Part shown: one piece after another, positions 1 through 64,000 of the stretch | How positions within the stretch are numbered: the first letter of the stretch is position 1 | Layout: every line of letters begins with the position of its first letter | Notes under the pieces: model-generated | Databases searched by the model: none | Seen by the model: the letters and a program-made list of their open reading frames with translations, nothing else | What the model was told of the DNA's origin: nothing | Assembly: GCA_902518965.1 (NCBI GenBank) | Contig: CABYIQ010000002.1 | Span: 62,001-126,000 of the forward strand | Source of the DNA: an uncultured SAR116 cluster alpha proteobacterium | GTDB lineage: Bacteria > Pseudomonadota > Alphaproteobacteria > Puniceispirillales > Puniceispirillaceae | Length of the DNA stretch: 64,000 bases | Reading direction: 5' to 3' | Position numbers and translations under genes: made by a program

Positions 1-9
1 GAGAAGTGA

Positions 10-519
10 ATGACAGACAAGCCTCAAACCCTGACACCTGTTGTGATCTGTATGGGAAGCCAGTCAGACTGGCCAACCATGCAGGCAGCAAAGACCATGC
101 TTGATGCGCTTGATGTAAGCTGTGATATCCAAATTATCTCTGCGCACCGCACACCAGACAGGTTGACAGCTTTTGCCAAATCAGCAGTGACAAACGGCAT
201 TCAGGTGATTATCGCCGGGGCAGGTGGGGCTGCGCATCTACCTGGCATGATCGCTGCCCACACAACTGTTCCAGTCTTGGGCGTGCCTGTTGAAACAAAA
301 ACTCTCAAAGGCATGGACTCACTGCTCTCAATTGTGCAGATGCCAGGCGGTGTTCCTGTTGGCACTTTGGCCATTGGCACTGCAGGGGCAAAGAATTCAG
401 GGCTGCTGGCAGCTCAAATTCTGGCTTTATCAGATACGGCTCTGCGGGACAGGTTAAACAAATGGCGCGCAGAGCAAACAGATGCCGTTGCTGAACGACC
501 TGACATGTCAAGAAATTAG
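10..519 (+). CDS. purE: N5-carboxyaminoimidazole ribonucleotide mutase PurE
   Basis: Cytoplasmic purine-biosynthesis enzyme that converts N5-CAIR to CAIR, the product handed on by PurK. The 169-residue length is normal for class I PurE. The N-terminal [10 protein letters not shown] motif binds the substrate phosphate, the SAHRTPDR segment carries the catalytic His, and the [11 protein letters not shown] loop is typical. The ATG follows a purine-rich GAGAAG immediately upstream at the window edge. purK begins 17 bases after the stop, so the two genes form the usual purEK operon. Assignment is secure. Confidence 0.97.
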
Positions 520-536
520 GACAGGCCTCATCTTTC

Positions 537-1601
537 ATGACAACAATAAAAACTATTGGAATTTTAGGAGCAGGGCAGTTGGGCCGGATGATTGCAGTCG
601 CTGCTGCACAGATGGGTATCCGCGCTCATGTTTTTGCCCCGGACGCAAAAGACAGCCCTGCTGCAGAAGTTGCACAGACCTTCACACAGGCAAATTATGA
701 TGATGCAGATGCGCTGGCTGCCTTTGGCCGTTCAATAGATGCTGTCACTTCGGAATTTGAAAATGTGCCTGCAACAACGATGGATATGCTGGCTGCTTTT
801 TGCCCCGTCTCGCCAGGGCATGACGCTCTTCATCTGGCCCAGAACCGCTTACGCGAAAAAACACTAGCTTCAAACCTTGGTATACAGACACCTTCATTCT
901 GGGTTGCACGGTCAGCAGATGATTTAGCCTCTGCCTTGTGTGACTTAAAAGGCAACGGCGTGCTCAAAACAACTGAACAGGGTTATGACGGTAGAGGCCA
1001 GTTTCGTGTAGCCACAGGCGATGATGCAGCCTCCTGCTGGAACGATATAAATACAAATGAAGCGATTTTGGAATCCTTCATCGATTTTACAGCTGAGGTC
1101 AGCTTTCTGGTCTGGCGCGATACAAAAGGGCAGACAGGGGTGTTTCCGGCTACCCTTAATACACATAAAAACGGCATACTTGCAACCAGCATCGGTCCTG
1201 CTACCAGCCTTGACCCATCCACTTTGAAAGACGGCGCAGACGCTGTCATTGCCCTTGCTGAGGCAGTCAATTTGAATGGAATTCTGGCTATGGAAGCCTT
1301 TGTCAGTCATGCAGGTCACATTATTTTTAATGAAATTGCCCCTCGGCCACATAATTCATTTCACTGGACAATTGAAGGCTGTGTGACCAGCCAGTTTGCC
1401 CAGCTTGTGCGTATCATTTCTGGGCTCGGTCCAGGCGACACCTCTGCACGCGGTAGCTGGCAAATGGATAATCTTCTGGGTGAGGATTTGCACCGCCTGC
1501 CTGCTCTTTATGCCGATGCGAACAAGGCTGTTCATCTATATGGTAAAACAAAAGCGCGAAACGGACGCAAAATGGGTCATGTCACCTGGGAGCTAGGGTG
1601 A
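537..1601 (+). CDS. purK: N5-carboxyaminoimidazole ribonucleotide synthase PurK
   Basis: ATP-grasp enzyme that makes N5-CAIR from AIR, bicarbonate and ATP for PurE. The N-terminal ILGAGQLGRM motif (about residues 9-18) is the PurK nucleotide-fold signature. The central ATP-grasp region includes KTTEQGYDGRGQ, and the C-terminal half has FNEIAPRPHNSFHWTIEGC with metal- and substrate-binding residues. The length of 354 aa is normal. It lies 17 bases after purE and ends convergently with metA, only about 20 bases away. Nothing unusual. Confidence 0.97.
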   Translation: MTTIKTIGILGAGQLGRMIAVAAAQMGIRAHVFAPDAKDSPAAEVAQTFTQANYDDADALAAFGRSIDAVTSEFENVPATTMDMLAAFCPVSPGHDALHLAQNRLREKTLASNLGIQTPSFWVARSADDLASALCDLKGNGVLKTTEQGYDGRGQFRVATGDDAASCWNDINTNEAILESFIDFTAEVSFLVWRDTKGQTGVFPATLNTHKNGILATSIGPATSLDPSTLKDGADAVIALAEAVNLNGILAMEAFVSHAGHIIFNEIAPRPHNSFHWTIEGCVTSQFAQLVRIISGLGPGDTSARGSWQMDNLLGEDLHRLPALYADANKAVHLYGKTKARNGRKMGHVTWELG

Positions 1602-1620
1602 TACCATCCCTCATCTATCT

Positions 1621-2535
1621 TCAACCCTTTAAACTCTCCAGCGCGTAGGGCGTATCGCGATACAAATCATTCAGCCAGTTTGCCATCAGCAAATAGGCAA
1701 AAGGCCGCCAACTGTTTACTGGGTCATGGGCCACATCATCACCGGGAAAATAATTAACTGGCAGGGCCGTATCTAGCCCTAAATTAGCATCACGGAGATA
1801 TTCTGCTGCCAATGTATTTGCATCATATTCTAGATGATTCAGTACGTAGAGATCCCCGGAAGAAGGGCAGCGCACCATACCCACGCCTGCTTTATCTGAT
1901 CTAGCCAGAACAGCTAAGCCAGCTGCGATGATCTCATCTTCTTTATTATAAGTATAGCGCGAAACAGGCATCGGAAAACTGTCTGTGAAGCCTTGCATAA
2001 GGCGGCTGTTTTCCAGCGGCAATGCATGGTCATACACCCCGAACAGTTTGTCGGCCAATTGGTGTTTTTCGAGGCTGTGAAAATGTTTCATCAGCACCTG
2101 AGCGCCCCAGCAAATTCCCAGCCGCCTGAAACAATGGTTGCGGGACCAGTCCATAATTTGCTGCAGCTCTGGCCAGTACTGCACCTCCTCAAAAGGCAAG
2201 GTCTCAACCGGCGCCCCCGTAATGATCAGCGCATCAAAAAATTGATCCCGCACATCATCTAGCTGGCGGTAAAACCGTCGCAGATAAGCTGGCTCTGTAT
2301 TGCGCGGCGTATAGCTGGCTGTCGTCATCAGTAGCATATCAACCTGCAAAGGGCTGGTGCCAAACAAACGAGCAAACTGGATTTCTGTATCTTTTTTCTT
2401 TGGCATCAAATTCAGAAGCAGCAAGCGCAAAGGACGGATATCCTGACGAGCAGCGGTCTGTTCTGTAATCAGATCAACACCCTCAGAAGTAAGCGTTTCC
2501 ATCGCTGGCAGATTGTCAGGCACCTTTATTGGCAT
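1621..2535 (-). CDS. metA: Homoserine O-acyltransferase MetA (predicted acetyl-CoA type)
   Basis: Acylates homoserine in methionine biosynthesis. The 304-aa protein has the class I glutaminase-like fold of MetA: nucleophile Cys142 in LGICWGAQ, and the His234/Glu236 pair in NHLEYD. Residue 111, which in this family decides acyl-CoA choice (Gly for succinyl-CoA in E. coli, Glu for acetyl-CoA), is Glu in GAPVETLPFEE. I therefore infer that it is a homoserine O-acetyltransferase despite its MetA fold. The ATG gives the family-typical MPIKVPDNLPA start. It is transcribed convergently to purK, and its leader contains two strong hairpins listed separately. Confidence 0.93.
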   Translation of the reverse strand: MPIKVPDNLPAMETLTSEGVDLITEQTAARQDIRPLRLLLLNLMPKKKDTEIQFARLFGTSPLQVDMLLMTTASYTPRNTEPAYLRRFYRQLDDVRDQFFDALIITGAPVETLPFEEVQYWPELQQIMDWSRNHCFRRLGICWGAQVLMKHFHSLEKHQLADKLFGVYDHALPLENSRLMQGFTDSFPMPVSRYTYNKEDEIIAAGLAVLARSDKAGVGMVRCPSSGDLYVLNHLEYDANTLAAEYLRDANLGLDTALPVNYFPGDDVAHDPVNSWRPFAYLLMANWLNDLYRDTPYALESLKG

Positions 2536-2560
2536 AAGTTCACTCGCTTTAGTCTATCAA

Positions 2561-2604
2561 GCCCTGATCAGAAGGGCACCTGTTCATCTATAAACCTGAA
2601 CAGG
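2561..2604 (-). promoter_or_regulatory. Tandem hairpins in the metA leader
   Basis: Read on the minus strand, the metA leader holds an 8-bp perfect stem (CCTGTTCA/TGAACAGG, plus-strand 2579-2586 and 2597-2604) with a 10-base loop. One base later comes a 5-bp stem (GCCCT/AGGGC, 2561-2577). About 25 bases then separate them from the metA ATG. S-adenosylmethionine riboswitches of the SAM-II type are known upstream of alphaproteobacterial metA. The trailing ACTAAAGC recalls their 3' element, but I could not fit the full consensus. A riboswitch or attenuator is inferred, not shown. Confidence 0.35.
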
Positions 2605-2651
2605 ATATGGAAATCAAGGGTGATGGAGTCAGTATAAAGCAGAGTTTGAGT

Positions 2652-3314
2652 TCAGCGTGCGCGATGGCCACGCATGATAGGGCCGGCAAAACGCATGGCC
2701 ATATCTGCCAGGGCTCTGGCAGGTCGTGCCATCTTTGGCAGCTTTGCCACATCCGCCAATCGTCTGTCTAGAAACGCTGCTGTCTTTGCCAAATCAGCAG
2801 AATTATCAGATAAAAAGGCCAGCAGCGTAGCACTGTAAACAGCTGATAAAGTCGCTCGTTTAGTGTAGAAGTTATAATCTGTTGAAGTGTCACCGGCCGC
2901 GCGCCACATCTCATCAACTGTTTTATATAAAAGCTGAGATGCCAACTTTGCATGCTGCGGCCGGGCAAGCACAGTCAATGTTCGGCGCACAACCTCTTTA
3001 TATGGTGCAGCCTGTTCAAGTCGGATCAAAATAAGAGAGCGGATTTTCATATGAACTGGCATAACAGCGATATCTGCCTCATCCTGGCCGTGAAAAGCTG
3101 TTATCATATTTTGGTCAGCATAAGCGCCATAAGCAGCTATCGCATCAACAATCCCTGCCGGAAACAGACTGCGCATTTCAACTTCGCTTAATCCACAATC
3201 GGCAGCTGCCATATCCAGGCTAGCTGTGCTCCAGCCATCAAATGGAATATGATTCAAAATTGCCTCAATGACATCGTTTGGGATATGATCGGGAGTTTTC
3301 TGTTCCGCGTCCAT
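2652..3314 (-). CDS. COQ9-like ubiquinone biosynthesis protein (rpsU-divergent)
   Basis: 220-residue protein of the COQ9 / rpsU-divergently-transcribed family, TetR-like helical lipid-binding proteins that assist the COQ7 hydroxylation step of ubiquinone synthesis at the membrane. The N-terminal helix-turn-helix-like part contains DGWSTASLDMAAADCGLS. The C-terminal part contains the family-typical DEMWRAAGDTSTDYNFYTKRA segment with its Trp-rich lipid-facing region. The ATG has AGGA eight bases upstream on the minus strand. It is divergent from rpsU, the conserved alphaproteobacterial arrangement that gives the family its name. Confidence 0.88.
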   Translation of the reverse strand: MDAEQKTPDHIPNDVIEAILNHIPFDGWSTASLDMAAADCGLSEVEMRSLFPAGIVDAIAAYGAYADQNMITAFHGQDEADIAVMPVHMKIRSLILIRLEQAAPYKEVVRRTLTVLARPQHAKLASQLLYKTVDEMWRAAGDTSTDYNFYTKRATLSAVYSATLLAFLSDNSADLAKTAAFLDRRLADVAKLPKMARPARALADMAMRFAGPIMRGHRAR

Positions 3315-3498
3315 TCTTGATATCCTACATTCAAATCTAGCTATTTTCTCTACCTATTATATAAGTCTTGGCAGCAAAATGGCAAAGGGGCAAACAATAC
3401 TTTACTTTTTTGTTTGGTTCGTGCTATTGATTGCGCCTCATAAGGTGCTAGGGCACTAAAATTGTTATAGTCAAGCAACAACACGAGAGAGAGATACA

Positions 3499-3702
3499 TT
3501 GTTTGTAGCTGTTCGGGATAATAATGTCGACCAAGCCTTGCGAGTATTAAAGAAGAAAATGCAACGCGAAGGCCTGTTCCGGGAAATGAAAAACCGCCGT
3601 GCGTTCGAAAAGCCATCTGAGAGACGAGCCCGTGAGACTGCCGAATCAACCCGTCGTGTCCGGAAGCTAATGCGAAAGCGTATGGAGCGTGAGGGGTATT
3701 AG
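3499..3702 (+). CDS. rpsU: 30S ribosomal protein S21 (TTG start)
   Basis: Small basic protein of the 30S platform. The 67 residues match S21 throughout: [20 protein letters not shown] at the N-terminus, then [10 protein letters not shown] and an Arg/Lys-rich tail. No ATG exists in the right place. The start is the TTG at 3499, preceded by a GAGAGAGAG purine tract, which gives the expected residue count before VRDNN. A clear terminator follows the gene. The divergent COQ9 gene shares the 184-base upstream region. Confidence 0.95.
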
Positions 3703-3737
3703 GCCGCAAACTACCGCCTATTTTCCGGGAATTTTTG

Positions 3738-3768
3738 AAACCACCATCGTGCCTGCTGGTGGTTTTTT
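3738..3768 (+). terminator. Rho-independent terminator after rpsU
   Basis: A 9-bp perfect inverted repeat, AAACCACCA/TGGTGGTTT (3738-3746 and 3757-3765), with a 10-base loop runs into six T. It lies 36 bases after the rpsU stop. The remaining 220 bases to pntA contain no gene I recognise and presumably carry the pntAB promoter. Confidence 0.85.
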
Positions 3769-3990
3769 ATGTGGGTCTGCCAGTTTGTGTCATTTGATTC
3801 GGATGACCCTGAAAAATTTTCAAAATGTGCTGGATTGCTCCACCATCGCGGTTTCACCGCATTGAACAACAGAGCGAACGATATTTTTAATGACAGAGTG
3901 AAGGTGGGAAGAGTAACGTCATTAAGTCATTAAAGAAAGTTTACAGTGATGTCCAAACTCTTTTCGTAAACCTTTATGAAGGAGAGCCTT

Positions 3991-5556
3991 ATGAAAATCG
4001 GTAGCCCAGCAGAACGCGCATCAGCAGAATCCCGCGTGGCCCTAACCCCTGAGAGTGCAAAGCAGCTTCAAAAGCTTGGTCACGAATGCCTAATCCAGAA
4101 AGGGGCTGGCGCTAAGGCTGGTTTCTCTGATGAGGATTACAAAGAGGCAGGTGTTAAAGTCGTCAGCAGTGCAAAAGCGCTTTGGGACTCTTCTGATGTG
4201 GTCGTCAAGGTTCTTGGCCCTGAAAACACAGAGGTTAAATATCTTAATAAATCAAAAACCCTGATTAGTTTTTTCTGGCCTGCACAGAATAAATCTCTAC
4301 TAAAAGAGGTTAATAAAACCGGTGCAACGGTTTTGGCCATGGACATGGTACCACGCATTTCGCGTGCTCAGAAGATGGATGCGCTGTCTTCTATGGCCAA
4401 TATCGCTGGCTATCGGGCGGTAATTGAAGCGGGTAACAATTTTGGCCGCTTTTTCACCGGACAGATTACAGCTGCTGGCAAGGTGCCGCCTGCAAAAGTT
4501 CTTGTGATTGGTGCTGGGGTTGCCGGGCTGGCAGCGATTGGCACAGCCCAGTCACTGGGCGCGATTGTGAGGGCCTTTGACGTGCGCCCTGAGGTCGCAG
4601 AACAGATCGAATCAATGGGTGCTGAATTTCTGATGCTTGAATTTGAAGAAGATGGCTCAGGGGAAGGTGGCTATGCCAAACCAGCCTCACCAGAATTTAT
4701 CGAAAAGGAAATGCGGCTGTTCCGTGAACAAGCGCCTGAAATTGACATCGTGATAACAACAGCATTGATTCCCGGTCGGCCTGCTCCCAAATTATGGCCA
4801 GCAGAAATGGTAAAACTGATGAAGCCAGGATCAGTTGTAGTTGATTTGGCCGCCGAACAGGGTGGCAATTGTGACCTAACTAAGAAAGATAAAATCATTG
4901 AGAGTGACAATGGCGTAAAGATTGTTGGCTATACCGATTTTCCCAGCCGAATGGCTGCCCAGTCATCAACTCTCTATTCAACAAATATCCGCCATATGCT
5001 AGATGACCTAACACCGGAAAAAAACGGTGTACTGAATGTCAATCTAGATGATGACGTTATCCGCGGGGCCACCGTCTGTCATCAAGGAAAGGTAACTTTT
5101 CCGCCGCCACCGCCTAAGATTCAGGCGATAGGCAAACTTGACACCATACCAAAGCCGGTTGAGCTGACCGCAGAAGAAAAGGCAGCTCTTGAGTTGGAAA
5201 AAGAACGTGCCATCGGTCGGCGTCAAGCCGGACTGCTGGCGATTGGCAGTCTGTTCATGCTATTGATCGGTGTTTATGCGCCAGCCAGCTTCATGCAGCA
5301 TTTCATTGTCTTTGCCTTGTCTTGTTTTGTTGGCTTCCAGGTGATCTGGAATGTCAGCCATGCACTGCACACCCCGCTGATGGCGATCACAAATGCTATT
5401 TCCGGTATCATCATCATAGGGGCGCTGCTACAACTCGGATCGCCTAGTAATTTTGTTGGCATTTTGGCTGCGATATCTGTACTAATCGCCACAATCAATA
5501 TTGTTGGCGGTTTCATGGTGACCCGACGTATGCTTGCGATGTTCCAGAAGAGCTAA
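3991..5556 (+). CDS. pntA: NAD(P) transhydrogenase alpha subunit PntA
   Basis: Alpha subunit of the membrane proton-translocating transhydrogenase, which drives NADPH formation from NADH with the proton gradient. It has an N-terminal alanine-dehydrogenase-like NAD(H) domain with Rossmann motif GAGVAGLAAIGTAQSLGA and RAQKMDALSSMANIAGYRA. A proline-rich linker (FPPPPPKIQ) follows, then about four C-terminal membrane segments. The alpha chain is therefore the fused E. coli-type form rather than the split PntAA/PntAB seen in many alphaproteobacteria. I choose the ATG at 3991 over 3976: it has AAGGAGA six bases upstream and gives the canonical MKIGSP start. Confidence 0.95.
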   Translation: MKIGSPAERASAESRVALTPESAKQLQKLGHECLIQKGAGAKAGFSDEDYKEAGVKVVSSAKALWDSSDVVVKVLGPENTEVKYLNKSKTLISFFWPAQNKSLLKEVNKTGATVLAMDMVPRISRAQKMDALSSMANIAGYRAVIEAGNNFGRFFTGQITAAGKVPPAKVLVIGAGVAGLAAIGTAQSLGAIVRAFDVRPEVAEQIESMGAEFLMLEFEEDGSGEGGYAKPASPEFIEKEMRLFREQAPEIDIVITTALIPGRPAPKLWPAEMVKLMKPGSVVVDLAAEQGGNCDLTKKDKIIESDNGVKIVGYTDFPSRMAAQSSTLYSTNIRHMLDDLTPEKNGVLNVNLDDDVIRGATVCHQGKVTFPPPPPKIQAIGKLDTIPKPVELTAEEKAALELEKERAIGRRQAGLLAIGSLFMLLIGVYAPASFMQHFIVFALSCFVGFQVIWNVSHALHTPLMAITNAISGIIIIGALLQLGSPSNFVGILAAISVLIATINIVGGFMVTRRMLAMFQKS

Positions 5557-5571
5557 TAAGGATAAGAGATA

Positions 5572-6948
5572 ATGATTTTGAGTGAGAATATTGTCACAGC
5601 TCTTTATATTGCGGCCAGCGTTCTGTTCATTCTGTCGCTTGGTGGCCTGTCTGGCCAAGAAAGTGCAAAACGCGCTGTTTGGTACGGCGTTGTCGGGATG
5701 GCGATCGCGGTTATCGGAACAATTTTTAGCCCGGCTGTGACCATTACATCTAGCTTGTTGCCTTTACTGGTTGTCGGGGCGGTGATTGGTGGTATTGTCG
5801 CTATGAGGGTTGAAATGACAGGCATGCCGCAGCTAGTTGCTGCCTTACATTCCTTTGTTGGTCTTGCGGCTGTTTTCATCGGCATTAATTCAGATATCGT
5901 TCCACCTGTGGGGTTGGCAGGCGCGGAAAAAATAATCCACGAAGTTGAGATATTTGTCGGAGTGTTCATTGGTGCTATCACCTTTACAGGATCTGTCGTC
6001 GCCTATGGTAAACTGTCTGGCGTCCTCGATGGTAAACCCCTAACCCTTCCGGGCCGTAATGTGCTGAATGTGGGAATGGTTCTGGTCAGCATCTTTCTGG
6101 GTTATTTGTATATGAGCCATGCGGGATCATGGACCTTGTGGGTTATGACAGCGATAGCCCTTGTTTTTGGTCTGCATATGGTTCTTGCCATTGGTGGCGC
6201 TGATATGCCTGTCGTGGTCTCTATGCTGAACAGCTATTCAGGCTGGGCAGCGGCAGCAACCGGGTTTTTACTGGGTAATGATCTGCTGATTGTTACCGGT
6301 GCGCTAGTTGGGGCCTCAGGGGCGATTCTGTCCTACATTATGTGTAAGGCGATGAACCGGAATTTCATCGCCGTTATCTTTGGTGGCTGGGGGACAACAA
6401 CTGGCCCACAGATGGAAGTTGAGGGCGAGATGATCGCAACAGATGTCGCCGCAGTTTCATCTGACCTGAAAGAGGCGAATGACATCATCATCGTACCAGG
6501 CTACGGAATGGCTGTGGCCCAGGCCCAGTCTGCTGTGTCCGAGCTGACTCGCCGCCTGCGTGGCATGGGGAAGCGGGTGCGTTTTGCAATCCACCCTGTT
6601 GCTGGTCGGCTGCCCGGGCATATGAATGTGCTACTTGCTGAGGCAAAAGTACCCTATGATATTGTGCTGGAAATGGATGAAATTAATGATGATTTCCAAG
6701 ATGCAGATATGGTAATAATCCTAGGTGCAAATGATATTGTAAATCCAGCTGCTCAAGAAGATCCAAACAGCCCTATTGCTGGAATGCCCGTTTTGGAAGT
6801 GTGGAAAGCTCGCCAAGTTGTCATCTCTAAACGGGGTCAAGGACGCGGTTATTCAGGGATTGAGAATCCTCTGTTTTTTAGAGATAATTCACGAATGCTA
6901 TATGGAGACGCAAAAAGTAGCCTAGACCAACTAATAAGTCTATTTTAG
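5572..6948 (+). CDS. pntB: NAD(P) transhydrogenase beta subunit PntB
   Basis: Beta subunit of transhydrogenase: nine or so N-terminal membrane helices forming the proton channel, then a C-terminal NADP(H) domain. The latter shows [34 protein letters not shown] and the [11 protein letters not shown] motif. The 458-aa length is normal. It begins 15 bases after pntA with a purine-rich AAGGATAAGAGA before the ATG, so the genes are co-transcribed. It is the last core gene before the surface-glycan island. The next gene is convergent, 22 bases away, and noticeably more AT-rich. Confidence 0.95.
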
Positions 6949-6970
6949 ACAAAGACAAAAATGGATCATC

Positions 6971-8890
6971 TCAGGTATTATTTGATGATTGATTATAATA
7001 ATAATCAACTATTTTGTTTTTAGCTTGAAAATCAGGTACGAGACCAGAAATTATCTGGTGTGCTAGCCCAACTTCATTTTTTTCAATCGCAGACCGTAGC
7101 TGGCTGATCTCATCAACCAAACGCTCCCAATCTAAATGACTCTCCTTGGCCCGTATTATTCTATTATGTAAGGTGGTTTCGCTATTATTTGAAATCAAAA
7201 GCTCTTCAAAAAGCTTTTCTCCAGGCCTCAATGACCCAATCTGAATTTCAATATCGCCATTCGGATTTGACTCGGTCTTCACAGTCAGGCCAGACAACTG
7301 GATCATTCTTCTAGCAAGTTCAATAATTTTTACCGGCTTGCCCATGTCCAACACAAAAACGTCACCTCCTTTAGCCATAGCTCCCGCTTGAATAACCAAT
7401 TGAGAGGCCTCTGGAATAGTCATAAAAAAGCGTTCAATGTCAGGATGTGTAATTGTTAAAGGTCCGCCATGTCTTATCTGCTCCCGGAATTTAGGTACAA
7501 CTGAACCCGATGAGCCGAGCACATTTCCAAAACGAACCATCGATAAAATACATTTTTTTTGTTCTTTAGAAAGCGCTTGCAAAATCATCTCAGAGATTCT
7601 TTTGCTTGCCCCCATCACGCTAGTTGGTCTAACCGCCTTATCAGTGCTTATGAGTACTAAGTTTTTAATCCCATGCTCGATTGCAGATTGAACAACATTC
7701 AAGGTTCCAAAAATGTTGTTCTTTACACCCTCAAGAAAATTATGTTCAACCAATGGCACATGCTTATAAGCAGCGGCGTGATAAATAATATTTGGCTTCC
7801 ATGCCGAAATGATGGTTGAAATTTTGCACTTATCCTGAACAGACACGAGCAAAGGAATGATTTTTGATTGTTTTGAAATTGTCTCTAGTTCGCTATGAAT
7901 GTGATATAAAGAAAATTCACTATGGTCTATTAAAAGTAAACATTTTGGTTCTAAGGCAATTATTTGCCTACATAACTCTGAGCCAATAGACCCACCCGCC
8001 CCTGTAACCATAACAACACTATTAGTAGAATATTTTTCTAACAGTTCTTTTTTTGGTGTAATCGCATCGCGCCCTAGCAAATCATCAATTTCTAAATCAA
8101 CAACTTCGGATACACTAAAGTTACCTCCAGCAATTTCCACAAAGCTAGGAATCGTGCGAACAGACACCTTGAAGTTTTTTAGTTTCTGAATAATTTCATT
8201 TCTTTTAGAGCGGTCGATACGGGGTAAGGCTAATAAAATAGTATCGATTTTTAATTGTGCGACCAAAGTCTCCAGTTCATCGGGGTCATGCACCTTTAAT
8301 TGACCAATAAATTGTCCCTGGAGACTATCATCATCGTCTAAAAAACCTAAAATATCCATCCCATCACTGCTATGCATCGCAGAAGCTAATTGTTGACCAG
8401 AAGATCCAGCTCCGTAAATCAAAGCAGTGGTGATTCCCTTTTTATATTTTGGGTGAATGTGCATTGACCCGAGCCATAGTTTTGCCGTTAATCTTGCGGA
8501 ACACACCAACAAGGACAATAGAAGTGGCTGAATGATTCCTATAGTTCTCGGGGTTTCAGCTATCCCAATGAACATAACAACGGACGCAAAGGGAACCGAA
8601 TAGATGATAGTGGACCTTATAATGAGGAGAAGGGAATTTGAATCGCCATACCTAAAAATCGACCGATAAACGCCACAGAATAAATATATGGGTAGAACCA
8701 GAAGTATTGAGAGAAAAACTACCGTAAGCTGGCTTGCGCTGAATGTTCCGAACTCACCTAAGCGCAAATAAAATGAAAGCCAAGCGCTAACGACACAAAG
8801 ACTAGCGTCCACCATTATCACTATCAAAGTTTTGGCAAACCTAGGAAGAGCAAGAAGGGTTTTTGAAATGACTATTGGTTCACGAGTCAT
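6971..8890 (-). CDS. Membrane UDP-GlcNAc 4,6-dehydratase, WbpM/PglF type
   Basis: Inner-membrane nucleotide-sugar dehydratase of the long FlaA1/WbpM/PglF/CapD family (639 aa). Four N-terminal membrane segments (about residues 18-135) precede a CoA-binding-like Rossmann domain (AGSSGQQLA, about 161) and the catalytic SDR domain with TGAGGSIGSE (296-305). The usual SDR tyrosine is replaced by methionine (Met426-x3-Lys430 in SVMGASK), the Ser-Met-Lys signature of enzymes that retain C5 configuration. The product would be UDP-2-acetamido-4-keto-2,4,6-trideoxy-glucose, feeding bacillosamine-type sugars. A PglE/PglD/PglC-like set lies 42 kb away at 51051-53486. The gene is convergent with pntB and divergent from the next gene. 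Confidence 0.9.
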   Translation of the reverse strand: MTREPIVISKTLLALPRFAKTLIVIMVDASLCVVSAWLSFYLRLGEFGTFSASQLTVVFLSILLVLPIYLFCGVYRSIFRYGDSNSLLLIIRSTIIYSVPFASVVMFIGIAETPRTIGIIQPLLLSLLVCSARLTAKLWLGSMHIHPKYKKGITTALIYGAGSSGQQLASAMHSSDGMDILGFLDDDDSLQGQFIGQLKVHDPDELETLVAQLKIDTILLALPRIDRSKRNEIIQKLKNFKVSVRTIPSFVEIAGGNFSVSEVVDLEIDDLLGRDAITPKKELLEKYSTNSVVMVTGAGGSIGSELCRQIIALEPKCLLLIDHSEFSLYHIHSELETISKQSKIIPLLVSVQDKCKISTIISAWKPNIIYHAAAYKHVPLVEHNFLEGVKNNIFGTLNVVQSAIEHGIKNLVLISTDKAVRPTSVMGASKRISEMILQALSKEQKKCILSMVRFGNVLGSSGSVVPKFREQIRHGGPLTITHPDIERFFMTIPEASQLVIQAGAMAKGGDVFVLDMGKPVKIIELARRMIQLSGLTVKTESNPNGDIEIQIGSLRPGEKLFEELLISNNSETTLHNRIIRAKESHLDWERLVDEISQLRSAIEKNEVGLAHQIISGLVPDFQAKNKIVDYYYNQSSNNT

Positions 8891-9111
8891 TGATATTTTA
8901 GCCCTTATTTGTACGATATTAACTGCTTATATCATATGACAATACATCTTGCTTTGTTAAAGTATTATCCATACTTACACCAGCAATTTAAATTAATGTT
9001 TGACATACTTTCTTTCGGATATAGTAAAGGATGAGTGGATTGCTTGCATTAAAATCACAAAAATAATTTTTAAGTGGGGGCAATACTCAAAAATCTAGAG
9101 TTGGATGTCTG

Positions 9112-10428
9112 ATGGGTAAAATGAATGCTTCCCCGATAAATAAAGAACCTATCGCAATTATTGGCTTAGGTTATGTAGGTCTTCCTCTCGCTGTTGAATT
9201 TGGCAAAAAACGGAGAGTAATCGGCTTTGACACAAACAAGAAAAGGATTTTGGAACTCTCTTCTGGCATCGACCGTACCAGAGAATGTGACAAAAATTTA
9301 CTTCTAAGCGCCAAAAATCTAGAATTTACTAGTGACGAGAATAAGTTAAATCAGTGTAGTATTTACATCGTTACCGTCCCCACCCCAGTAGACAATGCGA
9401 ACAAGCCAGACCTTGGGGCTTTAACAAAAGCCTCAGAAATGATTGCAAGGCACTTAAAGCCAGATGATGTAGTAGTTTACGAATCGACTGTATATCCCGG
9501 AACAACAGAAGAAGTTTGCGTTCCAATACTAGAAAGTACTAGCGGACTAAAGTTTAACTCAGATTTCTTTTGCGGCTACAGCCCAGAGCGAATAAATCCG
9601 GGGGATAAAGTAAACACACTAACAAAAATTCAGAAAATAGTGAGCGGCAGTTCAGAAGCAACTACTGCAAGAATTAACAATTTATACTCAGACATAATAG
9701 AAGCAGGCACTTGGGTTGCACCGAGTATTATCGTTGCAGAGGCCGCAAAAGTCATCGAAAATACTCAAAGAGACATTAATATCGCATTTGTAAATGAGTT
9801 GTCCGTAATTTTTAACCGTTTGAATATTGACACGTTGGATGTATTGAAGGCCGCAGGGACAAAATGGAATTTTTTGCCCTTTAGGCCAGGGATGGTCGGT
9901 GGTCATTGCATTGGTGTGGACCCATATTATTTGACATATAAAGCTGAAAAAATTGGTTATCATCCGCAAATCATTCTTGCGGGCAGGCGCATGAATGATA
10001 ACATGGCCAGATACGCCGCTAGAAGCATTTTGAAGAAAATGTCAAATCATGGCATGGACTCTTCAAATGCTACAGTAGGCTTATTAGGTGTGACATTTAA
10101 GGACAACTGTCCAGATATTAGAAATTCAAAAGTCTTTGATTTAGTCAAAGAATTTCAAGAGTGGGGAGTTCACGTAGTAGCAAGCGATAATTGGGCAAAC
10201 TCACAGGAGGTCAGAGAAACATATGGTATTAAGTTAGTCAAAGAGATACCCAAGGGCTCTTGCGACGCACTTATTGTTGCAGTTGCACACAGCGAATATG
10301 AAAAGTTAAGCCCAGATGATTTAAAAGAGTTATGCAAAGTTGGAAAAACACCCATCCTTGGTGATTTAAAGTCGATCTATGATCGTCAAACATGCATCAA
10401 TTCTGGTTTTGAAGTGTTTAGGCTATGA
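9112..10428 (+). CDS. wbpA: UDP-N-acetylglucosamine 6-dehydrogenase, WbpA/TviB family
   Basis: Oxidises UDP-HexNAc at C6 to the uronic acid. The N-terminal Rossmann motif IIGLGYVGLPLAVEFG, the central helix AAKVIENTQRDINIAFVNE, and the catalytic Cys in GGHCIGVDPYYL (about residue 266) assign it to the WbpA/TviB/WbpO group of nucleotide-sugar dehydrogenases. The length of 438 aa is typical. A second ATG three codons in is an alternative start. Neither has a strong ribosome binding site. It overlaps the next gene by 4 bases (ATGA), giving a three-gene operon wbpA-wbpB-wbpD for a diamino-uronic acid nucleotide sugar. Confidence 0.9.
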   Translation: MGKMNASPINKEPIAIIGLGYVGLPLAVEFGKKRRVIGFDTNKKRILELSSGIDRTRECDKNLLLSAKNLEFTSDENKLNQCSIYIVTVPTPVDNANKPDLGALTKASEMIARHLKPDDVVVYESTVYPGTTEEVCVPILESTSGLKFNSDFFCGYSPERINPGDKVNTLTKIQKIVSGSSEATTARINNLYSDIIEAGTWVAPSIIVAEAAKVIENTQRDINIAFVNELSVIFNRLNIDTLDVLKAAGTKWNFLPFRPGMVGGHCIGVDPYYLTYKAEKIGYHPQIILAGRRMNDNMARYAARSILKKMSNHGMDSSNATVGLLGVTFKDNCPDIRNSKVFDLVKEFQEWGVHVVASDNWANSQEVRETYGIKLVKEIPKGSCDALIVAVAHSEYEKLSPDDLKELCKVGKTPILGDLKSIYDRQTCINSGFEVFRL

Positions 10429-11375
10429 CAAAAAAACGGTTTGGATTAATTGGCACAGCCGGATATATCGCACCCAGACACTTAAAGGCAATTCAGGAAA
10501 CTGGTAATGTGCTGGTAGCTTCTACAGACATAAATGACTCCGTTGGTATTCTGGATAGTTATTTTCCCAAAAGTGAATTTTTTACAGAATTCGAAGAATT
10601 TCAATCTTTCATTCAAGACGAAAATCTTAAAGGCAACCCACTTGATTTTATCTCAATATGCTCCCCAAATCATCTTCATTCGACACACATAAAGTTAGCC
10701 CTCAACGCTGGCTGTGACGTAATTTGTGAAAAACCTCTGGTCTTAAGTATTGCTGAACTAGAAGAGATTAAAAGGTACGAAAACGAAACTTATAAAAGGG
10801 TTTTTTCGATATTACAATTAAGGCTTCATCCTTCAATCAAGAGTCTCAAGGCGCTCATTGAAAAACAAGGTAATGCAAAAGTTTTTGAAGTGGACCTGAC
10901 TTATATCACTTCCAGAGGGCTATGGTATGAAAAATCTTGGAAAGGAATTGAAAATAAATCTGGCGGAGTTGCGTCCAATATTGGTGTTCATTTTTTTGAT
11001 ATGCTGAGCTTTGTCTTTGGAAACCCAAGAAATACGAGCGTTCAGTATAAAGATGCGCAATCTATTATAGGAACAAGCATATTTGAATTCGCCAGAGTGC
11101 GTTGGTGCCTGTCAATTAATAGCTCTTTACTGCCAAACAATGCCGTTCAAGGTGAGAAACTTACCTACAGAAGTATAAAAATTGAAGGGAAAGAATTAGA
11201 ATTTTCGGATGGTTTCACTGAACTCCACAACGAGAGTTACAGAAATATTTTGGCTGGTCAGGGCTTTGGCATCGAAGAAAACCGAGCTGCTCTAGAAACC
11301 GTTCAATTCATCCGTGAATGCGATGTGTGCCACAGTATAGCAGACCCTCATCCTCTTCTGAAGAAACTCAAATGA
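10425..11375 (+). CDS. wbpB: Gfo/Idh/MocA oxidoreductase, WbpB (WlbA) type
   Basis: Predicted UDP-N-acetyl-glucosaminuronate 3-dehydrogenase, which makes the 3-keto intermediate for transamination. The N-terminal NAD motif is [17 protein letters not shown], with [11 protein letters not shown] and the family catalytic CEKPLVL (about residues 104-110). The C-terminal alpha/beta domain includes [16 protein letters not shown] with its His. The 316 aa fit WbpB. It overlaps both neighbours by 4 bases, so translation is probably coupled. The aminotransferase (WbpE) that should follow this step is not adjacent. The DegT-family protein at 52269 is the only spare candidate. Confidence 0.87.
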
Positions 11376-11950
11376 AGAAATTTTTCAGTCATGAAACAGC
11401 GATAATTGATGACGGTGCGGAAATTGGGACCGGCAGTAAAATTTGGCATTTTTCTCATATATGTGAAGGTGCAAAGATTGGAGAGAATGTATCCCTTGGT
11501 CAAAATTGTTTTATAGCCGACGCAGTCAAAATAGGAGATAACACAAAAATCCAAAACAACGTAAGCATTTACAGTGGCGTTGTGTTGGAGGAAAGTGTTT
11601 TCTGCGGACCTAGTGTCGTTTTTACAAACGTTAATAATCCTCGGGCCTTTGTAGAACGAAAAAATGAATATAAAACAACGCTCGTAAAGAAAGGAGCATC
11701 TTTGGGTGCAAATTCAACGATTGTTTGCGGTTGCACCATTGGTGAATATTCCTTTATAGGCGCTGGTGCAGTGATAACAAAAGACACAAAACGCTTTAGC
11801 TTAATGGTTGGAGTTCCTGCCAAACAGATTGGATGGATAAGTGCTTATGGGGAAAGACTCAACCTTCCTTTGAAAGGTAAGAAAACTGTTATTTGCGAAC
11901 ATACCGGGGTGAAATACATACTTAACGGTGACAATTTAGAGATTCTATAA
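11372..11950 (+). CDS. wbpD: Left-handed beta-helix N-acetyltransferase, WbpD (WlbB) type
   Basis: Predicted UDP-2-acetamido-3-amino-glucuronate N-acetyltransferase. Hexapeptide repeats run through most of its 192 aa ([39 protein letters not shown] and so on). The [17 protein letters not shown] stretch is typical of WbpD/WlbB and close relatives. I place the start at the ATG at 11372, which overlaps the wbpB stop (ATGA) and gives the canonical MKKFFSH opening. An in-frame upstream start at 11318 lies inside wbpB and would add a non-conserved tail. It ends the first transcription unit of the island. Confidence 0.88.
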
Positions 11951-12420
11951 GACCATCGTCAGCCAACTGAGCTGCCATTTAAATAAGAGAACGAAATTGT
12001 TCAAAATACTTATGACCTAACTCGCGACACCACCGCAAAAGACTAAAAAAATCATTTACGCTCTGTATATGCTAATTGCAATCGGAGCGTCTCTTGAGGT
12101 ATTTGATGTTGCGAGAAGACAATTTCCTTTCGAGCACTTATTATCACCTCAATTTCCAAAACAAATTTGATTTTTTTGTAAATTTAGGGATGATGTCACT
12201 CTTTGTTCCATGTTTGTCGGTGATGGTGTCTTTGTATGATAACAATAAAACAGCAACGTTTAGTCAGCATACACGAGCATAATTGTAGCACATTGCTTGA
12301 GCGCACTGACCCATTGCGATAATATTTTAAAGATGGAAGCAGAAACTTAAGTCGATAGTGGTTCATACCCACAATTACCCCTAACAAACGAATATTTTAA
12401 TACAGTGAAATGAATTAAAA
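11951..12420 (+). other. 470-bp AT-rich gap without a recognised gene
   Basis: Nothing here resembles a conserved protein. The one open frame (12076-12282) encodes no recognisable motif and lacks a ribosome binding site. The gap separates the wbpABD operon from pseB and may hold the pse promoter. The stretch may also be debris from earlier rearrangement, like other gaps in the island, but I found no alignable relic. Confidence 0.5.
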
Positions 12421-13428
12421 ATGGACAAATTATTTGCAGATAAGACAATTTTGATTACTGGGGGAACTGGCTCCTTCGGGCAAAAATTTGTAGAGGTTAT
12501 CCAAAGTTCATTTTCACCGAAAAAATTAATTGTATTCTCTCGTGACGAATTAAAGCAGTCTGAAATGCAACAAAAGTTCGCCCAATCCTCGATGAGATTT
12601 TTCATCGGCGACGTGCGAGATCAGGCCAGATTAGACGAAGCCTGTAGGGATGTGGACTTAATAGTACACGCTGCTGCTATGAAACAAGTTCCAGCCTCAG
12701 AATATAACCCAACAGAGTGTATTAAAACAAACATAGATGGCGCTCAAAATGTTATTAAAGCAGCACTAAATAATTCTGTAAGTTCTGTAATTGCACTATC
12801 AACTGATAAAGCCGCGAACCCGGTGAATCTTTATGGGGCAACAAAGCTTGCCTCTGATAAACTCTTTATAGCAGCGAACAATATCGTAGGTCAGAGAAAT
12901 ACAAAATTTTCAGTAGTGAGATATGGTAATGTTATTGGGTCTAGAGGCTCCATAGTTCCCTTATATCAGAGATTGATCTCTGAGAACTGTAAACATCTGC
13001 CAGTAACTCACCCCGGAATGACTAGATTTGTAATTACCCTCCGCCAGGGGGTTAAATTTGTAATTGACGCTTTCAGGAGAATGCAGGGTGGCGAAATTTT
13101 TGTTCCAAAGCTCCCATCGGTAAAAGTGATGACTGTAGCAGAGGCGCTTGGTCCTGATTTACCAACTAAAATTATTGGCATAAGGCCAGGAGAAAAACTT
13201 CACGAAGTAATGTGCTCCTCTGATGACAGTCATCTTGTTCTGGAATACGACAACCACTTCGTAATCAAGCCCTCTATTCAGATAAGAGAAGAGATCGACT
13301 ATTCAGTTGATAACATGGGTGATACCGGCAAACTTGTCTCCGAAGGCTTTGAATATCAATCTGGAACAAATTGTTCTTTTCTTGATGCTACTGAATTCAA
13401 CCAATTGGTCTCACTGTCAAAAAAATGA
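12421..13428 (+). CDS. pseB: UDP-GlcNAc 4,6-dehydratase (inverting) PseB
   Basis: First step of CMP-pseudaminic acid synthesis: 4,6-dehydration with C5 inversion of UDP-GlcNAc. The soluble SDR enzyme of 335 aa has TGGTGSFGQKFV (13-24), the FSRDELKQSEMQQKF segment diagnostic of PseB/FlaA1, ALSTDKAANPVNLYGATK with Tyr138/Lys142, and GIRPGEKLHE near the C-terminus. It lacks the membrane domain of the WbpM-type paralogue at 6971. It is followed 9 bases later by pseC. Confidence 0.95.
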   Translation: MDKLFADKTILITGGTGSFGQKFVEVIQSSFSPKKLIVFSRDELKQSEMQQKFAQSSMRFFIGDVRDQARLDEACRDVDLIVHAAAMKQVPASEYNPTECIKTNIDGAQNVIKAALNNSVSSVIALSTDKAANPVNLYGATKLASDKLFIAANNIVGQRNTKFSVVRYGNVIGSRGSIVPLYQRLISENCKHLPVTHPGMTRFVITLRQGVKFVIDAFRRMQGGEIFVPKLPSVKVMTVAEALGPDLPTKIIGIRPGEKLHEVMCSSDDSHLVLEYDNHFVIKPSIQIREEIDYSVDNMGDTGKLVSEGFEYQSGTNCSFLDATEFNQLVSLSKK

Positions 13429-13437
13429 GGTGCCAAC

Positions 13438-14610
13438 TTGATCCCTTATAGCAAACAAATCATCTCAAATGAGGATATTAATTCAGTCTTAGAGGTTCTA
13501 AAAAGTGATTGGTTGACACAAGGACCTATGATAGAGAAATTTGAAAAAAAAGTCTCTTCGATTTGTGGAAAACAGCTTTTGGGTACAGCATATAACAGTG
13601 CAACCTCTGCATTGCATGCCGCCTGTTATGCGTTAGGTTTAAGAGAAGGTGACATCCTCTGGACAGTGCCAAATTCATTTGTCGCAAGCGCGAATTGTGC
13701 AATTTTTTGCGGAGCGCAAGTAGACTTTGTCGATATCGACCCGAAATCTTGGAATATGTGTCCAATAAGCCTAAAAGATAAGTTAGAGTCCGCAGAACAT
13801 GATGGAAAACTTCCCAAAATAATTATTCCAGTGCATTTTTCTGGAATGAGTGCGGAGATGGCAGTAATTCATAAACTTGCCATGAAATATGGAATTAAAG
13901 TAATCGAAGATGCAAGCCACGCTTTAGGCGCTTCTTACAATGATACTATGGTGGGGAGTTGCAAATACAGCGACATAACAGTCTTCAGTTTTCACCCTGT
14001 TAAAATGATTACGACAGGCGAAGGGGGAATGGCAGTCACAAAAGATGAAAATTTAGACGGAAAAATGAAACTGTTTAGAAATCATGGCATCACCAGGGAT
14101 AGGCGAGACTTTAAAAATGCTGATATAGGCCCTTGGTCATATCAGCAAATTGGTTTGGGATACAATTATAGAATGACTGACATTGCTGCCGCATTAGGGC
14201 TATCCCAACTAAAAACACTACACAAATTTATTTCTGAAAGGCGCGCATATGCATCTCATTACTCTAAAGTTTTGGATGGGACACCTTACGTAAGTCAAGA
14301 AACAAAAATAGAGCATAACTCTTCGTGGCATTTGTATGTAATATGCATTCCAGACACGAAAAATAATCGTAATAATCGTCTAGCTATATTTAGATTTCTT
14401 AGGGAACAAAAAATCGGAGTGAATGTGCACTATGAACCTATTCACCTTCAACCATTCTACCGCAAAATGGGTTTCAGAGAAAACATGTTTTTGTCAGCAG
14501 AAAATTATTCTGAACGATGTTTATCCATCCCTCTATTTCCAACAATGACAACAGATACGCAAAACTATATCCTAAAAGCACTCAATGATGGTTTGGAGCT
14601 TATAAATTGA
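13438..14610 (+). CDS. pseC: UDP-4-amino-4,6-dideoxy-L-AltNAc transaminase PseC
   Basis: PLP-dependent DegT/DnrJ-family aminotransferase, second step of pseudaminic acid synthesis. It has 390 aa with VIEDASHALGASY, TVFSFHPVKMITTGEGG (internal aldimine Lys189) and the C-terminal VHYEPIHLQPFYRKMGF typical of PseC. The start is the TTG at 13438, which has GAGG about eight bases upstream and gives the family opening IPYSKQIISNEDI. It overlaps pseF by 4 bases. Confidence 0.94.
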   Translation: MIPYSKQIISNEDINSVLEVLKSDWLTQGPMIEKFEKKVSSICGKQLLGTAYNSATSALHAACYALGLREGDILWTVPNSFVASANCAIFCGAQVDFVDIDPKSWNMCPISLKDKLESAEHDGKLPKIIIPVHFSGMSAEMAVIHKLAMKYGIKVIEDASHALGASYNDTMVGSCKYSDITVFSFHPVKMITTGEGGMAVTKDENLDGKMKLFRNHGITRDRRDFKNADIGPWSYQQIGLGYNYRMTDIAAALGLSQLKTLHKFISERRAYASHYSKVLDGTPYVSQETKIEHNSSWHLYVICIPDTKNNRNNRLAIFRFLREQKIGVNVHYEPIHLQPFYRKMGFRENMFLSAENYSERCLSIPLFPTMTTDTQNYILKALNDGLELIN

Positions 14611-15308
14611 AAAGCATTTGTTTGATACCTGCAAAAGGCTTGTCAACACGCTTACCAAAGAAAAATTTAGAGAAAATTGGTGGGACCCCTCTCGTTGGGC
14701 TCGCCATTCAAAAAGCAAGAAGTTGTAGTATATTTAATGAAGTAATCGTTTCAACTGAAGATACGGAAATTGCTAAAATAAGCAAAAAATTTGGTGCTTT
14801 AGTGCCATCACTAAGGCCGAATAGATTGTCTGTAGACCCCGCAACTATAGTTGACGTAATGTTGCATGTTTTTGAAACTGCCGATTTTGTCGTTCAAAAC
14901 GCAAACTCAGTAACCATTTTGTTGCCCACAAGCCCTTTAGTGCAAATAGATGACATTATAGAAGCTAATCAGCTATTTGATAAGCATGGTGGATGCACCG
15001 TTTTGAGTGTCTGCGAAACAGATTTTCCACCTTTTAATGCATGGCTTATCACAGAAAAAAAAGAATTATTTCCTTGTTTCCCGGATTCAGAATATAAATT
15101 CACCAAATCGACTGAATGCCCAAAAACATACAGAAGTAACGGAGCGATTATGATATGCAACGTGGATAGTTTTTTGAAAAATAAATCCTATAGAACCGAC
15201 ACGATCATTCCCTATCTAATGCCCAAAGAACGCTCAATTGATATAGACACTTCATTGGATTTAGAAATCGCTAGATTTTTGATGAGCAATAAAAATAAAT
15301 TTAATTGA
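14607..15308 (+). CDS. pseF: Pseudaminic acid cytidylyltransferase PseF
   Basis: Activates pseudaminic acid with CTP to give CMP-Pse, the glycosyl donor. The 233-aa protein has the CMP-NulO synthetase N-terminus (CLIPAKGLSTRLPKKNLEKI), the STEDTEIAKISKKFGA segment, LLPTSPLVQIDDI and the C-terminal ERSIDIDTSLDLEIA. The start is the TTG at 14607 overlapping the pseC stop, which gives the expected KSICLIPAKG opening. A decayed copy of its C-terminus is present at 27073-27249. Confidence 0.93.
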   Translation: MKSICLIPAKGLSTRLPKKNLEKIGGTPLVGLAIQKARSCSIFNEVIVSTEDTEIAKISKKFGALVPSLRPNRLSVDPATIVDVMLHVFETADFVVQNANSVTILLPTSPLVQIDDIIEANQLFDKHGGCTVLSVCETDFPPFNAWLITEKKELFPCFPDSEYKFTKSTECPKTYRSNGAIMICNVDSFLKNKSYRTDTIIPYLMPKERSIDIDTSLDLEIARFLMSNKNKFN

Positions 15309-15354
15309 GTTCGAATTCCATTAACAATTGTTTACTACTACGAGGTAACAAAGC

Positions 15355-15963
15355 ATGAGAGATGATCAGGAAAAGTTCTGGGAAGGTGATTTTGGAGATG
15401 AATATATCGAAAGAAATAAAGGGCAAGAACTCATTAATGCAAAAGTGGACATGTTTTCAAAATCACTGAGCAAAGCTGAAAGTTTGAGTACAGTTTTAGA
15501 ATTAGGCTGCAATAGAGGTCTTAACGCATTCGCTTTAAAGAAAATCTTTCCTTATTTAGAATACACAGGCGTGGAAATATCAAAAACTGCTTATGATATT
15601 TTATGCAGCAACAGCGCTGTAAACTATGCTAAAAATGAATCAATCTATGATTTTACCCCCCCCAAAAAATACGATTTAGCAATTGTCACTGGAGTGTTAA
15701 TTCATCTTAATCCTGAAAAACTGCCCATAGCTTATTCAAAACTTCAAGAGTCATCAAAGCGTTATGTATTGATTGCCGAATATTTCAATCCAATACCAGT
15801 GTCCATAGATTACAGGGGTCATAAAGAAAAATTATTCAAAAGAGACTTTGCAAAGGAATTCATGGATCAAAGTGGATTTAAACTAGTTGATTATGGGTTT
15901 CTTTACAGATTTGACCAGAAGTTTAAGCACGATGATATGACTTGGTTCTTGCTAGAAAAATAA
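15355..15963 (+). CDS. Pseudaminic acid biosynthesis-associated methyltransferase
   Basis: Class I SAM-dependent methyltransferase of 202 aa. The opening FWEGDFGDEYIERN is characteristic of the family repeatedly found in pseudaminic acid loci. SAM-binding motif I is VLELGCNRGLNAFAL (about 46-60), and motif IV is near DLAIVTGVLIHL. The substrate is unknown; methylation of the nonulosonic acid or its precursor is inferred from position after pseF. A decayed copy of its first 24 codons lies at 27315-27386, again right after a pseF relic, so the pseF-methylase pair was once duplicated. Confidence 0.85.
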   Translation: MRDDQEKFWEGDFGDEYIERNKGQELINAKVDMFSKSLSKAESLSTVLELGCNRGLNAFALKKIFPYLEYTGVEISKTAYDILCSNSAVNYAKNESIYDFTPPKKYDLAIVTGVLIHLNPEKLPIAYSKLQESSKRYVLIAEYFNPIPVSIDYRGHKEKLFKRDFAKEFMDQSGFKLVDYGFLYRFDQKFKHDDMTWFLLEK

Positions 15964-16090
15964 TGGTTTAGTCAAAATTTAAAAACACTTCTTCAATCCA
16001 TTTTTTTATTCATTAGAATTTAAGCTAACTGACAGCAGTGGTTTCAAAATATATTAACTTACAAATTAAAAAATTTATTTGGAGAATAAT

Positions 16091-17200
16091 TTGAGCGTTT
16101 ACAGATGTATTAAATGTCTGAACCTATCAACTAGACCTAATTCAAACTTCAAAGAAGGTGATTTATGTGAGCCGTGCATATATACGGCTTCGCAACAAAC
16201 CGATTACGACAAACTAACAGAGCAATTCTTTGAGCATATATCTTCAATTACAAATTTCTCTGACCCAAAGCAGCTATCTTTTGTTTTGGGTGTTTCTGGT
16301 GGAAAAGATAGTTTGAGACAAGCTGAATTTTGCAGATATGCGCTGGGTATAAATCCTACACTAGTATGTGTCGGATATCCTCCATCTATGACTTCAAGTT
16401 TAGGTGTTGAAAACCTTAAAAATCTGTATGATAAAGGGTATGAAATTTACACTGCCTATCCGGCAACAAGGTCCTATAAAGAAATAGCTAAATATTGCTT
16501 TTTTGAATTGGGAAACTTAAAGGTTGCAATGGAGATAGCCTTATTCAACGGAGCTGCAAAGCTAGCGGATTTGGCTTCAGCCGACATTATCCTTTGGGGT
16601 GAAAACCCCACATTTTCAGTTGGTGATTCTGGAAGCAAAGGAAGTTCTTATTTTGATGGTTCTGCTATTCATAAAATCAATACTCTCTCACTAGTCAGTA
16701 ACTTGCCACCCGATTTTGTACGAAAAAATAAATTTTTTTATAATGTGCAAGATGGCGTTAAACAAATTTCATCCAAACTCGTATTTTTGGGCGGAATTAT
16801 GCCTAAATGGTCGCAGGTAATTAATGGATCTTTTTCTATTCATAGAGGCTTTTCACCACGAAAAGAAGAGTTAGTAGACCTTTTAAATATAAGTGCAGTT
16901 GATGAAGATTTCGTGCTGATAAATCAATATATAAAATATTTGAAGTATGGCTTTGGTCGAACAACCGATATACTGAACGAATTTATAAGAGATGGCATAA
17001 TTGGGAGAAAGGAAGCTATCGAATTAGCAAAAAAATATGACTCATATGAGCCAAAGAAAGAAATTGCCCGGTTTGCTTCATTTATAGGGGTTGAAGAACA
17101 AACTGTATGGGATGAACTTTTAAAAAACGTAAATCTAGAAATTTTTGAAATAAAAAACAAATACGTCTATCCAAAATCAATACTGAGAGACGCAACATGA
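16091..17200 (+). CDS. N-acetyl sugar amidotransferase (PseA/WbpG family), copy 1
   Basis: ATP-pyrophosphatase-type enzyme predicted to convert an N-acyl group on a sugar into an amidine using ammonia from a glutaminase. A zinc-ribbon-like pair (CIKCLN and CEPC) opens the protein, then the PP-loop GVSGGKDS, GYPP, LWGENPT (adenylation region) and a C-terminal helical part with KYGFGRTTDI. I take the TTG at 16091 because GGAGA lies six bases before it. A TTG at 16079 is also in frame. It overlaps the HisH-like gene by 4 bases, so the pair is presumably the synthase-glutaminase couple. Which sugar is amidated cannot be read from sequence. Confidence 0.88.
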   Translation: MSVYRCIKCLNLSTRPNSNFKEGDLCEPCIYTASQQTDYDKLTEQFFEHISSITNFSDPKQLSFVLGVSGGKDSLRQAEFCRYALGINPTLVCVGYPPSMTSSLGVENLKNLYDKGYEIYTAYPATRSYKEIAKYCFFELGNLKVAMEIALFNGAAKLADLASADIILWGENPTFSVGDSGSKGSSYFDGSAIHKINTLSLVSNLPPDFVRKNKFFYNVQDGVKQISSKLVFLGGIMPKWSQVINGSFSIHRGFSPRKEELVDLLNISAVDEDFVLINQYIKYLKYGFGRTTDILNEFIRDGIIGRKEAIELAKKYDSYEPKKEIARFASFIGVEEQTVWDELLKNVNLEIFEIKNKYVYPKSILRDAT

Positions 17201-17760
17201 AAATACTGAAAATTCCCGGCAATCTCGGAGCTTTGGTAAAATGGGCTGGTCAATTCTCAAAGGTTGAGTTCATAAATGAAAGTAAAATTTGTAGTCTAGC
17301 CAAAAATGAGATCCTGTGTCTGCCTGGAGGAAATATAGGTTCTTTGCCAACAAAAAGCCTGCAAATTGAAATCTCAAATTTTTTAAAAGATGGTGGTAGG
17401 TTATTTGCAGTTTGCGGAGCCTTTCAAGCTTTGTTTTCGTCAAATGAAGAAGACGATACCGGGCACTATTTGTCATTATTTCCATCCAGAGGCTACAGGC
17501 TAAAGTGCCCCAATATTGGTTTCAACAAAATAGAGGCAAGTTGGTGCGCAATCAATGCATACTTCAACTGTAAATATGGAGTACATTATAATAAAGATGA
17601 CTGGGTTCAGTCAGACGTTGATCATGTGAATTTGGCAACCGACAAGTTGGGCAATTTGCAAGCAATCCAGACCAACTCTATCTTAGGCGTACAGTTTCAT
17701 CCTGAGCTGTCATTTGGAAATTTTGATGCGGTATTTGAAAATTGGGTTTTAGAAAGATAG
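17197..17760 (+). CDS. HisH-like class I glutaminase, copy 1
   Basis: Predicted to release ammonia from glutamine for the adjacent WbpG-type enzyme. The 187 aa show the PGGN oxyanion strand, a nucleophile elbow AVCGAFQALF (Cys present and Gln kept, but the usual GxCxG glycine pattern altered) and the catalytic His-Glu pair in VQFHPEL. It is shorter and more divergent than the HisH copies at 30757 and 45402. It overlaps its neighbours on both sides. Unlike the other two copies there is no HisF-like partner next to it; the following gene is unrecognised. Confidence 0.82.
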   Translation: MKILKIPGNLGALVKWAGQFSKVEFINESKICSLAKNEILCLPGGNIGSLPTKSLQIEISNFLKDGGRLFAVCGAFQALFSSNEEDDTGHYLSLFPSRGYRLKCPNIGFNKIEASWCAINAYFNCKYGVHYNKDDWVQSDVDHVNLATDKLGNLQAIQTNSILGVQFHPELSFGNFDAVFENWVLER

Positions 17761-18401
17761 CTTCGCTGTTGGTGGAAGCCAGCACAACATATATAAAGTT
17801 TGAGCAGCAAAGGTTTCCTTTATGGAATATTGATGAGCATCTTGATTATCTTTCAGAATTTGATTTCACAGATGTGATAATATGCAGTGGAAAAGCCGGG
17901 GCCCTGTTGGAATTTAAATTAGAACACTTCGTTAATTATGCCGCCGGTATAGGTTGGTCACATGTTAAAATGACACCTCGACTATTTGACTATGGCTACT
18001 CAAAAATTTTTTTTGGGGGCAGTAATAGACCGCTACCTAACAATGAGGAATATAAAATTTTTTGCGATTTGCTAAAAATGTATGGAAGTTCATCTTTTGG
18101 CCTCAATGTCCATTTTAAAGACAAAAAAAAGTTAAAACAAAATAAAGACTTGCTAGATCATTTTTCTGAAATAAACATTATAGATGAGTTTTTACAATTG
18201 ACGTTTGATAAAGCTGCAGCCGAAAATTTAGTAAAAAAAATTGATAATTTTGGAAATCCAAACAATAACGAATTTAACTTGATAGCACCAAAAAAAACTT
18301 GGGAGTTCATTAACAAAAAATCTAAGATAAACCTCAATTATGTCAATTATTGTGAACATGCAATTGGTACTACAGTGAAATGCAATGCTCAAAATGTTTA
18401 A
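17742..18401 (+). CDS. Unrecognised protein within the amidation module
   Basis: 219-aa protein that I do not recognise. It overlaps the HisH-like gene before it by 19 bases and the WbpG-like gene after it by 22 bases, so it is firmly embedded in the module and takes the position a HisF partner would have. The sequence has alternating hydrophobic strands and helices. A stretch around SGKAGALLEF followed by VKMTPRLFDYG is faintly like the GGEP region of radical-SAM TIM barrels, but there is no CxxxCxxC cluster, so that resemblance is only a hint. The start is a TTG at 17742, and a later TTG near 17769 is possible. Confidence 0.75.
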   Translation: MGFRKIASLLVEASTTYIKFEQQRFPLWNIDEHLDYLSEFDFTDVIICSGKAGALLEFKLEHFVNYAAGIGWSHVKMTPRLFDYGYSKIFFGGSNRPLPNNEEYKIFCDLLKMYGSSSFGLNVHFKDKKKLKQNKDLLDHFSEINIIDEFLQLTFDKAAAENLVKKIDNFGNPNNNEFNLIAPKKTWEFINKKSKINLNYVNYCEHAIGTTVKCNAQNV

Positions 18402-19549
18402 TCAGTGATAGTCATCCATTTGGGGTTTTCTTTGATGCTAATGGAATTTGCTCAGGATGTAATGCGTTCAATAACAGACGGAATGCTCTGCCACTTTGGA
18501 ATGACAGTTCTAGTCAGTCGAGGCTCAAACACAGATTTCTAGAAAATTTCCAAGAAGTCCCTGACAAAGCAATCGTCCCATTCGAACCAGATGGAGAAAC
18601 TTGGTTCGTGTTAGAAACTCTGAACGACCTCAGTATTCAACCCGTTGTTGTGTACTTTAACACTCAGTACGCTGACTTTAAATATTTCGAAATGTTATCA
18701 GTATGTCAGGAAAATTTTGACTGTGACTTCTTAGGTTTTTCAATTCCTCAGGAATTAATCAAGTGGTGTATCGCTGAAGAGTTAGCTTGTGGACTTGGAC
18801 ACGGAAGAAAATTAGAAATTTTTGGAAGGTACATATCTTGTTTATTTGCAGCCGAAAAATTGAATATTCACCATGTATTTTCAGGTCCAAATCAACAATC
18901 CGAAATTGTTGGCAATCATAATTATGTAGTAGCAAATCAGTTAAAATTGCCTGCAATTCTAAAATTTGTGACCGGAGGACCACTCCTACCTCAAGTGCAG
19001 CAAGCCCTGAATAGTAACGGTTCAGCATTTACAACACGCTTCAGCGCTAAATTCGCAAATTACATGTTAAACAAGATACATTGGCATCACTTGAGTGACT
19101 ATATTTTTTGGGATAGCCAAAACATCAATAATTTTTTTGGTAAAAAGTTTAAAGTTAAGCCAAGGGATGTTAATGGCTACGCTGAGTGCTGGCAGGCATC
19201 TTCATCCGCACTTAAACTTGAATATTTTGACTTAATCCGAATAATGATAACGGGTCACTCGAAAATAGAGAGTTATCTCTCTAGGGATATACGTTTTGGT
19301 CGAATTGACAAATTTGGTGCTGAAGCAGCACTGAAACGTTACCTTCAAAAAGAGTGGGATTTATTGGGGTTTTCAAAATTTATGGGTATAGATGCTGATG
19401 ATGTGCTTCATGGGTTGGATTTGATGAACAAGTCCAAGAGACTGCGATATCATCCATCAAACTTCAAGCGCAGACCATCCTCATATTCTATTTCTCACCA
19501 CCAAGTCCTCTTTCCGCGAGCGTCTAAATTACAAATAAAAGAGGTTTAA
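18380..19549 (+). CDS. WbpG-family paralogue lacking the PP-loop
   Basis: 389 aa. The N-terminus is a clear WbpG/WbuX zinc ribbon (Cys3, Cys6, Cys24, Cys27 with the family spacing FDANGICSGC). The next strand should carry SGGxDS. Aligned with copies at 23707 and 32148, that motif is replaced by EPDGETW (69-75), with loss of the ATP-pyrophosphate loop. The fold seems kept (VVVYFNTQY in place of LVLHVDAGW, VFSGPNQQSE for the second nucleotide region). It is therefore probably a non-ATP-using scaffold, sugar-binding partner or altered enzyme. The ATG overlaps the previous gene and the next gene begins directly after the stop. Confidence 0.8.
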   Translation: MQCSKCLISDSHPFGVFFDANGICSGCNAFNNRRNALPLWNDSSSQSRLKHRFLENFQEVPDKAIVPFEPDGETWFVLETLNDLSIQPVVVYFNTQYADFKYFEMLSVCQENFDCDFLGFSIPQELIKWCIAEELACGLGHGRKLEIFGRYISCLFAAEKLNIHHVFSGPNQQSEIVGNHNYVVANQLKLPAILKFVTGGPLLPQVQQALNSNGSAFTTRFSAKFANYMLNKIHWHHLSDYIFWDSQNINNFFGKKFKVKPRDVNGYAECWQASSSALKLEYFDLIRIMITGHSKIESYLSRDIRFGRIDKFGAEAALKRYLQKEWDLLGFSKFMGIDADDVLHGLDLMNKSKRLRYHPSNFKRRPSSYSISHHQVLFPRASKLQIKEV

Positions 19550-20587
19550 ATGAAAAGCTCAAGCCTAAGGCAGTTATTTAACAGACCAAAAGAAAATCAG
19601 ATCTTTATAATTGCTGACCTTGGTCTTACCAATGGAGGTTCATTACAAAGAGCCCTTGAATTAGTTCAAGTCGCTGGTGAATTGGGGGTGGATGCGGTTA
19701 AATTCCAAATGCTCGATTCTGAAGAGCTTCTTGGAGACAAATCAGCTGAATATACTTATCCCACAATTATTAATGGCACCAAAACTGAAAATATGTACGA
19801 AATGTTTTTGGGTTTGGAATTCAATGATACTGAATGGCGTACGATAAAAACTGAATGCGACAAACTAGGACTTGGATTAATTATCACATGTCATGTGCAG
19901 AGCGCCGTTGAGCGCTTGAATAAACTAGATCTTCCTGTGAACAAAATTTGTTCGTGGAGCCTATCACATTTCAAGATGATAAAGTCCCTAGCTCAAAACG
20001 GAAAACCACTAATACTTGACACAGGCCCAATAGACGAAACAGAACTGAATGAGATTAGGGCTTTTTACTCAGATAATGGCGGTGGCGACGTCTTTGTGCT
20101 CTTTGATTTTCATACAGAAAAAACTGAGACAATGAATTTTCTAGCTATCAAATCTTTAATCCAAAATGGATATGAGGTTGGTTATACACCACAAGGCAGA
20201 AGAGATTGGCTAGACTTTATGGCCATTGGTTTGGGCGCAAATATTATTGAAAAGCGCCTCACTCTTTCTAGAACAAAGCCAGAAAATGGGCACTGGAAAG
20301 CCCATGAACCTAGCGAATTCGCCGAGTGGATGAGCCGCATAAAAGAGTGCTACATCGCCCTTGGCGAACAAAAGCTAACTCCAACACCTGACGACTTGGC
20401 CGCCACAAAAAATTGGTATAAATCGGCTTGGCTCGAACGAGATGTAAGTCGCGGTGAATTAATAACAGAGGATGCCTTCAACTACAAACGTCCAGGCACC
20501 GGCATCACATCAAAAGAGGTTACAAAATTTTACATAGGCCATAAATTCACCAAAAACTATCAGAAGGGTGATCTTTTTGAGGGATAA
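19550..20587 (+). CDS. Divergent NeuB-family protein without metal-binding histidines
   Basis: 345-aa homologue of nonulosonic acid synthases (NeuB/PseI): IADLGLTNGGSLQRALEL in place of IxEIGxNHxG, VDAVKFQ, then a TIM-barrel and a C-terminal SAF-like domain with KRPGTGI. Both conserved His that bind Mn in NeuB are gone. The SDH site reads GYTPQGR (211-217) and the EKHxTL site reads EKRLTLS (234-240). The HCxSxYP motif is also missing. The normal PseI at 22393 keeps all of these. It is unlikely to run the PEP condensation in the known way. It starts one base after the preceding stop. Role unknown. Confidence 0.82.
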   Translation: MKSSSLRQLFNRPKENQIFIIADLGLTNGGSLQRALELVQVAGELGVDAVKFQMLDSEELLGDKSAEYTYPTIINGTKTENMYEMFLGLEFNDTEWRTIKTECDKLGLGLIITCHVQSAVERLNKLDLPVNKICSWSLSHFKMIKSLAQNGKPLILDTGPIDETELNEIRAFYSDNGGGDVFVLFDFHTEKTETMNFLAIKSLIQNGYEVGYTPQGRRDWLDFMAIGLGANIIEKRLTLSRTKPENGHWKAHEPSEFAEWMSRIKECYIALGEQKLTPTPDDLAATKNWYKSAWLERDVSRGELITEDAFNYKRPGTGITSKEVTKFYIGHKFTKNYQKGDLFEG

Positions 20588-20592
20588 ATTTT

Positions 20593-21654
20593 TTGAATCA
20601 AGACATTACAAACAACGACCCAATTTGCATCATAAGGGTAGATGGACACAGTGAGGTGGGCTTTGGCCACTTATCAAGAACCAGAACCATCGCTGAAAGC
20701 CTACAAAATGAGGATATACGTTGCGTCTTCGCAATAACAGAAAAAACCATTAGCTCAAGTGCAAATGCAATAATCTCCGGATTTGAGACTATAGCCCTTA
20801 GAGGAAATGAAACTTTAGCCAGCAAATTAACAAAAAACAGAATACCCGCGCCGGCGGTGCTTTTAATTGACCACTATGGAGACGGACGTGAAGAGTTATT
20901 GGACAGCTATTTTTCTGACACTCTTCGGGTTTTGATAGATGACACCTCATTTCACAATAAATTTTGTGACTTATTCATAAACCCAAACGGCTTTCCTAAT
21001 ACCTCTCACGAAATCGCAGATTGCTCTTTGTTTGGACCTAAATATATGCCTGTATCTGAGAATATCGCTTCTCTGGCAGGAACTTGGAGAGCTAATCATA
21101 CCTTGTCGAAGCCTCCAATTTGCCTGGTTTCACTTGGAGCAACTGATCCAAACGCTCTATCCATTGAAATACTAAATAGTTTATCAAAAATTGAGGTTTC
21201 AAGAAAATTTGAATTTAAAATCCTTCTCTCCAATGCTTCAAAAACTTTAGCCCAGACAAGAGATTTTATGAGTACTCTTCAACCAAGACTTAATTTAAAA
21301 TTAATTTCAAATAAAATTGACCTGAGTCAGTTATATGCGCAAGCCCACTGCTGTATTGGCGCTTCGGGCGTCTCTGCTTGGGAGAGAGCCATTGTCGGCT
21401 TACCCTGCGCCCTTGTTCTTACTGCAAGCAATCAAAAAATTATCAAAGACTACTTAACCGAACAAAAAGCTGTTTTCCCTATCGAAAAGCTGAATAGCAA
21501 ACAACTCAACCTAAAATTAGAAAGATTTTTAGAATTAGCTTTTTTAAATGCACCAGAGTTCTTAGCCATATCAAATAAGTCAAAAAAACTCCTAGACGGT
21601 AAAGGAGCTCGCCGAATATCAAATTCTATCGCTACTCGTATCCAAAAATCTTAG
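20593..21654 (+). CDS. pseG: UDP-2,4-diacylamido-trideoxy-altrose hydrolase PseG
   Basis: Removes UDP from the 2,4-diamido-2,4,6-trideoxy-L-altrose nucleotide in pseudaminic acid synthesis. GT-B-like protein of 353 aa with the PseG opening IIRVDGHSEVGFGHLSRTRTIAESL (catalytic His in GFGHLSR region), LIDHYG, CLVSLGATDPNALS and the late CIGASGVSAWERAIVGLP. The TTG at 20593 is the only plausible start. Upstream is GAGGG with about ten bases spacing. It is five bases after the NeuB-like gene, linking the odd module to a complete Pse pathway. Confidence 0.9.
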   Translation: MNQDITNNDPICIIRVDGHSEVGFGHLSRTRTIAESLQNEDIRCVFAITEKTISSSANAIISGFETIALRGNETLASKLTKNRIPAPAVLLIDHYGDGREELLDSYFSDTLRVLIDDTSFHNKFCDLFINPNGFPNTSHEIADCSLFGPKYMPVSENIASLAGTWRANHTLSKPPICLVSLGATDPNALSIEILNSLSKIEVSRKFEFKILLSNASKTLAQTRDFMSTLQPRLNLKLISNKIDLSQLYAQAHCCIGASGVSAWERAIVGLPCALVLTASNQKIIKDYLTEQKAVFPIEKLNSKQLNLKLERFLELAFLNAPEFLAISNKSKKLLDGKGARRISNSIATRIQKS

Positions 21655-21749
21655 TTGTACTATAGTTTACAAAACTCTAACATTAACCAAATTGGCCCAC
21701 CTGATGTATAGCAATTTAGAAAATTTTTTAAACAAGTTGGGAGAGAGAA

Positions 21750-22403
21750 ATTAAAATTGACATATTATTAAGTGAGCACTCGCACCCCATTTCAGAAATG
21801 GTGAGAGATTTCATAGGCAAACTTGATCCAAGAATTAAAGCTAATTTGCTATTTGATGAAAATGAACTTTCCGAAGGCGATCTTTTGTTTCTGATTTCCT
21901 TTCATAAAATACTAAAAAATCAAGATATAGCTAATTATCGCCACTCACTTTTGTTGCATGCTAGCGATTTACCAGACGGAAGAGGCTGGAGCCCACACAT
22001 TTGGGAACTAATTAAAGGCAAAAATAATATAACTGTCTCAATTTTAGAAGTCTCATATCCGGCAGACACTGGTAGAATTTTAGAAAAATTGATTGTTGAG
22101 ATTCCAGAAACGGCAATCTGTTCTGAAATCAATCAACTTGTTTTCAACGCTGAACTTTCCTTAATGAAAAATGCGATTTCCGCTTATCCAAATCTTTTAT
22201 TTCACAAACAGAGGGAACCTAGTGACAGCGATAACATTTGGCCCAGGCGAACACCACAAAATAGTCAAATTGACCCCTTTAAAACCATAGCTGAGCAATT
22301 CAACCTTTTGAGAGTTTGTGATCCAGAGCGTTTTCCAGCTTTTTTTTACCATAAAGATAGAAAATATAAGTTATTTTTAGAGGTTGAAACCGATGAAGAT
22401 TGA
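21750..22403 (+). CDS. Formyltransferase-family protein, apparent ATT start
   Basis: Predicted N-formyltransferase acting on an amino sugar. Motifs LLHASDLPDGRGWSPHIW (formyl-folate and catalytic region, with the usual N/H/D pattern seen as HASD) and RVCDPERFPAFF are those of sugar formyltransferases found in nonulosonic acid clusters. The first in-frame ATG (21798) would remove the first beta strand. The open frame continues upstream through KIDILLSEHSHPISEM, which matches the family N-terminus. The only initiator is then ATT at 21750, preceded by GGGAGAGAG. No PseH acetyltransferase is present in the window, so this gene probably supplies the 4-N-acyl (future N7) group as formyl. Confidence 0.8.
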   Translation: MKIDILLSEHSHPISEMVRDFIGKLDPRIKANLLFDENELSEGDLLFLISFHKILKNQDIANYRHSLLLHASDLPDGRGWSPHIWELIKGKNNITVSILEVSYPADTGRILEKLIVEIPETAICSEINQLVFNAELSLMKNAISAYPNLLFHKQREPSDSDNIWPRRTPQNSQIDPFKTIAEQFNLLRVCDPERFPAFFYHKDRKYKLFLEVETDED

Positions 22404-23436
22404 TAAGCGAATCATACATGATGATTTTCCTCCTTATATAATCGGTGAAGTTTCCGCAAATCATAACGGCTCAATTGATAATGCAAAAAAAATTATAATG
22501 CTTGCTAAAAAGGGAGGATTTGACGCAGTCAAACTCCAAACCTATACAGCCGAAACTTTAACTATAGCTTCAGACAAAGAAGATTTTTTCATTAAGTCTG
22601 GCTTATGGGCAGGAAAATCTTTATTCAGCTTATATGAAGAGGCTCACATGCCTTGGGAATGGCAGCCCGAACTTTTCAAATATGCAAGAAGGATTGGCAT
22701 AACTATATTTAGTTCAGTTTTTGATAAGTCATCCATAGAATTTTTAGAATCTTTAAATTGTCCGGCATATAAAATCGCCTCATTCGAGTGTGTAGATTTA
22801 GAGCTTATTGAATTCGCCGCAAAAACCAAAAAGCCAATTATAATTTCGACGGGTCTGGCATCTTTTGAAGAAATAGAAACTGCTTACAAAACAGCAATTG
22901 CCGCAGGCTCTCGAGAAGTAGCTTTACTCCACTGCATTAGCAGCTATCCAGCCAAATGTGAAAAGTATAAGCTTAGCATTATCAGTGACTTGAAAAAAAA
23001 ATTTAATGTTGTTGTCGGCCTATCTGACCATTCCATCGGAAATTTGGCTGCAGCTTGCTCAATACCGCTTGGTGCTCGCATTGTAGAGAAACACATAACA
23101 CTCGATAACAATGGAGGAGGTCCGGATGATCCATTTTCACTTTCGGCAGAGCAATATAGCGAATTCTGTAACACCATTCAGTCATCTTGGGAAAGCTTAG
23201 GGGTGCCCGATTATTTGAGGGATGAAGCTGAGCTAGAAAACATTTGCTTTAGACGTTCACTTTACTTTGTATCAAACCTAAAAGCTGGTGAAAAAATAAA
23301 GCGTGCTGATATCAGAAGCATACGACCCGGATATGGATTGCCCCCAAAATTTTTAGAGGATTTTATTGGGAAAAAAATATTGAAAGAGTGTCGAGTAGGA
23401 GACCGTGTTGAGTGGTCTGTTATCGAACACAATTGA
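22393..23436 (+). CDS. pseI: Pseudaminic acid synthase PseI
   Basis: NeuB-family TIM-barrel enzyme that condenses the trideoxy-altrose derivative with PEP to pseudaminic acid. Intact motifs: IIGEVSANHNGSIDNA, FDAVKLQTYTAETLT, YKIASFECVD, LLHCISSYPA, GLSDHSIG and EKHITLDNNGGGPDDPFS, so both Mn-binding His are present. The C-terminal SAF domain has RSIRPGYGLPP. I choose ATG 22393, which has AGAGG nine bases upstream and overlaps the formyltransferase end; an in-frame TTG at 22384 is too close to that site. A 270-base AT-rich gap without a recognised gene follows. Confidence 0.94.
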   Translation: MKIDKRIIHDDFPPYIIGEVSANHNGSIDNAKKIIMLAKKGGFDAVKLQTYTAETLTIASDKEDFFIKSGLWAGKSLFSLYEEAHMPWEWQPELFKYARRIGITIFSSVFDKSSIEFLESLNCPAYKIASFECVDLELIEFAAKTKKPIIISTGLASFEEIETAYKTAIAAGSREVALLHCISSYPAKCEKYKLSIISDLKKKFNVVVGLSDHSIGNLAAACSIPLGARIVEKHITLDNNGGGPDDPFSLSAEQYSEFCNTIQSSWESLGVPDYLRDEAELENICFRRSLYFVSNLKAGEKIKRADIRSIRPGYGLPPKFLEDFIGKKILKECRVGDRVEWSVIEHN

Positions 23437-23706
23437 GATTAAATTGTTGAGTTCAATTTATGTGCCATTTTCTGATATAGTTTCTAAAACTAGCAGTTTT
23501 GCGTTTAACACTTGGCTAGGGCAACTGTGACTGTATTTATTTAACTTTAATTGATGGCCATTTTGGTTTGTCTTTTTAGTCTACACAAACTTTCGTTAAT
23601 TTATTAGTCTTAATAAAACTGATTGATTGGCCAACTAACAAAATTGGCTTGTTTTGCTTCATGTTTCAAAACGATAAATTTTTGAAGGATGTAGGCAGGT
23701 ATTTTG

Positions 23707-24939
23707 ATGAAAACTTCTCAAGAACCTCACATAGCACCTATCTTTGCGCCAATATGCGGCAAACCAATTACAAGAGGAGCTTTTGTCCCCAAAAATATAG
23801 AATATAAAGTTTGTAGTTCCTGTGTAATGGATACTACAGTTCCCAATATTCAATTTGATATGGAAGGTATTTGTCACTACTGCAATAATTTTAAGTCTGC
23901 AAAAAATTCTCAAAAATTTTCAGAGATTTATCGCAAACACCAATTGGCAACTATGCTTCAAAAGATTAAAGGGAACAGCAGAAAGAACAACTACGACTGT
24001 ATCATTGGGCTTTCTGGCGGCGTTGACAGTTCTTTTCTCGCGCTGAAAGTCGCTGAATGGGGATTGAGACCTCTAGTGTTACATGTTGACGCTGGTTGGA
24101 ACTCAGAGTTGGCAGTTATGAACATTGAACAGATTTGTAAAAGCTTAGGTTTTGATCTCGTTACTCACGTTGTTGATTGGGCTGAAATGCGTGATCTTCA
24201 ATTAGCTTTTCTTCGTTCTGGTGTTGCCAACCAAGATATTCCCCAAGATCACGCTATTTTTGCAGCTTTGTACAAATATGCAAAAAAGGTAAAAATTAAA
24301 AATGTCATAAACGGAAGCAATTATGCCACTGAGAGCGTTCTTCCTGAAACTTGGGGCCATGACGCTATGGACTCCAAACAATTAATAGGCATACATAAAC
24401 AGTTTGGCACTATGAAGTTGAAAACGTTTCCCGTGCTTAATTTTCTTGATTTCAATATTAATTTTAAATTTTTTGGAGGAATGAGGGTACATAATCCACT
24501 AAACTTTGTAGATTACAATAAGAAAGAAGCCATTAAATTCTTGGAAAGAGATTTCGGCTGGAGATATTACGATGGTAAACATTTTGAATCTCGGTGGACG
24601 AAGTTTTTCCAAGCATATTACCTTCCTTACAGGTTCGGTTATGATAAGAGAAAGGCGCATCTTTCAAGTTTGATTTTGTCAAAACAAATGACACGGGGCG
24701 AAGCATTTGAGAGGTTAAAGGTGCCCTTATATAACGATGTTGATTTGAAATCAGACAAAATTTTCATAGCTAAAAAACTTCAGATTTCCCTTGTAGAACT
24801 TGATAATCTAATCTCTCTTCCGCTTCGTCATTTTTCTGAATTTCCTAACTATCAATTGCAAAGACAGTTAGCAATTAGATGTTTTTCTATCATTACAAAT
24901 CCTCTTGACTCTTGGAAAACAAGGAAGGAAGCACCCTAA
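23707..24939 (+). CDS. N-acetyl sugar amidotransferase (WbpG family), copy 3
   Basis: 410-aa PP-loop amidotransferase with zinc ribbon CSSCVMDTTVPNIQFD...CHYC, the PP-loop GLSGGVDSS, HVDAGWN, RSGVANQDIPQDHA and a C-terminal FESRWTKFFQAYYLPYRFGYDKRKAH block. It is clearly a paralogue of 32148-33335, sharing many identical stretches. Unlike the others, no glutaminase gene is adjacent; it may borrow one from the neighbouring clusters. It carries about 30 extra N-terminal residues before the ribbon. The ATG at 23707 follows an in-frame TTG at 23704. It ends convergently with an ABC transporter. Confidence 0.87.
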   Translation: MKTSQEPHIAPIFAPICGKPITRGAFVPKNIEYKVCSSCVMDTTVPNIQFDMEGICHYCNNFKSAKNSQKFSEIYRKHQLATMLQKIKGNSRKNNYDCIIGLSGGVDSSFLALKVAEWGLRPLVLHVDAGWNSELAVMNIEQICKSLGFDLVTHVVDWAEMRDLQLAFLRSGVANQDIPQDHAIFAALYKYAKKVKIKNVINGSNYATESVLPETWGHDAMDSKQLIGIHKQFGTMKLKTFPVLNFLDFNINFKFFGGMRVHNPLNFVDYNKKEAIKFLERDFGWRYYDGKHFESRWTKFFQAYYLPYRFGYDKRKAHLSSLILSKQMTRGEAFERLKVPLYNDVDLKSDKIFIAKKLQISLVELDNLISLPLRHFSEFPNYQLQRQLAIRCFSIITNPLDSWKTRKEAP

Positions 24940-24995
24940 TAATATTGATACAGCATACGATATATTACCGTGCCAGAGGCGTTTAGCGCTTGATT

Positions 24996-26747
24996 CTAAG
25001 TTTTCATTTCCTTGACTTCAGCGGCTTCTTCCAAATTGATAATTTTATCAAAATCTTTCAACCCATTAAGGCGGTGGGTTATAAATATGATTGTGCATTT
25101 TCCTCTTAAAACCTGAAGAGCCTGTAAAAACGACTCGCTTGTATTTTTATCCAATGCACTTGTTGCCTCGTCAAGAATTAATATTTTTGGTTCTCGATAG
25201 AGTGCCCTTGCTATTCCAATGCGTTGTACTTGACCTCCGGAAAAATTTATCCCGCGCTCCCCAATAATTGTCTCCAATCCTAAAGGCAATGTTTTGACAT
25301 ATGCCCCTAATTGTGCGGATTTGACGGCTTCCAGCAGTTTGTTTGTATCAATTTCATTTTCTGGTACGCCGAATGCAATGTTGTTTTTTAAAGTATCATT
25401 GATCAAGTAAACCGATTGCGGCACATATCCAATTTGATTGGACCAAGTTTTTAAGTTCTTATGAATGTTTACACCATCAGACTTTATCTCTCCGCTAATG
25501 GGTTTAAGTAAACCTATTAAAAGGTCAACGATTGTAGTTTTGCCAGAGCCACTCGCACCCGTTATCCCAACAAAGTCATTTTTTCTAATCGTTGTCGAAA
25601 AGTTTTTTAACGCAGGACGGCCAGCCTCTGAATAATGGAATGATACATTCTCAAATATAATTTCCTTATTAAATAAAATCGGATCATCAGAATAAGCAAA
25701 TTTAGAGGGGATTGTCAGAAGTTCTGAATGCACAATATTCAGAACGGGCAGAGCATAATCTAAGGACTGTAATCCAGATATAATTCTGGTAACTGATGGC
25801 ATCAGCCTAAAAGCTAACGCGCCAAATAAGGCAACTGTTGGCAGAAATTCATCTGCCTTAGCGCCAGATAAGAGCATGGTTGTTATTAAGATTAGCAGAC
25901 AGAACACTGCTGCCACTTCGATGCCTAGCCGAGGCAAATTAGTTAAAAATTGATTTTGCCGCGTTGCATCTAGCCAAACATTATTCAACTTTGCAAAAGA
26001 CTCAGCACTAATTTTTTCATGGTTGTGCAGTTTTATTTCTTTGATGGCACCAAAAGACTCCTGAAGTGCCCTAAGTCTCAGAGCGTCTGCTGCTTGACGT
26101 GCGTTGCCTATTCTTTGCAAATACTTAGCAGAAATTTTGTGAAAACATAAAATTACAATTATTCCAGTGAAACTTAAAACTGCTGTTCCAGTTGGTTCGA
26201 CAGTGAACATAATGGCAACTAGACCAACCACTACAATAACTTCAGCTATAACTATAAGTCCTTGCATCAGAACAAAGAATATAAACTGATTAGTCTCAAC
26301 TAAAATGTTTCTGATAAGGTCCGAGGAGTTATGTGTCAAATAGAAGGGGTATTGCTGGTTTAAATAATTTAACAGTATTTTTTTTGAAATTTTAGAGTAA
26401 ACTTTGAAAACATAATTAAGTTGAAACCAGCTTGCGAAAGCTAAAAAAATATTTTTGGCCAGAAACACAGTAGCAAGAGAAGATATTATTATGATGCTTT
26501 TTTCTTCAGGAAGGTCGACCTCTAGATACATAAAGATCTTTTGCAGAAAAGAAAAATTCTCTGAAAATCCTTTACCCATCATTGTTAAAACAGTGGGTAT
26601 TATTAAGGCTATTCCAAGCATTTCAAGAGCAGTAGCTACGAGCATAAAAACCAATAATAAAAGGGCAATACTTCGCTGGTGAACCCCTATCACGTCCCAA
26701 ATTTTTTTAATGGAAATAAGTGCTAAATTTGCTTCGCTTGTATACAT
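24996..26747 (-). CDS. ABC transporter, PglK/MsbA-like flippase, copy A
   Basis: Half-transporter with an N-terminal six-helix membrane domain and a C-terminal ATPase: Walker A GASGSGKTTIVD, signature FSGGQVQRIGIARAL, Walker B ILILDEATSALD and switch His in THRLNG. The family flips lipid-linked oligosaccharides or lipids. I place the start at ATG 26747 because the protein then begins like copy B at 27400 (ANLAL/ANITL). The frame stays open to a TTG at 26816 without a ribosome binding site. It is transcribed opposite to its neighbours and back to back with copy B across a relic-bearing gap. Confidence 0.85.
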   Translation of the reverse strand: MYTSEANLALISIKKIWDVIGVHQRSIALLLLVFMLVATALEMLGIALIIPTVLTMMGKGFSENFSFLQKIFMYLEVDLPEEKSIIIISSLATVFLAKNIFLAFASWFQLNYVFKVYSKISKKILLNYLNQQYPFYLTHNSSDLIRNILVETNQFIFFVLMQGLIVIAEVIVVVGLVAIMFTVEPTGTAVLSFTGIIVILCFHKISAKYLQRIGNARQAADALRLRALQESFGAIKEIKLHNHEKISAESFAKLNNVWLDATRQNQFLTNLPRLGIEVAAVFCLLILITTMLLSGAKADEFLPTVALFGALAFRLMPSVTRIISGLQSLDYALPVLNIVHSELLTIPSKFAYSDDPILFNKEIIFENVSFHYSEAGRPALKNFSTTIRKNDFVGITGASGSGKTTIVDLLIGLLKPISGEIKSDGVNIHKNLKTWSNQIGYVPQSVYLINDTLKNNIAFGVPENEIDTNKLLEAVKSAQLGAYVKTLPLGLETIIGERGINFSGGQVQRIGIARALYREPKILILDEATSALDKNTSESFLQALQVLRGKCTIIFITHRLNGLKDFDKIINLEEAAEVKEMKT

Positions 26748-26816
26748 TTTTTCAACTAAGTTATTTCTTTCCAGCAGTAAGTTGAATCGATATGCCTCAA
26801 TTATAAAATTATTCAA

Positions 26817-27072
26817 TCTGATGAGGATATTAGTTTATTGGTTAATTCAAACTTCTAATGGAATTTGCAACTTGAAAAATTCCATCGAAGTAAAGAGACG
26901 TCGCAGATGGACAAAGTCCTGTCGTCCGAAACGACCACTTAAGACCCTTTATCAGGTTGAAGTTCTATCGTCTAGGTCATGATATATTTGAAACTATCTT
27001 GTATAAAGCTGCAACCTCCTCCTCATCTTTAGTTATTGGCTCGGATGACGGTGATAGAAACACGACTAAGCC
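26817..27072 (+). other. AT-rich gap between divergent ABC transporters
   Basis: No intact gene recognised. Together with the two relics that follow, this forms a 650-base gap between the divergent transporters and probably contains remains of the upstream half of the decayed pseF, now unrecognisable to me. Promoters for both transporters must also lie in the wider gap. Confidence 0.45.
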
Positions 27073-27249
27073 AAAGCTGGCATTGATTATTCATTATTAG
27101 GATGCAATACTAATTTCCGACATTTAGAACTTTTTGAATACAGCTCCAACAGAACTGACTCTATCGTTCCATATTTCATGCCTCAAGACCGCTCTATTAA
27201 TATAGATACTGCTTTTGATATCCAACTTGCTTATCGTAATACTTGGTAA
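27073..27249 (+). pseudogene. Decayed C-terminal fragment of a second pseF
   Basis: Read in frame from 27073, the segment translates to KAGIDYSLLGCN... and then NRTDSIVPYFMPQDRSINID and TAFDIQLA before a TAA at 27247. This matches the C-terminus of the intact PseF (YRTDTIIPYLMPKERSIDID, TSLDLEIA) with the same spacing. No start or N-terminal two-thirds can be found upstream, so it is a fragment. Confidence 0.75.
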
Positions 27250-27314
27250 AAACAAACAAATCAAAATCAAATTTAGTAGGTTAATTTAATTATTTTTTCA
27301 AAGGACTTTCCCCG

Positions 27315-27386
27315 TTGAGAGATGAACAAAAGAACCTTTAGAAAGGCAAATTCGGTGACGAATACGTTTAGAAAAACAATGAACTG
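27315..27386 (+). pseudogene. Decayed N-terminal fragment of a second pse methylase
   Basis: Translation from TTG 27315 gives LRDEQKNL, stop, KGKFGDEYV, stop, KNNELM. This aligns codon for codon, apart from a small gap, with the start of the intact methylase at 15355 (RDDQEKFWEGDFGDEYIERN). Two in-frame stops show decay. It lies 65 bases after the pseF fragment, reproducing the pseF-methylase order of the intact locus. Confidence 0.75.
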
Positions 27387-27399
27387 ATGGTAGGATGGT

Positions 27400-29175
27400 T
27401 TGTTAGCTAACATAACATTACTGGTCAGCCTTTTAAGTCCTAATGAGAGAAAAAAATTTTATTCTCTTATTGTTTTCGTTTCAGTGGTAGCTCTCCTAGA
27501 AGCTCTTGGCCTTGCATCTGTATTTCCGGTACTCACTTTTATTATGCGTCCGGACATTTTAGAAACAAATGACGTCATGCAGGCAATATATCATTATTTT
27601 GGTTTTTCAAGTGCAAGCTTCTTTTCGGCAGCCTTGGCCCTATCAGCAATTTTAATTTTTAATTTTTCCCAATTTGCTAAAGCTCTTTCTTTTCACCGAC
27701 AAAATAAATTTTTCTTAAATAAAGAAGCCAAAATTTCAACAAGATTATTCAATGATATAATAACAAATTCCTATGAGAGTTTGCGTTCAAAACACAGCGC
27801 AGACCAAATCAAAATCATTTTATCTGAAACTGGCGCGATAACGCACCAAGGCTTCTCTGCTTTGATGTCCTTTATATCAAATGGATTTACAATCATTTTC
27901 ATAGTTATTCTGCTTTTTGCAGTGGATTATTTTGTAGCGTTAATCATTTCAAGTATTTTTACTTTCTTCTTTTTTGTTATGTTTTTCTTGTTCAGAGACC
28001 TATTAATCCGGCTTGGCCAAGTCATGGTGGAGACAAATAGGCTCAGATATAGAACGCTCAACGAAGCATTTGGGTCTTTAAGGGAAATAAAGTTTAAAAA
28101 TAATGAATATCGGTTTGTCGACGTCTTTCAGACCAAATCTGAGGAATTTGCGCATGCTCAGGCTCGAAAAAATTTGATTTCCCAACTTCCTCGCTTCGGT
28201 CTTGAGGCAGCAGCTGTTTCAATTGTTTTAGTTGTTGCGGTGCATTCAGTCTTTGCATCAACGACAAATGAAGTTGTTCCACTTTTGGCAATCTATGCAA
28301 TTGCTGGATACCGTTTGCTTCCAGCTTCGCAACTGATGTTTTTTAGTGCGGCAAGCCTACAGTCGCTAGGAGCCTCGCTTAATGTTGTCTGTGATATCGT
28401 AAAAGACGAAGAGCAGCCTCCAAAAGGCGGGAGTGTCCTCGTAAAAGCGGCTAAAGACGAAGATAAGGATTTGAATTTAACCTCACCGCCCAAATTAAAT
28501 GCGCGGAATATTTGTTTTAAATACGCTGGTAGCGATGTGCTTGCCTTAGACAATGTGTCTATTGGCATCGAACCAGGTTCGTTCGTGGCCATAATAGGTG
28601 AGTCAGGAAGTGGCAAGACCACATTTGTTGATGTTCTTCTTGGACTGCTTCAACCAACCGATGGAGAAATTGAGATTTTCCATTTGGACTCGGTTAAGAA
28701 GTTGAGTCAGAAATATGTGGGTTATGTTCCACAAAATATTTGTTTGTTTGATAGTAGCATTGCCGACAATATTGTTTTTGGCAGTGGTCCCGTAAATTTA
28801 GCTAAAATAAATGAGGTAATAGAGAAAGTAAGTCTTAAAAATTTTGTCGCTGAATTACCAGAAGGTATTAACACGCTTGTAGGGGAGCAAGGCAGCAGAC
28901 TTTCCGGTGGGCAAAAGCAGCGTATTGGAATCGCCCGCGCGTTATACAACTCACCAAAAATCCTCGTTTTGGATGAGCCTACTAGCGCACTAGATGCACA
29001 AGCGGAAAACGCGGTTATGACGACCTTGGAACATTTAAGAGATACTGTTTCTCTTGTTTTGGTTACGCATAATTTAGAAATTATAAAGAATGCAGATAAA
29101 ATATACGTTTTGTCTGGAGGTCGTATTGTTGATTTCGGCACTTATACTGAACTGAAAAAAAACTCAGATATTTAG
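27400..29175 (+). CDS. ABC transporter, PglK/MsbA-like flippase, copy B
   Basis: 591-aa fused membrane/ATPase half-transporter. About six membrane segments fill the first 320 residues. The ATPase has GESGSGKTTFVD, signature LSGGQKQRIGIARAL, ILVLDEPTSALD and THNLEI. It is a paralogue of 24996-26747. The start is the TTG at 27400, with AGGA just upstream. Its upstream edge abuts the decayed methylase fragment, so it was probably inserted there by recombination that destroyed the older pair. Predicted substrate: lipid-linked glycan. It is followed by a probable glycosyltransferase. Confidence 0.86.
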   Translation: MLANITLLVSLLSPNERKKFYSLIVFVSVVALLEALGLASVFPVLTFIMRPDILETNDVMQAIYHYFGFSSASFFSAALALSAILIFNFSQFAKALSFHRQNKFFLNKEAKISTRLFNDIITNSYESLRSKHSADQIKIILSETGAITHQGFSALMSFISNGFTIIFIVILLFAVDYFVALIISSIFTFFFFVMFFLFRDLLIRLGQVMVETNRLRYRTLNEAFGSLREIKFKNNEYRFVDVFQTKSEEFAHAQARKNLISQLPRFGLEAAAVSIVLVVAVHSVFASTTNEVVPLLAIYAIAGYRLLPASQLMFFSAASLQSLGASLNVVCDIVKDEEQPPKGGSVLVKAAKDEDKDLNLTSPPKLNARNICFKYAGSDVLALDNVSIGIEPGSFVAIIGESGSGKTTFVDVLLGLLQPTDGEIEIFHLDSVKKLSQKYVGYVPQNICLFDSSIADNIVFGSGPVNLAKINEVIEKVSLKNFVAELPEGINTLVGEQGSRLSGGQKQRIGIARALYNSPKILVLDEPTSALDAQAENAVMTTLEHLRDTVSLVLVTHNLEIIKNADKIYVLSGGRIVDFGTYTELKKNSDI

Positions 29176-29214
29176 AAAATTCGAGGCGTAGTCCTATTTG
29201 AGCAGTTTTGTGAT

Positions 29215-30447
29215 ATGTTAATATTTGATTTCAGATATTTAAGGGCGATAAGACGCTTTCTAGATGGTGACATTATAACATATTGTCATGACGTTGACCG
29301 TTATCTTGTTGTCAATGGTAAGAGGTTTTCACCAATCATTGATGAAATAATGGTCAATTTCAAATCGATTGATATGAAAATAATTAGCTTGGCTTCACCG
29401 GGTTCAAAATTTGTCTGGGAACGAGGATTTTCAAACCCAATTCCAACCAACCTTTTATTTCGATTAAGTGGCTCACTACGATATTTTAACTTTTTACTTC
29501 CGTCTATATTGAAATCAAATAATGCGAGCTTGCTATCAGTACTGTTTCGTTTCTCAAAAGCGAGGATTCTTATTGGGATTGGCATACCTCCTATTCTCTC
29601 AAGAGCTGCTCGGTCCGCGGGACTAACAGTTATTGAAATTGCGCATGGTTATGGGGCTTGTAACCCCGAGTTTAAGCTGCCTTTTGAGGATAAGAAAAGC
29701 GCCCCCCAGTTTTATCTCATTTTCGAGGAAGCCCATGAAAAAGTGAAAAAAAGACTGGCAGATTTAGAAATTGAGGAGGTTATTGTTCCAAATCCAAGTG
29801 TCCATCGCTTTAAAAATGGATTCAGGCAAAGTGCTAAGGGAAAACAAGCGAAAGCACCACGAAAGACTGAGGTTGAGTTTTCTAAAGAAATTTTGGTTTC
29901 GCTACAATGGGGTTATGACAATGACTCGCCTCTCTATTACCAGCTTGGTGGAATAATCAAAAATGGTATTCTCCATGAAGAAATTATTAAAGTTATTGAT
30001 AGGACGCCGAACATATTTTGGAAACTTAGATTGCATCCAGTTCAGTTAATGGATAACAAGTATGAACATCATAAGCTCTGGCTTGAAGACTTTGTTCAGC
30101 GGAGGTCAAATTGTGAATGGGAGTCGGCGTCCAATAGTCACTTTCTCGATATTGTAAATAGTTGTGATGGGCATCTTACCATGCAGTCTTCCTCATGTTA
30201 TGAGGCCGCGGCTGTTGGTATTAGATCCTTGTGCTTGTGTCCCGCACTCCAGAAAGGTGGTCGTAATTTTGGCCGGTTCGCCCGTCTAGAAAATGAGGGT
30301 TTTGTCATTGTTGGGGAGGCTAAATCAAAAATTTTAGAAGCCTGGGTATCAAATGTTAAGCCTATCAACGCAAGGATTAACCAGACACAACATTTAAATT
30401 TCCCGGAAATGATTGAATTTCTGAAAGAAAAACTGATAAATTTTTAG
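29215..30447 (+). CDS. Probable GT-B glycosyltransferase
   Basis: 410-aa soluble protein. Motifs are EIAHGYGACNPEF in the middle, LVSLQWGYD, WKLRLHPVQL, and the C-terminal TMQSSSCYEAAAVGIRSLCLCP. This HP...SS.YEA pattern is shared by GT-B enzymes of the capsule, sialyl- and CDP-glycerol-type transferases, where the first His-containing site binds the acceptor or phosphate. I cannot name the family. A nonulosonic acid transferase is a reasonable guess given a CMP-Pse pathway in the same island. ATG start, 39 bases after the ABC transporter. The next 280-base gap shows no recognised gene. Confidence 0.6.
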   Translation: MLIFDFRYLRAIRRFLDGDIITYCHDVDRYLVVNGKRFSPIIDEIMVNFKSIDMKIISLASPGSKFVWERGFSNPIPTNLLFRLSGSLRYFNFLLPSILKSNNASLLSVLFRFSKARILIGIGIPPILSRAARSAGLTVIEIAHGYGACNPEFKLPFEDKKSAPQFYLIFEEAHEKVKKRLADLEIEEVIVPNPSVHRFKNGFRQSAKGKQAKAPRKTEVEFSKEILVSLQWGYDNDSPLYYQLGGIIKNGILHEEIIKVIDRTPNIFWKLRLHPVQLMDNKYEHHKLWLEDFVQRRSNCEWESASNSHFLDIVNSCDGHLTMQSSSCYEAAAVGIRSLCLCPALQKGGRNFGRFARLENEGFVIVGEAKSKILEAWVSNVKPINARINQTQHLNFPEMIEFLKEKLINF

Positions 30448-30756
30448 GTGAATTCATACTTAAAGAACGCAGACAACTATGGGATCTAAAGATATTGTTT
30501 TAAAAAAAGTTTTCTGTGATGTGTCAATTAATGTCCAAAATGTCTCTAGTCTTCAGCCTTTTGAGAGTTGCTTCAGTAAGCATAAGCTTTTGCCAAAACT
30601 CATGAATAATCAGTAATAATAAACAGCAATTAAATGACAAAAACCCTTCTAGCATTGCTTATAGGTATGAATTTGGTAGATGATCCTTTGGCTCTCGGGT
30701 ATGAATATCACATGTGTTTTTAGATCTTGGCTCAGAAAGTGGCTGTGGATAAATTT

Positions 30757-31377
30757 ATGAGCGAGAAAAAGGTTGGCATTCTAGATGTGGGTCTCGGTAA
30801 CGCTGGGTCCGTTGAACGCATGCTCAGCAAGGCTGGCGGGATTGGCGCGCGGATAACAGACCCAAACGACCTCAATGATGTAAGCGGCTTAATAATTCCA
30901 GGTGTGGGTAGTTTTGATCCAGCGATGGTAAGAATACGAGAAGCGGGATTTGAGCAAGCAATTTACAAGATAATCGATAACACAAATGTTCCTGTGTTAG
31001 GCATTTGCCTTGGAATGCATCTTTTGTGCAATTCAAGTGAAGAAGGAAATCTGAATGGCCTCGGCGTTGTGGATGCTAAAGTGAGAGATTTGAAACGTTT
31101 TGCCTGTGGTTTACCAACTCCTAATATGGGTTGGAGAGAAGTAGCGGTGACTTCCCTAAATCCTTTGCTTGAGGAGGGAAGCAAACAAAGGTTTTATTTC
31201 GTACATTCCTATTACGTCGATATGCCAGAAAACGAATTCCAGATTTTTCAGTCGAGTTATGGCTTTGACTTTTGCTGCGGCTTTAAAATTGGCAAGGTTT
31301 TAGGAGTTCAGTTTCACCCAGAAAAAAGTCATAAATATGGTCTAAATTTTTTTAAAAAATTCGTTAAAATGTTATGA
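30757..31377 (+). CDS. HisH-like class I glutaminase, copy 2
   Basis: Glutaminase subunit homologous to HisH (imidazole glycerol phosphate synthase), here feeding ammonia to a sugar amidotransferase. GILDVGLGNAGSVERML start, IIPGVGSFDPAM, nucleophile LGICLGMHLL (Cys present but the usual Gln after GM is His), TPNMGWREV, and VQFHPEKS with catalytic His/Glu. I choose ATG 30757; an in-frame TTG at 30727 adds ten unconserved residues. It overlaps the HisF-like gene by 4 bases and the trio continues into WbpG at 32148. Confidence 0.88.
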   Translation: MSEKKVGILDVGLGNAGSVERMLSKAGGIGARITDPNDLNDVSGLIIPGVGSFDPAMVRIREAGFEQAIYKIIDNTNVPVLGICLGMHLLCNSSEEGNLNGLGVVDAKVRDLKRFACGLPTPNMGWREVAVTSLNPLLEEGSKQRFYFVHSYYVDMPENEFQIFQSSYGFDFCCGFKIGKVLGVQFHPEKSHKYGLNFFKKFVKML

Positions 31378-32135
31378 GTATCGTGCCGCGTGTTATCCCC
31401 GTGTTGTTGCTGAGTCAGCATCGGTTTGTTAAAACACAGAAATTCAGATCACCAATTTATATTGGTGACCCGATAAACACTATACGTATATTTAACGAAA
31501 AAGAAGTTGACGAGATAATTATCATTGATATTGACGCAAGCAAGCAATCTAAAGCTCCAGACTTTAAATTTATTGACGATCTTGCAGCTGAGTGTTTCAT
31601 GCCTTTGACATACGGAGGCGGTGTTAAGTCAATTGAACATGCTAAACAGTTATTCAATTTAGGTATTGAAAAAATAAGTGTTCAATCTGAGTTCAGAAGG
31701 CGACCTGAATTCGTTGCTGAACTGTCAGATCGTTTCGGTAAACAAAGTGTAATTGCGTCTATTGACGTTAAGGCTAATATCTGGGGCCAAAAAAAAATTT
31801 ATTACCCTGAAAAAAAGAAAATTAGTTCTAGCCAGCTAGAGGATGTAATTCAGAATTATGAGCAATTAGGTGCTGGTGAAATTCTGATAAACTCTGTTGA
31901 CCGAGATGGAACATTAATGGGCCCCGATTTGGAGGTTGTTCGACGATGTACTTCTGTGAGTAGCATCCCCATTACGGCGATAGGTGGCATTTCATCAATG
32001 CAAGATATTGTTGACGCTTGGAAGGCTGGAGCCAACGGAATTGGAGCGGGCTCCTTTTTTGTTTTTCACGGCCCTCACCGGGCAGTCTTGATTACCTATC
32101 CCAAAAGAGAAGATTTGGAAGCTCATTTCATTTAG
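31374..32135 (+). CDS. HisF-like ammonia-channelling partner, copy A
   Basis: 253-aa TIM-barrel homologous to HisF. It keeps EIIIIDIDASK, PLTYGGGV, ASIDVKAN, GAGEILINSVDRDGTLMGPD and AIGGI. The first catalytic Asp of true HisF (LDV in the IIPCLDV motif) is replaced: VIPVLLLSQHRFVK. The cyclase reaction of histidine synthesis is thus unlikely. In O-antigen clusters such proteins work with HisH and WbpG, presumably as the docking and ammonia tunnel. It overlaps HisH by 4 bases and is 12 bases before wbpG copy 4. Confidence 0.88.
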   Translation: MSIVPRVIPVLLLSQHRFVKTQKFRSPIYIGDPINTIRIFNEKEVDEIIIIDIDASKQSKAPDFKFIDDLAAECFMPLTYGGGVKSIEHAKQLFNLGIEKISVQSEFRRRPEFVAELSDRFGKQSVIASIDVKANIWGQKKIYYPEKKKISSSQLEDVIQNYEQLGAGEILINSVDRDGTLMGPDLEVVRRCTSVSSIPITAIGGISSMQDIVDAWKAGANGIGAGSFFVFHGPHRAVLITYPKREDLEAHFI

Positions 32136-32147
32136 GTAAAATTATAG

Positions 32148-33335
32148 ATGTCACAACATAGTAACCCAAATCAAAATAAACAAAATACATGCTCCCGTTG
32201 TGTAATGGACACATCTGATCCAAACATTAAATTTGACGAGCAAGGGGTTTGCAATCATTGCCATTCCTTTGAGAAGGTTACCCAGAAGTATTGGTTTCCA
32301 AACAGTGAAGGGCTAGTGAAACTTGACCAAATAGCTGAGAGCATCAAGTCTGAAAGATTGGGGCTTAAATATGATGTGCTAATGGGCCTAAGCGGAGGTG
32401 TCGATAGTTCCTATCTTGCATTGAAGATGAAGGAATATGGACTGAGTGTACTAGCTGTGCATGTTGATGCGGGTTGGAATAGTGAAATGGCGGTCTCAAA
32501 TATCGAGCTAGTGGTAAGTTCGTGTGGATTTGATTTGAAGACTGTTGTTTTGGACTGGGATGAGGTCCGAGATTTGCAACTTGCTTATTTTCAATCTGGA
32601 GTAGCCAATCAAGATGTACCGCAAGATCACGCGTTTTTCGCGAATTTGTTTTACGTCGCAAAAAAAGAAGGCATCCGGCACATAGTGTCAGGGGGCAATA
32701 TAGCCACAGAATCCATTTTCCCTTCTGGATGGCATTGTGATGCAATGGATAGTGCAAACCTTAAAGACATACAAAACAAATTTGGAAGTGTGAAGTTAAA
32801 AAATTATAAGGTTGTCAATTGGTTTGATTACTGGATTAATCTTCCATATATCAAAAAAATTACCACGATAAGGCCTCTCGATTATCTTGACTATAACAGA
32901 GAAAAAGCCATCGAAGAGCTTCAGAAAATTGGTTACAAACCCTATGGAAATAAACATGGAGAGTCACGATTTACTCGTTTTTTTCAAAACTATTTTCTGG
33001 TGAAAAAATACGGCTATGATAAGCGGCGACCACATTTCTCAAGTCTAATTATGTCTGGCCAAATGTCTCGTAATGAAGCACTGGAAAAGCTTCAGCAACC
33101 CGCTTACGAAAATAACTCATTGATGATTGAAGATATCAGCTATGTCTGCAAAAAGTTAAAGATAACAGAAAGTGAGCTTCACGGTTTTATTGATAACACG
33201 AATAGATCATATACTGACTTTGCTAATTGGGATGCAAAAAATAAAATTTTAACTAATACATTACGTGCGTGTTCTAAACTGAAAAGTAGACTAAAATATC
33301 TTACTTCACCACATGAAGTAATTAAAAATGAATAA
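32148..33335 (+). CDS. N-acetyl sugar amidotransferase (WbpG family), copy 4
   Basis: 395-aa PP-loop enzyme. Zinc ribbon CSRCVMDTSDPNIKFDEQ...CNHC, PP-loop GLSGGVDSSY, VHVDAGWNSE, QSGVANQDVPQDH, and C-terminal GESRFTRFFQNYFLVKKYGYDKRRPH. Completes the HisH-HisF-WbpG trio that in Pseudomonas O-antigens turns a sugar acetamido group into an acetamidino group. Closest relative in the window is copy 3 at 23707. It overlaps the next glycosyltransferase by 8 bases. Confidence 0.9.
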   Translation: MSQHSNPNQNKQNTCSRCVMDTSDPNIKFDEQGVCNHCHSFEKVTQKYWFPNSEGLVKLDQIAESIKSERLGLKYDVLMGLSGGVDSSYLALKMKEYGLSVLAVHVDAGWNSEMAVSNIELVVSSCGFDLKTVVLDWDEVRDLQLAYFQSGVANQDVPQDHAFFANLFYVAKKEGIRHIVSGGNIATESIFPSGWHCDAMDSANLKDIQNKFGSVKLKNYKVVNWFDYWINLPYIKKITTIRPLDYLDYNREKAIEELQKIGYKPYGNKHGESRFTRFFQNYFLVKKYGYDKRRPHFSSLIMSGQMSRNEALEKLQQPAYENNSLMIEDISYVCKKLKITESELHGFIDNTNRSYTDFANWDAKNKILTNTLRACSKLKSRLKYLTSPHEVIKNE

Positions 33336-34485
33336 TTTGATACTGCATATAAGCCACACCGACATAACCCAAGACTCCAGAATTCTGAAACAAATAAGAG
33401 TTCTAGAGAACGCAGATGAGTTAGAATGCTGTGGAATTGGTCTTAAATCTCAAGAGGAAGCTGTTTTTGGAGCTAAGAATATTGCCTCTAACATTGACAG
33501 CCTCGATCTTTTAATTAAACCAACTAAAAGTTTTCAGGGTGTAATTCGGTACATTTTGGCGCTTTTGAGTTTGTTGGAACTTACTCTACGATTTCTCTAT
33601 AGTGGCTTGAACAAAAAACCTGATGTGGTGCACTGTCATGATGCAATATGTCTTATTGCTGCTGTTTTAATAAAAAAATTTTCAGGGTGTCTCTTGGTTT
33701 ATGATGCTCATGAATTGGAGTCGGACAGAAACGGGCAGACAAAACTTTTTTCGAGGATAACCTTATGGATTGAGAAATCATGTTGGCATTCAGTTGATCT
33801 TTTTGTAACGGTGAGCCGTTCTATTGACGATTGGTACCAGGAAAAATTAGGAACCAAAAAGAGTATAATTGTCTTGAATTCGCCTGAGGTTATCGATAGC
33901 TGTGGCGAATCAAACGGGACATATTTAAAAACAAAATTTAAGCTAGAAGATAAACGTGCACTTTTTATATATGTCGGGTTGCTTTCAAAAGGGCGTGGTG
34001 TTGATCTTTTACTGGATCTTTTTTCAACTGAAATACACGAAGCTGATTTAGTTTTTTTAGGCTACGGTGAGTTAAAAAATCAGGTTCTTGAAAGTGTTAA
34101 ACAAAACAAAAACATTTTTTTTCATCCTCCTGTGGAACATAATAAAGTTGTGGAAATTGCGCGCTCTGCTGACTGCGGCTTGTGTTTTATCGAAGACGTT
34201 TCATTAAGTGATTTCTATTGTTTGCCAAATAAACTGTTTGAATACGCGTTTGCTGGCGTTTACGTGCTTGCATCAAATTTCCCAGAAATTTCAAACGTAG
34301 TTAAAAAATATCGTCTAGGCACGACTGTAAGCCTCGAGAGAAATGATTTAAAGTCAGAAATTATGAGAATTGTAGTGAATCGGCCAAAGTTAAAATCCTC
34401 AAACCTAATAGAGCTCAGTTGGGCATATCAAGGAGAAATTCTTTTGGCGAGCTATAGAGAAATACTGTTAGCCAGAAAACGGTGA
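33328..34485 (+). CDS. GT4-family glycosyltransferase
   Basis: 385-aa GT-B glycosyltransferase. N-terminal LILHISHTDITQDSRI with VVHCHDAICLIAAV and VYDAHELESD; C-terminal domain with LFIYVGLLSKGRGVDLLL, DLVFLGYGE and LPNKLFEYAFAGVYVLAS, the acidic E-x7-like donor site of GT4. It probably adds one residue of the repeat unit on the cytoplasmic side. It is coupled to wbpG copy 4 by overlap and followed 13 bases later by the fusion gene. Donor and acceptor unknown. Confidence 0.85.
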   Translation: MNNLILHISHTDITQDSRILKQIRVLENADELECCGIGLKSQEEAVFGAKNIASNIDSLDLLIKPTKSFQGVIRYILALLSLLELTLRFLYSGLNKKPDVVHCHDAICLIAAVLIKKFSGCLLVYDAHELESDRNGQTKLFSRITLWIEKSCWHSVDLFVTVSRSIDDWYQEKLGTKKSIIVLNSPEVIDSCGESNGTYLKTKFKLEDKRALFIYVGLLSKGRGVDLLLDLFSTEIHEADLVFLGYGELKNQVLESVKQNKNIFFHPPVEHNKVVEIARSADCGLCFIEDVSLSDFYCLPNKLFEYAFAGVYVLASNFPEISNVVKKYRLGTTVSLERNDLKSEIMRIVVNRPKLKSSNLIELSWAYQGEILLASYREILLARKR

Positions 34486-34498
34486 GAGGAAGCGTTGG

Positions 34499-36328
34499 AT
34501 GTGTGGCATTTTTGGTGTGGTTTCTCGGGATGGCCGCTTAGATAAAAATGATTTAAGTTTGTTGGTAAAGGCTTCGAGACAAAGAGGGCGAGACTCGAGC
34601 GGCTTGGCCTTTAAAGCAAAGGGCTCAAAATTATTATCTGTTGAGAGAGCAGATTATGACATCTATAAATTGCTCTCAAATGTGAAAAAAGAAAATTTGG
34701 AATTAGTCCTTGGACATAGCCGACTAATCACCAACAGTCACACTGATAACCAGCCCGTTGTTAAGGAAGATATTTGTGTTTTTCACAATGGGATAATTGT
34801 GAACACCAAAAAAGTATGGAAACAAGTAAAAGCAACCCAAAATTTGGAAATTGACTCTGAAGTTCTTGTAGGGCTCACTGAAGAATTTCTATTATCGAAA
34901 TCTAATAAGTCGAAGATTTCGGAGCTAGGTAAATATATAATTGCTAGATGTGAGGGAGTAGTAGCGGCCGCAATATTAATTGGCCGACTTGGTAAACTAG
35001 TACTTTTCTCAAACAATGGAAGTTTATATTTTGGCAAAAATGAAAGAGGTACCTACTACGCTTCTGAAAAATTCCCACTCAAAAAAATTCAATGTGAAGA
35101 CATTGTTCAAGTTCGTGAGAATGCCATTGTTGTTGACATAGAAACTGAGACAGTAATCAAAGTTAATGACCATCAAGTAAGTCGAAAAAATCTGGTTCCA
35201 GCCCTAGGTAACCTCTCCCAACAAGAAAAAAAGCTCGTTTTTGAGCCACACTCACTCAAGCGCTGCGCTAAGTGTATACTACCCCAAACTATGCCATTTA
35301 TAACTTTTGATGCGAATGGCATTTGCAATTACTGTAATAACTACGAAGTGCGAAACAATCCCAAACCGAAGGATCTTCTATATAAGTCGCTGGAGAGATT
35401 TCGGCGCCATCAGGGTGCTGAATGTATTGTACCTTTCTCTGGTGGCCGAGATAGTTGCTATGGGCTACATTTAATAGTAAATGAGCTAAAATTAGAGCCC
35501 ATCACCTACACATACGATTGGGGCATGGTTACTGACCTCGGGCGAAGAAATATTTCTCGCATGTGTTCCAACCTTGGAGTTGAAAATATCATTGTCGCCG
35601 CAGATATCGGATTAAAGAGGAGGAACATCAATAAAAATTTACGTGCTTGGCTTCGTTCCCCTAATTTAGGCATGGTAAGCATTCTTACAGCCGGAGATAA
35701 ACATTTTTTTAAACACGTCGAGACAATCAAAAGACAAACGGGAATATCGCTAAATCTTTGGGGTATAAATCCGTTGGAAGTTACTCATTTTAAATCTGGT
35801 TTTCTCGGCATAAAACCGGATTTTGAAGAAAAAATGGTTTACTCCAATGGCGCCATTAAGCAAATGCGATACCAATTACTTAGGTTGTGTGCAATGAGCA
35901 AAAGTTTAGGGTATTTCAACACTTCAATTTGGGATACGTTATCCGGAGAATATTATCGCAGCTTCACACAGAAATCTGATTATTTTCATATTTTTGATTA
36001 TTGGCGCTGGGATGAGGCAGATATCAATAAAACATTAAAACTCTATGATTGGGAGATGGCGCCAGACACCCAAACGACTTGGCGTATCGGTGATGGGACC
36101 GCAGCATTTTACAACTATATTTATTATACTGTTGCTGGTTTCACCGAGCATGACACTTTTCGTAGCAACCAAATTCGTGAGGGCGACATTAGTCGAGAGG
36201 AAGCTTTGCGCTTGGTTGCAGATGAAAACAGGCCACGATATCCGAATATAAAATGGTACCTTGACGCTGTAGATATAGAGTTTGAAGAAGCCGTCAAGGT
36301 AGTCAATGCCATGCCAAGAATGTATTAA
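34499..36328 (+). CDS. Fusion: class II glutaminase + WbpG-type PP-loop amidotransferase
   Basis: 609-aa two-domain protein. Residues 1 to about 230 are an Ntn-hydrolase (class II) glutaminase: Cys2 nucleophile after Met in MCGIFGVVS, RQRGRDSSG, GHSRLIT and the oxyanion FHNGII. Residues about 250-609 are a WbpG-family enzyme: ribbon cysteines 256, 259, 276, 279, then PP-loop FSGGRDSC (313-320), LNLWGINPLE, and a Trp/Tyr-rich C-terminus. The architecture parallels asparagine synthetase but with the sugar-amidation synthase. It would supply its own ammonia, so no HisH/HisF is needed. GAGAGGAAG precedes the ATG. It lies between two glycosyltransferases. Confidence 0.88.
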   Translation: MCGIFGVVSRDGRLDKNDLSLLVKASRQRGRDSSGLAFKAKGSKLLSVERADYDIYKLLSNVKKENLELVLGHSRLITNSHTDNQPVVKEDICVFHNGIIVNTKKVWKQVKATQNLEIDSEVLVGLTEEFLLSKSNKSKISELGKYIIARCEGVVAAAILIGRLGKLVLFSNNGSLYFGKNERGTYYASEKFPLKKIQCEDIVQVRENAIVVDIETETVIKVNDHQVSRKNLVPALGNLSQQEKKLVFEPHSLKRCAKCILPQTMPFITFDANGICNYCNNYEVRNNPKPKDLLYKSLERFRRHQGAECIVPFSGGRDSCYGLHLIVNELKLEPITYTYDWGMVTDLGRRNISRMCSNLGVENIIVAADIGLKRRNINKNLRAWLRSPNLGMVSILTAGDKHFFKHVETIKRQTGISLNLWGINPLEVTHFKSGFLGIKPDFEEKMVYSNGAIKQMRYQLLRLCAMSKSLGYFNTSIWDTLSGEYYRSFTQKSDYFHIFDYWRWDEADINKTLKLYDWEMAPDTQTTWRIGDGTAAFYNYIYYTVAGFTEHDTFRSNQIREGDISREEALRLVADENRPRYPNIKWYLDAVDIEFEEAVKVVNAMPRMY

Positions 36329-36330
36329 AA

Positions 36331-37548
36331 TTGGCAACATTTTGGTATGTATCAAAGTATGTGTCTCCGCCGGCGGGGTCTTCTGTTGGCTCGAGGGGCT
36401 TTTATTTGCTTCGAGAAATTGCAGCGTTGGATAACCGCTGTGTAATTGTTACCTCAGACTCCAATGTGTTGGCAAAAACTCCGCAGTTCCAAGGTAAAAT
36501 GTTGGACCAACAAATCGATGGCATGCACATAAGGTGGCTCAGTACATTAAAATTCAAAAAAACTAAATCTTTAAGGCGAATTTTAAGCTGGTTGGATTTT
36601 GAACTTAAATTGTTTTTATTTGGTTCAAGGGGTTTGCCCAAGCCAGATGCCGTAATTGTCTCAAGTTTATCACTATTGACTATTCTCAATGGATTTTTAC
36701 TTCGACGGAAATACGGATGCAAGATTATATTTGAGATCAGAGATATATGGCCTTTGACACTGACAGCAGAAGGAAAATATTCTAAGCTTAATCCATTAAT
36801 AATTATTCTTAGCTTTATAGAGTTTATTGGGTACAAGTATTGTGACGAAATCGTTGGCACAATGCCAAATTTGCAACAACACGTTGATAAAGTTTTAAAT
36901 TATAAAAGGCATGTGCATTGCATTCCAATAGGATTTGACACTGATGCTTACAAATACCTGAATCAAAAACGGCCAAGCGATGTTATTCCGAAGATACCAA
37001 AGGGTAAATTTTTAATCGGATATATCGGGTCAATAGGTGTTTCAAATGCTCTCGATCAGCTTTTTCAGGCCGCTCAGCAAACCATAGATGAAGAACAAAT
37101 TCACTACCTAGTTGTTGGGACTGGCGACTTGGAGCATTCATACAAACTTAAATACCAAAATCTAAGTAATGTGACTTTTCATCCAAAAATATCAAAAGAG
37201 CAAGTTCCACAAGTTTTGGAGAAATGCGACGTCCTTTATTTTGCAACCCACCCTTCAGAAGTCTGGAATTATGGTCAATCGTTGAATAAACTTGTAGAAT
37301 ATATGCTGGCAGGAAAGCCGATAATTGGCTCATATACCGGTTATCAAAGCATGCTCAATGAGGCAAATTGTGGCGTTTTTATTCCGTCTGGTGATGTAAG
37401 TGCACTAGTCGCGCAGATTGTTGCATTTTCAAAATTTCAAAAAACTGAACTTTCAAGGATGGGGGATCGCGGAAAAAGCTGGATAAATCAACACAGAACA
37501 TACCGCAAACTTGGTTTGCGGTATCTGAATGAGGTTCTCTTAAAATGA
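36331..37548 (+). CDS. GT4-family glycosyltransferase, WbuB-like
   Basis: 405-aa GT-B enzyme. ATFWYVSKYVSPPAGSSVGSR start, IFEIRDIWPLTL, CIPIGFDTDAYKYL, IGYIGSIGVSNALDQL, and LNKLVEYMLAGKPIIGS at the donor site. These are typical of WbuB/WcaI-like transferases acting on FucNAc- or QuiNAc-type sugars. The start is the TTG at 36331, two bases after the fusion-gene stop, because the homologous opening lies right there. About 175 bases without a recognised gene follow. Confidence 0.85.
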   Translation: MATFWYVSKYVSPPAGSSVGSRGFYLLREIAALDNRCVIVTSDSNVLAKTPQFQGKMLDQQIDGMHIRWLSTLKFKKTKSLRRILSWLDFELKLFLFGSRGLPKPDAVIVSSLSLLTILNGFLLRRKYGCKIIFEIRDIWPLTLTAEGKYSKLNPLIIILSFIEFIGYKYCDEIVGTMPNLQQHVDKVLNYKRHVHCIPIGFDTDAYKYLNQKRPSDVIPKIPKGKFLIGYIGSIGVSNALDQLFQAAQQTIDEEQIHYLVVGTGDLEHSYKLKYQNLSNVTFHPKISKEQVPQVLEKCDVLYFATHPSEVWNYGQSLNKLVEYMLAGKPIIGSYTGYQSMLNEANCGVFIPSGDVSALVAQIVAFSKFQKTELSRMGDRGKSWINQHRTYRKLGLRYLNEVLLK

Positions 37549-37723
37549 TATTACTGCTTAAAATTTCCTAAATTAGGAACTGAGCCCGTTTTTCATTATA
37601 TCAATAGGTTAGGGATAATCTTTTTTTGCGCTAACAGTGTTGAAAAAATTAATACCCTGGCGCTCAGTCGAGATATCCAAAAAAGGGCGTGGACACAAGA
37701 CACTCTAATCGGACCTAAGCATT

Positions 37724-38698
37724 ATGAAAAAATCAAAACAAGTATCAACAACTGGCTGTGTTATATGTCGATCGATTAACATAGAAAGTTTGGAAATGTA
37801 TAAACATCATTGGATCTTTTGCAGTAAATGTGAAAATGCATCTCAATTACCACGTGAAACCTACCCCTTGGAATTTTTGATCAAAATTTGGAATTTCCCT
37901 TTTCTGGGTCAAATACTTTCTAAATTCCCATTTGCGAATACTATAAAAGAACACATGCAATATTTTGGCAAAAGGCTCGCTGCTGAGGAACTTTACGACC
38001 AATATTTAAGCGACGGAAACATCAACATTTCTGGCACCGCATGGGAAGGTATTCCAGAACAAATTCAGGATCTGCTGCGCAAGAATGATATTTCTTTATC
38101 GACTAAGCGAGTTCTTGATATAAGTGCAGGCCCAGGATTTGTTGCAAAAGAAATTCAAAAGAAATGTAAAGAGATAGTCGCTACCGAATTGAGTCCTAAT
38201 ACCGTTTCTAGAATGAATTCACTATTGGATTTGCCCACTGTAAAGTTCGATTTTAATGCGGAAAAATTGAGCAAAAAATTTGACCAAAAATTTGACCTTG
38301 TAATGATGAGGCATTCGATAAACTTTTGCAACAACGTTGAAGATTTTGCTGTTGAGTTAAGTAAGATTACAAATCCAGGTGCCGTAGTCTTGTTATCGTT
38401 TGTTTCTCCCACGCTCGCCTCTTGCCTTAGGTGGCAGTTCGAGGATTATATATACTCTTTCCTATTTTCAAAAAATTACTTAGAGCAAGTATTTTATAAG
38501 AGGGGATTTGTAGTTGCCTCTTGTGAAATTAAGAGCAGAAGATTTTTTTGGTCGGGTAAACTCTTTTTCCTACCATTTTTGTTGTTTTATTTATTTGTAA
38601 ATGTTTTTAAAAAAATCGACAGAAGTTTAAAACCAAAAAACGTTACGATGCTCTTCTATAAAACAGTCGATACAAACACATCACAAGCTGACCAATAA
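37724..38698 (+). CDS. Class I SAM methyltransferase with N-terminal zinc-ribbon
   Basis: 324-aa protein. CVICRS and CSKCEN in the first 40 residues form a CxxC...CxxC ribbon, as in SAM-dependent methyltransferases of sugar loci. The SAM site is VLDISAGPGFVAKEI (about 128-142), with ATELSP as motif II and FDLVMMRHSINF. A C-terminal hydrophobic run (FFLPFLLFYLFVNVF) may attach it to the membrane. Substrate probably a sugar or the growing glycan; not determinable. About 300 AT-rich bases before the convergent cysNC hold no recognised gene. Confidence 0.78.
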   Translation: MKKSKQVSTTGCVICRSINIESLEMYKHHWIFCSKCENASQLPRETYPLEFLIKIWNFPFLGQILSKFPFANTIKEHMQYFGKRLAAEELYDQYLSDGNINISGTAWEGIPEQIQDLLRKNDISLSTKRVLDISAGPGFVAKEIQKKCKEIVATELSPNTVSRMNSLLDLPTVKFDFNAEKLSKKFDQKFDLVMMRHSINFCNNVEDFAVELSKITNPGAVVLLSFVSPTLASCLRWQFEDYIYSFLFSKNYLEQVFYKRGFVVASCEIKSRRFFWSGKLFFLPFLLFYLFVNVFKKIDRSLKPKNVTMLFYKTVDTNTSQADQ

Positions 38699-38994
38699 GT
38701 AGCCCTACAAATTGACTGCAAAGAAATATACAGAGACTTTACTTATTGAGAAAAAATAGGGACGAAAAAGTGAGTTAGAAAAACCAACCAAAAAATAACC
38801 ACTTACAAAGTGATTTTTACTTTCTGTTTTTAAGGCATAAACTTTGATAAAGGGCTTAAGTACGAACAAAAGGATAAAAACAGATACTAATATTTTTTAT
38901 TTTGAGATTTTGCTTTAAATAGTATCTACTTCACTTTTGCTTGCTAAATCGAGTGAGCAATATCGTGTTCACAACATAAAGCTTAAAAATAAAT

Positions 38995-40881
38995 TCATTT
39001 AAAATTAATAAACGCCATTATCTGCTCTACTGCTTGTTCGACAGACTTTTCTGTGGTTTTGATGTGAAGCTCAGGTGTTAATGGAGGCTCGTATGGACTT
39101 CCTATACCTGTAAAGTTTGGAATTTCACCACGCCGTGCTTTTTTATATAGACCTTTAGTATCACGCAATTCAGCTACTTCAAGTGGCGTATCAATAAAAA
39201 TCTCAAAAAACTCCTCTTCCTCAAACAGCTGACGCACCATGTCGCGCTCTGCTTTAAAAGGTGAAATAAAGGCTGTAAGCACTACAACACCGGCATCAAC
39301 CATTAGCTTGGCTACCTCACCAGCTCGTCTGATATTCTCTACCCGGTCTGCAGCTGTAAATCCAAGGTCGCTATTTAGGCCATGTCGTACATTATCGCCA
39401 TCAAGTAGGTACGTGCGTATACCGCGTGAGTGAAGTATCTTTTCTAGCGCATTAGCGATGGATGATTTTCCAGAGCCTGATAAACCCGTAAACCATAGTA
39501 CTTGGCTATTATGCCCGTTAAGTTTTCGTCTAGATATTTTATTGATCTCGAGTTTCTGACCGTGAATATTTGTGGCACGCCGGAGTGCAAATTCAATCAT
39601 GCCAGCAGCAACAGTTTGGTTGCTCATTCGATCAATTAATATAAAAGCACCCATCGATGGACATTTGTGATAACTTTCAAATGCAATTGGGCGGTCTGTT
39701 TTCAATGTAATTACATAAAGTTCATTGAACTGCAGTTCTGCCGCAGAAAGATTCTCCAAGTTATTTATGTTGACCTTGTGTTTAATAGATGTAATCTGCG
39801 CGTTTACTAACGAAGCTCCCAGTTTCAAGAAAAAGCTTCGGCCGACATATCCTGAATATCTATCCATCCAAACAAGTTTCACCTCAAATTGGTCTGAGAC
39901 CTCGCACGGTGCGTCTTTAGCTACTATTACATCGCCACGCGACACATCGATCTCCTTATCGAGAGTCAATGTCACAGCCCTATCATGCTGAGCTGATTGT
40001 AAATGTTCTTTGAAAAGAATAATCTCTTTAATGGTCGCAGTTTCACTTGAGGGTAAAACACGAATTTTTTGGCCAACATTTACTGTCCCAGCCTCAACTG
40101 TTCCAGAAAAGCCTCTAAAGTCTGTATTTGAACGAGTTACCCATTGAACTGGAAATCTAAGCGGATACTTAATTCTAGAATTATTCGTATCAACAATTTC
40201 CAAAAACCCAAGAAGTGTCGGACCTTGATACCAGCTCATATAGCTCGACCGCTTAATAATGTTATCTCCCTTCAAGGCAGATATTGGAATCGCTAATGTC
40301 TGCTCGAATTGGAGTGCATCTGCAAAATTTTTATATTCCTCCGAAATTTGATCAAAAACTTCCTTACTGTATTCAACTAAATCCATTTTGTTGATTGCAA
40401 TCACAACCTTTCGAATGCCAAGCGTTGAGCAGATCAGCGAATGACGCCGGGTCTGCGTTAACACACCTTGGCGAGCATCAATCAAAATTACTGCTACGTC
40501 TGCTGTTGATGCTCCGGTTACCATGTTGCGCGTATATTGTTCATGCCCAGGAGTGTCTGCAACTATAAATTTCCTCTGGTCTGTGGCAAAAAATCGGTAA
40601 GCAACGTCGATTGTAATACCTTGCTCTCGTTCAGAAGTAAGACCATCTACTAAGAGGGCAAAATCGATGCTGTCGCCTTGGGTTCTCGCCTTTTTTGAGT
40701 CAAGTTGAAGATAGGTTAACTGATCATCAAAGATCGATTGAGCTTCAAAGAGCATTCTGCCAATTAGCGTGCTCTTGCCATCATCAACACTGCCGCAAGT
40801 AATAAAGCGCAAGGTGCCTAGGTTTGCTTGCGCTTCAAGGTACTGCTTCACCTTATCGACAGCTTCCAATGCTAGTGTCAT
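38995..40881 (-). CDS. cysN: Sulfate adenylyltransferase subunit 1 / APS kinase (CysNC)
   Basis: Bifunctional sulfate-activating enzyme. The N-terminal GTPase (CysN) has [24 protein letters not shown] and NKMDLVEYS. Then comes beta-barrel material, and a C-terminal APS kinase (CysC) with [17 protein letters not shown] and [11 protein letters not shown]. It makes APS and then PAPS together with CysD. At 628 aa it is the NodQ-like fused form. Its ATG overlaps the CysD stop by 1 base, giving cysD-cysNC transcription. No sulfotransferase was recognised in the window, so the PAPS may serve assimilation or glycan sulfation elsewhere. Confidence 0.95.
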
Positions 40882-42392
40882 CAGAAGTAACCCTCTTGCT
40901 TTTTTCTCTCCATTGAAGCACTGGAGTCACTGTCAATAGCTCGTCCTTGCCGTTCACTGGTCCGTGCGCAAAGCAGCTCTAAAATAATGCTCGCTAGGTC
41001 ATCCGCTTCGGACTCAATAGCACCTGTTAAGGGGTAGCACCCGAGAGTGCGAAAACGGATCTTTTTCAGTTGAATAATCTCGTCTTTATCGAGTGGTAGC
41101 CGATCATCATCCACCATCATCAGCATACCATTGCGTTTGATTACAGGACGCTCTGATGCAAAGTAAAGTGGCACAATTGGGATTTGCTCACGATAAATGT
41201 ATTGCCAGATGTCGAGTTCAGTCCAGTTGGAGAGCGGAAATACACGGATTGAGTCACCTGAGTTTTTCCTACCATTATAGAGATTCCAAAGTTCTGGGCG
41301 TTGGTTTTTTGGATCCCAGCGATGGGATGAGTTCCTGAAAGAAAAGATGCGCTCCTTTGCGCGACTCTTTTCTTCATCGCGCCGTGCTCCTCCAAAAGCC
41401 ACATCAAACTTGTAATGATCGAGCGCCATTTTTAGTGACTGGGTCTTCATTATGTCGGTATGCAACGCCGAACCATGATCAAACGGATTGATATTATTCG
41501 ACACGCCCTCAGGATTTATGTGCACTAGGAGTTCCATCTTAGATTCTTGCGCAATATAATCTCTGAAGTCATACATCGTTTGGAACTTCCAAAGCGTATC
41601 AACGTGAAGCATAGGGAAAGGTGGTGGGCTTGGATAAAAGGCCTTGCGCGCCAAGTGCAACAACACAGATGAGTCTTTGCCCACTGAATATAACATTACA
41701 GGATTATCTGCATCCGCCATCACTTCACGGAAAATATGCATAGCCTCTGCTTCAAGCCTGTCTAGGTGCGTGAACTGATTTTTGATGTTCACATTCATAT
41801 TTGGACTAACGCTTTGCAAAATATCGACCTGTCCATGTGAATAAACCTCAAGCGTTACGGTGAGCGACCCTACAGGGAGTCTTACTACACGTTGGCTTCC
41901 TAATTTTCTAACAAGTTGCCGCAATAGTTCGACGATTGCCCCTGATGGAATCATCACGACATCTTTTTTTTCAAAAGCACAGAGTTTGATAAGAGCGGCC
42001 TGAAGTGAACCCACACGGTCACTGCTTAAATTGAGGTTCACCCATCGACGACCACCGCGAGCATCATTAAGGGCCAAAAAATGCTCTTCGTTGTTATCAG
42101 ATGAAAGCATCTGAGCAAACAGGATGAGTTTTCTCTTTTTGCGAGCAGAGCCAACTAATTGATCAAAAACCAAGTGTTTGGCTGGTCGACCATGTTCATC
42201 AGTGAGGGAGGAATAGTTAAGTTGCTCAAATTTCAGTGTGCTTCTATTGATTTCTCGTTCAGCAGCTTTTCTGCTAGCATTATCACATTTTTGGAATAAA
42301 GCTTCAGCTACAGTGCTAACTGTTAAGACAGCAGGGAGAGGGCTTGAATAGAACAACTGGTAAAATTTGTCTTTTTTTTCACATTTTACCAT
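40881..42392 (-). CDS. cysD: Sulfate adenylyltransferase subunit 2 CysD with 200-aa N-terminal extension
   Basis: ATP sulfurylase small subunit. Residues about 205-503 are a standard Cys[20 protein letters not shown]-loop-like YSVGKDSSV (235-243), [31 protein letters not shown] and the C-terminal [20 protein letters not shown]. The first 200 residues are not part of usual CysD (about 300 aa) and I do not recognise them. The ATG at 42392 has an AGGT element close upstream. The internal Met199 (41798) has none, so the long form is favoured. Shares an operon with cysNC. Confidence 0.93.
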
Positions 42393-43309
42393 ATTTACCT
42401 GCAGAATATTAAAGTTTGTAACTCAAAATTTTACTAGCTTTACAAAAATGCATATTGCGACAATAAAATATAGAAAAAGTCACTTTTGTCAATTTCATGT
42501 TTTGATAAAGAATTTTTGATGTTTTGTTGAAAAAAATTGTAATGTCCCAACTTCTGATTGCAAAAAATATGACTTTCATTTTGATAAAGATGTTTATAAC
42601 TGCTGGACTGAAATTTTAAATTTCAAAAATTGCAAAACGCAGCAATAAATTTGGGGACTAATAATACCCCTATCTCTGACCACGTTATTTGTTATTACAT
42701 GGGTGCACTTTGAGTGAGTATCTAAGGCCAAAATTGGCAAGCACTTGACCTAAACATTGTTTTGCTCAGCCCCAACAATACCAATGTTTATCCTCTTCCC
42801 TCTGTTAATTGCTTCGTTTAGATTTTATGTTGCATTGGTGGGTACTATTCTAATTACAGTTTTGTGCCTTTAGGTCTTTCATGTCTTTCACGAATTAATT
42901 GGATTTCGAATTTTGTGACAGATTGTTCTAATTTTCTGAAAATTGAGAAATGCAATGGGTCCAAATTATTAATCGGGTGGACAGGATAGCGGCTTTTTTG
43001 ACGCCAACCACATTGCCTAATTTACCGATGCAGAGGCGAGAAAGCTGTTTTCAAAACTTTGCACCGACCAGCAGATAAAAAGCTCATACAGTTGCCACTG
43101 GAGAAAGCAACAAAGACCTTTCCGCTGCGCCTTAATTTATTGGTCTGACTTAATGGGAATAAAGGCCAGCGAAAGGTTCAATTTCGCGCACCGCAATAAA
43201 CAAAAAACGCAGGCAGCGTTTTGTGCAGTTGGCGAAATTATTCATGGGTTAAAATACCATCACCCTAGGTACCACTCATTACTCCATCTAAATGTGGAAC
43301 ACACAAGTT
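42393..43309 (+). other. 900-bp AT-rich gap with a possible transposase relic
   Basis: No intact gene is seen between the divergent-upstream side of cysD and the end of the minus-strand operon. The first 500 bases are very AT-rich and presumably hold the cysDNC promoter. The last part contains the possible transposase remnant listed separately. Confidence 0.5.
42985..43210 (+). mobile_element. Possible decayed IS1595-type transposase fragment
   Basis: Reading in the frame of 43000 gives DANHIA, stop, then FTDAEARKLFSKLC and, further on, SCHWRKQQRPFRCAL. This resembles the opening FTDxxAAxxxLExxxWP and the zinc-ribbon/YRCxxC region of IS1595-family transposases, with a probable CAA to TAA change and degenerate cysteines. 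No terminal repeats were identified. The evidence is slight. Confidence 0.3.
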
Positions 43310-44539
43310 CTAGGCTGAAGGAATATATAATGCGTGAATATCAGATAACTGCGGTATTGGAAAAAATTTTGTGACTTTACTGGTTTCATCAACCATGTAG
43401 ATGCCAGTATCTATCGAAATATTATGGCTGCTGCCCTCTACGCGGTGAATATGGCGGTGCATGCTGTGACCGACAAAGAAAAATTCGTTATCGTAAGCTA
43501 AGCCCCTGACAAATCCATTCAATTTTATAATTGTTTTCCATGTGCCACAATTTACTGTCCCTCTCATGGAGTCACAATAAAAAAAGTTTTCGCCAATTAT
43601 CATAGGATTATGCGGCATCCATCGGTCTCTTAGAACCGGATTTTTAAATTCAAGAGAATCGATATCGAACTCAATAATACCGCCATCATATAATCCAAGT
43701 CTCCAGTTTCCTGAAATAGAAAACATCGAAACATATAAAGAATCATCTATAACACAGAGATCGTTTATGTGATGCTGAGCAATGCCTAATTTTTCAAATT
43801 TTTTCGATAAAGAAATTTCTTCAACTTTTCTATGATTGTTCGCATCATAAATTCCAATTGAATCATGGCCAGTAAAACTTATAAAAATAAGTTCCCTCGT
43901 TGGGCAGAAAGCGATACCATGCGGTCGCGTTTTTTGAGGCAACTCAATTATATCAATAGTTGAAAATTTTTCGTCAAGAATTCGAATACCCACCATGTCA
44001 TCGATAAGATATTTGCAACCTTTGCCATCAACAATACTATGGCATAAACCATTGATGATTTTTTTTAGTTCTCCGGAGCTGGTGTTGTATTTATAAAAAC
44101 CACCACCACGTTCTAAATTGCCTTCGAGATAACTGTCTGAACAAGCAATATACAGAGTTTGGTCATGAGAGGTTACCTTAGATATTGAATTGAAATCTTT
44201 TAGTGAGGGTGTAATGCAAAAATGTTTTCCGGGAATTAACCCATAGTTTTGTAACTGCGTAGTGACTTCATAAAATGCAGACGTTGTAATTATTATAAAT
44301 ATATCATCCCATGTTTCCTCTTTTAGTTTATCAGGGTGATAGATTTTTAATCCTTTCTCAATCTCGCCTTGTTCGTATTTGCTATTGTCTACAGCATAAT
44401 CCCCATCGTTTGTTAGGTAATTTAGAGTTTTGCCCATCCAGGTTCCTCTGCCAAAAAATATAATTCTTTTGCCTTTCCCCCTTTGGTTTATTTCATTCCA
44501 ACTCAACCATAGCTTATTTACCAATTCAGAATCTTCCAT
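43310..44539 (-). CDS. Unrecognised protein with possible beta-propeller C-terminus
   Basis: About 409 aa. The first 130 residues include RIIFFGRGTWMGKTLNYL and DIFIIITTSAFYEVTTQL, resembling the nucleotide-fold front domain of sugar-tailoring proteins. The remainder has repeated blade-like segments (LYIACSDSYLEGN, LIFISFTGHDSIGIYD, LYVSMFSISGNWRLGLYDGG, FFVGHSMHRHIHR) suggesting a beta-propeller of the DUF4915 type. Function unknown. It ends the wbpG-hisH-hisF operon. I take ATG 44539 with GAGA upstream; the frame is open to a TTG at 44614 with no site. Confidence 0.65.
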   Translation of the reverse strand: MEDSELVNKLWLSWNEINQRGKGKRIIFFGRGTWMGKTLNYLTNDGDYAVDNSKYEQGEIEKGLKIYHPDKLKEETWDDIFIIITTSAFYEVTTQLQNYGLIPGKHFCITPSLKDFNSISKVTSHDQTLYIACSDSYLEGNLERGGGFYKYNTSSGELKKIINGLCHSIVDGKGCKYLIDDMVGIRILDEKFSTIDIIELPQKTRPHGIAFCPTRELIFISFTGHDSIGIYDANNHRKVEEISLSKKFEKLGIAQHHINDLCVIDDSLYVSMFSISGNWRLGLYDGGIIEFDIDSLEFKNPVLRDRWMPHNPMIIGENFFYCDSMRGTVNCGTWKTIIKLNGFVRGLAYDNEFFFVGHSMHRHIHRVEGSSHNISIDTGIYMVDETSKVTKFFPIPQLSDIHALYIPSA

Positions 44540-44632
44540 GCCAATCTCGATATATAAAATGTTAGTAAGTCTGCTTAATTGAGAGTACCTATTTCTAGCA
44601 AATTGATACCTCAAGTGGTTTTAGCTATTTAT

Positions 44633-45394
44633 CTATGTTTTGCGCACAGGTATACCATTTTTTGCAAGATAGTCTCTCGCTTCAGCTGGTGTCTGTTCTG
44701 TAAAATGAAAAATACTAGCAGCTGCAACAGCTGATGCACCACCATTTTGAATCACGTCCAGCATATGTTCAAAATTACCAGCGCCTCCAGAAGCTATTAC
44801 GGGTATGGATACTGCGGTAGAAATGTTTTTAGTTAACTCTGTATCATAACCGAGCATACTTCCGTCTCGCTCAATAGATGTTAAAAGGATCTCACCAACG
44901 CCGAGTTCTTCGAGCCGTTTCGCCCATGAGATAGGGTCTAATCCTGTAGATTTTTTTCCACAGTGACTAAAGCATTCATGATTTCCGGCGTCATTTCTTT
45001 TAACGTCAATACTAGCAACGATGCACTGTGATCCATAACGAGCAGAAGCTTCACGAATGAATTCAGGTTCACTGTAGGCAAATGTATTTATCGCAACTTT
45101 ATCTGCCCCAGAAAGTAATAGTTTTCGAATAACTTCAATATTGGTTACCCCTCCGCCATATGTTAATGGAACAAAACATTCATCACATAATTCAGAAATA
45201 GTAAGATAATCAGGCTCTCTTTTTTCATCTGTCGCTGACACATCTAGTAATACAAGCTCATCAACATCGCGTGCGTTATAAACTTTAATCGATGGCATCA
45301 CGCTCCCTACTTGACGCCAACTATCAAAAGCCTGCCCCTTTACCAAATTCAAGGTCTTCCATAATAAAGTGGGTATTATTCGAACTTTTAACAT
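44633..45394 (-). CDS. HisF-like ammonia-channelling partner, copy B
   Basis: 253-aa TIM-barrel of the WbpG-associated HisF type. PLTYGGGVTNIE, KVAINTFAYSEPEF, ASIDVKRND, GVGEILLTSIERDGSMLGYD and VIASGGAGNFEHML are conserved. As in copy A the first HisF catalytic Asp is missing: IIPTLLWKTLNLVKG. The extra segment FDSWRQVGSVMPSIKVYNA is typical of this subgroup. It starts seven bases after hisH copy 3 on the minus strand. Histidine synthesis is therefore not its expected job. Confidence 0.9.
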   Translation of the reverse strand: MLKVRIIPTLLWKTLNLVKGQAFDSWRQVGSVMPSIKVYNARDVDELVLLDVSATDEKREPDYLTISELCDECFVPLTYGGGVTNIEVIRKLLLSGADKVAINTFAYSEPEFIREASARYGSQCIVASIDVKRNDAGNHECFSHCGKKSTGLDPISWAKRLEELGVGEILLTSIERDGSMLGYDTELTKNISTAVSIPVIASGGAGNFEHMLDVIQNGGASAVAAASIFHFTEQTPAEARDYLAKNGIPVRKT

Positions 45395-45401
45395 AATTTT
45401 T

Positions 45402-46016
45402 TTATATTTTTAAGTAGTTCTCAATTATCCTGAGGCCAGCTTTCGAACTCTTCTCAGGGTGAAATTGGGCTCCGTATACTGACTCTTTTCTGACAATTGA
45501 TACAAATTGCCCGCAGTAAGGCGTCGTTGCTACGATATATTCATCCTCTTTTGGAATGAAATGATAACTATGCACAAAATAACAATCGGTCCCTTGAGCC
45601 ACTCCCTCTATCAACGGGTCGTTTCGATGAAATTCAATTTCATTCCAGCCAACATGCGGTATCCTAATGTCAGGTGCATTAGCTTTAAGTGGCTCTACCA
45701 CACCTCCAATCAAGTCAAGTCCAGATGTTTCGTGTCCTTCATAACTTACGGTAGCTAATAATTGCATTCCTAAGCATATACCAAAAATACTTTTGCCATC
45801 TTCCAAAATAGCTTTTCGTAAGACATCAACCCAACCGGTCTTGTTCAAAGAAAACATGCCATCTGGAAAGGCGCCCACTCCAGGCAATATAATTTTATTT
45901 GCCTTCTTAATGTCTTCTGGATATTGCGTTATAATTGGTGTTGCACCACGCTCTTCTATTACACGGCGCACGGAACCGATGTTCCCCATTCCATAATCAA
46001 CGATCAATACATTCAT
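45402..46016 (-). CDS. HisH-like class I glutaminase, copy 3
   Basis: Complete HisH-type glutaminase: VLIVDYGMGNIGSVRRVI, ILPGVGAFPDGM, nucleophile FGICLGMQLLATVSYE, RIPHVGWNEIEFH and GAQFHPEKSSKAG. All triad residues are present, unlike copies 1 and 2 which vary around the nucleophile. I use ATG 46016, which gives the family-typical opening. A GTG at 46049 overlaps the wbpG stop (GTGA) and would add 11 residues; translation coupling makes it possible. It lies between WbpG and HisF in the canonical order. Confidence 0.9.
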   Translation of the reverse strand: MNVLIVDYGMGNIGSVRRVIEERGATPIITQYPEDIKKANKIILPGVGAFPDGMFSLNKTGWVDVLRKAILEDGKSIFGICLGMQLLATVSYEGHETSGLDLIGGVVEPLKANAPDIRIPHVGWNEIEFHRNDPLIEGVAQGTDCYFVHSYHFIPKEDEYIVATTPYCGQFVSIVRKESVYGAQFHPEKSSKAGLRIIENYLKI

Positions 46017-46045
46017 TTTTTTTAAAATCCCACAAAAATTTTCTA

Positions 46046-47194
46046 TCACTCCGCATAGTTAATTTTTGTGAGATTGCCATATTTATCCTTAATCAATTTG
46101 CCATTTCTATCTGTTAAGAATATTTTCTTATTAGTGAATTGATCACATATCGTTATGAACTCATCAACAGATATATCTAGTGGTTCGAGAATATCCTTGA
46201 GCGATTTGCCCAAATAGGTCCAAGGAAACTTTCCATCATGAATTTTTACTAGTTCAACTGCATCTTCGCGTGAAATTCTTCCTCGTCTCACATGTGAGCA
46301 TGCAATATCTGTTGCCCTCCCAAAACCAAATTTTAAAAACTTAAAATAATCATGAATGCCCGTTTGATGATTATCTAGATTTTCATAATTAACAAGAGAA
46401 CCTTCTATCGGTTTTGCTAGTGTTGAGAAGCCATGGGCTTGCGCAAGCAATGCATTTGAATACCCGTCCCAAGGCAGATAATAACCTAGAAATAGGCCTG
46501 TAACTCCAACTTTGGACAACTCTTCTTTTGTTGGGTAGGTAAAGGGAATCATGTCACGTTTTCTAATCCCGTCTACTCCTATCAAGTCTGAAGTTCTTAA
46601 GCCTACAAAACCAGCGAATTGAAGTAACCATTCCCAGGTCTTGATATCGCTGTCTGAAGCTGATGCAGGTCCACCATATTCATTCTGTGAATTTTCACCC
46701 CATATAATTAATTTGATTCCATATTGAACGGCTACTCTTATAGGAATGGTATTGATCGAAATGTGTTCAGGCCATGATATATCACCTATTTGTTTCAAAC
46801 CTATTCTATTTAATTTTCGCCTAACAATCCTGTTGGTGGTAACTTCAATATAGTCCACGCCTAAGTTCTGAAGGTTTTCAATATTTTTTCGGCCAACTTC
46901 AGATAGGTCACACGTTGTTCCTGTGACACAAAGAGGGTTCATGCCCAACTGTAGCATTCGTATAACTTGATATGTGCTATCTTTACCGCCACTTACTGGT
47001 ATTACACAATCCCAGTTACTGCCGTCTTTACTCCGGTATTTATCCAAAACGTCTGTAAGTTCTTGTTTCCTGACATTCCAGTCTACTTCCTCGCGTTCTT
47101 CATAAAGTCGACATGCATCGCACACCCCGTCATCATTAAACTGAAGATGAGGCTTAGTATGCGGCATTACACATTTCACACAATAATTTAACAT
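46046..47194 (-). CDS. wbpG: N-acetyl sugar amidotransferase WbpG, copy 6
   Basis: 382-aa WbpG proper. Ribbon CVKCVMPHTKPHLQFNDDG...CDAC, PP-loop PVSGGKDSTYQ, TGTTCDLSEVG, LIIWGENSQNEYGGP and KFGFGRATDIACSHVRRGR. In Pseudomonas O-antigens this enzyme with HisH2/HisF2 converts the C3 acetamido of ManNAc(3NAc)A to acetamidino. The wbpABD genes at 9112-11950 could provide such a substrate here. The start is ATG 47194; a TTG at 47209 is also in frame. First gene of the minus-strand operon wbpG-hisH-hisF-43310. Confidence 0.92.
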   Translation of the reverse strand: MLNYCVKCVMPHTKPHLQFNDDGVCDACRLYEEREEVDWNVRKQELTDVLDKYRSKDGSNWDCVIPVSGGKDSTYQVIRMLQLGMNPLCVTGTTCDLSEVGRKNIENLQNLGVDYIEVTTNRIVRRKLNRIGLKQIGDISWPEHISINTIPIRVAVQYGIKLIIWGENSQNEYGGPASASDSDIKTWEWLLQFAGFVGLRTSDLIGVDGIRKRDMIPFTYPTKEELSKVGVTGLFLGYYLPWDGYSNALLAQAHGFSTLAKPIEGSLVNYENLDNHQTGIHDYFKFLKFGFGRATDIACSHVRRGRISREDAVELVKIHDGKFPWTYLGKSLKDILEPLDISVDEFITICDQFTNKKIFLTDRNGKLIKDKYGNLTKINYAE

Positions 47195-47928
47195 ACCTTT
47201 ATCTCTCAATTATTTAATCAGTTTGGTCCTGATAAATTACAATAGACCTCAAAAAAATCTAATGATCAGCATGGAGTATACTTTCTGTCGGAAGGTAAAT
47301 TTTTATCCAAAGTGTCCTCGTGAATACCACTGCAAGGTAACAACAAATATTAAATTTGATTTTGCGAGGTTATTACTAAAGGGCTTAGACCCGCCGACGA
47401 CTTAAAAAATAAACAGAGTAAAAATACTTTTTTCTAAAACGATTGCTTTGTTACACTAACATAGTGCAACAGTAAAGATTTGTTCTTGTTCTATTCAAAG
47501 CTACTTTGGGAATTTTCAAACTAATTCGTATCTTTAGCCTATTAATGTTTGTCAATCTTTTTGTTGCGATGCGGTTACTATAAGCTGGCGACTATACAGC
47601 ACCAAGAGCATATGATGCAGTATTTGTATCTTTTGCCTGTTGGCAGACGAGTGCCTTTACCTTTTGGCCTGGCTGTCTTTTTCATTAAGTTTTCATTCAG
47701 AATTTTTAACACTGTACTTTTCTGCTGGCTCTTTCATAAAAGAGGTAATACAAATGCATCACAAAACGAAAACAAAGAACCAAGTCATTACGCATAACCT
47801 ATCATGCTAACTTATGACTGGGTTCAAGTTGTCGTGGTAATATTGCAATTCAGAGATTTACAAAACTGAAATGGTCTTTGTCTGCTTAACTCGGATCGGC
47901 ACTTTGCACGACACCAGGTTTAATAATA
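47195..47928 (+). other. 730-bp AT-rich gap without a recognised gene
   Basis: Two open frames (47223-47405 and 47549-47797) lack recognisable motifs and ribosome binding sites. The second has a hydrophobic run but no homology I can name. The gap separates the minus-strand wbpG operon from the plus-strand wzx-wzy genes and must carry the promoters of both. Confidence 0.5.
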
Positions 47929-49398
47929 ATGTTTAGTAAATTTAGTATAAAATTTTTCGACTTTCGATTGGCAAGCGGTCTGCTTTTAAAAAATTGTGGG
48001 GCGTATTTCATTTTAGGAATCGGTACTCCATTACTTACACGCGCATACGATCCAAGCCAATTTGGGACACTTTCGTTGTTAATTTTTTTTGGTTCCCTTG
48101 TTTCGTTGTTCTCAACTCTCAGGCTTGAAATCGCTATCCCAATAACCAAGTCGTTTTTTGACCTTATTTATTTGGTTTTTTTTACGATAATTTCGACCCT
48201 AGCTATTACTGTGATAGCTGTCGTTTTAGCTATTACTGTTTATATGGTAAAAACTACAACTCTTCCAAACCAATATTTCGGTAATTGGTTTTTTGGCGTG
48301 CCACTTATGGGACTCTTTCTAGCTAGTGTCTCGATCGTAAATATGACCCTCTTGAGAGTCAAAAAATATGGCATCCTAGGGTCACTTCCCCTTGTGCAAA
48401 ATTTAGCATTTATTTTCTGCGCAATTTTACTTATTCCATTCGACTCAGAAGTTAATGGCTTGGTCATTGCGAAATTGTTTGGTGTCGGAATGGGTTTATG
48501 TGTTGGTCTTCTTACTATAACAAATAAGCGTACGATAAGGTTGATTCTTTGGTGTTTTAACAGGGTTAGTCTGTTCAATTTTAGATATGTTTGTAATCAA
48601 TATATTGATTTCATCAAATTCAATTTTCCACTCAGTTTGTTCGGAGTGATTTCAAGAGATGTGATAATACTACTAGCCGCTGCTATGCAGGGTGTTGAGT
48701 ATGCTGGCTTTTACTCTTTGGCCAGAGTAGTTCAAGAGATCCCCCTTAGTTTATTGTCTGGTTCTCTCGGCGTTGTTTTTTTCGGTGAAGCGGCAAAAGG
48801 GTATGTCAACAGACAAGTTCCAAATGGCATAAGGGAGCAAATTCAGCGGATTTTTAGTTTATTTTTGTATGTTGCATTTCCCATTTATCTTTTTTGCACT
48901 ATCTGGGCAGTCGAAATATTTAGCTTTTTATTCGGTGATCAATGGTCTGAATCTGGCAAGTTTTTTTTGATTTTATTGCCGCTCGGTCTTATTTCGTTGC
49001 TTAGTTCTTGGCAGGTGAGAATCTTTGAGGTAACAGGTAAACAAAAATCATTATTTAGAGTCCAAATAGGACTGGAGTGTTTTGGTTCTATTGTCGCCGT
49101 TCTTATGTATCAGCAGAATCAAGAGTTTGATTTAATTATCGCTGTAGCCGTGCTATTTTTCACTTGTGTTCCTATTTACGTCTCGATGGAGACCTTGAAG
49201 GCAATAGGCATTGCCAAAATTAGAGCACATTTATTAGGTGCTTCAATGTTGTTGTTCTGCATCGGTAATTCATTCATATTAATGGGCAGTATGATTGTTA
49301 ACGCAGCTCACATTTACCCGATTTGGTTAATATCTTGGGGCATTTTGTTCGGTTTAGCTGGATGGTTTTGCTTAAATAAAACAAGTCCAGCCACTTAA
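47929..49398 (+). CDS. Wzx-type oligosaccharide flippase
   Basis: 489-aa polytopic membrane protein with about 12-14 hydrophobic segments, of the MVF/Wzx polysaccharide exporter superfamily. The opening LASGLLLKNCGAYFILGIGTPLL followed by RAYDPSQFGTLSLLIFFGSL is typical of Wzx. It would flip undecaprenyl-linked repeat units to the periplasm for Wzy. ATG start. It is 12 bases before the Wzy-like gene. Its presence besides two ABC flippases implies more than one glycan export route. Confidence 0.87.
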   Translation: MFSKFSIKFFDFRLASGLLLKNCGAYFILGIGTPLLTRAYDPSQFGTLSLLIFFGSLVSLFSTLRLEIAIPITKSFFDLIYLVFFTIISTLAITVIAVVLAITVYMVKTTTLPNQYFGNWFFGVPLMGLFLASVSIVNMTLLRVKKYGILGSLPLVQNLAFIFCAILLIPFDSEVNGLVIAKLFGVGMGLCVGLLTITNKRTIRLILWCFNRVSLFNFRYVCNQYIDFIKFNFPLSLFGVISRDVIILLAAAMQGVEYAGFYSLARVVQEIPLSLLSGSLGVVFFGEAAKGYVNRQVPNGIREQIQRIFSLFLYVAFPIYLFCTIWAVEIFSFLFGDQWSESGKFFLILLPLGLISLLSSWQVRIFEVTGKQKSLFRVQIGLECFGSIVAVLMYQQNQEFDLIIAVAVLFFTCVPIYVSMETLKAIGIAKIRAHLLGASMLLFCIGNSFILMGSMIVNAAHIYPIWLISWGILFGLAGWFCLNKTSPAT

Positions 49399-49410
49399 CA
49401 GGCAGCCTTC

Positions 49411-50715
49411 GTGATAGAGATAAAAAGAAAAATTAAAGAAAAAATTGGTGTTTGGTTGTGCTGTATCTTGATGATCACGCCAATTGCAATCCAGACATTT
49501 CCACCAAACCCTTTTAAATTTCATTCCTGGATTGCTGGAGCTCTTCTCTTACTTTACGTATTTTGGATAAAGGACTTATTGAAGGGACTTCGGTCATTAC
49601 ATTACACTTCAATTTTAATAGCAATTTATCTCCTAATAAATTTTTATGGTCTTATTATTACCGAGGGCAAGTTGCCAGCACTTGTCCAGAAGGAACTTGT
49701 GTGGGGTGGAATATTATTTTTTAGCAGTTACGCTGTGTTGATGATGTTTCGAACAAGCGATTTTTGCAGTCGATTTGATCGAGTGTCGAATATTATATTT
49801 CAGGTATTTGCAGCTGTGGTTGCCGCGCTTTCGATATTGAAGTTTTCTATGTGGTCGCAAGATATTGCACTTCAATGGATTATAAGTTCGGATTCTAGTT
49901 ACCCAATTGGGTCAGCTTTGGTTGGTGACATAAATTTTTTCAGTCTTACAATTTTCATCCTTTCAATGACTACTTTTAGTGTTTGGCGTACATCCAAATC
50001 TTTAGTGGCTATGTTATTATTGGGCTGTTTGCTCTTTTGCCTGGTCTTTGTCGGGTTTACGGCGGGCTCAAGACGGTTTTTATTAGTCGGCTGCACATTT
50101 CTGCCAATTGTCTTGTTCCTAAATTATGTAAGAGGACAGATTTCCTTCAAAGAACTAAAAATATTGTTTATTGGTTGTATGTTGGGCCTTGCAATTGTTC
50201 TTTTTTTTATATATGTAGTTGATTTTTCGATATTTTTTACATCTGGAAAAATCATTAATGACTATAGCTTCGGATCTACCTATCGAACTTTAATGTTAGA
50301 TAGCCGTGCCTACGGCTTTGATTCTCGTTTGATCCGCTTGAGCTTTGGCGGATCTATGATTGACATTAAGACACTAGTTATGGGGTCTGGATTTGATTAC
50401 GTCACGGCGTTCGGCTGCGAGTTTTTGGAATGTTTATCAGGTGATTATCCGCATTTGCCCGTTCTATCAGGGTTGTTGTCCAGTGGCATTTTGGGTGGGA
50501 TTACATGTATTTTACTCTTTGCTAATGCATTATATGTCGGTTTAAAGTTGATGTTCCAGTCTAAAAACCAAATAGAATGGGGTGCTTCTGTTGTCGCGAC
50601 GGCTCTCTTCACAAGCATATCTGGAAACACGCTTTTTTCTATGCCAGTCTTTTTTGTTGTCTTGATCTATGGGCTGTGTGCCTGCTTGAAAAGTGATTGG
50701 GTAGAGCGTAAATGA
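49411..50715 (+). CDS. O-antigen polymerase/ligase-like membrane protein (Wzy-like)
   Basis: 434-aa protein with about 10-12 predicted membrane segments and one larger periplasmic loop around 280-340, containing STYRTLMLDSRAYGFDSRLI and MGSGFDYVT. This layout and the late HLPVLSGLLSSGILGG are those of Wzy polymerases and O-antigen ligases, which share little sequence. It follows wzx by 12 bases, with AGGCAG upstream of its GTG start. It overlaps by 4 bases (ATGA) with the broken sugar-transferase fragment. Confidence 0.8.
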   Translation: MIEIKRKIKEKIGVWLCCILMITPIAIQTFPPNPFKFHSWIAGALLLLYVFWIKDLLKGLRSLHYTSILIAIYLLINFYGLIITEGKLPALVQKELVWGGILFFSSYAVLMMFRTSDFCSRFDRVSNIIFQVFAAVVAALSILKFSMWSQDIALQWIISSDSSYPIGSALVGDINFFSLTIFILSMTTFSVWRTSKSLVAMLLLGCLLFCLVFVGFTAGSRRFLLVGCTFLPIVLFLNYVRGQISFKELKILFIGCMLGLAIVLFFIYVVDFSIFFTSGKIINDYSFGSTYRTLMLDSRAYGFDSRLIRLSFGGSMIDIKTLVMGSGFDYVTAFGCEFLECLSGDYPHLPVLSGLLSSGILGGITCILLFANALYVGLKLMFQSKNQIEWGASVVATALFTSISGNTLFSMPVFFVVLIYGLCACLKSDWVERK

Positions 50716-50861
50716 CAAAAAAATTTGCTAAAAGGCTTTTTGACCTTTTCAGTTGGTTTTTTACAGTTTTGTCCCCGCTAATCTTGTTGCTAGTGGAAAC
50801 CCTCAGGTTGACAATGGTCGGCCCAGTGTTTTCTATTCAAGAACGTGACCTTCCCTTTTAA
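50712..50861 (+). pseudogene. Truncated initiating sugar-phosphate transferase fragment
   Basis: A 49-codon frame begins with ATGA overlap to the Wzy-like stop. It reads AKRLFDLFSWFFTVLSPLIL then GPVFSIQERDLPF, stop. It matches the N-terminus of the intact PglC-like protein at 51051 (YKRIFDFTLA..., GRPILFSQRR), including the membrane segment and the basic pre-motif. The conserved catalytic part after the Arg-rich motif is missing. It appears to be the remains of an earlier pglC displaced by the present copy; the next 190 bases hold no other recognised gene. Confidence 0.7.
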
Positions 50862-51050
50862 TTTAGTAACAGGAATTCTGTTAAAACTCTCTTTAGGAGG
50901 CAAGTGAATGGGGAGCAATAATTCTCACAACACTATGTTCTCGTTTGTTTTATGGAAATTCATGCTTTGCAATTCCAGTATTTTTTATATCTCAAATGAT
51001 GAGACAAATTGTCTGGACCATATAACGAAATTCAAAAACCGTGTCCCGTA

Positions 51051-51656
51051 ATGAATTATAAATTATATAAAAGAATTTTTGACTTCACATTGGCCCTGTT
51101 AATCTTAGCTTTGTTCAGTTGGCTATTATTCGCAATCAGCATACTTGTATGGCTTCAACTCGGAAGGCCAATTCTTTTTAGCCAAAGGCGACCCGGGCAG
51201 GGTGGAAAAATATTCAATTTATATAAGTTTCGAACAATGACGGAAGCAAGTGATCTAAGTGGTAAAAATTTGCCCGATGAGTCAAGGTTGACAAGTTTTG
51301 GGCAATGGCTCCGTTCTACAAGCTTAGATGAATTACCAGAACTCTGGAATGTCATTCGGGGCGAAATGAGTTTGGTTGGCCCGAGGCCTCTTCTCGAGGA
51401 ATATCTTCACATTTACTCGAAAGAACAATTTAAACGACACTCGGTTTTGCCTGGCATCACTGGCTGGGCACAAATTAATGGAAGGAATGAAATTTCTTGG
51501 GAACAAAAGTTTGAGTTAGACTTATGGTACGTTAAACATGCGTCTCTACTTTTAGATTTAAGAATTACACTCATGACTGTGGTCCTAGTAATCAAGAAAA
51601 AGGGGATAAATAGCCCACACCATTCGACTGCTAAGAAATTTACTGGAGATGAATGA
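51051..51656 (+). CDS. Initiating sugar-1-phosphate transferase, PglC-like
   Basis: Small monotopic phosphoglycosyl transferase: transfers a UDP-sugar phosphate to undecaprenyl phosphate. One membrane-inserted N-terminal helix (FTLALLILALFSWLLFAISI), then GRPILFSQRRPGQGGKIF, YKFRTMTEAS, the catalytic Asp-Glu in TSLDELPELWNVIRGEMSLVGPRP and GITGWAQINGRNEI. About 201 aa from ATG 51051. An in-frame TTG at 51009 lies without homology before it. Neighbours resembling PglD and PglE suggest the donor is a bacillosamine-type UDP-sugar. Confidence 0.9.
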   Translation: MNYKLYKRIFDFTLALLILALFSWLLFAISILVWLQLGRPILFSQRRPGQGGKIFNLYKFRTMTEASDLSGKNLPDESRLTSFGQWLRSTSLDELPELWNVIRGEMSLVGPRPLLEEYLHIYSKEQFKRHSVLPGITGWAQINGRNEISWEQKFELDLWYVKHASLLLDLRITLMTVVLVIKKKGINSPHHSTAKKFTGDE

Positions 51657-51657
51657 G

Positions 51658-52260
51658 TTGAAAAGTTTAGCTATAATTGGGGCGGGAGGGCATAGCAAAG
51701 TTGTTGCTGAAGCCGCCATGTTGAGTGGATGGGAATCCGTCTCTTTTTTTGACGATAAAAAAGATGGTGAAACTCAGATTACTGGGAACTTAGATAAATT
51801 TTTCCAATTGAAAAATAAATTTAGCGGTGCTCACATAGCTATTGGCGATAACCATGTTAGAAAAAAACTCTTTGAGGCGCTTTCTGCAGACGGCGTTACT
51901 ATCAAAAGCATAATTCATCCGACTGCTATAGTGAGTAAAAATGTTTTAATCGCTGGCGGCACTATGATTTCTGCAGGAGCAATCATTAACTCAGGGGTAA
52001 ATATAGGAAAAGGTGTAATCATCAACACGGGTTCAATTATTGAACATGATTGTGTGATTAAAGACTTCTGTCATATAAGTCCAGGATGCTCACTCGGGGG
52101 AAAAACAGTGATATATGAATTGAGCTGGATTGGAATTGGCTCATCAGTCAAACATGACATTACTATAGGAAAACGAGTTACTATAGGTGCAGGTTCAGTT
52201 GTGATAAACGATATTCCATCTGAGTGCACGGCTTATGGCGTGCCTTGCGAAATAGCATAA
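51658..52260 (+). CDS. Sugar O/N-acyltransferase, PglD-like
   Basis: About 200-aa two-domain enzyme: N-terminal nucleotide-fold AIIGAGGHSKVVAEAA binding the UDP-amino sugar, then left-handed beta-helix hexapeptide repeats (GGTMISAGAIIN, GVNIGKGVIINTG, CVIKDFCHISPG) and the typical ending AGSVVINDIPSECTAYGVP. It would acetylate the 4-amino group made by a PglE-type aminotransferase. The TTG at 51658 has GGAG nine bases upstream and gives the PglD opening. The ATG at 51649 is alternative but overlaps the site. Confidence 0.87.
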   Translation: MKSLAIIGAGGHSKVVAEAAMLSGWESVSFFDDKKDGETQITGNLDKFFQLKNKFSGAHIAIGDNHVRKKLFEALSADGVTIKSIIHPTAIVSKNVLIAGGTMISAGAIINSGVNIGKGVIINTGSIIEHDCVIKDFCHISPGCSLGGKTVIYELSWIGIGSSVKHDITIGKRVTIGAGSVVINDIPSECTAYGVPCEIA

Positions 52261-52268
52261 AATAAATC

Positions 52269-53486
52269 TTGAAAGTAGCATTCATGGGAAAGACAGGATT
52301 TTCACCTTGGCCTAATTTTACAGAAGAAGAAGCCAAAGCAGTTTCGGAAGTTTTACTCTCGAATAGAGTGAACTATTGGACAGGGGAACACGTTGCTCTT
52401 TTCGAACGTGAATATGCTGAATTTATAGGAGTGAAATATGCTGTAGCATTGGCAAATGGCACCGTTGCTTTAGAGGCAGCTTTGAAGGCTTTAGCTGTTA
52501 AAGAGCGGGACGAAGTTATCGTTACCTCTAGATCCTTTTTTGCATCTGCATCAGCCATCAAGGCTGTTGGGGCTACACCAGTATTTGCAGATGTTGATTT
52601 AAATACACAAAATATTGATGTTGATTGCCTTGATGGTCTTCTTTCAAAAAACACTGCTGCAATCATTTGTGTCCACCTTGCGGGATGGCCATGTGACATG
52701 GACGAAATAATGCAATTTGCTGAAACAAACAAGTTGTCCGTGATCGAAGATTGTGCACAAGCACATGGAGCTGAATATAAGGGCAAAAAGGTTGGATCCA
52801 TTGGAGATGTAGGTTGCTGGTCTTTTTGCCAAGATAAAATCATCTCCACCGGTGGGGAAGGCGGGATGATTACCACTAATAATGCTGATATCTGGGAAAA
52901 AATTTGGTCCTACAAGGATCATGGAAAGGATTATGAATTAACTCTTAATTCAATGAGTGGTGGGGTTGACTTCAAATGGGTTCATAATTCCTTTGGAACA
53001 AACCTTAGAATGACAGAAATGCAAGCCGTTATAGGGAGAATTCAAACTCAAAAACTTCCCAAATGGAGCGATAAGCGGCGGGCGAACATAGCCAAAATTT
53101 ACAATGCCGCGGAAAAGCTTCCAGACATTCGAATTCCAAAATTGAGTTGTAAATCCTGTCGAGCCAAAGCCAGACAAAAAATGGCATGTAACTGCTTAAA
53201 TGCTGCCTATAAATGCTACCTCTTTGTTGATGGGAGCAGAGAACAAAGGGACGCGCTCATTTCAGAGATTAATAAGCAAGGAGTTCCATGTTTTAGCGGT
53301 TCTTGTCCAGAAATTTATTTAGAAAAAGCTTTCCAGAATACTGCAACGGAAACAATAGAGCGTTTTGAAAATGCCAAAAAACTTGGTGAGACCTCAATTA
53401 TGTTTCTTTGTCACCCTACCTTAACTGAAGAAGAAACTTCTTACATCTGTAAAACCTTTAAAGACGCATATGACACAATATTTTGA
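52269..53486 (+). CDS. DegT/DnrJ/EryC1 aminotransferase with cysteine-rich insert (PglE-like)
   Basis: 405-aa PLP enzyme of the sugar aminotransferase family: VIEDCAQAHGAEYKGKKVG, SFCQDKIISTGGEGG with internal aldimine Lys190, and NLRMTEMQAVIG. It sits after pglC/pglD-like genes, so it probably aminates a UDP-4-keto sugar made by the 6971 dehydratase. It could instead be the missing WbpE-type enzyme. A short insert has five cysteines at 294, 297, 307, 309 and 316 (SCKSC...CNC...C), which could bind metal and is not a family feature. The TTG at 52269 or ATG 52284 is the start. Confidence 0.87.
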   Translation: MKVAFMGKTGFSPWPNFTEEEAKAVSEVLLSNRVNYWTGEHVALFEREYAEFIGVKYAVALANGTVALEAALKALAVKERDEVIVTSRSFFASASAIKAVGATPVFADVDLNTQNIDVDCLDGLLSKNTAAIICVHLAGWPCDMDEIMQFAETNKLSVIEDCAQAHGAEYKGKKVGSIGDVGCWSFCQDKIISTGGEGGMITTNNADIWEKIWSYKDHGKDYELTLNSMSGGVDFKWVHNSFGTNLRMTEMQAVIGRIQTQKLPKWSDKRRANIAKIYNAAEKLPDIRIPKLSCKSCRAKARQKMACNCLNAAYKCYLFVDGSREQRDALISEINKQGVPCFSGSCPEIYLEKAFQNTATETIERFENAKKLGETSIMFLCHPTLTEEETSYICKTFKDAYDTIF

Positions 53487-53504
53487 AAACGATACTGAAC
53501 ACAT

Positions 53505-54515
53505 TCATAAACTACCGTGATAATTAACAGACCAATCAATAAACTTTCTAATCCCATGGTCAATGTTAGTTCTAGATTTAAATTTAAAGTTTTCACAGAA
53601 GTCCTCCATGCACGCGGACGTCACCTCTACATCACCTGGCTGGAGAGGCAAAAATTCTAAGTTTGCTTTTTTGCCAATATATTTTTCAAGAGTATTTATA
53701 AATACCATCAAATCTACAGGATTTCCGTTTCCAACATTATAGATACGCCATGGAGCCTTGCTTTTGCTTGGACAAGGGTATGATTTCAAGAAATTTTCAG
53801 ATGATTGAGGCGGCTCATCTATCACTTTCAGAACTCCATCAACTATGTCATCAATGTAAGTAAAGTCTCGCTTGTGTTTTCCATAGTTATATACCTGTAT
53901 TGGGCTACCTTGCATTATGCCCTTTGCGAATTTTACTGGCGCCATATCCGGTCTGCCCCAAGGCCCATAAACCGTAAAAAAACGTAGCCCTGTGCATGGT
54001 AAACTGTACAAGTGACTGTAAGAGTGTGCCATTAATTCATTAGATTTTTTGCTCGCGGCATATATTGACAAGGGATGATCCACATTGTCATTTTCTGAAA
54101 AGGGCATCGTAATATTGGCCCCATAAACACTTGAGGAACTAGCATAAACCAGATGCTCAATCTTATTATGACGACAAGCCTCTAATATATTCATGAATCC
54201 AATAATATTGCTTTGGATATAAGCGTGAGGGTTCTCAATCGAATAACGCACTCCAACCTGTGCAGCTAAATTTACGACCTTTTGTGGTTTATATTTTGAA
54301 AAAACTCGTCCCAAATCTGTGGCTTCTGCAATATCCATTCTGATATGGGTATATTTAGTATGGTCAATATGACGAGCTAAACGATTTTCTTTTAAATCTG
54401 GATCATAATAATCGTTGTGATTATCTATACCAATAACCGTCTCACCCCTTTGGAGAAGCTTGATCGACAGTTCTGAGCCAATAAAGCCAGCGGCTCCAGT
54501 AACAAGAATGCTCAT
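53505..54515 (-). CDS. NAD-dependent epimerase, UDP-glucuronate 4-epimerase-like
   Basis: 336-aa SDR epimerase with TGAAGFIGSELSIKLL, GIDNHNDYYDPDLKE (the UDP-GlcA 4-epimerase-type N-terminus), AAQVGVRYSIENPHAYIQSN, YASSSSVYGAN, Tyr-x3-Lys in YAASKKS and RFFTVYGPWGRPDMA. It would make UDP-GalA from UDP-GlcA; a HexNAcA substrate cannot be excluded. Convergent with the aminotransferase, 18 bases apart. Last gene of the glycan island. Upstream about 230 bases lead to the TauD-like gene. Confidence 0.85.
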   Translation of the reverse strand: MSILVTGAAGFIGSELSIKLLQRGETVIGIDNHNDYYDPDLKENRLARHIDHTKYTHIRMDIAEATDLGRVFSKYKPQKVVNLAAQVGVRYSIENPHAYIQSNIIGFMNILEACRHNKIEHLVYASSSSVYGANITMPFSENDNVDHPLSIYAASKKSNELMAHSYSHLYSLPCTGLRFFTVYGPWGRPDMAPVKFAKGIMQGSPIQVYNYGKHKRDFTYIDDIVDGVLKVIDEPPQSSENFLKSYPCPSKSKAPWRIYNVGNGNPVDLMVFINTLEKYIGKKANLEFLPLQPGDVEVTSACMEDFCENFKFKSRTNIDHGIRKFIDWSVNYHGSL

Positions 54516-54750
54516 TTAACTTTTGCCCGAATGATATGAAAACTTCTGACATAATCCATCGGACGCTCCTGCTCTAGCAACTCCCTCAAACTAGTCAGCT
54601 TTCTTTATATTTCTGAATAAATTGAACCCCCGTAGAAGTCAAACGCTCCTTTGGCAACTTGAATTAAATTTCAAAACTTGCAAATTCTGTTACAGGCGAA
54701 GATTATAATGCTTGCACATATTCATTTTCCTATGTAGGTCCAGTTTTACG

Positions 54751-55575
54751 ATGCGCATTAAGCCTCTCAGTCCGTCTTTAGGCAGCGTGATTTATGATAT
54801 TAACCTCTGTGGTTCTCTTGCAGACGACCTCTTGGCAGAATTACGTGCAATCTGGTTAGAACGGCAAATTATTATTCTGCGCGGACAATCTTTAACACCT
54901 GACGAATATCTAACTTTTGCACAGCGGCTAGGCACACCTGATATCTATCCCTTCTTAAATGGCCTTGAGGGCTTTCCTGAGATTACTCCTGTTTTGAAGA
55001 AAGAGACAGAGACAGTCAATTTCGGTGGTGTCTGGCATTCTGATACCACCTATCAGCCCTGCCCTCCTATGGCGACCATTCTATATGCGCTGGAACTGCC
55101 GCCCGTCGGTGGCGACACCCTTTTTGCCAACCAGATTCAAGCCTATGAGGCCCTATCTATCGGACTGAAAAAAACGCTGGCCACACTAAAGATTGTATGT
55201 CGGCCAGATAAAGCCACAGCAGTGGCCACACGAGCAGACAGGATCGCTGAACAGGGGGGTGAAACAAATAAGGACAATCTAGTCGGTATTCATCCTGTAA
55301 TTCGCACGCATCCGGAAACCGGAAAAAAAGCCTTATATGTTAATCAGGCACACAGTTGTCATTTTGAAGGCTGGTCAGTAGCAGAAAGTGACGGACTATT
55401 AAATTTTCTATATGCCCATCAAATCAGAGAAGAATTTCAGTGTCGCCATGTCTGGCAACAAGGTGATGTGGCGATATGGGATAATCGCTGCACACTTCAT
55501 TATCCTGTCAATGACTATCATGGACACAGACGCTTGTTACATCGCATCACACTGAAAGGTGACAAACCGGTCTGA
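54751..55575 (+). CDS. TauD/TfdA-family 2-oxoglutarate dioxygenase
   Basis: 274-aa Fe(II)/2-oxoglutarate-dependent hydroxylase. Iron facial triad: His-x-Asp in VWHSDTTYQ and the distal His near YHGHRRLLHRITL, with Arg for 2-oxoglutarate. RAIWLERQIIILRGQSL is typical for the family. The exact substrate (taurine, an alkyl sulfate or other) cannot be told from sequence. I start at ATG 54751, giving MRIKPLSPSLGSVI; earlier starts are unconserved. GC content returns to the flank level here. It is followed after 26 bases by an EamA permease. Confidence 0.88.
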   Translation: MRIKPLSPSLGSVIYDINLCGSLADDLLAELRAIWLERQIIILRGQSLTPDEYLTFAQRLGTPDIYPFLNGLEGFPEITPVLKKETETVNFGGVWHSDTTYQPCPPMATILYALELPPVGGDTLFANQIQAYEALSIGLKKTLATLKIVCRPDKATAVATRADRIAEQGGETNKDNLVGIHPVIRTHPETGKKALYVNQAHSCHFEGWSVAESDGLLNFLYAHQIREEFQCRHVWQQGDVAIWDNRCTLHYPVNDYHGHRRLLHRITLKGDKPV

Positions 55576-55601
55576 TAGGACCTAGCTGTCAGTTGCCCGC
55601 A

Positions 55602-56504
55602 ATGGAACTTTGGATCATTATCACTGTAATTGCAGCCACGACCCAGACCCTGCGGTCTGCGGGGCAGAAAAAAATGAAATCAGTGATGGGGGATTTTGGG
55701 GCCAGCTATATCCGGTTTTCTTATGCGTTGCCTTTTGCTGCAGTCTGGCTCTGGCTGTGGATGCAGTCAACAGAGCAAAGCTTGCCCCAAACCACACAGA
55801 TGTTCTGGGTGTGGGTCAGTATTGGCGGATTGATGCAGGTGATTTTCACGGTTCTTCTAATCACTCTTTTCAACCATCGGAATTTTGCAGCAGGCACTGC
55901 CTTTTCGAAAACTGAAGTTCTCCAGGCTGCTATTTTTGAAGCTCTCATTATTGGCGAAATTGTGAATTTTCAGGTTGGACTAGCTATTGCCATTGGCGTG
56001 CTGGCGATCTTGATGCTGTCATTTCACAAATCTGATGTCGGTCTATCCGGTCTATTTACATCTCTGTGTTCGAAACAGTCTCTTCTGGGGCTGGCTGCTG
56101 GCGCTTTCCTGGGGTTGTCTACAGTCAGCTTCCGAGCTGCAACCGATTCGCTTGCCACAGGTGATATTGTGCTCAGAGCCTCCATGTCGGCGGCGACATC
56201 GACCTTTTTGCAAACACTTTTCATGGGTGGAATCATGTTCTTGATGGCTAGGCGAGAACTTGTTTTGTCCTTAACTAACTGGCGATCTGCCTGGCCAGTT
56301 GGACTTTTTGGCGCCATAACAACGGCCTGTTGGTTCACAGCATTCTCACTTGAAAATGTCGCATCTGTTCGGGCTGTTGGGCAAGTTGAACTATTGATTA
56401 CACTTGGATTTTCTATTCTTTTTTTTAAAGAAAAAACATCCCGCATAGAGCTATTAGCAATTGCACTCCTGGCTCTATCCATCATTCTCGTCTTGATCAA
56501 TTAA
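55602..56504 (+). CDS. EamA/DMT-family permease
   Basis: About 300-aa membrane protein with about ten hydrophobic segments in two repeats, typical of drug/metabolite transporters. The first half opens WIIITVIAATTQTLRSAGQKK, and the second ends FSILFFKEKTSRIELLAIALLALSII. Substrate unknown. The ATG at 55602 is preceded by three in-frame codons from a TTG. It may be transcribed with the dioxygenase. An AT-rich region with repeats follows, before the ABC transporter operon. Confidence 0.82.
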   Translation: MELWIIITVIAATTQTLRSAGQKKMKSVMGDFGASYIRFSYALPFAAVWLWLWMQSTEQSLPQTTQMFWVWVSIGGLMQVIFTVLLITLFNHRNFAAGTAFSKTEVLQAAIFEALIIGEIVNFQVGLAIAIGVLAILMLSFHKSDVGLSGLFTSLCSKQSLLGLAAGAFLGLSTVSFRAATDSLATGDIVLRASMSAATSTFLQTLFMGGIMFLMARRELVLSLTNWRSAWPVGLFGAITTACWFTAFSLENVASVRAVGQVELLITLGFSILFFKEKTSRIELLAIALLALSIILVLIN

Positions 56505-56557
56505 TAGAAAAAAAACAAACAACATCTAAAACTATTCCAAAGAGAGAAATAAATAAT

Positions 56558-56606
56558 TTTTAATTTAGAATTTTACTTTAGGAATCTATCGTTTTACTTT
56601 AAGAAT
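56558..56606 (+). repeat. Short direct repeats upstream of the ABC-transporter operon
   Basis: TTTTACTTTA-G/A-GAAT occurs at 56571-56585 and again at 56592-56606, 21 bases apart (two helical turns). A weaker copy, TTTTAATTTAGAAT, starts at 56558. The repeats lie 37-85 bases before the substrate-binding-protein start in the presumed promoter region. They may be regulator half-sites or simple AT-rich duplication. Confidence 0.5.
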
Positions 56607-56642
56607 TCATTCAAGAGAAAAAATCTACAATTGGAGGAACGA

Positions 56643-57869
56643 ATGAAATTTCGCTCACTAATGCTGGCCGCAGGTGCATTTGCCCTGACAGTAGGACCAG
56701 CAACAACTGCCCTAGCAAAGGTTGAAGGGGATACTATTATCCTTGGTTCAGCTATTTCTTTGACAGGCAAATATGCAACCAACGGTCTGCACACACAGCG
56801 CGGTTACGATTATGCTGCAAAAATCATCAATGAGGCCGGCGGCGTAAAGGTCGGTGGCAAAAGCTATAAATTAGCTATCAAATACTATGACGATGAATCA
56901 ACACCCGCCCGTGGCGCACAACTTGCTGAGCGTCTTATTCAGCAGGATGGCGTCGAATTTATGCTTGGCCCATATAGCTCCGGGATGACAAAGGCAATTG
57001 CCCCGGTGTCAGAGAAATTTGGTGTGCCAATGGTTGAAGCCGAAGGCGCATCACGGTCATTGTTCACGCAAGGCTATAAGTATCTGTTTGCTGTGCTTTC
57101 AACATCAGAGCAGTATCTCGCATCGGCTGTGCATATGGCTGCTGAGGAAAGAAAGAAAAATTTCAGAAGCCCTTCTGAAGTGCGCGTTGCCCTAGCATTC
57201 GAAGGCGACCCGTTCTCAATGGACGTGCGCGCTGGTGTTCTCGATAACATTGCTGAATATGACATGAAAGTCATTATCGATGATCAATTGCCGGCTGACT
57301 TGTCAGATATGTCAACAACACTCACAAAGGTAAAGGCACTAAAGCCTGATATTCTGATCATCTCTGGTCACTCAAAAGGTGCCGCCACAGCTGCACGTCA
57401 GATTGACGAAATGAAAGTTAATGTGCCAATGATTGCACTGACACACTGTGAAGCTGCAAAAGTTCAGGAAAAGTTCCCGAATGCTGCTACAGGTTTCCTT
57501 TGCCCAACGCAGTGGGTGGAAACATTGTCAAAATCTGACCCAATGTTTGGTAGTGCAATGGACTGGAATGAAGGTTTCAAGAAAGAATATCCTTCATACA
57601 CCTCTGTTCCTTACCAGTCAGCTCAGGCATCTGCCGCTGTTTATGTGTGGAAAGAAGGTTTCGAAAAAGCTAACAGCTTTGATAAAGACACCGTAAGAGA
57701 CGCTCTTTCAGCAGTTGAGATGGAAACCTTCTACGGTGATATCAAATTTTCTGAAGCAGGAAACAATATTGCAAAACCAATGTTTATGCGTCAGATCGGT
57801 GCCGATGGTTCGTACTCACTTGTTGAGTCTTTCAAAGACATGACATTTCCACGCAACGTGACATACTAG
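56643..57869 (+). CDS. ABC transporter substrate-binding protein, Liv family
   Basis: Periplasmic type I solute-binding protein of about 408 aa. Signal peptide: MKFRSLMLAAGAFALTVGPATTALAKV-like, basic then hydrophobic, likely cleaved after ALA. The mature start GDTIILGSAISLTGKYATNG and MLGPYSSGMTKAIAPVSEK are typical of Leu/Ile/Val-like binding proteins. ATG 56643 follows a strong GGAGG; an in-frame upstream codon adds four residues. First gene of the five-gene transporter operon, separated from the permeases by a hairpin. Ligand (amino acid, amide or other) not determinable. Confidence 0.92.
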   Translation: MKFRSLMLAAGAFALTVGPATTALAKVEGDTIILGSAISLTGKYATNGLHTQRGYDYAAKIINEAGGVKVGGKSYKLAIKYYDDESTPARGAQLAERLIQQDGVEFMLGPYSSGMTKAIAPVSEKFGVPMVEAEGASRSLFTQGYKYLFAVLSTSEQYLASAVHMAAEERKKNFRSPSEVRVALAFEGDPFSMDVRAGVLDNIAEYDMKVIIDDQLPADLSDMSTTLTKVKALKPDILIISGHSKGAATAARQIDEMKVNVPMIALTHCEAAKVQEKFPNAATGFLCPTQWVETLSKSDPMFGSAMDWNEGFKKEYPSYTSVPYQSAQASAAVYVWKEGFEKANSFDKDTVRDALSAVEMETFYGDIKFSEAGNNIAKPMFMRQIGADGSYSLVESFKDMTFPRNVTY

Positions 57870-57884
57870 TTAAAATCAATTAAG

Positions 57885-57911
57885 AGAAAGGGCCGTTTGG
57901 CCCTTTCTTTT
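57885..57911 (+). terminator. Hairpin terminator/attenuator within the transporter operon
   Basis: AGAAAGGGCC/GGCCCTTTCT forms a 10-bp perfect stem with GTTT loop, followed by T-rich sequence. It lies 15 bases after the binding-protein stop and 23 before the permease start. Such a partial terminator would make the binding protein more abundant than the membrane parts. Confidence 0.85.
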
Positions 57912-57933
57912 ATAAATTCTTCCGGAGACATTC

Positions 57934-58839
57934 ATGTTAGATAATTTGCAGCTCCTATTTGTTTGGGCGCCCATTATCAATGTGCAAGTAATTTTAGAAG
58001 GCATCTTTGTTGGCGCCGTCTTTGCTTTGAGCGCATATGGGCTAGCCCTTGTCTGGGGCGTTATGAATATTAAAAACCTTGCACAGGGCGACTTTGTAAT
58101 AATGGGCGGATACATGGCTCTGTCATTATCACAAGCAAATGTGCCTCTGCCCTTCATTCTGATCATAGTGGTTGTTACCATGTTTGTGTATGGCTGGGTC
58201 GTTTACATCGGGATGATCCGTCGAATTCTGGATCAGGATATGTTTGTCTCGCTTTTGGCAACCTTTGGTTTGTCTTTATTAATGCAACAGGTCATGAATC
58301 TTATCTATGGCCCGGAAGTGCAAATTATCGATCTGCACATGCCAAATTTCGATTTTTTTGACAATATGGTAAACGTACCGTCATCCAAGATTCTGTCGCT
58401 TTGTCTTGCGGCAATCATCGCCTTCAGTGTTGTCTTGTTTATGAAGAAATCAAGAACAGGGCAAGCGATTAGAGCCACTGCCCAAGACCCTAGAGCTGCC
58501 CGGGTTCTGGGCATAAATACTGACCGTATTTATGCTATTACCTTCGCGTTCAATTCGGCCATTTGTGGTGCTGCCGGTGTCCTCGTCGCAATTATATGGG
58601 TCATACAGCCTTTCTATGGCATCACCTATTCCGTGCGCTCATTTGCAATTGTAACAGCCGCAGGTTTGGGTAACTTGCCTGGCGTTATCGGCGCTGCTTT
58701 TGGAATTGGTTTAGTTGAAAAATATACAGGCGTAATCATCGGCACTGCCTATGAGGTTGCAGCCCCGGTTACTATGCTGGTTCTTGTTCTCATCTGGCGG
58801 CAAATGTCCATGCGACGCAACAGACAGGTATTAAGATAA
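57934..58839 (+). CDS. livH: Branched-chain amino-acid-type ABC permease LivH
   Basis: 301-aa membrane permease with about eight hydrophobic segments. GIFVGAVFALSAYGLALVWG, MNIKNLAQGDFVIMGGYMA, and the cytoplasmic SRTGQAIRATAQDPRAARVLGIN loop (ATPase-contact) are LivH family features. The ATG has CCGGAGA upstream. It overlaps livM by 1 base. It forms the first half of the channel. Confidence 0.92.
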   Translation: MLDNLQLLFVWAPIINVQVILEGIFVGAVFALSAYGLALVWGVMNIKNLAQGDFVIMGGYMALSLSQANVPLPFILIIVVVTMFVYGWVVYIGMIRRILDQDMFVSLLATFGLSLLMQQVMNLIYGPEVQIIDLHMPNFDFFDNMVNVPSSKILSLCLAAIIAFSVVLFMKKSRTGQAIRATAQDPRAARVLGINTDRIYAITFAFNSAICGAAGVLVAIIWVIQPFYGITYSVRSFAIVTAAGLGNLPGVIGAAFGIGLVEKYTGVIIGTAYEVAAPVTMLVLVLIWRQMSMRRNRQVLR

Positions 58840-59885
58840 TGTTAAATAAGAACTCACTTATAACCTATGGCGGTCTGGGGCTGTTTGGTATCTTCGGGCC
58901 TATCTTATTCCCTGAATATACTTTGTCCATCGCCTACCTTTGGATGATGGTATTGATGGCTTCAACCTGGGATACACTTGGCGGCCAGATGGGCTACAAT
59001 TCACTAGGCAACATCGCGTTCTTTGGCGTGGGCATGTATGTTTCAGCTATAGTTCAAATTTCCTTCTTTTATGAGGGCGGGGTAGGTGAATATACATCTG
59101 CAATGGGGTCAATTAAACCCGAATTTACTGATGCAGAATATTTCTACGGTTTGTTTTTCGGAATAATTGTGGCGGCGATTGTTGCGCTCGCGATGTCGGT
59201 GGCTTTGTCGACCTTCATGTTTGGGCTACGCGGGCCTTACTTTGCAATCGGCTCACTTGGTATTGCGGTGGCTACAGCTGAACTGACCATCACGATTGAT
59301 TACGTTGGGGGAGCGTCAGGGATTTCCATGCCTTTGTTCCCAGGCGACATTGAATTCCGTTCAACCTTTTTCTACATCCTCTGCTTTATACTCACGATTA
59401 TATCCCATTTCCTATTGCGCTGGATGTATTCCACACAATTTGGGCTAGCTATTAATGCTATTCGCGATGATGAGGATAAAGCAGAGGCAATGGGCATCCC
59501 AACGCTTGTTTACAAGCGGATTGGATGGGGCGTGGCGGCTATGTTCATGGGCGCAATCGGCGCTGTTGCGGGGAATATGGCTGGCTTTATTGATAAAGAA
59601 GTTGCCTATCCTATCCCAACCTTTGGCATCTTCATGGTCGCAATGGTTTTGCTTGGCGGTAAGGGTACCCTTTGGGGGCCTGTCGTTGGAGCTATCATTT
59701 TCCATGTCGTTAAAGAAACAACTTGGACTTACTTGCTGAATTTGCAGTGGATTGCCCTTGGCCTGATCCTGATTGTGAATATTGTATATTTCCAGCAGGG
59801 CCTTATGGGTTGGCTGCAGACAAAATATCCGGAAATGTTCGGCATTGTTGTTGACGACGGCAATAAAGCAGATAAGGAGGCATAA
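58839..59885 (+). CDS. livM: Branched-chain amino-acid-type ABC permease LivM
   Basis: 348-aa second permease with about nine membrane segments. LGGQMGYNSLGNIAFFGVGMYV, FGLRGPYFAIGSLGIAVATAEL, QFGLAINAIRDDEDKAEAMGIP and the ATPase-contact loop match LivM. Overlaps livH (ATG/taATG). Followed after three bases by the ATPase gene with AAGGAGG. Confidence 0.92.
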   Translation: MLNKNSLITYGGLGLFGIFGPILFPEYTLSIAYLWMMVLMASTWDTLGGQMGYNSLGNIAFFGVGMYVSAIVQISFFYEGGVGEYTSAMGSIKPEFTDAEYFYGLFFGIIVAAIVALAMSVALSTFMFGLRGPYFAIGSLGIAVATAELTITIDYVGGASGISMPLFPGDIEFRSTFFYILCFILTIISHFLLRWMYSTQFGLAINAIRDDEDKAEAMGIPTLVYKRIGWGVAAMFMGAIGAVAGNMAGFIDKEVAYPIPTFGIFMVAMVLLGGKGTLWGPVVGAIIFHVVKETTWTYLLNLQWIALGLILIVNIVYFQQGLMGWLQTKYPEMFGIVVDDGNKADKEA

Positions 59886-59888
59886 ACA

Positions 59889-60632
59889 ATGACTAACATT
59901 ATCAAAGTAAGTAATGTCTCCAAATCATACGGCGGTGTAAAAGCTAATGTTGACATCTCCATGAAAGTCAAACAAGGGTCCATAACAGGTATTATTGGTC
60001 CAAATGGCTGCGGCAAGACGACTCTTTTCAACTCTATTGTTGGTTTTCACCCAATTGATAGTGGTAATATTGAGTTTGATGGTCAAAAGATAACGCATCT
60101 TATGGTTGGCGAAATCGCACGTCTTGGCATGCTGCGTACGTTCCAGCAGACCCGCATTTATACAAAAATGAACTGTGTGGATAACATGCAAATTTCTGTC
60201 TCACACCGCAAAGATTCAAAGGATGGTATCTTTGCCAGCCGACGCGGAGAGATTAAGGACAGGGCAGAGCATCTTCTGGAATTTGTAGGTCTGTATTCAA
60301 AGCGCAACTTGATTTCAGGAGATCTTTCATTCGGCCAGCAGAAACTGCTTGAATTTGCAATGGCCCTGATGAACGAACCAAAAGTGCTGCTTCTGGATGA
60401 GCCGACGGCAGGAATTAACCCAACGTTAATTAATGGTCTGATTGACCGTCTGCAGCGAGCAAATGAAGAGCTGGGCATCACCTTATGTGTGATTGAACAT
60501 AACATGCGGGTTATCATGAACCTGGCAGAACATATTTACTGCTTGTCTAATGGTAAAATGCTAGCAAGCGGCGCGCCGAAGGCGCTGCAGAATGATCAAC
60601 GCGTGATTGACGCGTATCTCGGAGGACATTAA
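59889..60632 (+). CDS. livG: ABC transporter ATPase LivG-type
   Basis: 247-aa ATPase: Walker A GPNGCGKTTLFN, Q-loop RTFQQTRIY, signature-like LSFGQQKLLEFA (SFGQQ in place of SGGQ, normal in this subfamily), Walker B VLLLDEPTAGINP and switch His in IEHNMRVI. One of the paired ATPases of the Liv-type transporter. AAGGAGG precedes the ATG. It overlaps the next gene (TAATG). Confidence 0.93.
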   Translation: MTNIIKVSNVSKSYGGVKANVDISMKVKQGSITGIIGPNGCGKTTLFNSIVGFHPIDSGNIEFDGQKITHLMVGEIARLGMLRTFQQTRIYTKMNCVDNMQISVSHRKDSKDGIFASRRGEIKDRAEHLLEFVGLYSKRNLISGDLSFGQQKLLEFAMALMNEPKVLLLDEPTAGINPTLINGLIDRLQRANEELGITLCVIEHNMRVIMNLAEHIYCLSNGKMLASGAPKALQNDQRVIDAYLGGH

Positions 60633-61705
60633 TGGCTAAAGCCCCGACAAAAAAACCTGCCAAAAAGGCAAAAACAACCACCAAGAAAGTAGCAGGTAAG
60701 AAAGTTAAGACAAAGACAGCAGCACAAACCGCTGCCTCTGTGAAAACAGCAGCCAAAAAGACTGTGGCAAAGAAGGCAACAACAGCCGCGAAAAAAGCCT
60801 CCTCTAAATCAGCTCCACCGAAAAAGACAAAGCAGAGCAAATCCGCTGCCAAGGGCAACAAGAAAGTTACCGGTTACGGCAGTGGCGGCGTAGATGTAGT
60901 CATGTCTGTTGACCAGGTGGCAAAGGAAGCCGCGTCCATAGCAGCAAATGCCCCCAGCCAAAAAGAACTTCTGAAGCTAGCAGGCAACGAGCCGCTTCTG
61001 ACCATTAACAGCCTGCGGGCAGGTTATGGAAAGATGGAAATCCTGCACGATTTCCATCTTGAAGTAGCAAAAGGTCAGTCTTTGTGTCTAATTGGACCAA
61101 ATGGCGCGGGTAAATCAACAGTACTACATTCTATCTTTGGCTTTACCAATATCTTTTCTGGAAAAATTAGTATTGGTAGTAAAGATGTGACTAACCTGAC
61201 CCCATCCCAGAAATTGTCTGAGGCCGGCATTGCTTATATTCTTCAAGATAAATCTGTTTTCCCACAAATGACTGTCGAGGAAAATCTGCTAATGGGCGGG
61301 TTCTTAAAAAACCAGCCTGCTGAGGCTAAGGCAGCTGCTGAAATGGTGTTTGACAAATATTCACGTCTGGCTGACCGGCGAGACAAACCCGCGGGGGTAT
61401 TGTCAGGAGGTGAACGGCGATTGCTCGAAATATCACGAGCGTTGGTGATGAACCCGGAAGTGTTGCTAGTTGACGAGCCATCAATTGGTCTTGAACCACG
61501 CTTCATTGACATGGTTTTTGAAATCCTTGATGATCTGCAGCACCGGGATGGCAAAACTATCATTATGGTTGAACAGAATGCGAAAAAAGGTCTGTCTTTT
61601 GCTGACTTAGGCTATGTGCTGGTATCTGGTGAAACAGCTATCGCTGGAGCCGGTGATGACCTGTTGCAGAATCCAGATGTTGGCCGCCTGTTCCTGGGGG
61701 GATAA
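60632..61705 (+). CDS. livF: ABC ATPase LivF with histone-H1-like N-terminal tail
   Basis: 357 aa, versus about 235 for normal LivF. Residues 1-80 are nearly all Lys, Ala, Thr and Ser, with PKKPAKKA-like repeats as in bacterial histone-H1-like proteins. Residues 80-118 form a linker (GSGGVDVVMSVDQVAKEA...). The ATPase from about 119 is complete: Walker A GPNGAGKST (155-163), signature LSGGERRLLEISRAL, VLLVDEPSIGLEP and VEQNAKKGL. The frame and TAATG overlap with livG are clear, so the tail is real coding. Function of the tail unknown. Confidence 0.93.
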   Translation: MAKAPTKKPAKKAKTTTKKVAGKKVKTKTAAQTAASVKTAAKKTVAKKATTAAKKASSKSAPPKKTKQSKSAAKGNKKVTGYGSGGVDVVMSVDQVAKEAASIAANAPSQKELLKLAGNEPLLTINSLRAGYGKMEILHDFHLEVAKGQSLCLIGPNGAGKSTVLHSIFGFTNIFSGKISIGSKDVTNLTPSQKLSEAGIAYILQDKSVFPQMTVEENLLMGGFLKNQPAEAKAAAEMVFDKYSRLADRRDKPAGVLSGGERRLLEISRALVMNPEVLLVDEPSIGLEPRFIDMVFEILDDLQHRDGKTIIMVEQNAKKGLSFADLGYVLVSGETAIAGAGDDLLQNPDVGRLFLGG

Positions 61706-61750
61706 CTTTCAGCGCGGGTCTTTGGTATCCTTTAAAATTTAGCTTATTCA

Positions 61751-61785
61751 AAAGGCAGGCCATAAGATAGGGCCTGCCTTTTTAC
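61751..61785 (+). terminator. Terminator after the transporter operon
   Basis: AAAGGCAGGCC/GGCCTGCCTT(T) (61751-61761 and 61771-61781) forms an 11-bp stem with a 9-base loop followed by T-rich sequence. It stands between the livF stop and the convergent gene at 61791, and could serve both directions. Confidence 0.88.
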
Positions 61786-61790
61786 TTTTT

Positions 61791-63149
61791 CTATAACTGT
61801 CCTGCCAAAAGCCAGACAGCAGCCCAAAGGCCACCACCAAAAAAGGCCAACCCCCCTGAAGCCCACAAGTTCCGCCCAGCAGAAAGAGCAGAGGTCGGCA
61901 GTCTGAATAATTCACCGACCAGAACAACTGATAATGATGAAAATGAAGTCATGGTTCCTGCCGCCCAGCCAATCATGTGAGCCTGCATGACAAAAATTGC
62001 ATCAAAAACAGTAATGGATGGCGCAAAATAGGCTAGCAGGGGAGCTGCTGAGATCACCGGATGAACACCCAAGACAGAGGCTAGCCAGACTAGTACAGGC
62101 AGGCCCCAGATCATTAGCCATATCGCAGGGGCCTTACCAAACAAGCCATCAAGCATCATAGACAGAGAGGTTGTGTCAGCAGCCAGCGAAGCAATCACCA
62201 TAGAGGTAGAAATGATTACCAGTTCATCGCCGCTGCCTTTTTGCAGGTACCAGAATGTCTGTGCAATCTGCGAGGCGGTCTGCGGGCGGCGACACATCTG
62301 AATGACACATAAGATGGGCATGGTTGTGACCACGGCCAGCAAAGCTGTAAAGCCTGTCGCCACCGACAACAGAATAACAGCCGACACAGCGAGCAGTAAG
62401 CGCGGTATGATTGGCCGCAGGGGCTGCATCGCGTCGAGCACAGAAAAACGCGCACCCGCCGGGGCAGCCAGGGCAGATGTTACAAGAAAAAAAAGCACGG
62501 CAGTAACAAGTCCCAGCATTATGGCCCCAAAGGAAATGCCGGACGGAAGATAAATATTAGCTACGGCAAAGCTTATAAAAAAAGGTGACCATAAGACTGC
62601 TCCATTCATACCGCGCAGAGCAGCTTCTGCTGCCACCCGGCGCCGTTCAGGCCCAGCTTTTTGCGGCAGCGATGCAGCGATCAGCGCAAACGCCCCAATA
62701 TTCATCACGCCGCCCAGAACATGACTTGCCAGTTGCAAACCAGAAGCAGATGTCTTTGCAGGCAGCTGGCCAAGCCGGCGTTGTGTTTCCTTCACTGAAG
62801 GCATTGTAAGCGCCGTTGCCCTGACAAGAGTCAATGTAGGCAGCAGACAGGCAAAAATCAGCACAAAGGCACCTGCATTGCGCAATTGATCAACTGATGG
62901 CAATGCAGGCAGGATAAACCAACCGATGAGCAGCAGGGCCAGCAGAATAATCACAGACTGCAGGCGAAGCCGCATAGCCGACAACAGCAATATCCCAATG
63001 AAGATGATCAGTGCTGTGTCAGCTACAACTCCAATATCTGTAAGTGACAAAATGAGGGGCAAAGACAAGGCCCAACACATAAGCGCCAGAATGACTTTCA
63101 GCGAGCCTAGAAAAGACAAAACACATTCACCTAAATCCGTTGGAAACAT
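61791..63149 (-). CDS. Integral membrane permease of unknown substrate
   Basis: 452 aa, almost wholly hydrophobic with about 11-13 segments. Two halves carry related loops: LRGMNGAVLWSPFFISFAVANIYLPSG and VLGVHPVISAAPLLAYFAP. These resemble the ion-transporter superfamily (anion/citrate-type permeases), but I cannot name the substrate. ATG at 63149. It is convergent with livF and divergent from the MFS gene, with 70 bases between. Confidence 0.65.
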   Translation of the reverse strand: MFPTDLGECVLSFLGSLKVILALMCWALSLPLILSLTDIGVVADTALIIFIGILLLSAMRLRLQSVIILLALLLIGWFILPALPSVDQLRNAGAFVLIFACLLPTLTLVRATALTMPSVKETQRRLGQLPAKTSASGLQLASHVLGGVMNIGAFALIAASLPQKAGPERRRVAAEAALRGMNGAVLWSPFFISFAVANIYLPSGISFGAIMLGLVTAVLFFLVTSALAAPAGARFSVLDAMQPLRPIIPRLLLAVSAVILLSVATGFTALLAVVTTMPILCVIQMCRRPQTASQIAQTFWYLQKGSGDELVIISTSMVIASLAADTTSLSMMLDGLFGKAPAIWLMIWGLPVLVWLASVLGVHPVISAAPLLAYFAPSITVFDAIFVMQAHMIGWAAGTMTSFSSLSVVLVGELFRLPTSALSAGRNLWASGGLAFFGGGLWAAVWLLAGQL

Positions 63150-63219
63150 AACAGCCGGGCGGCTGAATCTTCTCTTTAGCCTATACAGACTTTTGTCAAA
63201 TTCCTATACTCATATCATA

Positions 63220-64000
63220 ATGACCCGTCATCCCCGCAATTCCCTCAACCTGTATCAACTCACAGACAGGCCCTATGCTCTTCTATGCGTGGTGTGCTTT
63301 GCTGAAGTTATCAGCATGCTTAGCTTTGCCGCCTGGCCACTGTTTCTAGTGAAGCTGCAGCCATTATGGGGCCTTTCCAATTTTTCAGTTGGCTGGGTGA
63401 GCGGGGCCTATTTCATAGGCTATGTCTTCGCTACCCCTGTTCTGGTTGGGCTGACAGACCGCTATGACGCAAAATATATCTATATATTCTCCACCCTAAT
63501 CGCCGCGGTCGGCGCCTTTGGCTTTGCCCTGACGGCACAGGGTTTCTGGAGCGCAGGCTTTTGCTGGGGGCTGGTCGGGGCTGGTCTTGCTGGCACGTAC
63601 ATGCCTGGCCTTCAGATCCTGAATGCAAGGCTGGATGATGACCATAGACTGCGGCTTCTGCCTTATTACACATCTGCATTTGGTATAGGTACAGGCCTGT
63701 CCTTTTTTGTCATGGGTTGGCTGTACAGCTATGCTGACTGGACATCTGCATTTATCTATGCAGGTTTAGCCAGCCTCTCTACAGGGCTATTGGTCAGCGC
63801 CGTGATCCGTCCACAGCCTGTGAAGAATAAAAGTGTTGCGCCCCATCGTCACCCACTTGATTTCCGCCCAGCGTTCAGAAATGCCGCGGCCATGCGCTAT
63901 ATCCTATCTTATGGCGCGCATAATTTTGAGCTATTTGCCTTTCGAGGATGGCTGTTTGCCTATTTGATTTTTGCTGCAGGCTATTATGGGGTTCAGCTGT
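63220..64000 (+). CDS. MFS transporter, partial (runs off window)
   Basis: Open frame from ATG 63220 to the last base, about 260 codons and no stop. Seven or so hydrophobic segments in the N-terminal half. GWVSGAYFIGYVFATPVLVGLTDRYDAKY carries the MFS loop 2-3 motif (G-x-L-x-DR-x-D-like), with GLVGAGLAGTYMPGLQILNARLDDD after it. Substrate unknown. The C-terminal half is missing from the window. Confidence 0.85.
   Translation, partial: MTRHPRNSLNLYQLTDRPYALLCVVCFAEVISMLSFAAWPLFLVKLQPLWGLSNFSVGWVSGAYFIGYVFATPVLVGLTDRYDAKYIYIFSTLIAAVGAFGFALTAQGFWSAGFCWGLVGAGLAGTYMPGLQILNARLDDDHRLRLLPYYTSAFGIGTGLSFFVMGWLYSYADWTSAFIYAGLASLSTGLLVSAVIRPQPVKNKSVAPHRHPLDFRPAFRNAAAMRYILSYGAHNFELFAFRGWLFAYLIFAAGYYGVQL

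Follow-up and report, generated by a model that had tools for sequence, protein, structure and literature searches.

We found that five tightly packed genes in the 64,000-nucleotide stretch of DNA analysed here (the window) probably encode a single amidation complex, which would act on a pseudaminic-type nonulosonic acid or an activated form of it and in which three of the five products, a HisF-derived protein (X), an amidotransferase paralogue (B) and a NeuB paralogue, would be non-catalytic. As judged by sequence comparison, the locus is an extreme member of a four-gene paired-amidotransferase cassette that is widespread but apparently undescribed, and it appears to be accelerated as a whole. 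The oddness of the locus seems to have two layers, one being this seemingly undescribed cassette and the other a local, fast-evolving copy with catalytic residues missing from three of its subunits.

The five ORFs lie between positions 16079 and 20587 on the forward strand, each overlapping or abutting the next, as the original prediction had described. In order, they encode a catalytic N-acetyl sugar amidotransferase subunit of the WbpG/WbuX family, A type (A, 16091..17200), a HisH-like glutaminase (17197..17760), a diverged and shortened HisF/WbuZ (X, 17742..18401), a WbuX paralogue of the B type (B, 18380..19549) and the NeuB paralogue, which lacks the metal-ligand histidines (19550..20587). 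The TTG at 16091 is a plausible start of A because it is preceded by a ttGGAGaataat stretch; an upstream TTG at 16079 is an alternative. The module sits inside a pseudaminic-type nonulosonic acid cluster, also on the forward strand. Upstream are pseB (12421), pseC (13438) and pseF (14607), together spanning 12421..15308 and assigned from their translations and by homology to genes of other pse-type loci rather than from a profile library, and a pseudaminic-acid-associated methylase (15355..15963; TIGR03587, 239 bits, above the cut-off). Downstream are a PseG-like UDP-sugar hydrolase (20593..21654; TIGR03590, 129 bits, below the cut-off of 153.6), a canonical pseudaminic acid synthase, PseI, in which the two metal histidines are present (22384..23436; TIGR03586, 429.8 bits) and a further WbuX-family amidotransferase with an SGGVDS loop (23704..24939; TIGR03573, 292.6 bits). 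In total, the window carries four WbuX-family genes besides A and B. These family matches and the surrounding pse genes agree with the earlier proposal of a module for sugar amidation, set here among nonulosonic-acid genes, and it is from this gene context that we infer a nonulosonic acid as the substrate.

Protein A matched WbuX (TIGR03573) with 170 bits, under the 203-bit cut-off, and has both the SGGXDS PP-loop (as SGGKDS) and the C-x2-C...C-x2-C tetracysteine motif of the NASAT family, with all four zinc cysteines, as well as a WGEN motif. It scored 292.6 bits with the A-type HMM versus 58.4 with the B-type HMM, retained 35 of 49 A-invariant residues, fell in the A clade of the tree and matched the LpNASAT structure 8WEX with an E value of 1.6e-12. 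The adjacent glutaminase (HisH model, E 3.6e-10; 98% in hhalign against cassette HisH) contains the Cys nucleophile in VCGAF and a QFHPE sequence, the features of a class I glutaminase. The pairing of a WbpG-type synthase with a HisH-like glutaminase, as first read from the translations, is borne out by these active-site residues.

Protein X had been taken for an unrecognised orphan in the place of HisF. It matched nothing in Pfam or NCBIfam, and phmmer searches of the PDB and of 136 genomes of the order gave nothing convincing. Aligned by hhalign to a profile of about 80 HisF proteins, it gave 169 co-linear columns and a score reached by none of 300 shuffles; the match to only the five nearest HisF proteins was weak, with 4 of 300 shuffles equalling the score. 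The number of HisF-invariant residues retained was not discriminating, being matched by 25 of 100 shuffled X sequences after alignment, and was not counted as evidence. Near the C-terminus, NYVNYCEH is a form of the motif N-[FY]-x-x-[FY]-x-E-H, which was picked post hoc from inspection of the alignment and was present in 49 of 90 HisF proteins and, among about 1580 other proteins compared, in X only. An AlphaFold model built with an alignment of 44 HisF proteins, an input that itself biases toward the HisF fold, had a pLDDT of 72.9 and a pTM of 0.73, was confident chiefly in the first 125 residues and placed HisF structures at the top of a structure comparison (Z 16); from the single sequence, the pLDDT was 33. 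Residues R5, E46, K99 and E167 of Thermotoga maritima HisF form what we take to be the ammonia gate. The corresponding positions in X are R4, D44 (a conservative change), K88 and E161, and those in 44 aligned amidation HisF proteins are R, E, K or R, and E (with one E to D change). X has neither of the cyclase aspartates (11 and 130), with L10 and H124 in their places, and Asp11 is missing from all 44 of the amidation HisF proteins examined, suggesting that these barrels probably act as ammonia conduits. The segment holding the second phosphate-binding GG is absent from X as well, as is a portion of the C-terminal half. The idea of a new protein family was rejected on the combined evidence of profile, motif, gate residues and fold; on these comparisons and the predicted model, X is a shortened and strongly diverged HisF/WbuZ occupying the HisF slot of the cassette, probably serving as an ammonia conduit and linker without the cyclase aspartates.

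Protein B matched WbuX with 70.9 bits and scored 112.9 bits with the B-type HMM versus 24.4 with the A-type HMM. Its PP-loop site reads EPDGET, between flanks that can be aligned on either side in the same frame; the SGGXDS of an active NASAT is absent, and B is indeed a WbpG paralogue that has lost its PP-loop, as had been noted. A frameshift or assembly error was ruled out, as neither of the other two frames restores a PP-loop; a corrected reading with the catalytic residues in place, which the original prediction had named as a refutation, was thus not found for B. B nevertheless has every feature of a B-type cassette partner, namely the profile match, the position after the HisF slot and the motif HP-x-G-x-x-FD-x-x-G-x-CSGC (in the window, HPFGVFFDANGICSGC); its four zinc cysteines are all present, but of the 99 B-invariant residues it retains only 35. 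Window B is a probable non-catalytic partner of A. It had no match among plasmids and phages; typical B-like proteins, annotated as N-acetyl sugar amidotransferase, were present on plasmids and none was found among phages.

The first sign of the cassette came when B was searched against 385 genomes of the class, which returned distant homologues, two of the best adjoining a second WbuX, HisH and HisF. Scanning about 85,000 genomes with a four-sequence B alignment, we located 80 B-type loci. These span many phyla, among them Proteobacteria, Bacteroidota, Cyanobacteria, Verrucomicrobia, Bdellovibrionota, CPR bacteria, archaea and others. Since the loci were selected by B, the co-occurrence is conditional on B and does not measure how frequent the cassette is. 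The gene order was fixed in 60 of the 80 loci, as A-hisH-hisF-B (n=47) or hisH-hisF-B-A (n=13), and many of the remaining 20 were cut by a contig end or had one intervening gene. Most loci also contained genes for a CMP-sugar synthetase, a PseC or LegC-type aminotransferase, NeuB, PseG, LegB or NeuC, and the cassette probably turns the acetamido group of a sialic-acid-like sugar into an amidine. NCBIfam assigns A and B to the same subfamily, and we found no description of paired amidotransferases in nonulosonic-acid clusters in the open-access literature. The novelty first ascribed to the module stands only in part, in that a second WbuX beside WbpG-HisH-HisF recurs in many phyla; 17742, taken as HisF, and 18380, taken as B, have homologues that co-occur elsewhere in fixed order, which was the check set by the original prediction, whereas a NeuB of the 19550 type was seen in no other locus.

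Within the cassette, the PP-loop of A was SGGKDS in 73 of 74 proteins, whereas that of B was SGARDS in 35 of 79, SGGxDS in 10 and many further forms in the others. The 25 B proteins with unusual loops (window copy excluded) retained on average about 95 of the 99 B-invariant residues; because these residues stay while the PP-loop varies, B appears to be a conserved partner class with a weakly constrained ATP loop. B might instead be an active second amidotransferase, sharing one HisH-HisF with A so that two different N-acyl groups of one sugar, such as those at C5 and C7, are amidated, with the activity lost in window B. In keeping with this, a single ammonia source lies between two amidotransferase genes, and B keeps the PP-loop Asp in 96% and the Ser in 86% of cases, together with its own invariant set across phyla; however, the loop varies freely (TGTGDD, SGSQDS and RGTAEY, for example) while the remainder is conserved, and the Glu of WGEN, conserved in 98% of A, is Ala or Val in most B, which makes an active B unlikely. 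In a Levybacteria genome (L064), a single natural protein of 830 aa joins B to A, its B part carrying RGGGDS and its A part SGGKDS, which is good evidence, at the level of sequence, that A and B act together. The earlier reading of the tight overlaps as a sign of one complex is made probable by the overlaps together with this fusion, the complex itself being deduced from them.

The NeuB paralogue (Pfam NeuB, E 4.5e-35) has Q215 and R236 in place of the metal-ligand histidines H216 and H237 (PseI numbering), which 48 and 50, respectively, of 50 relatives conserve. It does not qualify as a NeuB-type synthase by its metal histidines, and their loss, recognised from the outset, was confirmed. Several other residues conserved among the 50 relatives are missing too, the further changes being E22D, N26T, H27N, S155D, Y188H and D248G, and K51, Q53, K132, S135 and R314 are retained. 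Among about 70 NeuB proteins compared, it alone lacked both metal histidines, and no such NeuB was found beside the cassette in any other cassette locus examined. A related NeuB-like protein lacking one metal histidine is present in two genomes of the same family (L161/L162, 74% identical), and in L149 a protein lacking one fills the synthase slot of a flagellin locus. Judged from these residues, the window paralogue would be incapable of metal-dependent condensation; that it has a binding role is a guess.

A recognisable cassette was present in five genomes of the same order, being complete in four (L141, L142, L144 and L145) and partial in the fifth (L146), where it ends at the contig end after part of hisF. 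With the cassette-type HMMs, the window copy scored 292.6 (A), 33.8 (HisH), 4.4 (X), 112.9 (B) and 187 bits (NeuB paralogue), versus 440-580 for A, at least 131 for HisH and at least 585 for B in the relatives. L146 is intermediate between normal cassettes and the window copy (HisH, 131 bits; partial HisF, 43 bits), and its A is one of the two closest to window A, forming with it and L034 a three-member clade (support 0.86). Close homologues of X and the NeuB paralogue were not found in 136 genomes of the order, nor were those of B in 385 genomes of the class. Such a copy may be a relic that lost its use after a switch of sugar, with X, B and the NeuB paralogue drifting toward pseudogenes. All parts of it are HMM outliers simultaneously, B and the NeuB paralogue lack catalytic residues, and four more WbuX-family genes are in the window, with other amidation modules and a canonical PseI nearby. 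However, all five frames are intact and coupled despite hundreds of amino-acid changes, where neutral drift would be expected to leave stops or frameshifts, and the sparing of the active sites in A and HisH, the four zinc cysteines of B and the gate residues of X is unlike random decay. We regard a relic as improbable, since the intact frames, coupled starts and retained sites argue for a cassette that is functional rather than decaying. The three proteins without catalytic residues are probably scaffolds; that they have acquired new catalytic chemistry is very unlikely, for although all three are intact genes far from their families, and two genomes of the same family (L161/L162) retain a NeuB-like protein without one metal histidine, a single copy of each shows no new conserved residue set and the conserved positions are accounted for by known structural residues.

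In the amidation complex that we favour, HisH would hydrolyse glutamine to ammonia, which would be channelled via X, a HisF-derived barrel with its cyclase chemistry lost and its gate kept. A would bind ATP at SGGKDS and activate the N-acetyl carbonyl, and attack by ammonia on the activated carbonyl would yield an acetamidino group. B may be a homologous partner of A that does not need the ATP site, acting as a structural or substrate-positioning subunit much as Ctu2 does to Ctu1, and the NeuB copy, if it works at all, was probably kept as a sugar-binding or scaffold subunit. More tentatively, nonulosonic-acid amidation by such cassettes in bacteria and archaea may generally use an obligate A-B pair in which B has no PP-loop or an impaired one, the window copy being the extreme case, with HisF, B and a recruited NeuB all non-catalytic around one ATP site and one glutaminase.

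Flagella and lipopolysaccharide are decorated with amidinated nonulosonic acids, yet little is understood of the enzymes that make them, for which there is one structure and no more than a proposed mechanism. If a two-paralogue cassette is widespread, many genes that share the annotation "N-acetyl sugar amidotransferase" are probably two subunits of one enzyme rather than independent enzymes, a reading that would alter how pathways are annotated and open the role of the second subunit to direct testing. In addition, the window copy reveals which parts of the cassette are dispensable.

The sole solved structure of the family that we found, LpNASAT (PDB 8WEX), has SGGKDS and zinc cysteines like those of A; it is a homodimer in crystals, consistent with size exclusion, and the proposed chemistry involves SGGXDS, the tetracysteine and conversion of ATP to AMP (PMC10607449). 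SGGXDS is expected there in family members, from which B departs, and an A/B heterodimer is not described in that paper (PMC10607449). The Ctu1/Ctu2 (Ncs6/Ncs2) tRNA thiolase resembles A-B in combining a PP-loop enzyme with a homologue that has a less conserved PP-loop (PMC4014090), and the pair has been proposed to descend from a homodimer by duplication (PMC10067955), but it belongs to another PP-loop family with a different substrate and sulfur chemistry and has no glutaminase. Imidazole glycerol phosphate synthase, like the window module, couples a HisH glutaminase to a HisF barrel with ammonia gate residues, whereas in X the two cyclase aspartates and a portion of the C-terminal half are missing. 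The NeuB paralogue resembles the NeuB/LegI/PseI synthases in its barrel and in its SAF-type C-terminal domain, where the Arg is present, but both metal-ligand histidines and several substrate residues are gone. The closest parallels are WbpG (WbuX) with HisH2 and HisF2 (WbuZ) of Pseudomonas aeruginosa O5 and Escherichia coli O145, and PseA and PtmG of Campylobacter. These systems and the window module have in common a PP-loop amidotransferase fed by a HisH/HisF glutaminase, the tetracysteine zinc motif and a location in surface-sugar clusters; the window module differs in having two WbuX paralogues, one of them without a PP-loop, a reduced HisF and an added NeuB paralogue without metal ligands.

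The segment of the window from 16079 to 47209 contains several amidation modules, adjacent to one another. Six WbuX-family genes, starting at 16079, 18380, 23704, 32148, 34499 and 46046, are located in this 31 kb, together with three HisH-type glutaminases. The gene at 34499-36328 (+ strand) encodes a 609-aa fusion protein, whose N-terminal part is a GlmS/PurF-like glutaminase domain of class II (GATase_6/7) and is joined to a WbuX amidotransferase domain with the PP-loop motif SGGRDS; this protein is an amidotransferase carrying its own ammonia source. A canonical hisF-hisH-wbpG module (44633-47209) is immediately adjoined by a DUF4915 gene (43310-44614, - strand), and a gene whose 503-aa product contains a PP-loop domain of the PAPS-reductase type (40881-42392, - strand) lies close to the third amidation module. 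In addition, a short formyltransferase-like protein of 201 aa (21798-22403, + strand) is encoded at the place expected for PseH, between pseG and pseI.

In the alignment of 44 amidation-type HisF proteins, the cyclase residue Asp11 was missing from all 44 and the second cyclase aspartate, Asp130, was replaced in 14, with the ammonia-gate residues (R5/E46/K99/E167 in T. maritima HisF) being kept. These HisF proteins look like pure ammonia conduits. Locus L146 has a cassette (L146:5420-6649) with intermediate HisH and HisF, the divergence of both falling between that of the normal cassette copies and that of the window copy; this cassette ends at the contig end, ahead of B, the WbuX paralogue whose PP-loop is usually altered. 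In L064, a B-type and an A-type (SGGKDS-bearing) WbuX are naturally fused into a single 830-aa protein (L064:4579-7071), the gene for which adjoins hisH and hisF.

NeuB-like proteins with Thr at the second metal histidine (EKT), 74% identical to each other, were found in two genomes of the window's family (L161 and L162; also L149:9575-10633). In L149, STG is further changed to DTG and the gene fills the synthase slot (pseB-pseC-NeuB-pseF), with flagellin genes alongside.

Follow-up and report, generated by a model that had tools for sequence, protein, structure and literature searches.

The protein encoded at positions 19550–20587 of the window, i.e., the whole stretch of 64,000 nucleotides from an uncultured SAR116 cluster alphaproteobacterium analyzed here, belongs to a clade of NeuB/PseI homologs in which both manganese-binding histidines are replaced. 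Judged from sequence, we give an even chance that the His-lacking NeuB is a re-tooled enzyme that, alongside a normal PseI, catalyzes a second step or a side branch in the synthesis of nonulosonic acids of the pseudaminic type. The fixed, clade-wide loss of the ligands supports the assumption that it would not act as a canonical Mn-dependent synthase, as had been supposed in the initial annotation of the window protein, while the two options offered there, binding of the sugar without catalysis and a metal-independent reaction, are inseparable by sequence.

The reading frame is unbroken and its ATG directly follows the stop codon of the preceding gene. The protein consists of a barrel (approximately residues 18–275) and a SAF-like C-terminal domain (approximately residues 285–345). 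The barrel is matched by PF03102 (NeuB family; E = 4.5e-35, 121.7 bits, gathering cut-off 22.1), and the protein also gives full-length matches below threshold to the equivalog models TIGR03569 (NeuB; 164.8 bits vs. a cut-off of 399.65) and TIGR03586 (PseI; 137.3 bits vs. a cut-off of 340.25). The view that the C-terminal domain is kept is borne out by these full-length matches, by the presence of R314 and by a structure alignment extending to residue 345, but not by the Pfam SAF model, which stays below threshold in this protein and is above it in the PseI of the window. For comparison with known structures, a structure was predicted from ten clade members (mean pLDDT 89.8). Over 331 aligned residues each, this model matches NeuB 1xuu with a Z score of 32.0 (rmsd 5.1) and PseI 8h2c with a Z score of 31.1 (rmsd 4.0); NeuB and PseI structures are its best structural matches, and the PseI of Campylobacter jejuni (8h2c) is also the best PDB sequence match of the window protein. 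The model shows the complete set of eight barrel strands and places residues 23, 51, 113, 132, 157, 188, 213–215 and 234–236 in or just past the strand ends, on the face of the NeuB site. As modeled, the protein has the NeuB/PseI architecture of a beta/alpha barrel plus a C-terminal SAF-like domain.

Site residues were counted in nine non-redundant clade members and compared with 105 ordinary NeuB/PseI homologs, the ligands being numbered by alignment to NeuB from Neisseria meningitidis; as the clade members share descent, the counts show fixation and not independent events. The replacement of SDH and EKHxTL by GYTPQGR and EKRLT was read as first described, such that the Mn2+ ligands H215 and H236 of NeuB correspond to Q215 and R236, and HCxSxYP is indeed lost, with FDFHTEK and a two-residue deletion in its place. 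Both histidines are kept in 105/105 comparison sequences. H215 is present in none of the nine clade members and its position varies freely (Q, K, P, D, I, S), while the position of H236 is occupied by R throughout (9/9 vs. H in 105/105). Further exchanges concern S154 (D157 in 9/9 vs. S in 98/105 homologs), Y186 (H188 in 9/9 vs. Y in 104/105) and D247 (H or G in the clade vs. D in 103/105). R236, D157, H188 and a novel tryptophan, W136, occur in every clade member and in none of the 105 homologs at those positions; three members found later (L147, L149, L152) carry the same four replacements. Retained in 9/9 members are K51 and K132, equivalent to K53 and K129 of NeuB, as well as E234 and R314; residue 23, the equivalent of NeuB E25, is E or D, S/T is mostly retained at positions 113 and 213, and nearly all members have acquired His at position 247 or 248. 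Pocket positions are conserved to 0.79 in the clade compared with 0.56 overall, a value as high being reached by 2 of 20,000 random sets. By these residue patterns, the site of the clade is rebuilt and not merely eroded. Since R236, D157, H188 and W136 are invariant and K51, K132, E234 and R314 are retained, a working but altered site is favored over a dead one.

The NeuB-family phylogeny with site mapping, likewise proposed at the outset, yielded a single clade of twelve distinct His-lacking sequences (UFBoot 100/SH-aLRT 100) in which ligand loss is fixed and which lies outside the PseI clade. It comprises the window protein and, as MAG or viral-contig sequences, one protein each from a Methylophaga and a Nitrospiraceae MAG and those from nine viral contigs, with L066 and L147 near-identical. 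The two bacterial relatives (L023 from Methylophaga, 47% identity; L024 from Nitrospiraceae, 32% identity) were retrieved in a scan with one genome per species, and both read GYxxxGR and EKRLT. A first viral scan with the window protein as single query returned nothing; a profile of the three bacterial sequences led to the IMG/VR members L066–L074 and L135, and a ten-member profile added L147, L149 and L152, with profile scores cleanly parting clade members from ordinary NeuBs. Strict-threshold scans of 398 pseudomonadotal genomes, 369 genomes of the class of Methylophaga, 295 genomes of the phylum of the Nitrospiraceae and 385 genomes of the class of the window organism gave zero further members. 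Because these approximately 1,400 other genomes added none, the gene appears rare and patchy, as would be expected of a laterally moved gene. The top-scoring sequences of a strict-threshold scan, L225 and L226, retain SDH and EKH and were rejected as members. Plasmids and phage GenBank records gave weak matches only (<30% identity at best) and no close kin, and no family for the protein was found in PHROGs. Several of the viral contigs clearly derive from phages, with markers that include a capsid family (L073), a minor capsid family (L074) and a terminase-like ORF read from sequence (L149).

Similar to the His-lacking clade, a group formed by L032, L039 and L099 has D at position 157 in a DTG motif (S154 replaced by D), has D222 and has lost H236 (EKT/EKN), but it keeps H215 and Y186. 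It constitutes a separate clade (100/99) that stands next to the His-lacking clade with modest support in one tree (86), a placement left unresolved by a more careful one; a halfway state in a stepwise loss of ligands is a suggestion only. NeuB-like proteins with H215 kept, H236 replaced by T/N and S154 replaced by D were observed at L062:9752-10852, L063:9834-10904 and L099:4827-6008, the L062 copy adjoining HisH, HisF, WbuX and PseF-like genes. Short phage NeuB-like proteins without recognizable EKH are encoded beside intact NeuB at L079:7501-8268 and L113:3594-4325 and possibly represent a second kind of altered companion.

The window gene is part of a pseudaminic-type cluster (12421 to ~24939) on contig 2 of a 1.94-Mb assembly that is 76% complete and in which only two PF03102 genes were found, the 19550 gene and that for PseI. 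Genes for PseB, PseC, PseF, a TIGR03587 methylase, a WbuX-like protein, a HisH-like glutaminase, an orphan ORF and a WbuX paralog without PP-loop are followed by the His-lacking gene, PseG, a formyltransferase-like gene, PseI and another WbuX (Table 1). An intact PseI is thus present nearby as annotated, the 2.8 kb originally given being the distance from start to start and the actual gap measuring 1.8 kb (20587 to 22384).

Table 1. Features of the pseudaminic-type cluster and altered active-site motifs of the His-lacking protein (positions in the window).
Feature	Position	Strand	Remarks
PseB-like 4,6-dehydratase	12421..13428	+	Named from sequence; homologs accompany the His-lacking gene in most loci
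PseC-like aminotransferase	13438..14610	+	Named from sequence
PseF-like CMP-sugar synthetase	14607..15308	+	Named from sequence
Pseudaminic-acid-biosynthesis-associated methylase	15355..15963	+	TIGR03587, 239 bits, cut-off 112
WbuX-type amidotransferase paralog	18380..19549	+	PP-loop lost, FEPDGETW vs. SGGKDS in others
His-lacking NeuB/PseI-family gene	19550..20587	+	345 aa; ATG start; profile, alignment, model
DTG codons (residues 157–159)	20018..20026	+	Replaces STG; D157 fixed across clade
FDFHTEK codons (residues 185–191)	20102..20122	+	Replaces HCxSxYP; H188 fixed across clade (Y186 position)
GYTPQGR codons (residues 211–217)	20180..20200	+	Replaces G[LY]SDH motif; H215 replaced by Q
EKRLT codons (residues 234–238)	20249..20263	+	Replaces EKHxT; H236 replaced by R
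PseG-like UDP-sugar hydrolase, directly 3' of the His-lacking gene	20593..21654	+	TIGR03590, 129 bits, cut-off 154
Formyltransferase-like protein, directly 5' of PseI	21798..22403	+	Domain recurs in L066, L074, L147, L152
Intact PseI, canonical partner	22384..23436	+	SDH and EKH kept; TIGR03586, 429.8 bits, cut-off 340

The WbuX paralog 5' of the His-lacking gene keeps its CxxC pairs, and two altered-site paralogs adjoin here. The orphan ORF (17742-18401, 219 aa), situated between the HisH-like gene and the altered WbuX, has zero Pfam or NCBIfam matches and no homolog in the relatives or in plasmids; a relation to HisF was considered and is unsupported. HisF-like genes are located at 31374 and 44633 within an island (16079-47209) that also contains six WbuX-type amidotransferase genes (16079, 18380, 23704, 32148, 34499, 46046; partly named from sequence only), one of which (34499-36328) is a fusion with a domain resembling class II glutaminases. 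Proteins with a formyltransferase domain are encoded beside NeuB not only in the window but also at L066:7763-8344, L074:8766-9254, L152:4599-5126 and in L147, suggesting N-formylated nonulosonic acids.

With regard to the genomic neighborhood, an intact NeuB/PseI is present within the fetched stretch in all 13 loci that contain the His-lacking gene, compared with two NeuBs in 7/70 other viral NeuB loci (nominal Fisher p = 1.5e-10, a value that overstates independence) and in 21/123 loci of an enlarged control set that contains some redundancy. The partners span several NeuB clades: they are PseI in the window, L023 and L024, members of another clade in L066, L147 and L152 and of yet another in L067, L070, L072 and L149, and short, SAF-less forms in L073 and L074, each His-lacking sub-clade retaining its own partner class. 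Because the paired NeuBs are so diverse, the association points to a pathway link more than to a tight dimer. Genes for PseB, PseC and a CMP-sugar synthetase accompany the His-lacking gene in most loci, and the synthetase gene directly adjoins it in seven of them (L023, L024, L066, L147, L152, L073, L074), which speaks for a nonulosonic acid as ligand or product. When examined as possible cognate synthetases, these adjoining enzymes gave a mixed picture, falling into two deeply separate classes. L066, L147 and L152 contain two NeuBs and two synthetases, the one behind the His-lacking gene forming a clade of its own, and such NeuB-synthetase pairs suggest two branches. Near-complete viral nonulosonic-acid clusters comprising PseB, PseC, NeuB, synthetase and acetyl-/formyltransferase were observed in L066, L067, L072, L073, L074, L149 and L152, in whose searched stretches a PseG match is absent.

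The retained anchors and the fixed new polar residues speak for a ligand-binding, probably catalytic site. The protein may still bind a 2-keto-3-deoxy acid or the sugar from which such an acid is made, and this ligand would sit between K51, K132, E234 and D/E23 of the barrel and R314 from the SAF-like domain of the partner subunit. R236 could take over charge stabilization from Mn2+, and D157 and H188 could act as acid/base groups. Candidate reactions are an altered condensation and the epimerization or some other modification of a nonulosonic acid, and the product would be passed to a CMP-sugar synthetase. Among the site residues of NeuB we also count S154, S132, K53 and D247. The described contacts of NeuB are Glu25, Gln55, Asn74, Thr110, Phe112, Lys129, Asn184, Tyr186, Ser213, His215, Glu234, Phe288 and Arg314 (PMC6795526). 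Several points speak against a re-tooled enzyme. Contacts to PEP or the intermediate are partly lost in the clade (S154 replaced by D, the N184 region deleted, F112 variable) and nothing fixed replaces the ligand H215. In addition, only one CMP-synthetase is found in the seen stretches of the window, L023, L024, L073, L074 and L149, and, by analogy, exchange of a single Mn histidine (H245A) in Caulobacter NeuB sharply reduced function (PMC7591256). As some function was left upon over-expression of this variant, losing one Mn histidine alone need not end activity. On the other hand, Caulobacter NeuB ceased to function when it lacked either the Glu that stabilizes the intermediate (E30) or the Arg of the SAF domain (R322) (PMC7591256), and these are the types of residues that the His-lacking clade keeps (E or D at position 23; R314). 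A precedent of related fold exists in the metal-independent KDO8P synthases of the N23 type, in which the metal site was lost and the chemistry kept (PMC3052366). There, however, Asn replaces a metal-binding Cys, whereas here both NeuB ligands are lost, one being replaced by Arg; with approximately 10% identity, KDO8P synthase is compared with the His-lacking protein by fold similarity only.

That the His-lacking protein is instead a non-catalytic partner, forming a mixed dimer with the intact NeuB/PseI or controlling it otherwise, e.g., by contributing the SAF-like domain that carries R314 in the way NeuB subunits do for each other, would agree with the linked intact NeuB in every locus seen, with the overlapping or abutting genes in L067, L070, L072 and L149, with the retained C-terminal domain and R314 and with the short, SAF-less NeuBs of L073 and L074; NeuB itself is a domain-swapped homodimer (PMC7591256, PMC6795526). 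We nevertheless regard such a pseudoenzyme as unlikely, given that the pocket has acquired new residues that are fixed and do not drift, that many SAF-less phage NeuBs occur without any His-lacking partner and that partners from several NeuB clades are unexpected for a close, co-evolved dimer, though sub-clades keep their partner class. Slightly less probable still is a metal-dependent, PEP-using synthase that makes a different nonulosonic acid and would hold its metal by other residues (D157, H188, E234, His 247/248). While the gain of D157 and H188 in 9/9 members and of His 247/248 in nearly all, the retention of K51, K132 and E234 and of S/T mostly at 113 and 213, and the co-occurrence of D157 with H215 in L032, L039 and L099, as if D replaced H236, could be read in its favor, the position of D157 is that of S154, and together with the alteration of N184 and Y186 this makes NeuB-like binding of PEP doubtful. 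A decaying pseI duplicate without function might be supposed from the lost catalytic motifs and from the 5' neighbor (18380), which is also devoid of its catalytic loop. We consider this highly improbable and, for the clade, it is ruled out by open frames, by conservation of the same replacements across all 12 sequences, which stem from phages as well as three bacterial lineages, and by low dN/dS ratios that show purifying selection on the phage copies, with 0.055–0.11 for the His-lacking genes of scorable phage pairs (0.01–0.07 for their intact partners).

The preferred reading as a re-tooled enzyme is set apart from the established enzymes as follows. The His-lacking protein shares with NeuB (N. 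meningitidis 1xuu/2wqp; TIGR03569) the barrel, the C-terminal domain and the equivalents of K53, K129, E234 and R314, but it is only 23% identical to it, and both Mn histidines, S154, Y186 and D247 are replaced. Like PseI (C. jejuni 8h2c; TIGR03586), it is encoded in pseudaminic-type clusters; unlike PseI, it falls outside the PseI clade, and the window already has an intact PseI. No description of NeuB paralogs without Mn histidines was found in the open-access literature searched, which is weak evidence of novelty. A more general proposal, a NeuB-fold family common to bacteria and phages that would make or reshape a second nonulosonic acid with an Arg-Asp-His arrangement instead of the NeuB manganese site, always beside a normal synthase, is put forward tentatively and with less confidence than the preferred reading.

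The carbon skeleton of the sialic-acid-like sugars on bacterial surfaces is the product of NeuB-type enzymes, whose sequences serve to predict which sugar a cluster yields; members of the His-lacking clade would be misannotated as sialic acid synthases. The clade is a natural case of metal-site exchange in the NeuB fold, present in phages with sugar-synthesis clusters, and an altered metal site kept beside the normal enzyme points to an unrecognized step. If a second nonulosonic acid is indeed made without the manganese site, this would constitute a new reaction in the synthesis of sialic-acid-like sugars.

Follow-up and report, generated by a model that had tools for sequence, protein, structure and literature searches.

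Amidino sugars are a source of positive charge in the coats of bacteria. Among the described systems, the WbuX/WbpG/LpNASAT family (TIGR03573; structure 8WEX) is usually found with HisH and HisF2. In its available part, the 2023 paper on the LpNASAT structure calls the structure and function of this family little known, and it deduces the use of ATP by WbpG/WbuX from the structure (PMC10607449).

Two other systems are architectural precedents for joining a class II glutaminase to a PP-loop synthetase in one chain. AsnB and WbpS (PGN_1234) carry the glutaminase N-terminally and the synthetase C-terminally; WbpS acts on a surface sugar and gives a carboxamide (PMC7468200, available part). Gat-QueC, from phage 9g and some archaea, has a class II glutaminase with a PP-loop synthetase and leads to an amidine, archaeosine, as far as the accessible text of PMC6884629 goes. 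A 2026 survey of the QueC family includes WbpG and mentions large multidomain relatives (PMC13329287); no mention of a class II glutaminase fusion was found in the part of it that was available. Work on pseudomonad tailocins treats O-antigen clusters (PMC8319346, in part).

This report concerns a gene for such a fusion protein in the window, i.e. the whole stretch of 64,000 nucleotides that was analysed (Table 1). Like WbuX/WbpG/LpNASAT, the fusion has a tetracysteine motif, an SGGxDS PP-loop, a C-terminal region around R566 and the same overall fold. Unlike them, it has its own class II glutaminase, falls below the TIGR03573 cut-off, forms a separate group in the tree and mostly occurs without HisH and HisF2. 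It differs from Gat-QueC in its PP-loop family (PF06508 in Gat-QueC) and in substrate, which is 7-deazaguanine there and not a sugar. From AsnB and WbpS it differs in that the synthetase halves do not align. The parallel with asparagine synthetase drawn in the first-pass annotation stands for the domain order, but the closer functional precedent is Gat-QueC, as an amidine maker (PMC6884629, accessible text). No description of the fusion was found in the open literature, a scope outside which most subscription papers lie, and none of its Pfam and NCBIfam matches is a dedicated family model; within these bounds, no earlier characterisation of the family came to light.

Table 1. Features of the fusion gene and its surroundings in the window (upper rows), and family members with a decayed or missing glutaminase (last four rows; positions within the respective locus).
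Feature	Position	Strand	Basis or remark
PglF-like 4,6-dehydratase	6971..8890	-	824 bits to neighbour profile
HisH, AglZ/HisF2 and stand-alone WbuX (classical three-protein amidating set)	30727..33335	+	just upstream of fusion
GTa, glycosyltransferase directly upstream of fusion	33328..34485	+	460 bits to GTa neighbour profile
Fusion gene, class II glutaminase + NASAT-like PP-loop amidotransferase	34499..36328	+	609 aa + stop, ATG start
Class II (Ntn) glutaminase domain, residues ~1-225	34499..35173	+	Pfam PF13537/PF13522; fold
Cys2 codon, predicted N-terminal nucleophile after Met removal	34502..34504	+	aligns with N-terminal Cys of GlmS
NASAT/WbuX-like domain, residues 251-609	35249..36325	+	TIGR03573 at 254-597; 8WEX fold match
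Tetracysteine motif C256, C259, C276, C279, predicted zinc site	35264..35335	+	motif CxxC-Xn-[GN]xCxxC, G274 included
PP-loop SGGRDS, residues 314-319, predicted ATP pyrophosphatase site	35438..35455	+	sequence motif
GTb, glycosyltransferase, commonest adjacent neighbour of fusion	36331..37548	+	555 bits to GTb neighbour profile
PglC-like initiating sugar-phosphate transferase	51009..51656	+	neighbour profile
PglD-like acetyltransferase	51649..52260	+	neighbour profile
PglE-like aminotransferase	52269..53486	+	neighbour profile
L072, decayed glutaminase	187-1983		Cys2->Ser, R75->Gly, N97->Ser
L076, decayed glutaminase	10001-11815		Cys2->Pro, R75->Gly, N97->Asp, D119->Thr
L085, glutaminase missing	9974-11146		PP-loop half kept
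L096, glutaminase missing	9992-11104		PP-loop half kept

The gene and the two halves of its product

The fusion gene starts 13 bases after the end of the upstream glycosyltransferase gene, with AGAGGAA 7 bases in front of its ATG, and its stop codon is followed after two bases by the start of the next glycosyltransferase gene. The frame directly opposite is packed with stops, and only one frame of at least 90 codons is listed there on the opposite strand (36035-36355, 106 aa). The open frame, together with conservation across phyla, rules out chance or artefact as its source. The first-pass annotation had read the product as an Ntn glutaminase joined to a PP-loop amidotransferase; Pfam, TIGR03573, motifs and fold confirm this, and the glutaminase motifs that it named are all there (Cys2, RGRDSSG at 29-35, GHSR at 72-75, HNG at 96-98). 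The AlphaFold model has a pLDDT of 92.4 and a pTM of 0.92. Aligned over the whole chain with AsnB, this model gives an rmsd above 20 Å in Foldseek; VIA-align matches 188 residues.

In the N-terminal half, both PF13537 (37 bits, cut-off 25) and PF13522 (36.3 bits, cut-off 27) are passed. GlmS is the best-scoring full-length NCBIfam model for this half (58–62 bits), with a match that is limited to residues 1-239 and, at 58 bits, does not reach the model's cut-off of 418.05. In a sequence alignment, Cys2, R75, N97-G98 and D119 coincide with catalytic or glutamine-binding residues of GlmS, which we take to be the N-terminal catalytic Cys (Cys2), the glutamine-binding Arg and Asp (R75 and D119) and the oxyanion Asn-Gly (N97-G98). 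Among 68 aligned members (the window and 67 loci, with some near-copies and partial, frame-broken or glutaminase-less rows left out), R75 and N97 are each kept in 66, D119 in 67 and G98 in all 68; Cys2 is kept in 66, a count that the search pattern MCGIFG and the choice of rows favour; the other four residues lie outside the effect of the pattern. The GATase_6/GATase_7 cut-offs, the N-terminal Cys and the Arg, Asn-Gly and Asp residues together mark this half as a predicted class II glutaminase domain.

The fold of this half is consistent with the same assignment, the best PurF and GlmS chains giving Z scores of 22–24. Structures of EgtC are also among the matches (Z 17.4–17.5), and on that basis the Ntn domain could be an amide hydrolase of the EgtC kind: the PP-loop domain would make an intermediate, and the Ntn domain would strip a glutamyl or acyl group from it. 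PurF and GlmS outscore EgtC with their best chains, however, and R75 and D119, the counterparts of the Arg and Asp in GlmS, are kept; we hold such a hydrolase to be very improbable.

The C-terminal half is related to WbuX/WbpG. TIGR03573 matches residues 254-597 with E = 2.6e-35, and its 122.5 bits stay short of the cut-off of 203.2; for this reason, the fusion was filed as a related, separate family and not as a WbuX member. A profile of 43 fusion PP-loop halves aligned by hhalign to one of 38 stand-alone WbuX proteins gave a probability of 100 and E = 2.1e-57 over 356 columns with 18% identity. Residues fixed at 90% or more in both sets of rows include the four cysteines, SGG.DS, P334, N351, G547 and R566; one motif count behind the tetracysteine and PP-loop evidence covered the window and 67 loci whose protein starts with MCGI. 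Residues 251-609 of the model superimpose on the solved NASAT 8WEX with Z = 23.2 (311 residues, 4.2 Å), and zinc sits at the same tetracysteine motif in LpNASAT (PMC10607449, available part). The zinc-ribbon PP-loop half of WbpG type that had been proposed is supported by these matches. The match below the TIGR03573 cut-off and the low profile identity mean that the reaction of the fusion may have diverged from that of WbuX.

An asparagine synthetase identity of this half is rejected. The fusion protein has no match to PF00733 (Asn_synthase) at E ≤ 1, an AsnB model of NCBIfam touches residues 68-130 only, and the fusion PP-loop profile does not match the synthetase half of AsnB-type neighbours (hhalign probability 0.1), so that the assignment to the asparagine synthetases, against which the first-pass annotation had set its own, is not supported. 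The WbuX profile does match that AsnB profile (hhalign 95.1, E = 8e-9). QueC (PF06508) likewise has no match in the fusion protein at E ≤ 1.

Family tree and distribution

PP-loop domains, 83 in all, were placed in a quick maximum-likelihood tree, where a branch with an SH-aLRT of 98 separates 43 of fusion type from 40 stand-alone WbuX proteins; L055 was left out for its masked zinc motif, and the placement of two very long rows (win_WbuX_18380 and win_WbuX_16079) is unsure. The kinship with WbpG thus holds as relatedness, but the fusion is a separate group beside WbuX and not a WbuX protein with an added domain. A class II glutaminase was seen in three of 65 WbuX-matching frames (from the WbuX loci, the window and four chosen relatives; the loci overlap and some genes were counted twice), and all three belong to the fusion family.

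Four members of the fusion group, at different places in the tree (supports 80–94, not starred), have lost the glutaminase by decay (L072, L076) or altogether (L085, L096). L072 and L076 have kept the PP-loop residues that were checked, indicating that the PP-loop half has value alone. No HisH was found in the flanks examined around any of the four (short for L072 and downstream of L096), so the glutaminase half is not always needed. These members lend some weight to the idea that this half is mainly structural or regulatory, with the PP-loop half using free ammonia or another glutaminase. The retention of R75, N97, G98 and D119 in nearly all of the 68 aligned members speaks against it, and we regard it as quite improbable for the family. 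A longer subfamily of about 672–683 aa (L082, L083, L086 and L088-L093) was also seen; GTb is near in two of nine, some flanks being short.

Other amidotransferase-type genes were noticed along the way. Six WbuX-type genes and two HisH/HisF2 pairs lie within 16079-47209 of the window, and these six are all the WbuX-type genes at E ≤ 0.001 in the 1.94-Mb (76% complete) assembly. Four genes overlap head to tail at 16079-19549 (+): one WbuX-like (170 bits), one weakly HisH-like (40 bits), one of 219 aa and another WbuX-like one (71 bits) in which no SGGxDS loop was seen. With NeuB/PseG-type genes beside them, they may encode an amidotransferase that is divergent or built of two subunits. Elsewhere, WbuX-like domains occur in very long frames of 1474 and 1873 aa (G001:C119:110877-111824 and G184:C22:1962-2897), and the plasmid matches H28 and H30 fall under features annotated as condensation-domain protein and non-ribosomal peptide synthetase, which together suggests NRPS-linked amidotransferases. 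The frame at 40881-42392 (-) of the window looks, by eye, like a CysD-type sulfate adenylyltransferase subunit with about 200 extra N-terminal residues.

The fusion is scattered but wide-ranging. A scan of 84,980 GTDB species genomes gave at least 289 relatives; the best 80 of these were analysed and form a floor, and 79 of them match over both halves (L059 and L084 with a broken frame, L047 cut by a contig end). The best 80 of 289 span 11 phyla by record title, many of the records being metagenome bins that are possibly mislabelled. In sampled whole genomes, with the window's own included, it occurs in four of 385 of the class, two of 136 of the order and three of 398 of the phylum. The other carrier in the order belongs to the same genus and its protein is 52% identical to that of the window, less than the 66% of a bin labelled Flavobacterium; judged from these identities, transfer of the gene between lineages is most likely.

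Full-length relatives were found on three of 72,556 plasmids, two of Agrobacterium (62%) and one of Solidesulfovibrio (39%). The names on the three records are hypothetical protein, glucosamine 6-phosphate synthetase and 7-cyano-7-deazaguanine synthase, so a scattered, wide-ranging step in surface-glycan synthesis is mis- or unannotated. Among the best 80 of 103 relatives in IMG/VR, L094 and L095 are full length, L096 has the PP-loop half only, and the remaining 77 match N-terminal residues only, reaching residue 286 at most. In 50,697 phage records, four matches were found and none covers 80% of the query. With so few full-length matches in either collection, a phage role of the gene is not supported.

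Gene neighbourhoods and the proposed reaction

Neighbours were counted, as gene starts within 12.5 kb at a threshold of 80 bits, for 54 fusion loci whose flanks reach 8 kb or more on each side; 52 came from the genome scan, L085 (without a glutaminase) and L076 (with a decayed one) among them, and two from plasmids. For comparison, 20 regions around the strongest WbuX hits were taken from the window's class only, some of them cut short where the contig ends. One of the 20, L219, shares its contig with a fusion and was removed, which left 19, among them L212, from another contig of a fusion-bearing genome. Since the loci are related and the control comes from one class, the contrasts between the two sets (Fisher tests) are descriptive.

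HisH is present in 10 of 54 fusion loci versus 18 of 19 stand-alone WbuX loci, and HisF2 in 11 of 54 versus 17 of 19. The partners typical of the WbuX family are thus both absent from 43 of the 54 fusion loci. As nine of the 10 HisH-bearing fusion loci also have a stand-alone WbuX, HisH mostly tracks WbuX and not the fusion; in the stretch examined, L036 (HisH and HisF2) and L033 (HisF2) have no stand-alone WbuX. In the window, HisH and HisF2 adjoin the stand-alone WbuX, and this three-gene set is read as separate from the fusion. Dependence of the fusion on the HisH and HisF2 next door is judged unlikely in view of the family-wide pattern. The claim that the fusion draws on a different source of ammonia, a class II glutaminase and not HisH, thereby gains indirect support.

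On the Agrobacterium plasmid, HisH and HisF2 lie about 13 kb from the fusion, with an annotated N-acetyl sugar amidotransferase 4.8 kb from HisH. L007 and L234 (Agrobacterium sp. RAC06 plasmid) show one surface-glycan cluster holding the fusion, two asnB genes, a formyltransferase and the set of HisH, HisF2 and N-acetyl sugar amidotransferase.

The recurrent neighbours of the fusion are of another kind. GTa lies within 2.5 kb upstream in 27 of 79 loci and GTb within 2.5 kb downstream in 42 of 84. GTb is more frequent near the fusion than in the control (35/54 vs 1/19), as are GTa (28/54 vs 0/19) and PglC (37/54 vs 1/19), although these same fusion loci supplied the GTa, GTb and Pgl profiles, which favours the fusion over the control; PglE is no different (34/54 vs 11/19). 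Independently of these profiles, GTb has relatives at E ≤ 1e-40 in three plasmid records, of which the best two are the fusion-carrying Agrobacterium plasmids. A Massilia plasmid with a GTb relative at 29% is nevertheless absent from the fusion matches. At E ≤ 1e-60, the only carrier of GTb among 385 genomes of the class is the one that the window comes from, a result that shows rarity and not linkage, because the three other fusion-bearing genomes of that sample are also without it. At E ≤ 1e-40, it is present in four of seven fusion-bearing genomes and absent from three. In the window, the fusion has this set of companions too, with GTa, GTb, PglC, PglD, PglE and PglF all present; its GTb has no match to solved structures at E ≤ 0.001.

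Genes for the synthesis of uronic acids are found near part of the fusions (WbpA in 13, WbpB in six and WbpD in 16 of the 54 loci), along with VimE-like genes in 10 and AsnB-type genes in 18. DUF7033 proteins were seen near the fusion at L028:4049-5455 and in nine other full-flank loci, and the one scanned against the VimE deacetylase model scored 160.8 bits, short of the cut-off of 440. WbpA, WbpB and WbpD genes are found in the window, and the AsnB neighbour profile detects no AsnB-type gene there, so the role of making a uronamide is vacant in it. The fusion could fill this role by amidating the carboxyl of a uronic acid, with no amidine formed, as the AsnB-like WbpS of Porphyromonas gingivalis does; for WbpS (PGN_1234), formation of a uronamide rests on a deletion mutant, according to the part of PMC7468200 that was available. 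Its synthetase half is WbuX-like, however, with no detected similarity to AsnB, and in the 18 loci where AsnB-type genes accompany the fusion the two roles look different. A uronamide-forming fusion is therefore unlikely in our judgement.

The reading that we favour, and regard as probable with a good measure of doubt, is that the fusion is a self-contained glutamine- and ATP-dependent sugar amidotransferase that gives an acetamidino sugar in a surface glycan. We infer the glutaminase and ATPase activities, the path of ammonia, the amidine product and the identity of the sugar as follows, the chemistry of the PP-loop half being taken from the account of WbpG/WbuX in the available part of PMC10607449. 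The Ntn domain would hydrolyse glutamine with Cys2, and the ammonia would pass inside the protein from this site to the C-terminal NASAT-like domain. There, the PP-loop would use ATP, giving AMP and PPi, to activate the N-acetyl carbonyl of an amino sugar, whose oxygen would be replaced by the nitrogen. The product would be an acetamidino sugar, a carboxamide being less likely. One fusion chain would in this way do the job of a stand-alone WbuX/WbpG with HisH, the glutaminase, and HisF2.

At the reducing end of the unit of a surface polysaccharide, GTb would most likely add the modified sugar beside one of bacillosamine type. There are known polysaccharides whose amidino sugar adjoins QuiNAc or a related 6-deoxy sugar (PMC3210612, in part); such neighbours would fit the GTb-Pgl setting, by an analogy that is suggestive only.

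A wider proposal, offered tentatively and more doubtful than not, is that the fusion represents a second, independent route to amidino sugars. A one-chain, channelled family without HisH and HisF2 would have been carried by gene transfer into 11 or more phyla, in a portable module GTa-fusion-GTb-PglC-PglD-PglE-PglF, and would provide a fixed, positively charged amidinated residue beside bacillosamine in otherwise variable surface glycans; in a few lineages, the glutaminase would have been lost afterwards.

The classical amidating system seems to need three proteins. In the fusion, glutaminase and synthetase share a single chain, so that one purified protein would suffice to assay the reaction and the transfer of ammonia. 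Its recurrent neighbours point to a glycan unit that is common across phyla. Scattered over many phyla and without a settled name, the fusion enzymes look like a self-contained alternative to the known three-protein machine.
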